Source of the DNA: Oscillospiraceae bacterium
Lineage (GTDB): Bacteria > Bacillota > Clostridia > Oscillospirales > Acutalibacteraceae
Reading direction: 5' to 3'
Length of the DNA: 33,859 nucleotides
Assembly (NCBI GenBank): GCA_015066325.1
Contig: SVOP01000008.1
Location: forward strand, 1-33,859
Both the position numbers and the translations under genes were made by a program. How positions within the stretch are numbered: the first letter of the stretch is position 1; each line of letters opens with the position of its first letter. Shown piece by piece: positions 1 to 33,859 of this stretch. The notes below the pieces were generated by a model that saw only the letters and a program-made list of their open reading frames with translations, was not told the origin of the DNA and did not search any database.

Positions 1-1
1 C

Positions 2-1807
2 AAATGGCTTCTTACTGATGTTCTCCGTGATGAATGGGGCTTCAAGGGTATGATTGTTACTGACTGGGGTGCAGAAAATGACCGTGTTGCAGGTCTTCTT
101 GCAGGTCAGGAGCTTGAAATGCCCACTTCAAACGGTCTTGGTAACAGTCAGATTGTTGAAGCAGTTAAGGACGGCAGAATTCCCGAAGAATTCCTTGATA
201 AAATGGTTGATAACGTTCTTACAGTTATTATGAAATCCAAGGAAGTTCTCGGTGATTATACATACGATAAGGACGCTCATCATCAGAAAGCCCGTGAAAT
301 TGCAGGTCAATGTATGGTGCTTCTTAAAAATGATGATGCCGTTCTTCCTCTTAAAAAGAATGCAAATATTGCAGTTATCGGTGAAATGGCTAAAAAGCCC
401 CGTTATCAGGGTGCAGGCTCTTCACTTGTTAACGCAATTAAGGTTGACTGCGCTTATGATGAAATTCTCGCAAAGGGTGCAAAGGTTACTTATGCTCCCG
501 GCTATTCAACCGCAAAGAAAAACAAGATTTCCGACGAGCAGTTTATTGCAGAAGCTGTTGAAGCAGCAAAGGGCAAGGATGCAGTTATTCTCTTCATCGG
601 TCTTACAGAGGAATTTGAATCCGAGGGCTTTGACCGCCGTCATTTAGGTATTCCTGCCCTTCACACAAAGCTTGTTGATGCAGTTACAGCAGTAAACGAA
701 AATGTTGTTGTTGCTCTTTCAGGCGGTTCAGCTATTGAAATGCCCTGGGCGAATAAGGTTAGGGGTATTCTTAACTGTGTTCTCGGTGGTGAAGCTTCAG
801 GCAGTGCTGCAGCAGATATTATCTTCGGTGATGTTAACCCCAGCGGTAAGCTTGCAGAAACATATCCTCTTTCACTTTCCGATAATCCCTCTTATAACTA
901 CTACCCCGGTTACTCTGCATCAGTTGAATACAAGGAAAGCGTTTTCGTGGGTTACAGATACTATGACACCGCAGAAAAGAATGTTCTCTTCCCCTTCGGT
1001 TATGGTCTTTCTTACACCAACTTTGAATACAGCGATATTAAGCTTTCTGCTGATTCTATTAAAGATACAGATAAAGTTACTGTTTCCTTTAAGATTAAAA
1101 ACATTGGCTCTGTTGACGGTGCAGAGGTTGCTCAGGTTTACGTAACAGATAATGAAAGCACAATTTACAGACCCAAGCAGGAGCTTAAAGGCTTTAAGAA
1201 GGTATTCCTTAAAGCAGGTGAAGAAAAGGAAGTTTCCATTGAGCTTTCCAAACGTGCGTTCGCTTACTATAACGTAAACATTCACGATTGGCACGTTGAA
1301 AGCGGTAAATTCACCATTAATGTTGGTTCATCAAGCCGTGATATTAAGCTCACTGCTGAGCTTAATGTTGAATCAACAGTTGAAGCAGTAATCCCCGATT
1401 ACAGAGCAACTGCTGCTAAATACTACACAGCAGATATTATGGACATTAAAGACGAGGAATTCGTTGCAGTTCTCGGAAGAGAGCTTCCTCCTCGCGAAAT
1501 CAAGGCTTATCCTAACCTTACTCTTGTTAACACAATTGAAGATTCTGCTGCTGGTAAAAACGGTGGCAAAATCGTAAGACTTATCAAAAAGCTTGTTGGT
1601 GAAGAGAGTATGGCTTCAGGTATTGCTTTACAGCTCCCAATCAAGAACCTTATTTCAATGAGCTTTGGTATTTTCAGTCCAAAAATGGCTGAACAGCTTC
1701 TTGACATTCTTAATGACAAGAAACCTCTTGTTCGCGGTATTACTGTAATGATTGTTAAAGCAATCCCATCCGTTATCAAAGGTATTCCCAATCTTATGAA
1801 GATATAA
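2..1807 (+). CDS. Glycoside hydrolase family 3 beta-glucosidase, 5'-truncated by window edge
   Basis: The GH3 reading frame is open from base 2 (K-W-L-L-T-D-V-L-R..), upstream of the ATG at 50, so the ORF-track start is internal and the gene begins outside the window. The motif VTDWGA near the start matches the GH3 nucleophile region (the Asp of S/T-D-W). Next come the GH3 C-terminal alpha/beta sandwich (GSSLVN, EFESEGFDR, GGEASGSAAADIIFGDVNPSGKL), then a fibronectin-III-like domain (PFGYGLSYTNFEYS through ELSKRAFAYY). The last ~120 residues form an extra C-terminal segment (LPPREIK.. to ..IPNLMKI), a type I recall from other clostridial GH3 enzymes. GH3 enzymes remove terminal beta-linked sugars from oligosaccharides. 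No signal peptide can be judged because the N-terminus is missing. Exact substrate is unknown; beta-glucoside is the default. Confidence 0.93.
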   Translation, partial: KWLLTDVLRDEWGFKGMIVTDWGAENDRVAGLLAGQELEMPTSNGLGNSQIVEAVKDGRIPEEFLDKMVDNVLTVIMKSKEVLGDYTYDKDAHHQKAREIAGQCMVLLKNDDAVLPLKKNANIAVIGEMAKKPRYQGAGSSLVNAIKVDCAYDEILAKGAKVTYAPGYSTAKKNKISDEQFIAEAVEAAKGKDAVILFIGLTEEFESEGFDRRHLGIPALHTKLVDAVTAVNENVVVALSGGSAIEMPWANKVRGILNCVLGGEASGSAAADIIFGDVNPSGKLAETYPLSLSDNPSYNYYPGYSASVEYKESVFVGYRYYDTAEKNVLFPFGYGLSYTNFEYSDIKLSADSIKDTDKVTVSFKIKNIGSVDGAEVAQVYVTDNESTIYRPKQELKGFKKVFLKAGEEKEVSIELSKRAFAYYNVNIHDWHVESGKFTINVGSSSRDIKLTAELNVESTVEAVIPDYRATAAKYYTADIMDIKDEEFVAVLGRELPPREIKAYPNLTLVNTIEDSAAGKNGGKIVRLIKKLVGEESMASGIALQLPIKNLISMSFGIFSPKMAEQLLDILNDKKPLVRGITVMIVKAIPSVIKGIPNLMKI

Positions 1808-1821
1808 AGTTTTATTGAAAT

Positions 1822-1861
1822 CACCCCAACAGATTTAACATCTGTCGGGGTGTTGCTTTTT
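1822..1861 (+). terminator. Intrinsic terminator of the GH3 gene
   Basis: CACCCCAACAGAT (1822-1834) pairs with ATCTGTCGGGGTG (1840-1852) around a 5-nt loop with one A-C mismatch, followed by TTGCTTTTTAT. It lies 15 bases after the GH3 stop codon. The opposite strand lacks a T-run, so it serves the plus strand. Confidence 0.88.
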
Positions 1862-1909
1862 ATATCATTATTTATATTGCTTGTTTTCAGATTTTCACAT
1901 TTTTGTAGC

Positions 1910-2608
1910 CTATGCTTCCTTTACGGTTTTATTTATGTACACCGCATACAAAAAGGGAACTATCATCAGAAACACGGGTACAACGTAAAGAGAAAGCTTA
2001 TTTTCTACGTTGAATATTGAAATTGCGTTGTTAACGGAATGTGTCACTATGCAAGGCACAAGAGATTTACTTTTATAAAATATAATTACAAAAAGATAGC
2101 CTAATGCCGTAGCGTAGCCTATCTGCATTAACGTAGGTACTAAATCCGCACCGTTGAACAGATTGATGATATGACCTACACCAAAGGTAATTGTGCTGAC
2201 TACTATAGCAAGCTTTACGTTATCCTTTGCCATCATTTTAAAAAGAAAGCCTCGGAAAACAACCTCTTCTATAAAGCCTACGTTAAGCATAATAAGAATG
2301 TGAAAAATTATTTCACTGTAAGAGTGATTTATGTTGATTCCGTTCCATAAATTAACAGAAACAATTAAAACCAAGGGTATAAAGAATAAATATTTTTTCG
2401 GATTTTTCACCCTTGTCAAGCCATAATATGAAACTCTTTTCAAGCATATCATCAATACAATTAACCCGAGTGATAAAATAGTATTTACAATAGCAGTTCT
2501 GTAATCATTAGAGCCAAAACTTTGTAAGCATAATGAGTTAGTTACCAGATATAAAGCTATCAGCAAGATACAAAAAAGCGGTTCATATTTTTCAAAAATT
2601 CTTTTCAT
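1910..2608 (-). CDS. CPBP-family intramembrane metalloprotease (CAAX/Abi type)
   Basis: A multi-pass membrane protein with the three CPBP (Abi/Rce1-like) motifs in order: EEVVFRG (EExxxR), FGVGHIINLF (FxxxH) and HSVNNAIS (HxxxN/D). The family comprises intramembrane proteases related to CAAX prenyl endopeptidase; bacterial members act in bacteriocin immunity or regulated proteolysis, mostly with unknown substrates. The ORF track starts at 2629, but the ATG at 2608 (MKRIFEKYEPL) has a better spaced GGGTG upstream and places a hydrophobic helix near the N-terminus. It follows the pyrimidine phosphorylase gene by a few dozen bases on the same strand, so it is probably the last gene of the nucleoside operon, although a functional link is not evident. 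Family assignment is firm; role is unknown. Confidence 0.85.
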   Translation of the reverse strand: MKRIFEKYEPLFCILLIALYLVTNSLCLQSFGSNDYRTAIVNTILSLGLIVLMICLKRVSYYGLTRVKNPKKYLFFIPLVLIVSVNLWNGININHSYSEIIFHILIMLNVGFIEEVVFRGFLFKMMAKDNVKLAIVVSTITFGVGHIINLFNGADLVPTLMQIGYATALGYLFVIIFYKSKSLVPCIVTHSVNNAISIFNVENKLSLYVVPVFLMIVPFLYAVYINKTVKEA

Positions 2609-2647
2609 ATTGTGCACCCGACAAACCATACTTTACGGAAATTTCAA

Positions 2648-3949
2648 TCACTTTATTATACCCCATACCAAAGTCTTTTCACTTACGGGCTTTTCTGAAA
2701 AATCCAAAGCTGACAAAAACTTTTCTTTTGAAGAATTAAATGACTTTTCGTTACAGGAATAAAGTGTTGCAAGGATATCACCTTTCTCTACTTTATCACC
2801 TGTTTTTTTATTGAGCACAATTCCTGCACTCATATCGATTGTATCTTCTTTTGTTTCTCTGCCTGCACCGAGAATCACGGAAGCTATACCTATTTTTTCC
2901 GCATCCATTTTAGAAATATAGCCGTCATTCTCTGCTTTTATTTCATAAGTATGTTCTGCTTTCGGGAAAAGGTCGGTATTTTCAATCCATTTTGCATTTC
3001 CGCCTTGAGAAGAAATCCACTCTTTGAATTTTTCAAAGGCTTTGCCTGAAACAAGTACCTCTTCCGTTAATTTTCTTGCTTCATCAACGGAAATGTTTTT
3101 TGAAAGGGAAACGATTTCCGAAGAAAGAGTAAGGCAAACCTCTTTTAAATCCTCAGGACCGTTATTTTTGAGAACATCAATTGCTTCAATAACCTCAAGG
3201 GAATTGCCGATATTGTTACCCAAGGGTCTGTCCATATTTGTAATAACTGCCGCAGTATTTCTTCCACAGTTATTTCCGATTTTAACCATTGCCTCTGCTA
3301 ATTCCTTTGCATCCTCGGGAGTTTTCATAAATGCACCCGAACCACATTTAACATCGAGAACAATTGTATGTGACCCTGCGGCAAGCTTTTTGCTCATAAT
3401 GCTTGAAGCAATAAGTGAAAGATTATCAACAGTTGCGGTAACATCGCGAAGGGCATAAAGCTTTTTGTCGGCAGGGGTAAGATTCCCTGTTTGGCCAACA
3501 ACCGCAACACCGTTTTTCTCCACCTGACTGAAAAATTCGTCGGGTGAAAGAGCGGTATTAAAGCCCTCAATGGATTCAAGCTTATCAATAGTTCCGCCTG
3601 TGTGACCTAAGCCACGACCACTCATTTTCGCCATAACGCAACCGAGAGCTGAAACAATGGGCGCAACAATTAATGTTGTTTTATCACCAACTCCGCCCGT
3701 ACTGTGTTTATCAACAGTCAAATCGCCAAATCGGGATAAATCAACCGTATCTCCTGAATGTGCCATTGCCAGAGTCAAATCTGCAGTTTCTCTTTCATTC
3801 ATACCTTGAAAGAAAATCGCCATGCAAAGTGCAGACGCCTGATAATCGTGAATGCTGCCATCAACATAGCCTTTTATAAAAAACTCTATTTCCTCTTTTG
3901 AAAGAGCAAAGCCATCACGTTTCTTTTTAATAATATCGTAAATTCTCAT
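2648..3949 (-). CDS. pdp: Pyrimidine-nucleoside phosphorylase
   Basis: Cleaves uridine/thymidine/deoxyuridine with phosphate to give a free base and (deoxy)ribose 1-phosphate. The 433-residue length is typical of the family. Family signatures are clear: KHSTGGVGDKTTLIVAP (phosphate-binding loop), SGRGLGHTGGTIDKLES, the all-alpha N-terminal domain (residues 1-65), and the C-terminal barrel-sandwich domain with DGYISKMDAEKIG. The ATG at 3949 is preceded by GAGG seven bases upstream. It lies 171 bases after cdd in a minus-strand run deoD-deoB-cdd-pdp, and phosphopentomutase upstream consumes its sugar product. From sequence alone Pdp cannot be separated with certainty from thymidine phosphorylase (DeoA); Firmicute context favours the broad-specificity Pdp. 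Confidence 0.95.
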   Translation of the reverse strand: MRIYDIIKKKRDGFALSKEEIEFFIKGYVDGSIHDYQASALCMAIFFQGMNERETADLTLAMAHSGDTVDLSRFGDLTVDKHSTGGVGDKTTLIVAPIVSALGCVMAKMSGRGLGHTGGTIDKLESIEGFNTALSPDEFFSQVEKNGVAVVGQTGNLTPADKKLYALRDVTATVDNLSLIASSIMSKKLAAGSHTIVLDVKCGSGAFMKTPEDAKELAEAMVKIGNNCGRNTAAVITNMDRPLGNNIGNSLEVIEAIDVLKNNGPEDLKEVCLTLSSEIVSLSKNISVDEARKLTEEVLVSGKAFEKFKEWISSQGGNAKWIENTDLFPKAEHTYEIKAENDGYISKMDAEKIGIASVILGAGRETKEDTIDMSAGIVLNKKTGDKVEKGDILATLYSCNEKSFNSSKEKFLSALDFSEKPVSEKTLVWGIIK

Positions 3950-3965
3950 AATTACCTCGTTTTTA

Positions 3966-4112
3966 GATGCCAGTTACCAGATGCCGGATGCCAGACTTTA
4001 TGCATCAGCAACTGTTATCGTCTAAATGTTTACCACCCTACAATTAAGCCAAAAACAATTAGAAAAATAAAACTGTTATGACAATTCTGGTATCTGGGAT
4101 CTGGCATCTGGA
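3966..4112. repeat. Intergenic inverted repeat built of ~10-bp CCAGATGC-like units
   Basis: The gap between cdd and pdp starts and ends with short tandem units related to CCAGATGCC. The 19 bases at 3977-3995 (ccagatgccggatgccaga) match the reverse complement of 4093-4111 at 17 of 19 positions, enclosing ~97 bases. The two arms could form a long stem in the operon transcript. No coding sense is apparent. Its role (attenuator, processing site or decayed mobile repeat) is unknown. Confidence 0.7.
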
Positions 4113-4120
4113 ATCTTACA

Positions 4121-4528
4121 TTATTTCACATTCTCCGGACTGAATGACAACGGTAAAAGGTCCTTCAATGTAACAGTTTTATAACTATCTGCCGTTTCGC
4201 CTAAGAGGATTTCAAAATCATCCTTACAAAATTCTCTTAAAACCTGTCGGCAAACTCCGCAGGGAGCAAAAATGCCGTTGATTATTCCGCCTTTTCCGCC
4301 AACAACAGCGATTTTTGAAAACTCTTTTTCTCCCTCGGAAACCGCCTTGAAAATTGCAACTCTTTCCGCACAGATTGTCGGGCCAAAAGCGGCATTTTCA
4401 ATATTTGTTCCCGTAAAAGCCTTACCGTTTTTACAAAGAAGCGCCGCACCCACCTTGCAGTTTGAATAGGGTGAATATGAATTTTTCATAGCAGCTTTTG
4501 CTAATCCGTATAATTCTTTATCCGTCAT
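4121..4528 (-). CDS. cdd: Cytidine deaminase
   Basis: Hydrolytically deaminates cytidine and deoxycytidine to uridine and deoxyuridine, which the neighbouring pyrimidine phosphorylase can cleave. The 135-aa length matches the small tetrameric, zinc-dependent class. Catalytic zinc motifs are complete: CAERVA (Cys-Ala-Glu, with the proton-shuttling Glu) and PCGVCRQ (two Cys ligands). The N-terminal substrate segment YSPYSNCKVGAALL is also typical. The ATG at 4528 starts four bases after the deoB stop, with the ribosome site (AAAGAG) inside the deoB end, so the two are translationally coupled. Confidence 0.96.
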   Translation of the reverse strand: MTDKELYGLAKAAMKNSYSPYSNCKVGAALLCKNGKAFTGTNIENAAFGPTICAERVAIFKAVSEGEKEFSKIAVVGGKGGIINGIFAPCGVCRQVLREFCKDDFEILLGETADSYKTVTLKDLLPLSFSPENVK

Positions 4529-4532
4529 AAAA

Positions 4533-5657
4533 TCACTCTTTTATAAGATTTTCTTTAACTGTTTTTGAAATATAATCAAAACCATTTATTGTACCGAGAT
4601 TTTCGGGTTCAATATTTTCACCATAAAGCACAAAGGGCACACATTCTCTTGTGTGGTCTGTGCCTTTATAGAGAGGGTCGCAGCCGTGGTCGGCAGTGAT
4701 TATGAGAGTATCATCTGTTCTCATATTTTTAATAAAACCTCTCAACCATTTATCAAATTCTGCAACTGCTTCAGCATAGCCGTCAACATCTCTTCTGTGA
4801 CCATAAACCATATCGAAATCAACAAGATTTACAAAACAAAGTCCGTTGAACTCTTTATTCTGATACTCGGTTGTTTTATTCATTCCGTCCTGATTATTCT
4901 GAGTAAATACATACTCAGTAAGACCTTTACCTGCAAAAATATCGTGAATTTTACCAACACCGATAACATCAAAGCCTTTATTTTTTAAGGTATCAAGCAT
5001 TGTTTCTTTCGGTGGCTCAATGGAAAAATCGTGACGGTTGGCAGTTCTTTTAAACGGGTATTCAGCCTCAAAGGGTCTTGCGATAACTCTGCCAACACCA
5101 AACTCGCCTTTAAGAATTTCTCTTGCAATTGTGCAGTATTCATATAATTTTTCGGGTGGAACAATACTTTCGTGGGCGGCAATCTGAAAAACGCTATCCG
5201 CAGATGTATAAACAATTAAATCACCTGTTTTAAGATGTTCTTCACCAAAATCTTTAATAACTTCAGTTCCCGAATAGGTTTTGTTGCAGATAACTCCTCT
5301 GCCTGTTTTTTCAGAAAATTCTTTTAATATGATTTCGGGAAATCCGTTTGGGAAAGTGGGTAAGGGCTTTTCGGAAACCACCCCTGCAATTTCCCAATGA
5401 CCGATTGTGGTATCTTTACCCTTTGATTTTTCAGAAAGTCTTGCTACCTTGCTTTTAAGCTCACCGTCACCTAAAAAGGAAAGTCCGTCAATATTGGTAT
5501 AGCCCATTGAACGAAGCGTATCTATATTAAAATTTTTGGATTTTGAAATTGATTTTATGGTGTTTGCGCCATCATCCCCGAAGTCTTTTGCGTCAGGTGC
5601 ATCACCTATACCGCAACTGTCAAGAACGATGAGAAACACTCTTTTTATTTCATTCAT
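4533..5657 (-). CDS. deoB: Phosphopentomutase
   Basis: Interconverts ribose 1-phosphate/ribose 5-phosphate and the deoxyribose equivalents, linking nucleoside phosphorolysis to central metabolism. The protein (374 aa, slightly shorter than the ~390 aa common in Firmicutes) belongs to the alkaline-phosphatase superfamily. The metal/active-site N-terminus VLDSCGIGDAPDAKDFGD, the KDTTIGHWE segment and C-terminal ITADHGCDPLYKGTDHTRE supply the two-metal ligands. Its ATG (5657) overlaps the deoD stop by 8 bases (ATGAATGA), indicating coupled translation. The deoxyribose-phosphate aldolase deoC is not in this window. Confidence 0.96.
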   Translation of the reverse strand: MNEIKRVFLIVLDSCGIGDAPDAKDFGDDGANTIKSISKSKNFNIDTLRSMGYTNIDGLSFLGDGELKSKVARLSEKSKGKDTTIGHWEIAGVVSEKPLPTFPNGFPEIILKEFSEKTGRGVICNKTYSGTEVIKDFGEEHLKTGDLIVYTSADSVFQIAAHESIVPPEKLYEYCTIAREILKGEFGVGRVIARPFEAEYPFKRTANRHDFSIEPPKETMLDTLKNKGFDVIGVGKIHDIFAGKGLTEYVFTQNNQDGMNKTTEYQNKEFNGLCFVNLVDFDMVYGHRRDVDGYAEAVAEFDKWLRGFIKNMRTDDTLIITADHGCDPLYKGTDHTRECVPFVLYGENIEPENLGTINGFDYISKTVKENLIKE

Positions 5658-6393
5658 TCGCTAATCTTACCGCCGTTTCAAGTGAAAGCTTCATCATATC
5701 TGTAAATGAATTCTGTCTGTCATCAGAAGAAAGAGCTTCCCCTGTTACAAGGTGGTCGGAAACTGTAAGAATGGCGAGAGCTCTCTTACCGCTTCTTGCG
5801 GCATTCATATAAAGAGCAGCCGCTTCCATTTCCACACCTAAAACACCCATTTTTCTCCATAAATCCGCAGAGGTCATACCCTCGGGAACGTTCTCGTTAT
5901 CATTATAGAATGTATCGGAAGAAATAACATTACCAACAACAAAGGAAAGCTTCATTTCTTCTGCAATATCAGCGGAGGTGTTGAGAAGCTTATAATCTGC
6001 AATGGGGGCAAAGGTGCCGGGGAGATTAAAGGTATGAGCATAGTTTGAGTCGGTGCAAGCACCCTGAGCGATTATAATATCTCTTACTTTAACCTTTTCG
6101 CACATACCCCCTGCAGAACCAACACGAATGATATTTTCAACGCCGAAAAAGTTGAAGAGCTCATAACTATAAATCCCTATTGAGGGCATACCCATTCCCG
6201 AAGCCATAACGGAAACAGGAGTACCCTTATAAGTACCCGTATAACCGTGAATACCACGGACATTATTAACTAATTTTGCATCCTCGAGAAAGTTTTCTGC
6301 AATAAATTTTGCTCTCAAGGGGTCACCGGGCATAAGCACGGTTTTAGCAAAATCCTCAGGGACTGCATTAATGTGTGGAGTTGGATAATTCAT
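5650..6393 (-). CDS. deoD: Purine-nucleoside phosphorylase, DeoD (hexameric, trimer-of-dimers) type
   Basis: Phosphorolyses purine (deoxy)nucleosides to base plus sugar 1-phosphate. Hallmarks include TPHINA near the N-terminus, VLMPGDPLRAKFIA (phosphate/ribose site), GIHGYTGTYKG, ASGMGMPSIGIYSYEL, IRVGSAGG, GVEMEAAALY (ribose-binding Met-Glu) and TVSDHL with the catalytic Asp near the C-terminus. At 247 aa it is close to the usual ~235. The ATG at 6393 has an excellent AGGAG eight bases upstream. It is the first gene of the minus-strand salvage run deoD-deoB-cdd-pdp. A -10-like TACAAT lies upstream but no good -35, so the promoter is not called. Confidence 0.96.
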   Translation of the reverse strand: MNYPTPHINAVPEDFAKTVLMPGDPLRAKFIAENFLEDAKLVNNVRGIHGYTGTYKGTPVSVMASGMGMPSIGIYSYELFNFFGVENIIRVGSAGGMCEKVKVRDIIIAQGACTDSNYAHTFNLPGTFAPIADYKLLNTSADIAEEMKLSFVVGNVISSDTFYNDNENVPEGMTSADLWRKMGVLGVEMEAAALYMNAARSGKRALAILTVSDHLVTGEALSSDDRQNSFTDMMKLSLETAVRLANE

Positions 6394-6873
6394 AACTTTT
6401 TTCTCCTAAATAAATTTAATTGTATTTAATTCGGAATTAGGAATTGGCTTCGCAAGGTGTGAAGATAAGAGAATGAATTTGCGGTGTTTTGAACCTGCCT
6501 TCGAAGGCGGGGGGACCGTCTTAAAAAGAATAAAAGCTTTGTGTTTTGTACCAAGCGAGCCTATCGTAAAGGTAAAGAATAAAGTATGGCGGAACGGTGG
6601 GTGGTTCTTGACGCGACCTTAGGAGCGTCATTGAAGCGTAAGCTTCGACTGTAATAAACTAACTTTCATAATAACTTTATTACAGTTTCACCTTACGGTG
6701 AAATGTTGCTTTGCAACAAAGAACCTTTCGTCACGAAAAATCAAGAATTTTCGTGCCACCTTCCTTTGAAGGAAGGCTAAAACTACGGTAACTGTATTCA
6801 ACTAATTATATTTATGCTAAATCTCTGGCATCTTTTATAATTGCGACCACACCCGAAGCTTGCCACTTGCAAC
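6394..6873. repeat. 480-bp non-coding spacer made of consecutive palindromes
   Basis: No credible ORF exists here. From 6497 to 6776 at least seven short inverted repeats follow one another: GCCTTCGAAGGC (6497-6508), GACGC/GCGTC (6610-6629), GAAGC/GCTTC (6633-6646), CTGTAATAAA/TTTATTACAG (6649-6685), TTTCACC/GGTGAAA (6686-6703), GTTGC/GCAAC (6705-6717), CACGAAAA/TTTTCGTG (6732-6755) and CCTTCCTT/AAGGAAGG (6759-6776). The last three, read on the minus strand, resemble the 'GAAGGTGGCACG..CGTGACG..' palindromic intergenic repeat that I recall as abundant in gut Clostridia. That family resemblance is from memory and not checked by search. The flanks (6421-6450 and 6840-6873) are simple AT-rich sequence. 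It may also act as transcription barrier between the convergent-facing ends of the ABC and deo units. Confidence 0.72.
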
Positions 6874-8643
6874 TTAAACTTTATACATTTTGTACATTGT
6901 CGAATATAGTCCGCCTTGAGCAACAAGCTCTTCGTGGTTACCGCTTTCGGCTATGCCGTCCTTTGTAACAACAAGTATTTTATCTGCATTTTTAATTGTT
7001 GTAAGTCTGTGGGCAACGGTTATGGTTGTTCTGCCCGACGCCAGTCTTTCCAAGGACTGCTGAACAAGATATTCGCTTTCGTTATCGAGAGCACTTGTTG
7101 CCTCGTCAAGAATAAGTATTTTCGGATTTTTAAGGAATACTCGTGCAATGCTGATTCTCTGCTTCTGACCACCTGAAAGCTTAACACCTCTTTCACCCAC
7201 ATAGGTATCAAAGCCGTCCGGGAGCTTATCAATGAATTCTTCTGCACCTGCAAGGCGAGCAGCCTCTCTGATTTCCTCTTCAGTTGCACCGGGTCTGCCG
7301 TATTCAATGTTTTCTCTTACAGTACCGGAGAATAAATACACATCTTGTTGTACTACACCAATATTCTCACGAAGACTTTTAAGTGTTACATCGCGGATAT
7401 CTGTTCCGTCAATTTTTATACTACCCTCAGTAAGCTCATAAAAACGGGGTATAAGATTGCAAATTGTTGTTTTACCGCCACCTGAGGGACCAACAAGAGC
7501 ATAACTTTCGCCACTGCCTATACTGATATTTATATTATCAAGAATTTCATCCGTATCATCGGAATATTTAAAGGTCACGTTCTGAAAATCAATTGTACCC
7601 TCTTTAACAACAAGCTCTTTTGCGTTTTCTTTATCCTTAATGGTGGGCTCAGTATCCATAATTTCAGCAAAGCGCTCGATACCTGTCATACCTCTCTGGA
7701 ACTGCTCAGCAAAGTCTATAATTTTTCTGATAGAGGTAAGAAGAGTTGAGATATAAAGAAGATATGCAATGTAGTCCGCCGCACTGATTTTTCCGCCAAC
7801 AAGAGCAAAGGCACCTGCAACAACTATGAGAATATACATTACACCCTCAAAAACTCTGTTAATGGAGCTGTGAGAGCCCATATATTTGTAAACTCTGGAC
7901 TTTATTTCAAGGAATTTTTCGTTACCCTTTTTGAATTTCTTTTCTTCAATATTTTCGTTTGCAAAGGACTTTACAACGCGAACACCTAAAAGAGAATCCT
8001 CAATCTGTGAGTTTAATTCACCAACAATCACACGGGATTCACGGAAGCCGTCCTTCATACGCTTTCTGAAATATCTGAGACAAACCGCCATAACGGGAAT
8101 AACCGCAAAAAGAAGAAGAGTAAGAGGAAGATTTATAAAGCTTAAAATTGTGAATGACACAACAATTTTAATACCTGCAATAAAAAACTCTTCGGGGCAA
8201 TGGTGGGCAAACTCCGTAACATCAAATAAATCGCTTGTGATACGTGACATTATTGTTCCCACTTTTGTATTGTCATAATAGGAATAGGAAAGCTTCTGCA
8301 GATGCTCGAATAAATCCTTTCGCATCTTCGTTTCCATTTTTGTTCCCATAATATGACCAACTGATGCCATATAATAGTTTGCAACCGCATCAATTATTCT
8401 CATAACAAGATATGCACCACCCACACCAAGAATAATTGCAGGGGTCAGCTTGGATATATCTGTTGTTACCGCATCCGTTATAAAACGAACTATCAAAGGA
8501 AGTGCAAGCTCACAAACAGTTGTAAGCGAAGCACAGAACAAATCGAATATTAAGGTTTTTATATGTAATTTATAGTATGGCAAAAAGCGTTTTATAAGCT
8601 TACTCGTACCTGTTTTTCTCTCTTGATTTTTTCCTCTTTTCAT
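6874..8643 (-). CDS. ABC exporter half-transporter (fused permease and ATPase)
   Basis: A 589-aa type IV ABC exporter: an N-terminal six-helix membrane domain (about residues 25-320) then an ATP-binding domain. The ATPase has Walker A GPSGGGKTT (~380), signature LSGGQKQRISIAR (~490), Walker B ILILDEATSALD (~515) and H-loop VAHRLTTI (~543). Such half-transporters form homo- or heterodimers exporting lipids, drugs or peptides; no C39 peptidase domain is present, so it is not a peptide-processing exporter. No partner half-transporter gene is adjacent, which suggests a homodimer. The ATG at 8643 has only a weak GA-rich ribosome site. It lies downstream of the histidine kinase but is separated from it by a terminator. 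Substrate cannot be inferred. Confidence 0.93.
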   Translation of the reverse strand: MKRGKNQERKTGTSKLIKRFLPYYKLHIKTLIFDLFCASLTTVCELALPLIVRFITDAVTTDISKLTPAIILGVGGAYLVMRIIDAVANYYMASVGHIMGTKMETKMRKDLFEHLQKLSYSYYDNTKVGTIMSRITSDLFDVTEFAHHCPEEFFIAGIKIVVSFTILSFINLPLTLLLFAVIPVMAVCLRYFRKRMKDGFRESRVIVGELNSQIEDSLLGVRVVKSFANENIEEKKFKKGNEKFLEIKSRVYKYMGSHSSINRVFEGVMYILIVVAGAFALVGGKISAADYIAYLLYISTLLTSIRKIIDFAEQFQRGMTGIERFAEIMDTEPTIKDKENAKELVVKEGTIDFQNVTFKYSDDTDEILDNINISIGSGESYALVGPSGGGKTTICNLIPRFYELTEGSIKIDGTDIRDVTLKSLRENIGVVQQDVYLFSGTVRENIEYGRPGATEEEIREAARLAGAEEFIDKLPDGFDTYVGERGVKLSGGQKQRISIARVFLKNPKILILDEATSALDNESEYLVQQSLERLASGRTTITVAHRLTTIKNADKILVVTKDGIAESGNHEELVAQGGLYSTMYKMYKV

Positions 8644-8681
8644 TTTCTGTTTCTCTCTTCTCTCTGAAAACCAAAATTTTA

Positions 8682-8711
8682 CATATACATTTTATCACAT
8701 AATTTTTTCAA
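8682..8711 (-). promoter_or_regulatory. Possible sigma-A promoter for the ABC exporter
   Basis: On the minus strand TTGAAA (8706-8711) is followed after 18 bases by TATATG (8682-8687), 38 bases before the ATG. The -35 overlaps the T-run of the preceding terminator. The -10 is imperfect, so this is tentative. Confidence 0.3.
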
Positions 8712-8741
8712 AAAAAAGAGGTATAGCAAAAACTATACCTC
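8705..8741 (-). terminator. Intrinsic terminator after the histidine kinase gene
   Basis: On the minus strand GAGGTATAG pairs with CTATACCTC (8718-8741) around a 6-nt loop and is followed by an eight-T run. It starts nine bases after the kinase stop codon and separates the two-component operon from the ABC exporter gene. Confidence 0.88.
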
Positions 8742-8749
8742 AAATTAAT

Positions 8750-10075
8750 TTATATATTCTCCATTGTAACTGTGGCAGTTGCTTTGGAATACTTTTTCTC
8801 TTCCGGCAAAGCCTCTTTTGTAAGTGTATATTTACCATTGTATTTTTTTGCAATTTCTTTGATTATGCCTGTTCCATTTCCGCGGTCAGTGCCTGTTTTA
8901 ACATCTTTTGTATTGCATATGTTTGATACTGTGATTTTTACGTTATCTACATCAGCAAAAATTTCAATTTCGCAAACTTTTGATTTATCACAGTTTTCAA
9001 GTGCTTCAATTGAATTATCAAGGAGATTGAAAAGAATACGCGATAAATCATAATCACTTGTTTTTATAACAAAAGTTTCGTTAACAGTCGCTTTGATTTC
9101 TATACCGGAATCAGTAGCTTTTTTGTTTTTTATATTAAGAATAGTGTTAATTGTATCGTTATTACTGAAAGGTAATTTGGATACTGATGACAAATCATCA
9201 ATGGTTTCGTTTATAACTGTAGTTGCTTTTTCTGTTTGTTCTATTTCAAGAAAGCCCTTAACTGTTGATAAAAGGTTTATGTAATCGTGCTTTGTTTTTC
9301 TTAATTTTGCTCGCTCTTCTTTTGTGGTCTGAATCAAAGCATAGTCCAATTCATTTTGTAAAAGCTTTTGCTGATAAAGTCTGTTGTTTTCTTCAACGTT
9401 CTGGAAATGGTCGATAATGAAAATAAAGGCAACATCAAAAATTACACATGCACCCAAAAGAATGCATTGAATGTTGGTGAGTGCATTTTCAGTTGCTGAC
9501 ATAAATCCAAATACTATATGAGTCAGGGGTGTAATGAGGAAGAAAAGGTATTTGGCGTTTGCTTTATCTGATTTTTTGAAAATCAGTTTATATGCTCTGA
9601 GTATGAAAACAAAAGCATAGCTAAGAACAATTGTTATAAGTAACTCGAAAAGGAATGTCACAAGGTAATCCTGATTTATGGTAGAAAAATCTGATTGTTC
9701 TTCTATTGTTTGCCCATACACATTAGTTCGAATTGCAGTTAAAATTGCACCACCGATAGCTGAATTTAAAAGCTCAAGGCAAAGTGTAACAACATAAACA
9801 AATATTTTTTTCAATACCTTTCCCTCATAGAAAAGGAACACTGTAAGACTCATGAGTCCATAATAACTAAACACACTTAGCATGATATTAGCTTCTGTGC
9901 GCTCAATTCCCCAAGTTGTAAGCGAGGTTGCAATTTTTAAAAGAATCATAAAAACCATTGCAAAAGGAAATTTGCTTTTAGGCTTTAAAAGCTCTTTCTG
10001 GCAGTTATAAAAAGCGAAGCAACGGGCAAAGGTTCTCAGAAAAAACCAATGGAATAAAGATGTATCAATAATCAT
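8750..10075 (-). CDS. Sensor histidine kinase, GHKL (AgrC-like, HPK10) class
   Basis: A 441-aa membrane sensor with about six hydrophobic segments in the first ~220 residues, then a helical dimerisation/phosphoacceptor region KTKHDYINLLS (His ~263) and a GHKL ATPase domain. N box is LFNLLDNSIEAL (~352) and G box DRGNGTGI (~398). This organisation is that of AgrC/VirS-type kinases that often sense peptides and pair with LytTR regulators. The ATG at 10075 has AAGGGG eight bases upstream. It starts 12 bases after the response-regulator stop, in one operon. No agrB or agrD-like gene is nearby, so the ligand is unknown. Confidence 0.92.
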   Translation of the reverse strand: MIIDTSLFHWFFLRTFARCFAFYNCQKELLKPKSKFPFAMVFMILLKIATSLTTWGIERTEANIMLSVFSYYGLMSLTVFLFYEGKVLKKIFVYVVTLCLELLNSAIGGAILTAIRTNVYGQTIEEQSDFSTINQDYLVTFLFELLITIVLSYAFVFILRAYKLIFKKSDKANAKYLFFLITPLTHIVFGFMSATENALTNIQCILLGACVIFDVAFIFIIDHFQNVEENNRLYQQKLLQNELDYALIQTTKEERAKLRKTKHDYINLLSTVKGFLEIEQTEKATTVINETIDDLSSVSKLPFSNNDTINTILNIKNKKATDSGIEIKATVNETFVIKTSDYDLSRILFNLLDNSIEALENCDKSKVCEIEIFADVDNVKITVSNICNTKDVKTGTDRGNGTGIIKEIAKKYNGKYTLTKEALPEEKKYSKATATVTMENI

Positions 10076-10087
10076 TTCAAAAACCCC

Positions 10088-10789
10088 TTAGAGCATTTTT
10101 ATATAGTTTGAATATTCTTCAATAATCGAATTATATTTCTTTGGCGGAATAGGTACAGCTTTACCATTTTTCATTGTGAAGAAATTTCTGTAAAACCCTG
10201 TTATATGGTTCATATTAACAACATAACTTTTATGGCATTTCAGGAAATTAACAGGAAGATTTTTGGCAAAATCCTTCATGGTGGAATAAAGATTGATTTC
10301 CCTATCAATGAGATGAAGTAAAATATTGTTGTTAAAGCTTTCTATGTAAACTATTTCATCTGTGCAAATGGCGTGATTTTTATTTCCGACACTGACTACA
10401 ATCACATTTTTCTTGTTTGTGATATTTTGCAATGCTTTTTGTAAAGCACAAATTAAGGTTTTATCGTCAATGTGGCTTTTAAGTAAAAGAAAACAGGCAT
10501 CTGTTTTTGATAGATTATAAATCTCTCCCGGGAAGCCTGTCATCGCAATAATCTGAGGCTTATCTTTTAATTTGTTTTCTGTTAACCAATCAAGAGAATT
10601 ACCTTCTGCAAGCATAACATCAAGAAAGCATATATCAATTTTATCAGAGTCATAACCTTGCAGTTCTTTAAGGTTGTTAAACGCAACTATTTTGTTCTTG
10701 AGACCTATTTCATTAGCCACTCTTTGTATCTTGGCTTCTAATATTTCTAAAAAAGCTTTATCATCATCACAAATTGCTATTGTTACCAT
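10088..10789 (-). CDS. LytTR-family response regulator
   Basis: A 233-aa protein with an N-terminal receiver (AICDDDKAF acidic pocket; phosphoacceptor Asp in DICFLDVML near residue 55) and a C-terminal LytTR DNA-binding domain (~135-233, with EIVYIESFNNNILLH and FLKCHKSYVVNMNHI). LytTR regulators bind pairs of 9-bp direct repeats and commonly control surface, bacteriocin or competence genes. It is the first gene of the operon with the GHKL kinase. Its ATG has AGGTGGG upstream. It is divergent from the 10986-16336 gene cluster, which makes that cluster a candidate target (inference). Confidence 0.94.
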   Translation of the reverse strand: MVTIAICDDDKAFLEILEAKIQRVANEIGLKNKIVAFNNLKELQGYDSDKIDICFLDVMLAEGNSLDWLTENKLKDKPQIIAMTGFPGEIYNLSKTDACFLLLKSHIDDKTLICALQKALQNITNKKNVIVVSVGNKNHAICTDEIVYIESFNNNILLHLIDREINLYSTMKDFAKNLPVNFLKCHKSYVVNMNHITGFYRNFFTMKNGKAVPIPPKKYNSIIEEYSNYIKML

Positions 10790-10825
10790 TAACCCACCTC
10801 AATAAGCACATAAAAATCCTTTTAC

Positions 10826-10854
10826 ATTATACAACAAAATTCGACAGTTGAAAA
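10826..10854 (-). promoter_or_regulatory. Sigma-A promoter of the two-component operon
   Basis: On the minus strand a perfect TATAAT (10826-10831) sits 17 bases from TTTTCA (10849-10854), 36 bases before the response-regulator ATG. The -10 is strong, the -35 partial (4 of 6). Confidence 0.5.
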
Positions 10855-10895
10855 GATTTTTTGCCACGCGGTTTAAATCCGTAACCACGAACGTA

Positions 10896-10924
10896 TTGAA
10901 AAGTCGTTCTTATGTTTGTATATT
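10896..10924 (+). promoter_or_regulatory. Possible sigma-A promoter of the 10986 gene cluster
   Basis: TTGAAA (10896-10901) and TATATT (10919-10924) are spaced by exactly 17 bases, 61 bases before the lipoprotein ATG. The -35 lies inside a small inverted repeat GAACG..CGTTC that could be an operator. A second TATAAT at 10934-10939 lacks a matching -35. Confidence 0.42.
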
Positions 10925-10985
10925 GAATTTACATATAATTACATTATATGTGCAAAAAATTGTTTTAATATTCAGGAGGGTTTGT

Positions 10986-12245
10986 ATGAAAAAAAGAAAA
11001 GCAACCAAATTTTTGTCGTTGCTCTGTATTTTGTGCATTATTACTAACTGTTTCTGCGGTTGTTCATCTACACAAAGCATTGTTACTGCTATTGAAACCG
11101 GTGATTATGAAACAGCCGACGAAATATACTTAAAAAAAGTAGAAAACGGCTCTGACGTTTCAGATTTAAGATATGCCGTAGAAGAATTCCTTTGGCAAAA
11201 AGTTGAGGAATATAACGAAAATACTATTTCGGAAAACGAAACTCAAACATTTTTTACAACTGTTGCTTCTTGTTCTTTTTACGATGCTTTCGATATATAT
11301 CCTATAGAAAACGAATTCACATCACTTAGGGAGTCTAAAGGTTCTTTTTCAGAAGCAGAACGCCTCTTTAAACAACAAGAGTATTTTGAAGCCGTTCGAT
11401 TATATGAACAGGTTTCCTCCATTGATACAAACTATGATACATCTCAAAATAAAATAGACGAAATAAAAAAAATTTTATTGTCGAAAGCTAACGATTTTAT
11501 AGATGATGATAATTATTCATCTGGAATTAATTTGTTGAGAGAGTGTAGCGATTTAAATTTCGGAGAAGAATTTGATTCTGCTTATGAAAAATATGTACAA
11601 GAGTATATTAATAAAGCAATTGCATCAGCGAAAGAAGTTTTTAATAATAAAAAAAACTATAAAGGTGCTATTAAAAAATTAAAAGCAGCATTAAAAGACA
11701 TTGAAAATGCTGACGATAATATTTTTAATCCTATTTACGATGAAATTGATAAATACTTAGAATACGAACCAAAACCTCTTTCGTCATTAGAGCCAACTCA
11801 GCAAGCAAATTATATTGAGTTGGATGAATGGGGTTCCACAGATGTAAACGAAAAAGAATACGAAGGCACCATTTTTTCTCCCTGTGGTGGTACATTGCTT
11901 TCCCAAACAGCTCAAAGTGAAGATGAAGCCTATGTGTCATATTACCTGAATGCCAAATACTCAACATTTACAGGCACAATATACCGTCCGTATAGTACTC
12001 TTTCTTGCCCTGACAGTTGGACAGGTAAAACTGTATTTAAAGTTTATGGAGATGGCGTGCTTCTCTATGAGGGTCCACAAATAACCCAGAAAACATATGA
12101 CCCTGTTGCATTTGAAATAGATGTTTCAGGGGTTCGTGAACTAAAAATCGTTATAATGGGGGTTTGGTCACAAAGCGGCGGTTGGCCTGGTCAATATGAC
12201 CGTAATCCAAAACTTTGTGCAGCAAACCTAACACTTGTAAAATAA
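10986..12245 (+). CDS. Predicted lipoprotein: TPR-like helical region plus C-terminal NPCBM-like domain
   Basis: The ORF track begins at 10848, but the ATG at 10986 follows GGAGGG at good distance and opens a typical lipoprotein signal (charged KKRKATK, hydrophobic FLSLLCILCII, then CFCGCSS), so the mature protein should be surface-tethered. Residues ~35-280 are helical and repeat-like (GDYETADEIY, YFEAVRLYEQV, NYKGAIKKLKAAL), resembling TPR units. The last ~110 residues (TWTGKTVFKVYGDGVLLYEG.. VSGVRELKIVI) look like an NPCBM/NEW2 carbohydrate-binding fold; the lipobox is imperfect (F-C-G-C). It is the first gene of a plus-strand set reaching 16336. Likely a cell-envelope glycan-binding protein; exact function unknown. 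Confidence 0.75.
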   Translation: MKKRKATKFLSLLCILCIITNCFCGCSSTQSIVTAIETGDYETADEIYLKKVENGSDVSDLRYAVEEFLWQKVEEYNENTISENETQTFFTTVASCSFYDAFDIYPIENEFTSLRESKGSFSEAERLFKQQEYFEAVRLYEQVSSIDTNYDTSQNKIDEIKKILLSKANDFIDDDNYSSGINLLRECSDLNFGEEFDSAYEKYVQEYINKAIASAKEVFNNKKNYKGAIKKLKAALKDIENADDNIFNPIYDEIDKYLEYEPKPLSSLEPTQQANYIELDEWGSTDVNEKEYEGTIFSPCGGTLLSQTAQSEDEAYVSYYLNAKYSTFTGTIYRPYSTLSCPDSWTGKTVFKVYGDGVLLYEGPQITQKTYDPVAFEIDVSGVRELKIVIMGVWSQSGGWPGQYDRNPKLCAANLTLVK

Positions 12246-12263
12246 ATTCAAGGAGGTTTCGAA

Positions 12264-12554
12264 ATGAAAAAAAAGATAATTCCGCTTATTATTGTATCGG
12301 TAATCATCGTAGGCGTAATATTATTTACAATAGCCAATAACAATGCTTCTATCAGCTTATTAGAAACGAACAACCCTTGTGAATACTGTTCAAACGAAAC
12401 AGCTTTACGAATCACAATGAGCGATGGTTCCAATTTCTATGTTTGCAGAAAGTGTACAAAAAATTGTTTTTGGTGCGATAACGAAGCAACAACACACTAC
12501 GAAAACCTCTTAGGTATGCCTATGTTTGTGTGTAGTGAATGTTATCCCAATTAA
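12264..12554 (+). CDS. Small membrane-anchored protein with two tandem Cys4 zinc-ribbon-like repeats
   Basis: Only 96 aa, starting at an ATG with AGGAGG nine bases upstream, 18 bases after the lipoprotein stop. It opens with KKK and one hydrophobic helix (IIPLIIVSVIIVGVILFTI). The rest holds two copies of C-x2-C-x18-C-x2-C: CEYC..CRKC and CFWC..CSEC. Both copies continue after the first pair with NE-T/A and end with a hydrophobic F-V/Y-V-C, so they look duplicated. Each set probably binds one zinc. No known family is recognised. Whether the Cys domain faces outside or inside is unclear; the K-rich N-terminus with a following helix suggests outside or signal-anchor topology. Confidence 0.72.
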   Translation: MKKKIIPLIIVSVIIVGVILFTIANNNASISLLETNNPCEYCSNETALRITMSDGSNFYVCRKCTKNCFWCDNEATTHYENLLGMPMFVCSECYPN

Positions 12555-12651
12555 AAACAGATAGTTATTAGAACATAATCAAATTAAAAGATTATTACAG
12601 ATAAATAGTGACTAATTAAACATATGAACTTTTAGGAACGGTGATATTATT

Positions 12652-13698
12652 ATGAAGATATTTCAGGCAATTTGTTTCGGAATAGGTTGGGTTGTCGGAA
12701 AGCTTTTTTCATTGCTTGTTGATTTGTTTAAGTGGGTTTTCAGAAAAATTGGCGAAGCGATAAAAAACAAAAATTCTGAATCATCTGTAAAGTATACCAA
12801 TCATTCGTATGACAACAGTAATAATACAGATACAGTAGACCAAAACGAAGAATTCAGTATCGTTGAATTTTTTGTAGATAAATACAAAGAAATGGAAACA
12901 AACGGAAAACAAATAAATTGGAATATTGTTGAACAAACATCAAAAGGCGATTATCCATATCCTTGTGCGACAGAAGATGAGTTGGAAATGATGGATAACG
13001 GCAAAAAACCTTTGAAGACGGGTTTTGTGCCCGCTATAGTGAATGCATTGTTTACATATGGATTTGATGATGGCACCGGTTATTATCTCGTTTATCCTGA
13101 TAAAGATAAAGTTGATTTTTGGGTAGGGAATATCACTGCAAGGGCAACCAATGGCGATCGTTGGTGTCAAGCACTCTTAGTAAGCGCATCAGAAAAACGA
13201 AATCATAGTGATTTGTGGTGTACAACAGAGGAAAGCTCTTTGTGGAATGACCTATATAGGAAAAACCTTATTCAAGATGCTGAAAATGGCGACCCGGAAG
13301 CTATGCTTGCTGTAGCAGATATGAAATTGGGAAGAATGGGTAACGACAGAAGAGAACGTGGACCATTTTATCAAGCAGCCGGAGAGGCTGGTCTGGGAGA
13401 TGCATATTTCTTATTAGCAGAAGAATACCGAATGGCTGTGTATGAAGAAAAAGGGAGGCCGTTTGCTTGGGGTGATGATGATTGCTGCGGTTATTATATG
13501 ATGATAGCCGAAGCCGCAAAAACCAACGTTGGACATACTATCGGATGGTGTAAAAACGAAATTGCAGAACTCTTCGTAAATGGTGAATGCGGGTTTATAA
13601 AAAATCTCGATTCAGCAAAATTATTTTACGAATCAGCACTTAAATGCGGGTATGAAAAAGCTGCCGAGGGCTTAAAAAGACTTGAGAATACGCAATAA
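12652..13698 (+). CDS. Membrane-associated Sel1-like repeat protein
   Basis: A 348-aa protein starting with a hydrophobic, aromatic segment (IFQAICFGIGWVVGKLFSLLV) followed by a basic stretch, a low-complexity linker (~40-65), and a globular middle with many Trp/Tyr (GYYLVYPDKDKVDFWVG). The C-terminal ~130 residues contain Sel1/TPR-like units: AENGDPEAMLAVADMKLG, AGEAGLGDAYFLLAEEY and DSAKLFYESALKCGYEKAAEGL. Sel1 repeats serve as protein-interaction scaffolds. The ATG follows AGGAACGGTGAT. A 97-base gap precedes it with no terminator, so it could be cotranscribed with its neighbours. The specific role is unknown. Confidence 0.7.
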   Translation: MKIFQAICFGIGWVVGKLFSLLVDLFKWVFRKIGEAIKNKNSESSVKYTNHSYDNSNNTDTVDQNEEFSIVEFFVDKYKEMETNGKQINWNIVEQTSKGDYPYPCATEDELEMMDNGKKPLKTGFVPAIVNALFTYGFDDGTGYYLVYPDKDKVDFWVGNITARATNGDRWCQALLVSASEKRNHSDLWCTTEESSLWNDLYRKNLIQDAENGDPEAMLAVADMKLGRMGNDRRERGPFYQAAGEAGLGDAYFLLAEEYRMAVYEEKGRPFAWGDDDCCGYYMMIAEAAKTNVGHTIGWCKNEIAELFVNGECGFIKNLDSAKLFYESALKCGYEKAAEGLKRLENTQ

Positions 13699-13716
13699 TT
13701 TTTCGAGGTGATAAAA

Positions 13717-14184
13717 ATGCCTATATGCAAAAACTGTAAATACTACGATGATAAAACGAAAAGCGGCTATAAAGGTTACTGCACTACTTACAAAGAATAT
13801 GTTGATCCTGACTCAATATCCTGGGGCTGTACTCGTTATGAAGAAGGCACAGGAACATCTTCGGGTGGTTGTTATTTAACCTCTGCATGTGTGGAATCAA
13901 AAAATCTTCCCGATAACTGCCACGAATTAACTGTGTTAAGACATTTCAGAGATACATACCTGATTTCTCAGAAAAATGGAAGAGAAGAAATACAACACTA
14001 TTATGCTACCGCACCTGCAATTGTAGAAAAAATTAATGCTTCATCGAATTCTACAGATACTTGGAACGAAGTTTATGAAAATATGATTTTGCCTTGTGTA
14101 AAATATATTGAAGCCAATGAACTTGAAAAAGCGCATCAGCTTTACAAAAGCTATAGCTTGAAATTAGAAAAAACATACATGTGA
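13717..14184 (+). CDS. Small Cys-rich protein with CFI-box-like C-terminal domain
   Basis: The ORF-track start is a GTG at 13708 that is really part of the ribosome site GAGGTG; the ATG at 13717 (MPICKNCKYYDD) is the likely start, giving 155 aa. The N-terminus has a Cys cluster (CKNCKYY.., GYCTTY, SWGC) probably binding metal. The second half, GCYLTSACVESKNLPDNCHELTVLRHFRDTYL, matches a domain I recall as the 'CFI-box'-like terminal domain found in many Firmicute proteins of unknown function, usually behind zinc-ribbon segments. It follows the Sel1 gene by 18 bases. Biochemical role is not known. Confidence 0.7.
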   Translation: MPICKNCKYYDDKTKSGYKGYCTTYKEYVDPDSISWGCTRYEEGTGTSSGGCYLTSACVESKNLPDNCHELTVLRHFRDTYLISQKNGREEIQHYYATAPAIVEKINASSNSTDTWNEVYENMILPCVKYIEANELEKAHQLYKSYSLKLEKTYM

Positions 14185-14215
14185 ATGTAAAATTTACTAA
14201 TTGGAAGTGATAAGA

Positions 14216-16336
14216 TTGATTTGCAAAAACTGCAAAAAAGAAATGCCAGATAACGCCAACTTCTGTAGAGTTTGCGGTTTTTTAAACCAAAACAAGTACA
14301 CAAACAAAACTTTATCCAATATTGGCGATAAGACTGTTACACCCTCTGTAACTCCCACTCCCGTAATTACTCCCCCCGTAATTGCTACTCCCCCAAAAAC
14401 CGATGACACTATGGAATTGCCTTCCGTTCCTATCGAAAGCCCGGATATTGTTGCTGATGAAGAAGAATTACAACCAGATAATCAAAATAAACCTTTCTCT
14501 TTCAACAAAAAGCCGCTGATAATATGTGCAATTGCAATACTTCTTTTTATTATAGGAGTTATTGCAGTTGATTCATCCAAACAGAATAATTTAAAAAATG
14601 ATGACATATACACAGAATACGGCGAAGTAGTCTTTGACGAATCTGATTATTTTGAAGAAGAGTGGGATGAGGAAACAGCTATAGAAACAGAAGAACAATC
14701 AGAGGATGGCGACGTAGAAGTGTTCTCAATGCCTGACGTGGTAGGCGAAAATTACGAGAATGCGGAAAGTATATTAAAGTCAAAAGGGCTTACAGTGTAT
14801 ATTGAATATAACCAGACAGATGATTTTCCGGCGAATAGTGTTATTGGCCAGAGTATAAGTGCAGGTTCTGGCGTAGCTACAGATGATAGTGTTTCATTAA
14901 TTGTTGCTGTAAAACAAGACACAATCAAATCTGTAAATGTTGTCGGAAAAAATAAAAATGTTGCTATTTCTTCTCTTGAAGATCAAGGTCTAAATGTTAT
15001 TGTATTTGATGTTTTTGATTCAGATATTGCAGAGGGTAGGATTATCAGTCAGCATCCGGAGGGCGGTACTGAGCAAATTCCAGGTTCAAATGTACATCTG
15101 TATGTAAGTAAGGGCCCCGATACTGTCAAAATGCCTAATGTTGTTAATAGACATATTGATGATGCGGAAGAAATTTTAACTTCTAAAGGTTTTTTTGTTA
15201 ATGTAGAATATAAAAGGACTGATAATGTTAAAGAAAATCACGTTATCAAGCAAAGTTATAAAAAAGGTGAAAAAGTTGATCGTGGTGCTTGCGTTACTCT
15301 TACAGTTGCTTCAGGTAGAGAGACCATTGACGTTGCTAATGTTGTTGGTAAAATAAGCTCTTCTGCAAACGATATACTTTCAGAGCAAGGTTTCGATATA
15401 GAAATTGCTGAAAAATACGATTCAAATGTAGAAAAAGGATATATAATCAGTCAAAAGCCCGCAGCAAATACAGCCCAGTTACCGGGTTCAACGATCACCA
15501 TTTATGTAAGCAAAGGAAAACAACCGGTTATTGTTTATTTCAATGCAAATGGGGGCAATACAACATCTTCTCAAAAAACGGTATATTTAACTGATATATA
15601 TGGAAGTTTACCAACACCCACAAGAACGGGCTATACATTTAATGGTTGGTACACCGCTACTTCAGATGGCAAAAAAATAACATCATCAACAACAGTTTCA
15701 AGTTCATCTAATCATACTTTATATGCTGTTTGGACAATTAATTCACCAAGTGATTGGGTTCTTGAATCTGAGGTTCCTGCAGGAGCAGAGATATTATCAA
15801 CAAGATACATATACGATAAAACTACCAGAGAAACCACAACGTCCTCAAAATCTTCTCTTTCCGGTTGGACAAGATACGATAAAAAGACAGAAACCATATA
15901 TAAAAATGTAACTTATTACAATTATGTGGTTTATGGACTTTATCATAATGGCGACTATACATATGCTTTTTCGAGCAGTAGAGACGATATTATCAGACAT
16001 TGTAAAAATAGTTTCAACTACGATCCTTATGCAGTTTGTTATAAAATTACCTATAGCACAACTTCCAAATTAACGAATGGTGTTAAGGGAAATTATAGCG
16101 GATGTAAAGCCACTAGTCTTGATGGTAAAAAATCTGCAACTATATCTATAAAAAATACAGTTTTATTTGAAAATGGTACCAGTACCAAGAAAGTTGCTAG
16201 TGGTACAAAAACCACCTATTATTATGAAAGATATCTAACAGAAACAAGTCTTATAAGCACAACAGATCCTACATCATCAGCTTCTAACATTACTATTTCA
16301 AATGTTAGAAAGCAAGTGAAATATCGACCCAAATAA
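14216..16336 (+). CDS. Zinc-ribbon / single-TM / four-PASTA / InlB-repeat surface protein
   Basis: The ORF track begins at a TTG (14201) that overlaps the ribosome site; TTG at 14216 (MICKNCKKEMPDNANFC) follows GGAAGTGAT by five bases and is the likely start (706 aa). Order: zinc ribbon CKNC..CRVC (1-21), Pro/Thr-rich linker, TM helix LIICAIAILLFIIGVIAV (~100-118), acidic linker, four PASTA domains (~172-435), one Listeria-Bacteroides InlB B-repeat (FNANGG..YAVWT, ~440-508), and a Thr/Tyr-rich C-terminal ~195 aa region of unknown fold. PASTA domains usually bind peptidoglycan or lipid II on Ser/Thr kinases or PBPs; here neither kinase nor transpeptidase is present. The cytoplasmic zinc ribbon and external PASTA array suggest an envelope-sensing or scaffold role (inference). 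Confidence 0.78.
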   Translation: MICKNCKKEMPDNANFCRVCGFLNQNKYTNKTLSNIGDKTVTPSVTPTPVITPPVIATPPKTDDTMELPSVPIESPDIVADEEELQPDNQNKPFSFNKKPLIICAIAILLFIIGVIAVDSSKQNNLKNDDIYTEYGEVVFDESDYFEEEWDEETAIETEEQSEDGDVEVFSMPDVVGENYENAESILKSKGLTVYIEYNQTDDFPANSVIGQSISAGSGVATDDSVSLIVAVKQDTIKSVNVVGKNKNVAISSLEDQGLNVIVFDVFDSDIAEGRIISQHPEGGTEQIPGSNVHLYVSKGPDTVKMPNVVNRHIDDAEEILTSKGFFVNVEYKRTDNVKENHVIKQSYKKGEKVDRGACVTLTVASGRETIDVANVVGKISSSANDILSEQGFDIEIAEKYDSNVEKGYIISQKPAANTAQLPGSTITIYVSKGKQPVIVYFNANGGNTTSSQKTVYLTDIYGSLPTPTRTGYTFNGWYTATSDGKKITSSTTVSSSSNHTLYAVWTINSPSDWVLESEVPAGAEILSTRYIYDKTTRETTTSSKSSLSGWTRYDKKTETIYKNVTYYNYVVYGLYHNGDYTYAFSSSRDDIIRHCKNSFNYDPYAVCYKITYSTTSKLTNGVKGNYSGCKATSLDGKKSATISIKNTVLFENGTSTKKVASGTKTTYYYERYLTETSLISTTDPTSSASNITISNVRKQVKYRPK

Positions 16337-16342
16337 AAAACG

Positions 16343-16381
16343 AATCCGCTATCAAGTTTCAACTTGATAGCGGATTTGCTC
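16343..16381. terminator. Bidirectional terminator between the PASTA gene and the aminotransferase gene
   Basis: A perfect 16-bp stem AATCCGCTATCAAGTT / AACTTGATAGCGGATT (16343-16376) has only a 2-nt spacer, so a few top pairs must open for the loop. On the minus strand it is followed by CGTTTTTTATTT, a good T-run; the plus-strand tail is TGCTCTTT. It sits between two convergent genes. Confidence 0.88.
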
Positions 16382-16406
16382 TTTATAAAAATTTGTGTAT
16401 TTAATT

Positions 16407-17666
16407 TTACATTTTCTCAACAACTGTTTTAACAGCATTCACGAAGATTTCTAAGCCTTTTTTGAGAGTTTCGTCATCTGCTAAAAGACAGGGCATAAGC
16501 TTAACAACGTCGTTATTACGTCCTGCTCTTTCAACGATAAGACCATTATCAAAGCATTCTCTTACAATTGCTCTTGAAACTGCATCGGGTTTGACTTTAT
16601 TACAGTCAACACCCCACATAAAGCCGATACCGCGAACATCGAATTTATCGTTGATTTCTTTAACCTTGCCGAGGTATTCCTTGATAATTTCGCCCTTGCG
16701 CTGAACCTCTTTTTCAACATTGTCTCTGAGCATAATTTCAAGGCCTGCTTTAGCGGCAACAATTGAAAGCTGACTGCCTCTGAAGGTGCCGTTATGCTCA
16801 CCGGGCTTCCACACGTCAAGCTCGGGCTTAAAGAGAACAAGAGCGAAAGGCATACCATAGCCACCGATAGATTTTGAAAGGGTAACAATATCGGGAATGA
16901 TACCTGCTCTTTCAAAGGAGAAATATGTTCCTGTTCTTGCAGAGCCAACCTGAATATCATCGCAAACAAGAAGAATATCGTTTCTTGTGCAGAATTCGCG
17001 AAGACCTTTAAGAAATTCAACACTGAAAACGTGAATACCGCCGTCTGCCTGAACGGGCTCAATGAAAACTGCTGCAGGCTTTGAAATACCTGAATGGTCG
17101 TCATCAAGAAGAGTCTGCATATATTCTATAACATCAAGCTCGGGGAACATATAGGGTGTGGGAATATGCGTTACGTCAGTAAGCACAACTCCTGCGCCCT
17201 CTCTGGAATCTCTGTCGGTAGTCATTGAAAGAGAGCCGAGGGTCATTCCGTGGAACGCACCCATAAATGCGAAAATATTATTTCTCTTTTTAACCTTTCT
17301 TGCAAGCTTGAGAGCCGCTTCAACTGCGTTTGTTCCTGTTGGACCGGGGAACTGAATTTTATAATCGAAGCCTCTGGGCTCAAGAATATTTTTCTCGAAA
17401 TACTCAATGAAATCTCTTTTTGCAGATGTGAACATATCAAGAGAATGAATTATTCCGTCGCTCTCAAGATAGCTGATAATCTGCTCCTTGATATAGTCAT
17501 TGTTATGACCATAGTTCAAAGCACCTGCACCGCAGAAAAAGTCAATATATTCCTTACCGTCCTCAGCAGTAATAATTGAACCCTTTGCTTTAGTGAAAAC
17601 TGCAGGGAAATTACGGCAATAGGAACGGACCTCTGATTCGTATTTGTCAAAAACAGATGTATTCAT
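16407..17666 (-). CDS. Class-III PLP aminotransferase, diaminobutyrate--2-oxoglutarate transaminase (EctB-like)
   Basis: A fold-type I PLP enzyme closely following the EctB pattern: FDKYESEVRSYCRNFPAVFTKA, DFFCGAGALNYGHNN, PGPTGTNAVEAALKLARK, AFHGMTLGSLSMT, CDDIQVGSARTG (PLP Asp), and the Schiff-base Lys in TLSKSIGGYG, then GEHNGTFRG. EctB converts aspartate semialdehyde plus glutamate into L-2,4-diaminobutyrate. Neither ectA nor ectC is next to it, so ectoine synthesis is not supported; the product might feed a peptide, siderophore or polyamine route. The ORF track starts at 17672; ATG 17666 (MNTSVF) has better spacing from AAGGA. Monocistronic, with a shared terminator downstream. Gene symbol left blank because the pathway is uncertain. 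Confidence 0.85.
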   Translation of the reverse strand: MNTSVFDKYESEVRSYCRNFPAVFTKAKGSIITAEDGKEYIDFFCGAGALNYGHNNDYIKEQIISYLESDGIIHSLDMFTSAKRDFIEYFEKNILEPRGFDYKIQFPGPTGTNAVEAALKLARKVKKRNNIFAFMGAFHGMTLGSLSMTTDRDSREGAGVVLTDVTHIPTPYMFPELDVIEYMQTLLDDDHSGISKPAAVFIEPVQADGGIHVFSVEFLKGLREFCTRNDILLVCDDIQVGSARTGTYFSFERAGIIPDIVTLSKSIGGYGMPFALVLFKPELDVWKPGEHNGTFRGSQLSIVAAKAGLEIMLRDNVEKEVQRKGEIIKEYLGKVKEINDKFDVRGIGFMWGVDCNKVKPDAVSRAIVRECFDNGLIVERAGRNNDVVKLMPCLLADDETLKKGLEIFVNAVKTVVEKM

Positions 17667-17672
17667 AAGCAT

Positions 17673-17958
17673 TTTCCTTTCAAATGCACCATATTATTCC
17701 ATTATCTTTGTCATTATATCACTTTGTTTTGAATATTCCAATAGATATTTTAAATTTTTAATCTTTAAAATAACAAATTACAAATTAGAAATGCGAAATT
17801 TCAGGGCGCAAAAATGCGCCGTAGAAGAAATGTAAAGTGCAAGACCGTCCCCTACAATTATAATGCATCGCAAACCCGACACTTCTCACCCTTAACTTTA
17901 TAATCGGCTTGCCCCTTAATTTCTAATTTCTCATTTATAATTTATAATTTATAATATT
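17673..17958. repeat. AT-rich intergenic stretch with AATTAGAAAT-type inverted repeats
   Basis: No supported gene. The stretch 17772-17800 (aacaaattacaaattagaaatg..) and 17917-17958 (taatttctaatttctcattt..) are built from complementary AATTAGAAAT / ATTTCTAATT units in opposite orientation. Between them are a GGCGC/GCGCC hairpin (17805-17820, with an AAAAAT loop) and unstructured sequence. The distal part ends in a tandem of TTTATAA units. The ORF at 17644-17835 in the track is composed of this repeat and an antisense start, and is not called. Confidence 0.55.
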
Positions 17959-17972
17959 TTCACCTATTTGTA

Positions 17973-18001
17973 TTGAAATTTGCTTTAAATTTTGTTATGA
18001 T
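17973..18001 (+). promoter_or_regulatory. Sigma-A promoter of the mannosidase operon
   Basis: TTGAAA (17973-17978) and TATGAT (17996-18001) are exactly 17 bases apart, 57 bases before the ATG at 18059. It is among the best promoter matches in the window. No obvious operator palindrome overlaps it. Confidence 0.7.
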
Positions 18002-18058
18002 TTATGATGTATAAATTTGGATTTAATTTACTCAAATAATTCGTAAAGGAGAGGTTAA

Positions 18059-19855
18059 ATGGCACAGCCTATTAAACTTTACCCCCAGCTTACAAGGGTA
18101 TCGAGCCATTTTAAAAAGTACGATATTGAAGTACCGAAGGCTCTTTTAGAGATACGTCCTCAAAAGCCCGACTTAACTGATTTCCCCTACCCCCTTCCCC
18201 AGAAAAAGAAGGACTACACCTGCTTCTGCGAAGGCAGAAACGGTGTTATGTGGTACGGTTCAAACGGTGGCGTTACCCGTTACGACCCCAATACAGACAA
18301 TATTTATGATGTTGTTATGTATTTTGGTGCAAGAAGAGACCTTCTTGACAATAACGTTCACGCTCTCGTTCCTGATGACGAAAATGGCGTATGGGTTCTT
18401 ACCGATAAAGGCGTTACTCATATTGCTATGGTTAAAATGACTATGGAAGAAAAGTCCTACAAGCTTCTTGAGGAAACTCTTACATACGTTCAGCGTCACG
18501 GTATGGTAAGCCAGAAGCACCTTGCAGAGCCCGGCAACCTTAAATCAGCTCTCCCTTACGGACATTCTGATAACGACGGTAGCTTCTCCTCAGGCTATGC
18601 TATGGGTGAAATTTTCCGTTATGCAACGCTTAAAAGAGAAAAGGGAGATTATGCTCACGAAACTCTTGAAGCAAGAGATGTTGCTATGAGAGCAAGTGAA
18701 GCAAACCTTCTTCTTATGTATGTTGCAGGCCGTGGCGACGGCTTCGTTGCAAGAACCTATCTTACAAAGGACGAGCCTGTTCCCGATGACGGACTTTTCT
18801 ATAAGAAAAACGGCGCAACTGCCTCCTGCCTTAACACTACTGATGCGAGAAAGAAAAACATTGTAGGTCTTGAAGTTAAAGCAGATGCCCCTATTCCCGA
18901 AAGACTCCGTAAGCACTACACCTGCGATGGTTATGAGGATACTGATATTACATACAAAGGTGACACAAGCAGTGATGAAATTACTCATCATTACATGCAT
19001 CTTCTTGTTGCTCACGAATTTTTAGGCTGCGAAGATCCCGAATATGACGAGCTTCTCAAAACTGCCGCAAGAAACACAATGAATCACATCATTGACAACG
19101 GCTTCCAGCTCCGCGAAGCAAACGGCGAGCCTACAACCTGGGCAAAATGGAATGAGGAGTATTTCAACTCAGGTATGGGCTGGGCAGATGCCTGCCTTAA
19201 CTCTGCTGAGCTTCTTATGTTCCTGAGAGTTACAATGCACATCACAGGCGAAGAGGGCAGATTCCTCGAAACCTACAATATGCTTTGCAACGAAAAGGGT
19301 TATGCTGAATTAACAACAGGTCACTTTGATCGTTTCCATCAGGTTTGTCTTCAGGGCGGAATTGATGACCGTGAGGATATTATGTACGGCGACCATAACC
19401 TTGCAGTTCTTGCACTATGGGGACTTGCAACTCTTGAAACTGACCCTGAAAGAAAGAAATTATTCCTTGAGGGCTTCAGAAGCTGGAGATATTCTCTTGC
19501 TCCCGAATACAACCCCTGCTATGACTTCCCCTATTTCCTCTCTGACCCTGAGGCAAAGCCGGATGAGGAAAGAGTAAGAACCTGGTTCTATCGCTTCAAT
19601 GTTTCCCGCCTTGCAAGTAATGTATCTCTCACATCAAGGCGTGATTACCCCGTCCGCACATATATGGGCGGTTATAAAGAGGTTTCCGCTCTTCCCACTA
19701 ATGACGAAAGATTTATTGCAAAGCTTGACAGAAATCCTCTTGAGTATAAGGATGAGGACAGCGGCGGTGTTTACTGCGTTGAAAGCTGTTATGTTTTCAC
19801 TTTCGGCTACTGGTTAGGAAGATATTTCGGATTTATTGAGGAGGGTGAAGAATAA
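18059..19855 (+). CDS. Protein of unknown function: propeller-repeat N-terminus and alpha/alpha-barrel-like C-terminus
   Basis: 598 aa, starting at an ATG with AAAGGAGAGG upstream. No signal peptide or membrane helix, so cytoplasmic. Residues ~55-130 contain two segments like the Reg_prop beta-propeller repeat (FCEGRNGVMWYGSNGGVTRYDP, and NVHALVPDDENGVWVLTDKGVTHI). Two repeats cannot close a propeller. The rest (~140-598) is rich in helices, Trp and Tyr, with HHYMHLLVAHEFLG, GMGWADACLNSAELLMFLRV and a long conserved-looking aromatic tail, resembling six-hairpin glycosidase folds. It overlaps the GH38 mannosidase by one base (TAATG), so the two are made together. It may be a glycoside hydrolase, lyase or accessory subunit; no catalytic motif is recognised. 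Confidence 0.7.
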   Translation: MAQPIKLYPQLTRVSSHFKKYDIEVPKALLEIRPQKPDLTDFPYPLPQKKKDYTCFCEGRNGVMWYGSNGGVTRYDPNTDNIYDVVMYFGARRDLLDNNVHALVPDDENGVWVLTDKGVTHIAMVKMTMEEKSYKLLEETLTYVQRHGMVSQKHLAEPGNLKSALPYGHSDNDGSFSSGYAMGEIFRYATLKREKGDYAHETLEARDVAMRASEANLLLMYVAGRGDGFVARTYLTKDEPVPDDGLFYKKNGATASCLNTTDARKKNIVGLEVKADAPIPERLRKHYTCDGYEDTDITYKGDTSSDEITHHYMHLLVAHEFLGCEDPEYDELLKTAARNTMNHIIDNGFQLREANGEPTTWAKWNEEYFNSGMGWADACLNSAELLMFLRVTMHITGEEGRFLETYNMLCNEKGYAELTTGHFDRFHQVCLQGGIDDREDIMYGDHNLAVLALWGLATLETDPERKKLFLEGFRSWRYSLAPEYNPCYDFPYFLSDPEAKPDEERVRTWFYRFNVSRLASNVSLTSRRDYPVRTYMGGYKEVSALPTNDERFIAKLDRNPLEYKDEDSGGVYCVESCYVFTFGYWLGRYFGFIEEGEE

Positions 19856-22320
19856 TGGATAAAACAATCAAGCTTATCGGCAACGCTCACCTTGACCCAA
19901 TCTGGCTCTGGCGTTGGCAGGAGGGATGCGGTGAGGTTCTTCAGACCTTCCGCAGTGCTCTCGACAGACTAAAAGAATATAAAGATTTTGTTTTCACCTG
20001 CTCTTCTGCAGCATACTATCAATGGGTTGAGGAAATTGACCCCGAAATGTTTGAAGAAATAAAAGTAATGGTGAAAAAAGGCAGATGGGTGCCTGTTAAC
20101 GGCTGGTGGGTTCAGCCCGACTGCAATATGCCCTCAGGCGAAAGCTTCGCCCGTCAGGCACTTTACAGTCAGCTTTACTATTACGAAAAATTCGGCATCA
20201 CCTGCAAAACAGGCTATAACGTTGACTCCTTCGGTCACAATGCAAACCTTCCTCAGCTTCTCAAGCAGGGCGGTATGAACACTTATGTTATGATGCGCCC
20301 CGGTATGCATGAAAATGCAGAAATACCCGAAAACCTTTTCTGGTGGGACAGTGCAGACGGCACTCGCATTATGACCTACAGAATTCCTGAAAGCTACTGC
20401 GCTCACGGCAAGGAAGCTTTGGACAAAAGAATTGAAGATGCCAACAACCGTGCTGAAGAAACAGGCCACGGAATGATGATTTTCTATGGCGTTGGCAACC
20501 ACGGCGGCGGACCCACAAAGGGCGATATTGAATATCTCAAAGAAAATCTTGAAAGAGAAGGCTATAACGAGCTTGAATTCTCCTCTCCCGATGAATATTT
20601 CGAGGATATGCTTAATCAGTTCCTTAAAATTCCTGTTTGGCAGGATGAACTTCAGCACCACGCAAGCGGTTGCTACAGCGCAACTTCTCTTGTTAAAGCT
20701 CTTAACCGCAGAGCAGAAAACAATCTTGCAGCGGCAGAAAAATGGGATACAATTTCTTCAATTGTTACCGAATCCGCTCCTAAGACAAAAGAATTTGAGG
20801 ATGCCTGGAAAAAGGTTTGCTTTAACCAGTTCCACGATATTCTTTGCGGCTGTTCCATTATGGAGGCTTATGAGGATGTTAAGGAATCAGAGGGTTATGC
20901 TTTAAATATAGCTTCTGAAAGCTATAACAACGCGGTCCTTAAAATCGCCCGTAAAATCGACACATGGATTGACGGTGTAAGCGATGCAATTCTTGAAACT
21001 CGCCATTATACAGGTGCAGATAACGGCTTCCCCCGTCCCGTTGTTGTTTTCAACCCTCACTCTTACGAAATCAATATGCCCGTAAGAATGTATCATCCCT
21101 CTAAGGCGGTTACAGATTCCGAGGGTAACTCGGTTCTCTTCCAGAATGTTCGCTCCTCCCGTTCAAATGACGAGCATCTCGACACATTGTTTATGGCAAA
21201 GGTTGCTCCCTTCGGCTATGCAACCTATTGGCTCGAAAAAGAAGATGTGCAAGCAGATAAAGAGCTTCCAGGCGAGCAGGATTTCTTTATGGAAAACGAG
21301 TTCATTTCAGTTGAGCTCGACTCTCAGACAGGCTACATCAAGAGCCTTGTTAATAAAGAAACAAATACAGAATATGCAAGTGATAATTTCCTCGCTATTC
21401 CCACAGTTATCAACGATGAAGCAACTGATACATGGGCACACAATGTTTTCAAATTCCACGATATAAAAGGTCTTATGGAGCTTCAAAGCATCGAAAGAGT
21501 TGAAAAAGGTGCTCTTCGTTCAGTAATCAGAACAGTTCATAAATTCAATGAGTCCTATCTTACTCAGGAATTCATTCTCGCTAAAGGTCAGAAAACCTTA
21601 AAGGTTGACTGCAAGGCTATGTGGCAGGAGAAATTCACTCTTCTTAAATTCGCGTTCCCCATTGGCGGTAATGACGAAATATCCACCTATGAAATTCCCA
21701 ACAGCTTTATTAAGCGTCCCTGCGACGGTGATGAAGAACCCGCACTTAGCTGGGCAGATATTACAGTTACCAAGAACTTCAAACGCTTTGGCCTTTCAGT
21801 AATCAGCGATTCAAAATACAGCTACGACTGTCCCGGTGCGGAATTAAGACTTACTGCATTGAGAAATGTTATTTTTGCAGACCACTATTCCTACAGACCC
21901 GCTGCAAACTTCAATTTCACAGACGAAGGCTTGAACCGTTTCTCATACGGCATTTATCTCCACGACGGTGAAGCAGAAAACAGCGATATTGTTAAGGAAG
22001 CACACCTTTTCAACAACAATGTTGTTGCAGTTCCCGAAAGCTATCATAAAGGCTCACTTTCACAGAAGGATTCATTCCTTTACACAAATGCAGATAATGT
22101 TCTCATTACTGCTCTCAAACGCTGTGAGGACGGTAGCGGCGACCTTATTATAAGACTTTATGAAACAAAGGGAATCGACTCCACCCGTTGCTACATTATG
22201 TCAAAGCTCTTCGATAACGGCTTCTGGTTCGATATCGGCAAGCACGAAACAAAAACCTTCCGTGTTGACAGAGAGCTTAATGTTAAGGAAACAAACTTCC
22301 TTGAAGGAATTGTTGAATAA
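19855..22320 (+). CDS. Alpha-mannosidase, glycoside hydrolase family 38
   Basis: 821 aa, within the usual range for bacterial GH38. The N-terminal catalytic domain has the zinc ligands: GNAHLDPIWLWRW (His and Asp) and GYNVDSFGHN, whose Asp is the predicted nucleophile, plus GVGNHGGGPTKGDIEYL. Then come the three-helix bundle (WKKVCFNQFHDILCGCSI, with NQFHD typical of GH38) and beta-sandwich C-terminal domains (residues ~400-821). No signal peptide, so it acts on imported oligosaccharides in the cytoplasm. The start overlaps the preceding stop (TAATG). GH38 enzymes cleave alpha-1,2/1,3/1,6-mannosides; linkage here cannot be told. Confidence 0.95.
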   Translation: MDKTIKLIGNAHLDPIWLWRWQEGCGEVLQTFRSALDRLKEYKDFVFTCSSAAYYQWVEEIDPEMFEEIKVMVKKGRWVPVNGWWVQPDCNMPSGESFARQALYSQLYYYEKFGITCKTGYNVDSFGHNANLPQLLKQGGMNTYVMMRPGMHENAEIPENLFWWDSADGTRIMTYRIPESYCAHGKEALDKRIEDANNRAEETGHGMMIFYGVGNHGGGPTKGDIEYLKENLEREGYNELEFSSPDEYFEDMLNQFLKIPVWQDELQHHASGCYSATSLVKALNRRAENNLAAAEKWDTISSIVTESAPKTKEFEDAWKKVCFNQFHDILCGCSIMEAYEDVKESEGYALNIASESYNNAVLKIARKIDTWIDGVSDAILETRHYTGADNGFPRPVVVFNPHSYEINMPVRMYHPSKAVTDSEGNSVLFQNVRSSRSNDEHLDTLFMAKVAPFGYATYWLEKEDVQADKELPGEQDFFMENEFISVELDSQTGYIKSLVNKETNTEYASDNFLAIPTVINDEATDTWAHNVFKFHDIKGLMELQSIERVEKGALRSVIRTVHKFNESYLTQEFILAKGQKTLKVDCKAMWQEKFTLLKFAFPIGGNDEISTYEIPNSFIKRPCDGDEEPALSWADITVTKNFKRFGLSVISDSKYSYDCPGAELRLTALRNVIFADHYSYRPAANFNFTDEGLNRFSYGIYLHDGEAENSDIVKEAHLFNNNVVAVPESYHKGSLSQKDSFLYTNADNVLITALKRCEDGSGDLIIRLYETKGIDSTRCYIMSKLFDNGFWFDIGKHETKTFRVDRELNVKETNFLEGIVE

Positions 22321-22356
22321 TAAAACTGTTTTTAACAAAACGAAAGAAGGAAAAAT

Positions 22357-23517
22357 ATGGAAACTTTAATGGATTTCGGCACAAAAATAATGAGCCTTTT
22401 TGAAGCCGTAATGGGAATGGATTTTACTTCTGAAATCGTTCCTATGCTTATTATGTGGGCAATAGGCGGACTTCTTATTTACCTTGCAATTGCCAAGGAT
22501 ATGGAGCCTACACTCCTTTTGCCTATGGGCTTTGGTACAATTCTCGTTAACCTTCCTCTTGCTCTTACAGAGGGCGTTATTTCAGAGCATGGTGCAATTG
22601 AGGTTCTTTACAACGCAGGTGTTGCAAACGAGCTTTTCCCCTTGCTCCTGTTCATCGGTATCGGTGCTATGATTGACTTCGGTCCGCTTCTCTCTAACCC
22701 GAAGCTTATGATTTTCGGTGCGGCAGCTCAGTTTGGTATTTTCTTTACTCTCAGCGTTGCTTCACTCTTCTTCCCCATAAACGAAGCTGCTTCAATTGCT
22801 ATTATCGGTGCAGCTGATGGTCCTACTTCAATTTTCGTTGCAACTGCCTTAGGTTCAAAATACATCGGTGCCATTATCGTTGCGGCATATTCCTATATGG
22901 CTCTTGTGCCCATCGTTCAGCCCCCGGTTATCAAGCTTCTCACAACTAAAAAAGAACGCAAAATCCGTATGAAATACGAAGGTAAGGCAATCTCTAAGAG
23001 AACCAGAATTCTCTTCCCCATCGTTGTTTCTATTATTGCAGGTGTTGTTTCTCCCCAGTCTGCAGTTCTTATCGGCTTCCTTATGTTCGGTAACCTTATC
23101 AGAGAATGTGGCGTTCTCGACTCCCTTTCAGAAACAGCACAGAAGGTTCTCGCAAACCTTATCACAATTCTTCTCGGTATCACCGTTGCAAGAAATATGA
23201 ATGCAGACGCTTTCTTAACATGGGAAACAGCTCTCATTCTCGGTCTCGGTCTTGTAGCTTTCATTTTCGATACTGCAGGTGGCGTACTTTTCGCAAAATT
23301 CCTGAACCTCTTCCTTCCTGAAGGAAAGAAATTCAACCCCATGATTGGTGCGGCAGGTATTTCTGCATTCCCCATGAGTAGCCGTGTTGTTCACAAGCTT
23401 GGTCTTGAGGAAGATAATCAGAACTTCCTTCTTATGCACGCAACAGGTGTTAACGTATCAGGTCAGGTTGCCTCCGTTATCGCCGGTGGTATGATTCTTA
23501 ACTTCTTTGGTAACTGA
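22357..23517 (+). CDS. Na+-translocating decarboxylase beta subunit (OadB/GcdB/MmdB family)
   Basis: A 386-aa polytopic membrane protein and the ion-pumping part of Na+-translocating oxaloacetate, glutaconyl-CoA or methylmalonyl-CoA decarboxylases. Family landmarks: IIGAADGPTSIFVATAL (the GADGPT Na+/proton site), EGKAISKRTRILFPI, ARNMNADAFLTWETALIL, GAAGISAFPMSSRVVHK and MHATGVNVSGQVASVIAGG. The ATG has GAAGGA upstream and lies 36 bases after the mannosidase stop with no terminator, so it belongs to the same operon. Carboxyltransferase (alpha) and biotin-carrier subunits are not in this window, so the decarboxylated substrate cannot be named. Confidence 0.93.
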   Translation: METLMDFGTKIMSLFEAVMGMDFTSEIVPMLIMWAIGGLLIYLAIAKDMEPTLLLPMGFGTILVNLPLALTEGVISEHGAIEVLYNAGVANELFPLLLFIGIGAMIDFGPLLSNPKLMIFGAAAQFGIFFTLSVASLFFPINEAASIAIIGAADGPTSIFVATALGSKYIGAIIVAAYSYMALVPIVQPPVIKLLTTKKERKIRMKYEGKAISKRTRILFPIVVSIIAGVVSPQSAVLIGFLMFGNLIRECGVLDSLSETAQKVLANLITILLGITVARNMNADAFLTWETALILGLGLVAFIFDTAGGVLFAKFLNLFLPEGKKFNPMIGAAGISAFPMSSRVVHKLGLEEDNQNFLLMHATGVNVSGQVASVIAGGMILNFFGN

Positions 23518-23531
23518 TAGGGGGAAAAACT

Positions 23532-23717
23532 ATGTTAAATATACTTTTACAGGCAACTGCTCAGGCAGGCACAGTTGAAGGTCTTCACTTCACAACAGAA
23601 AATATCGGCGAAGCTCTTCTTTGCTCAGGCGCAGGTATGATTGGTATCTTCATCGTTGTCGGTATCATCATCGGTAGCGTTTCAGTGCTCAACAAGGTTG
23701 GGTCTTCTAAGAAATAA
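23532..23717 (+). CDS. Small single-span membrane protein, probable decarboxylase gamma (OadG-like) subunit
   Basis: 61 aa, starting at an ATG with AGGGGG upstream and 14 bases after the beta-subunit stop. One hydrophobic helix (GAGMIGIFIVVGIIIGSVSVL) is followed by a short basic tail (NKVGSSKK). Gamma subunits of Na+ decarboxylases are small single-helix proteins next to the beta gene; sequence similarity is low in this family, so the call leans on position and size. It is the last gene before the terminator at 23731. Confidence 0.7.
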   Translation: MLNILLQATAQAGTVEGLHFTTENIGEALLCSGAGMIGIFIVVGIIIGSVSVLNKVGSSKK

Positions 23718-23730
23718 TAGAAAATTTTAA

Positions 23731-23766
23731 AGTAGAGGTGAGTTTTTACTCGCCTCTACTTTTCCT
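23731..23766 (+). terminator. Intrinsic terminator of the mannosidase/decarboxylase operon
   Basis: AGTAGAGGTGAGT (23731-23743) pairs with ACTCGCCTCTACT (23748-23760), one G-U pair and a 4-nt T loop, followed by TTTCCTAT. It lies 14 bases after the gamma-subunit stop. Confidence 0.85.
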
Positions 23767-23804
23767 ATCTGCTAACCGCTATTTGCTAACCGCTATCCGC
23801 TAAT
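23765..23804. repeat. 14-bp tandem repeat CTATYYGCTAACCG, 2.9 copies
   Basis: CTATCTGCTAACCG (23765-23778), CTATTTGCTAACCG (23779-23792) and CTATCCGCTAAT (23793-23804) follow directly behind the terminator. Variation is confined to positions 5-6. No coding function is apparent. Confidence 0.8.
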
Positions 23805-23851
23805 ATATTTTTTGCACATAAATATATTATAAATTTCATTAATGTTGTTAC

Positions 23852-23880
23852 TTGAATTTGATTTGGTAAAGTATTACAAT
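23852..23880 (+). promoter_or_regulatory. Sigma-A promoter of the sugar symporter gene
   Basis: TTGAAT (23852-23857) and TACAAT (23875-23880) are 17 bases apart, 38 bases before the TTG start at 23919. It gives the transporter/PHP pair independent transcription from the mannosidase operon. Confidence 0.68.
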
Positions 23881-23918
23881 ATAATATAACTTATTGTCGC
23901 TTATTGGAGCGTGATGTT

Positions 23919-25358
23919 TTGACAAAAGAAAAAGTGAATAAAAATCCCCTATGGCAAACCACAAATAAGGAAAGAAAAAGTTATTACATATACTTTACCG
24001 GTCAGAATATGATTTACACCCTTGTAACAACAATTCTGACAACGGCTCTTCTCTTCCAGGGTATTGATGTTGAAAAAGCTGCAGGAATAACCCTGCTTAT
24101 AAAAATCTGGGATGCTGTTAACGATGCTATTTTTGGTTGCATCTTCGATAAGGTTCGTTTCAGAAGCGGTAAGAAATTTATGCCTTGGCTTAAAATTTCT
24201 TTGATTGCCATTCCCGTTTCGACGGTATTGCTTTTTTCAATGCCAAAGGACGGTAGTGAGGCATTCAAGCTTGCTTGGTACGCAATAACTTATATTCTTT
24301 GGGATACTGCTTACACCCTTTGTGATGTTCCCATTTACGGTATGGTTACTGCTATGACAGAACGTCTTGACGAAAGAACTGCTCTTCAGTCTTATAAGAG
24401 CATCTGGGGCGGTGCAGGTTCAGGTCTTTCAACCATTCTTGCAACAATTCTTGCAGGTGAAGGCGTGGGCTTCAGCTACAGCACAGTTTCAATAATCATC
24501 GCGGTTGTAGCTCTTATCACAATGAGCTTCATCTGCAAAAACGGTGTTGAACGTTGCGGTGGTGAGCAGGACGAAGCATTTACCGTCAGAAAAATGTTTA
24601 AATACCTGTTCTCCAATAAGAACCTGCTTATTTATTACGGCGGTATTTTCTTCTACAGTGGTGCTAATATAGCAGGTCAAATGACTTTGATTGTAGCCTT
24701 CTATCTTTTCAAAAATTCGCAGTTCAGTCTGGTGGTTATGGCTCTTTCTGCAGTTCCTGCTCTTATCTTCTCGTTGCTTGTTCCCAAAATGGTAGAAAAA
24801 TTCGATAAGATGAAGATTTTTATGTTCTGTGGATTTATAACAGTCGCTTTGAGCATAGTTATGTGGCTCTTAGGCTACAGCAACATCTGGCTCATAGTTG
24901 CGCTTTATGTTATCCGCGCAGTTCCTCAGAGCATTATGGGTGTTATGATGTTTATGTTCACACCCGACTGTGCAGAATACGGTAAATTCAAATCCGGTAT
25001 TGAGGCAAAGGGTATTACCTTCTCAATCCAGACCTTTATGACAAAGCTTACAGGTGCGATTTCATCAGCACTTTACTTATTCCTTTTAGGTGTTATCAAA
25101 TGGAAGGATGTTTCTGCTGCAGAAAACTTTGATCAGCTGAAGGAAATGGGAATCACTCAGACACCTGAAACGCTTGACGGCCTATGGTTCCTCTTTATAA
25201 TGGTTCCCGCTATCGGTGTTGCTTTAGGTTGCGTTTTCTGGGCATTCTACAAGCTCCGTGACCACGATGTTCAGCTTATGACAGATGCTAACAACGGCAA
25301 AATAACCCGTGAAGAAGCTCTTCAGAAGCTTATAAATAAAAAAGAATTTATTAAATAA
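23919..25358 (+). CDS. GPH-family (MelB-like) sugar:cation symporter
   Basis: The ORF track begins at TTG 23904, which overlaps the ribosome site; TTG at 23919 (MTKEKVNKNP) follows GGAG by nine bases and is preferred (479 aa). About 12 hydrophobic segments. Early signatures are those of glycoside-pentoside-hexuronide:cation symporters: KIWDAVNDAIFGCIFDKVRFRSGKKFMPW, then YTLCDVPIYGMVTAMTERLDERTALQSYK, and TPDCAEYGKFKSGIEAKGITFSIQTFMTKL in the second half. The family co-transports sugars with Na+, H+ or Li+. Located between the mannosidase operon and a secreted PHP protein, it probably imports the oligosaccharide that GH38 cuts. The coupling ion is unproven. Confidence 0.92.
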   Translation: MTKEKVNKNPLWQTTNKERKSYYIYFTGQNMIYTLVTTILTTALLFQGIDVEKAAGITLLIKIWDAVNDAIFGCIFDKVRFRSGKKFMPWLKISLIAIPVSTVLLFSMPKDGSEAFKLAWYAITYILWDTAYTLCDVPIYGMVTAMTERLDERTALQSYKSIWGGAGSGLSTILATILAGEGVGFSYSTVSIIIAVVALITMSFICKNGVERCGGEQDEAFTVRKMFKYLFSNKNLLIYYGGIFFYSGANIAGQMTLIVAFYLFKNSQFSLVVMALSAVPALIFSLLVPKMVEKFDKMKIFMFCGFITVALSIVMWLLGYSNIWLIVALYVIRAVPQSIMGVMMFMFTPDCAEYGKFKSGIEAKGITFSIQTFMTKLTGAISSALYLFLLGVIKWKDVSAAENFDQLKEMGITQTPETLDGLWFLFIMVPAIGVALGCVFWAFYKLRDHDVQLMTDANNGKITREEALQKLINKKEFIK

Positions 25359-25379
25359 TGCAAAGAAAGGTGATAAACA

Positions 25380-26885
25380 ATGAAAATGACAAAAAAAGTT
25401 ATTTCTGTCATCTGCGTTGTTGCTATGCTTGCAGGCGTACTTTCAACTGTTGGTTATGCCGCACGTGCAGACAGAGATTTCACAATTGTAAACCCCTATG
25501 CAGATGTTGACTGGTCCTGGGACCAATACAAAACCGACCTCCACACTCACACAACTGCATCCGACGGTAGAGACTCACTCAAGGATATGCTCGAAATCAA
25601 CTATAAATATGGTTTTGATGTATATGCAGTTTCTGATCACGGTCTTACCAGCTATTCCTGGACAGAGCAGCAGGTTATTCCCGCTCTTAAGGTTTTCGTT
25701 GATATGAGAAACCCCGGCACAGAAATGGTTGCTCTCAATCCCGAGGGCGGTCTTACATTCGAGGGCGACCGTTACGATGTTGTTACAGAAAATGGTGGAG
25801 ATTATTACTACCAGACATTTGAGGATGGCTCAGTAGGGCAGAAAATGCTCCGTGTTCCTTTTGCTAATGAGCAGAATCCCTCTTCACTCAATAATGCCCA
25901 TGTAAACACATGGTTCGTTGACTATGGTAATGGTCTTCTCGGCGGTACAAGTGACTATGAAACACCTATCAAGGCTGTTGATGAGCTCGGCGGTCTTTCA
26001 GTAATCAATCACCCCGGTGAATATACAAATGCCCGTGATGAAGACTGCACTGCAGATGCTTACGATTACACCGACACAATGTACAAATACTACATTGATA
26101 AATTCACTAATCTTCTCAGAGAATACCCCTCTTGCATGGGTATTGATATGAACAGTAAGGGCGACTCCAGAACCCGTTTCGACAGAAAGCTCTGGGATAT
26201 TCTTCTTATGAACCTTGCTCCCGAGGGAAGAAACGTTCTCGGCATTGCAACCAGTGATGCTCACAGCGTTGATGCAGCATACACAGGCTACACAATGATG
26301 CTTATGCCCGAAAACACAGTTGATAACCTTAAAACTGCAATGAGCACAGGTGCTTTCTTTGCTGCAAGTAAAAAGCTTGGTAACAATGAAGAGCTTAAGG
26401 AAATCTGTAATTACCTTCTTGAAAATGGTGATGAAGAAGCAAAGGCAATCGCAGAGGATGTTCTCGCTCGTCAGGTTGATGATTACGATGCAAAATATGA
26501 AGCTCCTCTCGATATTGAAGCACCTTATGTTGACTCTGTAATCGTTGATGACGCTGAAGACAGAATCACTCTCAACACTACTGACGACCTCTGCATCCGT
26601 TGGATTGCTAACGGCAACACAATTGCATACGGCAATTCCATTGACCTTGATGACTATGCAGCAAACATCGGTAGCTATGTTAGAGCTGAAATCTTCGGTG
26701 TTGGCGGTATCGTTTATACTCAGGCATTCCTTCTTGAATATGACGATGCTCCCATTGATACAACAGAAGAGGATGCTGACTTCAGAGATTTCTGGGAATT
26801 TGCAAGCTTCATCCCCGATAATCTTGTAAGATTCCTCGGTTCTCTTGATATTTTCAGAATCATCTGGGAAGCACTTAATGGCTAA
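25380..26885 (+). CDS. Secreted PHP-domain phosphoesterase-like protein
   Basis: 501 aa with a clear signal peptide (KMTKKVISVICVVAMLAGVLSTVGYA). The mature N-terminus carries a PHP metal-binding domain: DLHTHTTASDGRDSLKDML (motif I), VYAVSDHG (motif II), VINHPGEY (motif III) and IATSDAHSVD (motif IV). All His/Asp metal ligands of PHP enzymes appear present, so activity is plausible. The C-terminal ~150 residues contain a beta-rich segment and then a hydrophobic-rich end (FWEFASFIPDNLVRFLGSLDIF). PHP enzymes hydrolyse phosphate esters or nucleotides, but most are cytoplasmic. The ATG follows GAAAGGTG and the gene is 21 bases after the transporter. Substrate unknown. Confidence 0.83.
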   Translation: MKMTKKVISVICVVAMLAGVLSTVGYAARADRDFTIVNPYADVDWSWDQYKTDLHTHTTASDGRDSLKDMLEINYKYGFDVYAVSDHGLTSYSWTEQQVIPALKVFVDMRNPGTEMVALNPEGGLTFEGDRYDVVTENGGDYYYQTFEDGSVGQKMLRVPFANEQNPSSLNNAHVNTWFVDYGNGLLGGTSDYETPIKAVDELGGLSVINHPGEYTNARDEDCTADAYDYTDTMYKYYIDKFTNLLREYPSCMGIDMNSKGDSRTRFDRKLWDILLMNLAPEGRNVLGIATSDAHSVDAAYTGYTMMLMPENTVDNLKTAMSTGAFFAASKKLGNNEELKEICNYLLENGDEEAKAIAEDVLARQVDDYDAKYEAPLDIEAPYVDSVIVDDAEDRITLNTTDDLCIRWIANGNTIAYGNSIDLDDYAANIGSYVRAEIFGVGGIVYTQAFLLEYDDAPIDTTEEDADFRDFWEFASFIPDNLVRFLGSLDIFRIIWEALNG

Positions 26886-26890
26886 AAATC

Positions 26891-26923
26891 AAAGCAACTC
26901 GGGGTTACTCCGAGTTGCTTTTT
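26891..26923 (+). terminator. Intrinsic terminator after the secreted PHP gene
   Basis: A perfect 12-bp stem AAAGCAACTCGG / CCGAGTTGCTTT (26891-26902 and 26910-26921) with a 7-nt loop and a run of five T. The next gene starts 25 bases later without a clear promoter, so partial read-through is likely. Confidence 0.9.
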
Positions 26924-26947
26924 AATATTATATTGGGAGTGTTATTT

Positions 26948-28045
26948 ATGAGTAACGAAACAAAAAGAACTTATATACCCTTTAACGAATGGAAAGAACC
27001 CTCAAAGCAAACGGAATATACTGAAAGAACACCGCTTCTCTCATCTGATGGCACACTTCTTGCTAAAGGCTGGGCAAGACATAATGTTTTTGACTACGAG
27101 CGTTCCTTCTCAAAACCCAACAAAAGAAAAAAAGAATGGGATTTCTACCAATTAGGTAACAAGGATTATTCCGTTCAAATCAGTTTTGCAAACATCTCTG
27201 TTGGTGGCTATGCTGCCGCAAAGCTCATTGACATTAAAAACGGCAAGGTTCTTGCAGATGCTTTCGCTCTTTTCTTAGGCGGAGACAACAAATATATTCT
27301 CCCTGCAAGAGGTGATGCACCCAACAGATTTAAAGCAAAGGTTGGCAAAGCAGAGCTTGATTTTGACACAAAAGAAAACAGCAGAACTCTTTACTTTAAA
27401 ATGCCTGTTAAGGGAAAAATGGTTGAATGTAATTTCCAGATGGACATTATGCCCGGTCTTGAAAACATCACAACTGTTCTTCCTTTCCCCGATGCACCTA
27501 CAAAGTACTTTATGACAACAAAGCAGAACTGTATGCCTTGCGGTGGCACCTTCAAATATGGTGACGAGGTCTGGGAATTCAGTAAAGAAAACACCTTCTG
27601 CGCTCTCGACTGGGGCAGAGTTAACACTCCTCACAGAATGGTATGGTACTGGGGTAACGGCTCAACCTATATAACCGATAATGAAGGCAAAAAGCACATC
27701 TTTGGCTTTGAAATTACCTGGGCTATCGGTGATGAAAGCAACGCAACCGAAACCTGCCTTTTCTTTGACGGCAAAGCTCATAAATTCGGCGCTGTTGATG
27801 TTGAAGTTTTCCCGAAGCCCGATAAATATATGGAGCCTTGGAAATTTATTTCCGAGGATGGCAGATTTAACCTTACAATGACCCCCTTCTTTGACCAGCA
27901 CTCCGATATGAATGTTGGTGTTGCAAGAATGCACACCCATCAGGTGCACGGTCTCTGGAACGGTGATGTAACCTTGGATGACGGAACAAAGCTTGAAATT
28001 AAAGATATGTACGCATTCTGCGAATATGTAGAAAACAGATGGTAA
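26948..28045 (+). CDS. DUF2804 family protein
   Basis: The ORF track starts at 26915, inside the terminator; ATG 26948 (MSNETKRTYIPFN) has GGGAG nine bases upstream, giving 365 aa. Fits the DUF2804 pattern: LDWGRVNTPHRMVWYWGNGSTY, FGFEITWAIGDESNATETCLFFDGKAHKF, YMEPWKFISEDGRFNLTMTPFFDQ, and HGLWNGDVTLDDGTKLEIKDMYAFCEYVENRW at the end. No signal peptide. The family's biochemical role is not established as far as I know; its Trp-rich beta-strand pattern suggests a ligand-binding sandwich. It is three bases ahead of the esterase gene, so the two are one transcription unit. Confidence 0.85.
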   Translation: MSNETKRTYIPFNEWKEPSKQTEYTERTPLLSSDGTLLAKGWARHNVFDYERSFSKPNKRKKEWDFYQLGNKDYSVQISFANISVGGYAAAKLIDIKNGKVLADAFALFLGGDNKYILPARGDAPNRFKAKVGKAELDFDTKENSRTLYFKMPVKGKMVECNFQMDIMPGLENITTVLPFPDAPTKYFMTTKQNCMPCGGTFKYGDEVWEFSKENTFCALDWGRVNTPHRMVWYWGNGSTYITDNEGKKHIFGFEITWAIGDESNATETCLFFDGKAHKFGAVDVEVFPKPDKYMEPWKFISEDGRFNLTMTPFFDQHSDMNVGVARMHTHQVHGLWNGDVTLDDGTKLEIKDMYAFCEYVENRW

Positions 28046-28048
28046 AAA

Positions 28049-30280
28049 ATGAAAAAAAGATTATTATCAATCGTACTCGCTATGATTTTAACTACACTTT
28101 GTGTTACCCCTGCATTTGCAGCAGTACCGCAAATACCACCGTACCTTCTCAGTTTTTATACAGATAATATGCTCTTTAAGCAAAAAGATGAGGTTGTTAT
28201 TGCAGGTACGGGTACCGAAAAAAAAGAAATATCTGTTGAGCTTATCAACAGTAAAAAAGAGGTCGTTTCAAGAGCTTCCGAAAAAGTCGATAAAACCGGT
28301 AATTTTGAAGTTTCTTTCACTGCTCCCGAAGGCAGTTATGAAGAATATACCATTATTGTAAAGGAAGCCGGTAAAAAATTTGCAACACTGAAAAATGTTG
28401 TTTTCGGTGAATTGTGGTTGGCTTCAGGGCAAAGCAATATGCAATACCCCTTGGGTCAAGCAAAAATCGCAAGAAAATGGATGGAAGAAAAAAAGCCTCT
28501 CTCCAAAAATCTGAGAGTTCTTATTACTCCTTTTTATCAAGAGCTTGACGGAACTAAAGAAATTCCCTCCTCACCTCTTAAAGATATTCCCGATTCCAAA
28601 TGGATCACCGGCGAAAGTGAAGAAATTTACGGTATGAGTGCGGTAGCATATTTCTTTGCGGATAAGCTTCAAAAAGAAATTGATATGCCCGTTGGTGTTC
28701 TCAATATTTCTTTGGGTGGCACATCAATTGCCTCCTGGCTTTCAAGAGAAGCAATTGACTCTGACAAAAAGGTAAAGGATGACCTTGTAGCCCGTGAAAG
28801 ATATATAGAAAAGGATAAATGGCGTGATGATAACCGAAGCCTTTATCACGATATGACCGTAAACTATAACCTGAGAATTGAAGCACTTAAGCATTTCAGA
28901 CTATCAGGTATGGTTTGGTATCAGGGTGAAACCGATTTAATGTTCGGCTTAACCGATGAGAACTATGCAGCCGCCTTCTCGCTTTTGCAAAAATCCTATA
29001 CAGAGCTTTTCTCTTACAAAAACGGATTATTGCCCATTGTATATACTCAGCTTGTTTCATATAATTATGGTGACAACAATTATTTCCTTAACAGAAACAT
29101 CGCCTTTACCGAAATGCAGAAACAGGAAAAAGACTCCCGTGCGGTAGTTTCTGTTTATGATATACCGATAACATACCTTAAGGAAACAGGCTATATTCAC
29201 CCAGAAAGCAAGAAAGAGGTCGGCGAAAGAATGACCGCTGCCGCATTGGGCCTTGTTTACGGAAAAAGTGATACATACACTATTGCTACACCAAAGAAAA
29301 CAGAAATTAAAGATAGTAGCATCTATGTAACATTCGAAAACATCGGTGACAAGCTCACTTCAAACGGTGAAGTTTTAGAAGGCTTTGCAATATGCGGTTC
29401 AGATGGTATTTATGTTAAGGCGAAGGCAAAAATAATTGATAAAGATACCGTAAGGGTTTGGAGCGATTCCGTTAAAGAACCCAAATCCGCAACCTATGCC
29501 TACTATTTAACTAACGGAAACGCTAATCTTTACTCCTCATTAAATGGTAAAGCTCTTTTCCCTGTTTGCCCCTTTGTTACAGATAAAGCTATCGGTACTC
29601 ATTATTGGGTGGAAAAGCCTTGGGCAGAGTGTGAAAACGAAACCGTTTGGCACAATGAGGATGATACGTATACAGATTACTATCCCACCTGGGATGCGGA
29701 GAATGCAGGTATTGAATTTAATAAAGAGGGCTTCATCGATATAAAAGGCTCTGCTTCCGAATTCTGTGTTAAGCCCGTTCTTACATTTGAAAATGCAAAT
29801 GAAAAGAATAAGGTTTTCAGCTTCAAGGATGTTGATACAGATTACAGCACTTATGGTACCGTAACATTTTCTGTTATCAACAAAGGAACCGAAGACATCA
29901 CCTTTTCCGGCTTGAAGCTATATAAAAGCTCTTTTACGTGGTATTCTGCCGCTGTTTCCGAAACAAAGGGAAATTTTGCGGTAATCCCTGCGGATAATCA
30001 ATGGCACACCATAACCCTTGACCTCAACAGACTTTATTTCAGAGGTAACGACTGCGGTATAGGTTACGGAAACGAAAAGCTCGAGGAGGTAAAGGAAATT
30101 AAATTCTGCTTCACCTCTCCCGAAGGTACCGACGGTAATATCGGCTTGGATTCTATTGAATTCACTGCCTGTGCAACCTCCTCGGAAAAGCATTTTGACC
30201 CCGAAAAAGAAAATGCAGATAACATCTTCGAGAAAATCTCCTGCTTCTTCGTTAGCGGATTGGGAAAAATTCTTAATTAA
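28049..30280 (+). CDS. Secreted sialate O-acetylesterase-like SGNH hydrolase
   Basis: 743 aa with a cleavable signal peptide (KKRLLSIVLAMILTTLCVTPAFA). Its SASA-type SGNH domain has the Ser block ASGQSNMQY (~135), block III MVWYQGETDL (~290), and a late DIPITYLKETGYIHP in which Asp/His would complete the triad. These enzymes remove O-acetyl groups from sialic acids or other acetylated glycans. An all-beta region follows (~460-720), with carbohydrate-binding-like features (SFKDVDTDYSTYGTVTFSV). Start is three bases after the DUF2804 stop. Xylan or mannan acetyl esters are as likely as sialate, since no sialidase is near. Confidence 0.88.
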   Translation: MKKRLLSIVLAMILTTLCVTPAFAAVPQIPPYLLSFYTDNMLFKQKDEVVIAGTGTEKKEISVELINSKKEVVSRASEKVDKTGNFEVSFTAPEGSYEEYTIIVKEAGKKFATLKNVVFGELWLASGQSNMQYPLGQAKIARKWMEEKKPLSKNLRVLITPFYQELDGTKEIPSSPLKDIPDSKWITGESEEIYGMSAVAYFFADKLQKEIDMPVGVLNISLGGTSIASWLSREAIDSDKKVKDDLVARERYIEKDKWRDDNRSLYHDMTVNYNLRIEALKHFRLSGMVWYQGETDLMFGLTDENYAAAFSLLQKSYTELFSYKNGLLPIVYTQLVSYNYGDNNYFLNRNIAFTEMQKQEKDSRAVVSVYDIPITYLKETGYIHPESKKEVGERMTAAALGLVYGKSDTYTIATPKKTEIKDSSIYVTFENIGDKLTSNGEVLEGFAICGSDGIYVKAKAKIIDKDTVRVWSDSVKEPKSATYAYYLTNGNANLYSSLNGKALFPVCPFVTDKAIGTHYWVEKPWAECENETVWHNEDDTYTDYYPTWDAENAGIEFNKEGFIDIKGSASEFCVKPVLTFENANEKNKVFSFKDVDTDYSTYGTVTFSVINKGTEDITFSGLKLYKSSFTWYSAAVSETKGNFAVIPADNQWHTITLDLNRLYFRGNDCGIGYGNEKLEEVKEIKFCFTSPEGTDGNIGLDSIEFTACATSSEKHFDPEKENADNIFEKISCFFVSGLGKILN

Positions 30281-30292
30281 AACAAATTAAAA

Positions 30293-30340
30293 ATCAGGTG
30301 GTTAAAATTCCTCGAAATTTTAACCACCTGATGTATTTTT
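30293..30340. terminator. Strong bidirectional terminator between esterase and PHP genes
   Basis: A perfect 17-bp stem ATCAGGTGGTTAAAATT / AATTTTAACCACCTGAT (30293-30332) with a 6-nt loop. Plus-strand tail GTATTTTTATT and minus-strand tail TTTTTAATTTG both give U-runs, matching the convergent flanking genes. Confidence 0.92.
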
Positions 30341-31205
30341 ATTCTGCTTTTGCTGCTTTTCTTTCAGCTTTCTTCTTTCTTGTCTTATATGTGTTAAGCT
30401 CTTGAACACATTCATCGGGTAAATCGCAGTCACCAACGGAAACCACCATTTTATTGTAAAGTCCCTTGAAGTTTGAACCGCCTGTTGTAAGAATTTTATT
30501 TTTCTTTGCGTATTTAATAAACTCTGCTTTTTCTTCATCAGAAAGCTCAGGAGAGTAAACCTCAATACCGTCAAGACCTGCAGAAACCAGCTCGTCCACA
30601 AGATTTTTATTTTTGCAACGCTGAGGATTAGCAAGAACTGCTATACCGCCTGCCTCGTGAATTTGCTTGAGAACCTCAAAAATATCTTCATATTCGGGAA
30701 CATTATTAATATTTCCCTCAACATCTGAAGAGAAAAGCTTTTTATAAAGGTCACCGTAAATTCTATCAGTATATCCAACCTCCATAAGAGCCTGCATAAT
30801 ATGAATCTTGAAAATATTGGTTGAACCTGATGCACATTTAACAACAAACTCAGGTGTTATGGGGTAACGCTGAGCCGCTTTGAGCATCATAATATGAGAT
30901 GATTTTTTTCTTATAAGCGAACTGCGACGGCAAAGACCTTCAAGTCTGTCAGGGAAATCGGGCTTATAGCAAAGCATATGTATTTCCTGACCCGTAGTCT
31001 TGTCCGTTCCCGAAAGCTCAACTCCGGGAATAACAGTAACTCCGTGCCTTTCACCGATAACCTTACCTCTTACCGTACCCGCAAGACAGTCGTGGTCGGT
31101 AATGGCAATTGTTGAAATACCGCGTTTTTTAGCAAGTAAAATCAAATCTTCAATACCGAGAGAGCCGTTTGACAATCGAGTATGGCAATGCAAATCCGCT
31201 GACAA
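30339..31205 (-). CDS. PHP-domain phosphoesterase (YciV/RNase AM-like)
   Basis: 288 aa, cytoplasmic, with PHP motifs DLHCHTRLSNG, AITDHDCLAG, VIPGVELSG, AVLANPQR and a C-terminal LTTGGSNFKG. It resembles the 3',5'-nucleotide bisphosphate phosphatase/RNase AM group in layout, though HP in motif III is replaced by NP and the terminal D-x-H by N-F, so ligands differ from the canonical set. The start is TTG at 31205 (reverse strand), after AAAGGATGG; no in-frame ATG gives a better start. It is not adjacent to the secreted PHP gene at 25380 in transcription (opposite strand). A basic Lys-rich tail ends the protein. Substrate is inferred only from family. Confidence 0.83.
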   Translation of the reverse strand: MSADLHCHTRLSNGSLGIEDLILLAKKRGISTIAITDHDCLAGTVRGKVIGERHGVTVIPGVELSGTDKTTGQEIHMLCYKPDFPDRLEGLCRRSSLIRKKSSHIMMLKAAQRYPITPEFVVKCASGSTNIFKIHIMQALMEVGYTDRIYGDLYKKLFSSDVEGNINNVPEYEDIFEVLKQIHEAGGIAVLANPQRCKNKNLVDELVSAGLDGIEVYSPELSDEEKAEFIKYAKKNKILTTGGSNFKGLYNKMVVSVGDCDLPDECVQELNTYKTRKKKAERKAAKAE

Positions 31206-31503
31206 AAAAATCCATCCTTTCGTACTTCCGCTGATGCGGAATTCATTTCCACATTTACCCTAAATCTATTGATATATCTGCAATCAGGCAAAGCATAAGA
31301 ACCGCTTTTTCATAAAACAGCACATATACCCCGAATATATCAATGGTATTATTTTACACTAATTTTCAAAAAAATGCAAGTAGATTTTCCTTCTCTTTTT
31401 TTGCAAAAAAGAAATATTTTTTACAAATAATAATACATACAGTTTGATTTTTTTATATGCGTATGTTATTATTTTTAAGCAGACACTAATCAGGAGTATT
31501 TAT
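31206..31503. other. Divergent intergenic region between PHP and mnmA genes
   Basis: About 298 bases without a gene. It holds a 6-bp hairpin TTCCGC/GCGGAA (31226-31241) next to the PHP ribosome site, a 10-bp inverted repeat ATTGATATAT/ATATATCAAT at 31268-31277 and 31335-31344, a T-rich tract near 31400, and the mnmA promoter. Nothing else is recognised. Confidence 0.5.
31444..31472 (+). promoter_or_regulatory. Sigma-A promoter of mnmA
   Basis: TTGATT (31444-31449) and TATTAT (31467-31472) are 17 bases apart and 31 bases before the ATG at 31504. A GGAG ribosome site follows. The good geometry makes this likely. Confidence 0.6.
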
Positions 31504-32538
31504 ATGTCGAAAACAGTTTTTGTAGCCATAAGTGGTGGTGTTGATTCTGCTGCCGCGGCAATAATTTTAAAGGAACGCGGGTACAATGTCCGTGGTGTTA
31601 CCTTGCGCCTCAAACCCCATAATCTTGCAGATAAAGATATTGAAGATGCCAAAGCCGTTGCAGACACGTTGAATATTCCTCTTGACATTCTTGATATGAG
31701 GGAAGAATTCAAAAAGATTACCGATTATTTTTGTACTGAATATCTTGAGGGCAGAACCCCTAACCCCTGTGTAATGTGCAACCCTAATGTTAAATTGGGA
31801 AAGCTTCTGGAATACACTCTTGAGCAAGGCGGTAACCTTTTAGCAACAGGTCACTATGCAAACATCGTAAAAGATGATAAGGGCATTTACTATATAAAAA
31901 GGAACCCGTCAAGCAAGGACCAGAGCTATTTCCTATGCGGTCTTAATCAGCACATTCTCTCTCACGTTATTTTCCCTATTGCAGATTTGTCAAAACCCGA
32001 AATTCGTCAGTTGGCTTGTGAAAACAATATCCCTGTTGCAGATAAAAAGGACAGCCAGGAGGTTTGCTTCATTCCCGATAACGACTATATTTCTTTTATA
32101 GAGCGTGAGTTTAGTCCCAAAGCAACTCCGGGTGATTTTCTTTCTTCAAGCGGTGAAAAATTAGGAACACATTCGGGTATTTATAAATACACTATCGGTC
32201 AAAGAAAAGGCTTGGGTGCATTCGGAAAGCCTATGTATGTGCTTTCAATTGATGCAAAAAGCAATGCTGTAATCATCGGTGATAACAACGAGCTTTTCAA
32301 GGAAGAAATATATATAAAGGATATTAATTTTTTAGCAGGTAAGGCACCAAATAACGAGCTTCAATGCGAGGTTAAAATCCGTTGTGCCGCAAGGCCTGCA
32401 AAAGCAATGCTCACCCTTTCGGGCGATATGGGAAAAATAGTTTTCCAGGAACCCCAAAGAGCTGCCGCACCCGGTCAGACGGCAGCAATTTATATTGATG
32501 ATATTCTTATTGGCGGAGGTACAATATGCAATCCTTAA
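31504..32538 (+). CDS. mnmA: tRNA 2-thiouridine(34) synthase MnmA
   Basis: The ORF-track start (31444) overlaps the promoter; the ATG at 31504 (MSKTVFVAISGGVDSA) has AGGAG and places the PP-loop at the N-terminus as usual. The 344-aa protein has SGGVDSA (ATP pyrophosphatase loop), the catalytic Cys pair in GRTPNPCVMCNP and DSQEVCFIPDN, ATGHYANI, and the C-terminal barrel (TIGQRKGLGAFGKPMYV). MnmA thiolates U34 of tRNA(Lys), tRNA(Glu) and tRNA(Gln) using sulfur delivered from a cysteine desulfurase. It overlaps the serine dehydratase start by 13 bases. Confidence 0.96.
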   Translation: MSKTVFVAISGGVDSAAAAIILKERGYNVRGVTLRLKPHNLADKDIEDAKAVADTLNIPLDILDMREEFKKITDYFCTEYLEGRTPNPCVMCNPNVKLGKLLEYTLEQGGNLLATGHYANIVKDDKGIYYIKRNPSSKDQSYFLCGLNQHILSHVIFPIADLSKPEIRQLACENNIPVADKKDSQEVCFIPDNDYISFIEREFSPKATPGDFLSSSGEKLGTHSGIYKYTIGQRKGLGAFGKPMYVLSIDAKSNAVIIGDNNELFKEEIYIKDINFLAGKAPNNELQCEVKIRCAARPAKAMLTLSGDMGKIVFQEPQRAAAPGQTAAIYIDDILIGGGTICNP

Positions 32539-33731
32539 AAATGCTTTATAAAATCGGTAAAGGTCCCTCGAGTTCACATACTATGGGTCCTCAATATGCC
32601 GCAGAATATATTAATGAAAACTATCCCGACGCAGCATTTGTTAAAGTTATTCTTTACGGCTCACTTGCCCTTACCGGAGAAGGTCACGGCACGGATAAGG
32701 TTTTAAAGGAAACTCTTGCTGCCCCTAATGAAATTGTGCTTAACACAGAAGAAAAGGACTTACCCCACCCCAACACTCTTGATTTTGTAATTTTCGATAG
32801 CGATAAAAATGAAATCGAAAAAGTTCGTGCAATGAGTATCGGTGGCGGTGAAATCAGAATAGAGGGCGTTCCTGCAGTTACTGCTCCCGAGGTTTACCCG
32901 CAGAAGAATTTTGACGAAATTAAAGAATACTGCCTTATGCACCATCTTCGTTTAAGCGATTATGTGGCAAATTATGAAGGCGAAGGCATTTTTGTATTCC
33001 TTAAATCAGTCTGGGAGCAAATGAAAATGACAGTCAGAGAAGGTCTTTCCATGGAGGGCATTCTTCCCGGAGGTCTTGAGGTTGAAAGAAAGGCAAAATA
33101 TCTTTATGCTCAACGTCACATGGATGAAACTCCCGAAACCCGTGAAAACAGACTTGTCTGTGCTTATGCTTATGCGGCAAGCGAGCAGAATGCAGGTGGC
33201 GGAACAATCACAACCGCTCCTACCTGCGGTGCATCAGGTGTTCTTCCTGCAGTTCTTTTCTATATGCAGGAGAAAAAAGGTTTTACTGATTTTGAAATCG
33301 CAAAAGCACTTGCAGCGGCAGGTATTGTAGGAAATGTCGTAAAACAGAACGCAAGCATCAGCGGTGCGGAAGCAGGCTGCCAGGCAGAAATCGGCACAGC
33401 TTGTTCAATGGCGGCGGCAGCACTCGCAGAGCTTCATTTTATGGATTTAGACCAGATTGAATATGCCGCAGAAAATGCAATGGAGCATTATCTTGGTCTT
33501 ACCTGCGACCCTGTTTGCGGACTTGTTCAGATACCCTGCATTGAAAGAAATGCAGTTGCGGCAATGAGAGCAATCAACGCTCTTTCACTTGCAAACTTCC
33601 TCACATCAACAAGAAAAGTTAAGTTTGATACCGTTGTTGAAACAATGTATCAGACCGGCAAAGACCTTAAGCATCACTATCGTGAAACAAGTGAAGGCGG
33701 TCTTGCAGTAAATTATCAGGCCTTGGATTGA
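32526..33731 (+). CDS. sdaA: L-serine ammonia-lyase (iron-sulfur dependent, single chain)
   Basis: 401 aa; converts L-serine to pyruvate and ammonia. The N-terminal beta domain starts with LYKIGKGPSSSHTMGP (the classical SSSHT motif), and the alpha domain carries the [4Fe-4S] Cys ligands in TTAPTCGASGV and LTCDPVCGLVQIPC. Both domains are fused here; in some Firmicutes they are separate sdaAA/sdaAB. It starts inside mnmA (ATG 32526, GGAGG within the mnmA end), suggesting coupled translation. Pyruvate produced could feed fermentation. Symbol follows the single-chain naming; sdaB would be equally valid. Confidence 0.95.
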   Translation: MQSLKMLYKIGKGPSSSHTMGPQYAAEYINENYPDAAFVKVILYGSLALTGEGHGTDKVLKETLAAPNEIVLNTEEKDLPHPNTLDFVIFDSDKNEIEKVRAMSIGGGEIRIEGVPAVTAPEVYPQKNFDEIKEYCLMHHLRLSDYVANYEGEGIFVFLKSVWEQMKMTVREGLSMEGILPGGLEVERKAKYLYAQRHMDETPETRENRLVCAYAYAASEQNAGGGTITTAPTCGASGVLPAVLFYMQEKKGFTDFEIAKALAAAGIVGNVVKQNASISGAEAGCQAEIGTACSMAAAALAELHFMDLDQIEYAAENAMEHYLGLTCDPVCGLVQIPCIERNAVAAMRAINALSLANFLTSTRKVKFDTVVETMYQTGKDLKHHYRETSEGGLAVNYQALD

Positions 33732-33767
33732 TATTCTCAAACTAAAATATTTTTAGGAGTTGAAAAT

Positions 33768-33859
33768 ATGGCAAAGGAAAACACCGTTTCAACAGAAAAC
33801 GTAAAACAGGAGCATCCCAATAAAATCGGTATCCGCGAGGGTATCGGCTACATGCTGGG
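33768..33859 (+). CDS. Start of a probable GPH/MFS transporter, cut by window end
   Basis: ATG at 33768 with TTAGGAG upstream opens a frame through the window edge. The visible 30 residues end in KIGIREGIGYMLG, a pattern seen at the N-terminus of GPH-family symporters just before the first helix. Too short for certainty; the gene follows sdaA by 36 bases and may be cotranscribed with it. Confidence 0.5.
   Translation, partial: MAKENTVSTENVKQEHPNKIGIREGIGYML

Follow-up and report, generated by a model that had tools for sequence, protein, structure and literature searches.

A predicted LytTR-controlled operon of envelope-associated and zinc-ribbon genes within a probable accessory island of a Clostridia genome

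Five open reading frames (A to E) follow one another on the plus strand at 10986-16336 of contig SVOP01000008.1, as the first-pass annotation had stated, and end at a terminator. The window, meaning the whole 33,859-nt stretch that was analysed, also carries a two-component system of the LytTR type that points away from them. The annotation had taken the five genes for a candidate undescribed system, which raises two questions: do they form one conserved unit, and do they belong with the two-component genes? On the sequence evidence assembled here, we consider it likely that the locus is an island made of a kinase/regulator pair and, back to back with it, the operon that it controls locally, whose five genes are envelope-associated or of the zinc-ribbon type.

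Extent and gene content of the block

Synteny and spacer alignment place a block of about 8733-16395 between aminotransferase and ABC-transporter genes, and this block is missing from the congeners G008 and G006. The divergent pair of GHKL kinase and LytTR regulator and the five-gene cluster both lie within this block, which is most likely a single accessory island. We infer a gain at this flank site, the alternative being a loss in both congeners. The original coordinates hold for the five genes, but the unit is larger and takes in the two-component genes from about 8733. Its features are as follows.

8733-16395, no strand assigned: accessory block (synteny and spacer alignment)
8718-8741, minus strand: terminator 3' of the kinase gene, GAGGTATAG-6-CTATACCTC followed by a T run; inverted repeat 9/9 complementary
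8750-10075, minus strand: multi-TM GHKL sensor histidine kinase, 441 aa (HATPase_c_5 7e-11, SPOB_a 6e-10)
10088-10789, minus strand: LytTR response regulator, 233 aa (LytTR 2.7e-17; receiver 1.9e-4, below the cut-off)
10986-12245, plus strand: gene A, lipoprotein-like signal, TPR-like helical array and C-terminal NPCBM/CBM51, 419 aa
12264-12554, plus strand: gene B, N-terminal TM and two Cys4 motifs, 96 aa
12652-13698, plus strand: gene C, hydrophobic/amphipathic N-terminus and helical repeat-like region, orphan, 348 aa
13717-14184, plus strand: gene D, N-terminal Cys cluster and CFI-box-CTERM domain, 155 aa
14216-16336, plus strand: gene E, zinc ribbon, TM (about residues 94-112), four PASTA repeats and List_Bact/InlB repeat, 706 aa
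16341-16378, no strand assigned: strong bidirectional terminator at the cluster end, 17-pair stem

A and B lie 18 bp apart, B and C 97 bp, C and D about 18 bp, and D and E 31 bp; the 97-bp gap could contain a second promoter. The A/T-rich bias attributed to the cluster is real by GC content (0.34-0.38, against 0.37-0.45 for genes outside the block), but it does not set the five genes apart, as the kinase and regulator genes are also low (0.31-0.32) and the GC3 of the block overlaps that of some flanking genes. In the kinase, the phospho-acceptor H263 lies in RKTKHDY and is invariant in the orthologue alignment (motif RKxKHDY), and D57, T84 and K104 of the regulator are likewise invariant among orthologues. 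The pair was assigned to the GHKL/LytTR family on the kinase histidine, the Asp and Lys of the receiver-LytTR protein, and a predicted paired direct-repeat operator near the -35 of target promoters, all of which were found. The regulator subfamily is set apart from paralogues by its identity (34-47% versus under 30%).

Proteins encoded by the cluster

The description of A as a TPR/NPCBM lipoprotein is largely upheld. Its NPCBM match exceeds the Pfam cut-off (E=1.5e-8, 35.2 bits versus 23.9) and the best Foldseek matches of its C-terminal domain are CBM51 (2vmh, TMt 0.63), which together place it in the NPCBM/CBM51 module. The TPR match in Pfam is sub-threshold, and the N-terminus is signal- and lipobox-like with an atypical lipobox, FCGC. 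No solved structural relative of A was found by sequence. A zinc ribbon-kinase-TM-TPR-NPCBM protein encoded at L058, a type VII secretion (T7SS) locus, can be aligned with the ectodomain of A. Gene B encodes the membrane-anchored double-Cys4 protein that had been proposed, with one N-terminal TM helix, two Cys4 motifs and eight Cys in 96 aa. At the orthologous locus L049, the C-terminal portion of the first protein in the array is similar to B.

The designation of C as a Sel1 protein failed: C had no match in Pfam or NCBIfam, with Sel1 unmatched at E<=1, and its single-sequence AF2 model reached a pLDDT of 42. Neither a homologue among 59 related genomes nor a solved structural relative by sequence was found for C. 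Protein D, described as CFI-box-like, matches NF041770 above the curated cut-off (3.5e-15, 55.6 bits versus 40) and belongs to that family. It looks cytosolic and is without a surface signal, its relatives are scattered in unrelated contexts, a scan of the genome contigs with D gave no match, and a literature search returned no paper on CFI-box.

Protein E proved to be the zinc-ribbon/TM/PASTA/InlB protein that was predicted: it has four PASTA repeats (7.3e-53, Pfam) and the List_Bact/InlB repeat (Flg_new 7.6e-16), the zinc ribbon (Zn_Ribbon_1 7e-5) is just below the cut-off, and the C-terminal region has no recognised fold. Although E matches the PASTA-kinase ectodomains 3py9/3m9g at about 3e-19 and shares a TM helix and four PASTA repeats with the Ser/Thr kinases PrkC/PknB/Stk1, it was rejected as a PASTA kinase. 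No Pkinase domain was matched in E, and the hit to NF033483 (180 bits versus a cut-off of 450) covers the TM/PASTA part only. Where those receptors have their cytoplasmic kinase, E has a zinc ribbon, and its outer part carries two extra elements, an InlB repeat and an unknown domain. TcaA was weighed as a zinc-ribbon/TM precedent and was not adopted. Four of the five genes had been claimed as membrane- or surface-linked; the link is supported for A, B and E, weak for C and lacking for D.

Predicted operator and neighbourhoods of orthologous regulators

Three elements lie between the divergent genes.

10826-10854, minus strand: putative regulator promoter, TTTTCA, 17 nt, TATAAT (TATAAT kept in the orthologous-spacer alignment)
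10862-10891, minus strand: predicted LytTR operator, direct repeats TTCGTGGTT (10883-10891) and CGCGTGGCA (10862-10870), 21 bp start to start
10896-10924, plus strand: cluster promoter, -35 TTGAAA (10896-10901) and -10 TATATT (10919-10924), the -35 starting 4 bp past the operator

An AgrA-like ACAGTT near 10844, picked by eye, gave way to the CGTGG repeats, since its second copy lies at 24 bp and is not conserved. In the predicted operator shared by the orthologues, a 9-bp direct repeat occurs twice at a spacing of 21 bp, and a -35 facing the divergent genes lies 4 bp from it. This geometry agrees with that of published LytTR-family operators, which have 12 bp between repeats and lie 4-11 bp from the -35 (PMC6193735); the repeat sequence, about KYCRKGGTA, is peculiar to it. 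Under a leave-one-out matrix the window operator scored 33.4 (runner-up in the window, -4.2), and scores of 22-62 were obtained at 14 of 18 orthologous loci, with simulated regions peaking at about 6. Across 3.1 million scanned positions, scores above 10 occurred only at regulator loci and at one other site, which is also a promoter of the regulon type. Each of the 20 distinct operator sequences that fit the degenerate pattern came with a -35/-10 at the fixed register (score of at least 8/12), compared with 22.5% of control ATTG sites.

The orthologue panel is small, with 18 loci from uncultured Clostridia. Wherever the divergent genes of a panel locus are of the surface, zinc-ribbon or type VII secretion kinds, the operator was present, and it was missing at four of the five loci without such genes (Fisher P=0.0013, the loci not being phylogenetically independent). 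The divergent neighbours of orthologous regulators are T7SS genes, zinc-ribbon/TM arrays or LRR surface proteins. In a tree of 19 regulators, which places the window weakly on a long branch and was used only for comparing cargo between sisters, sister regulators carry different cargo, and gene content beside the regulator turns over between sister loci. The exact five-gene set was rejected as a conserved system because C has no homologue in the 59 related genomes and the relatives of D are dispersed; the turnover of cargo points the same way. The proposal of an envelope- or glycan-binding module survives in part, in that the CBM51/NPCBM and PASTA ectodomains fit it, but not as one conserved system of five genes.

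These same facts could suggest that unrelated hypothetical genes came together by coincidence at a hypervariable site of low GC, outside the control of the regulator. That is very doubtful, given that the operator-promoter register faces the cluster, that operator and cargo are associated over the panel, and that L049 has homologous sets of TPR-NPCBM, zinc ribbon and Cys4 domains. The asserted link between the LytTR system and the cluster is sustained by their shared accessory block, by a conserved LytTR-type operator abutting the cluster -35, and by orthologues that stand divergently beside other envelope or secretion genes.

Additional operator copies occur in regulator-bearing genomes, most of them upstream of surface, pilus, T7SSe-like or acyltransferase genes. 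These include BspA-LRR/dockerin surface proteins, a Tad pilus operon and an acyltransferase operon, and a T7SSe-like kinase/phosphatase/FHA operon also has an upstream operator. In the window's own genome (G000, 76.5% complete) the window's operator is the one convincing copy, and the wider regulon is read from related genomes. Since the predicted site recurs upstream of surface, pilus and type VII genes, the cluster looks like one target of a surface-control switch, and in all likelihood it belongs to a LytTR surface regulon as its local target. The switch is apparently undescribed so far: among the papers found in a literature search, none ties a LytTR system to T7SSe or Tad pili, and none describes a regulator for the recently named T7SSe or, in these uncultured gut Clostridia, for Tad pili or surface proteins of the BspA type.

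Known systems and a proposed regulatory role

A GHKL kinase with a LytTR regulator is a classic peptide quorum-sensing arrangement, with C. perfringens VirSR as an example (PMC2688746). The island could be an Agr/Com-like unit whose kinase senses a secreted peptide and whose five genes are a density-dependent surface output. AgrC-AgrA, VirS-VirR and ComD-ComE share with it a multi-TM GHKL kinase, a receiver-LytTR regulator, probable autoregulation, and a paired direct-repeat operator just upstream of the -35. They differ in that the island lacks a peptide-pheromone gene or exporter, has its own repeat sequence, and is associated with surface and secretion operons of uncultured gut Clostridia. 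No peptide, AgrB-like or peptidase-exporter ORF was found in the island, which has almost no intergenic room, or beside the orthologues listed, and the nearby ABC transporter is part of the conserved flank outside the island. We regard quorum sensing as unlikely here. In LytTR Regulatory Systems (PMC6193735) the operators are likewise direct repeats near the -35, separated by 12 bp, but these systems lack a receiver domain and histidine kinase; the presence of both rules out such a system with a membrane inhibitor.

The cluster could also be a remnant or satellite of a T7SSe/T7SSj-like locus that lost its secretion ATPase and WXG100 and kept the regulator and accessory receptor-like proteins. 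The regulator family adjoins EssC-YukD-WXG100 at L167 and T7SSe genes at L170 and L172, the A ectodomain is related to the zinc ribbon/kinase TPR-NPCBM protein of L058, and T7SSj kinases have TPR ectodomains (PMC11217815). However, most arrays beside the regulator lack T7SS genes, the T7SSe locus of the congener G020 has no such regulator or array, and the operator also stands at LRR proteins, pili and acyltransferases. Membership of the window itself in a T7SS was rejected because there is no EssC: EssC/TsxC, WXG100 and YukD-like genes were not found in the window, nor was EssC in the 76.5% complete draft genome. We judge a remnant to be quite improbable.

Under the preferred reading of a regulator with its local target operon, the kinase would, on some signal, phosphorylate the regulator, as its family suggests. 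The regulator would then bind the two direct repeats at 10862-10891 and, from this site 4 bp short of the -35, activate the promoter of the operon, a step that comparative genomics strongly indicates; it would probably also activate its own promoter. Protein A may serve as a lipoprotein-like TPR/CBM51 glycan binder at the envelope, and E as a receptor-like zinc ribbon-TM-PASTA protein with a PASTA-kinase ectodomain and a zinc ribbon replacing the kinase; B would be a membrane-anchored double-Cys4 protein, with C and D accessory. Related regulators would control BspA-LRR/dockerin proteins, zinc-ribbon/TM arrays, Tad pili and T7SSe-type genes through the same operator.

We give even chances to the broader proposal that this LytTR subfamily is a master switch of cell-surface composition in uncultured gut Clostridia, with one operator serving T7SSe-type genes, Tad pili, BspA-LRR/dockerin proteins, envelope acyltransferases and receptor-like arrays in which a zinc ribbon replaces the kinase, and that the window is an accessory version with its own cargo. 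A single operator, readable from sequence, predicts the regulator and its targets over many genomes, and a cluster of hypothetical genes becomes a testable regulon. Joint switching of surface display, pili and the genes for type VII secretion may then occur, and the zinc-ribbon/TM proteins with kinase-type ectodomains (PASTA, TPR-CBM51) become a candidate class of envelope sensors or scaffolds.

An accessory island of seven genes

The five-gene cluster (A-E) proposed in the first-pass annotation stands as described: all five genes are on the plus strand, little space separates them, and a strong bidirectional terminator lies past the last one. Together with the two-component genes, the island reads:

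8750-10075, minus strand, GHKL histidine kinase
10088-10789, minus strand, LytTR response regulator, divergent from the cluster
10986-12245, plus strand, gene A
12264-12554, plus strand, gene B
12652-13698, plus strand, gene C
13717-14184, plus strand, gene D
14216-16336, plus strand, gene E

Domain searches upheld NPCBM in A (TPR matched weakly), four PASTA domains plus a List_Bact/InlB repeat in E (zinc ribbon sub-threshold) and, in NCBIfam, the CFI-box domain in D; the "Sel1" label for C is unsupported because domain-family searches matched C to no family. The model of A comprises a helical repeat array and a beta-sandwich (mean pLDDT 79.8), and structure comparison placed CBM51 modules closest to the sandwich among solved structures. 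Gene A reads as the ectodomain of zinc ribbon (ZR)-TM-TPR-NPCBM proteins, carried instead on a lipoprotein-like anchor; one such protein, in locus L058, also has a kinase domain. Gene E can be read as a PASTA-kinase ectodomain attached to a zinc ribbon instead of a kinase. Zinc-ribbon motif sites were scarce per genome in a motif scan, and in G000, the genome of the window, two were real proteins, E being one. In loci L052, L053, L063 and L064, the CFI-box lies C-terminal on P-loop GTPase-like proteins (a second such gene adjoining) and on a zinc-ribbon protein, attachments which argue that the domain works in the cytosol and not at the surface.

The window is an entire contig of a 1.88-Mb draft genome. 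In the congeneric genomes G008 and G006, the aminotransferase gene (16407-17672 in the window; 93-95% identical) is followed directly, after a short spacer, by the ABC-transporter gene (6874-8643), and synteny showed ~8733 to 16395 to be wholly absent. The island is bounded by terminators at each end. Gain in the window lineage is the simplest explanation, and loss in the other lineages is a possible one. The regulator shares only 44-46% identity with its nearest congeneric orthologues (G001, G015), versus 80-95% for the flanking aminotransferase across 12 congeners, and so does not behave like that core gene. GC is low in A-E (0.34-0.38), in keeping with the A/T-rich block noted earlier, but lower still in the kinase and regulator genes (0.31-0.32); the composition boundary is therefore the edge of the two-component genes. 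Elsewhere in the window, 1910-6393 holds ordinary nucleoside-salvage genes (PNP, phosphopentomutase-like, cytidine deaminase, PYNP) and a CAAX protease, in identical order in G006.

A predicted operator at the cluster promoter

Family and order genomes were searched for regulator orthologues, together with an alignment-based search of genome contigs. This yielded 18 loci (34-47% identity), all from uncultured Clostridia (labeled Clostridia, Oscillospiraceae, Lachnospiraceae or Eubacterium), usually with one and sometimes two GHKL kinases downstream and with the active residues of receiver and kinase retained. In G450 (L079, C2:21834-22535), an in-frame TGA inside the orthologue and a weak, displaced operator match suggest that the locus may be decaying.

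The spacer between regulator and cluster contains the repeats TTCGTGGTT and CGCGTGGCA, whose starts are 21 bp apart. A repeat pair arranged in this way occurs at 14/18 orthologue loci, about 97-207 bp ahead of the regulator start; leave-one-out weight-matrix scores there were 22-62, and simulated regions reached at most ~6; the window operator scored 33.4, and the second-best window position -4.2. On the cluster side, a predicted -35 starts 4 bp past the operator, and a -10 comes after a further 16-18 nt. At this register, each of the 20 distinct operators defined by the pattern scored at least 8/12, versus 22.5% of control ATTG sites; two further pattern matches (L178, L179), being coding-sequence coincidences, were left out. 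At least 11 of 15 regulator loci have a TTGNNN -35 at the exact 4-bp spacing, with poorer fit in L173, L175 and L178. The operator/-35 arrangement matches the geometry published for LytTR-family operators (PMC6193735).

Fourteen loci (window included) had both the operator and cargo of the surface, zinc-ribbon or T7SS type, one had the operator only, none had cargo only and four had neither (Fisher P=0.0013; the loci were counted as independent, although they are not entirely so).

Genes divergent from the regulator at orthologue loci
L169 (G001): four zinc-ribbon proteins, then LRR surface proteins
L170 (G555): DUF6382-FHA, ZR-TM-TPR-NPCBM, ZR, ZR-DUF805, PP2C, Ser/Thr kinase, giant surface protein, YukD-like, EssC-like, WXG100-like
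L172: same T7SSe regulatory genes as L170
L167: directly divergent EssC, YukD-like and WXG100-like genes
L164: TseJ-like DUF6382-FHA protein
L171: TM-TPR-NPCBM protein and GLUG protein
L165: TM-anchored proteins
L173, L175, L179: zinc-ribbon proteins
L166, L174, L176: LRR surface proteins
L178: operator present, divergent space gene-free (zinc-ribbon genes there in sister L179)
L168, L177, L180, L181: no surface, zinc-ribbon or T7SS genes divergent from the regulator

In L169, the ZR-TM-TPR-NPCBM protein aligns end to end with A, and a ZR-TM-Cys4 protein resembles B. The L170 set makes up a T7SSe-type locus of the kind described in PMC11217815. L164 (1374-5045) and L171 (5983-9572) share a four-gene module adjoining the regulator: an HHH-motif TM protein, radical-SAM-like, AAA-ATPase-like and 154-aa proteins. 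In L058/L091 (G407:C153), the zinc ribbon-kinase-TM-TPR-NPCBM gene adjoins genes for PP2C, EssC and WXG100, and a tandem run of five zinc-ribbon-TM genes lies downstream; this looks like a T7SSj-type locus.

The earlier pairing of the LytTR system with an envelope-type cluster was borne out: comparison of sequences shows cluster and regulator as one accessory unit, with a putative family-specific LytTR-type operator at the cluster promoter.

The wider predicted regulon

A pattern scan found the degenerate operator again elsewhere in regulator-bearing genomes: 12 good copies in G692 (own regulator site counted), 4 further copies in G525 and one each in G001, G015 and G1009, with 0-1 matches per genome for the reversed-pattern control. 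The regulator-less genomes G008, G006, G013 and G020 gave 0-5 matches, whose repeats, unlike each other and the consensus, look like chance occurrences. In G000, the window site is the only convincing operator. For many good copies, the first target gene follows 63-311 bp downstream; the gap to the nearest called ORF is wider in L219 and L225, and two G692 sites lie at contig ends.

Predicted targets of operator copies elsewhere
L217, L222, L225, L228-L230: BspA LRR/dockerin surface proteins
L218, L227: giant secreted protein and small secreted proteins
L220 (G692:C7): Tad/Flp pilus operon (TadZ-like, T2SSE ATPase, T2SSF, Flp1-like pilin), operator upstream of 1009-7545
L226: GLUG lipoprotein
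L231 (G1009:C7): FHA, PP2C, kinase and giant surface gene, T7SSe-like order
L161 (G015:C281:7423-7457): near copy with perfect -10, ahead of genes for two acyltransferases and several AMP-binding ligases

The Tad/Flp operon has its operator in common with surface genes; T7SSg and T7SSh loci adjoining Tad genes are noted in PMC11217815. An EssC-like ATPase was looked for in the G1009 genome and not found. The L161 genes possibly serve envelope lipid modification.

We propose that the regulator would activate the cluster in a phosphorylation-dependent way and may regulate itself, and that A, B and E would lie at the envelope, where A and E may bind glycan or peptidoglycan. The finding is a predicted operator-linked regulon and not a conserved five-gene system; its regulator is of a known kind in variant form, and its target set is notable.
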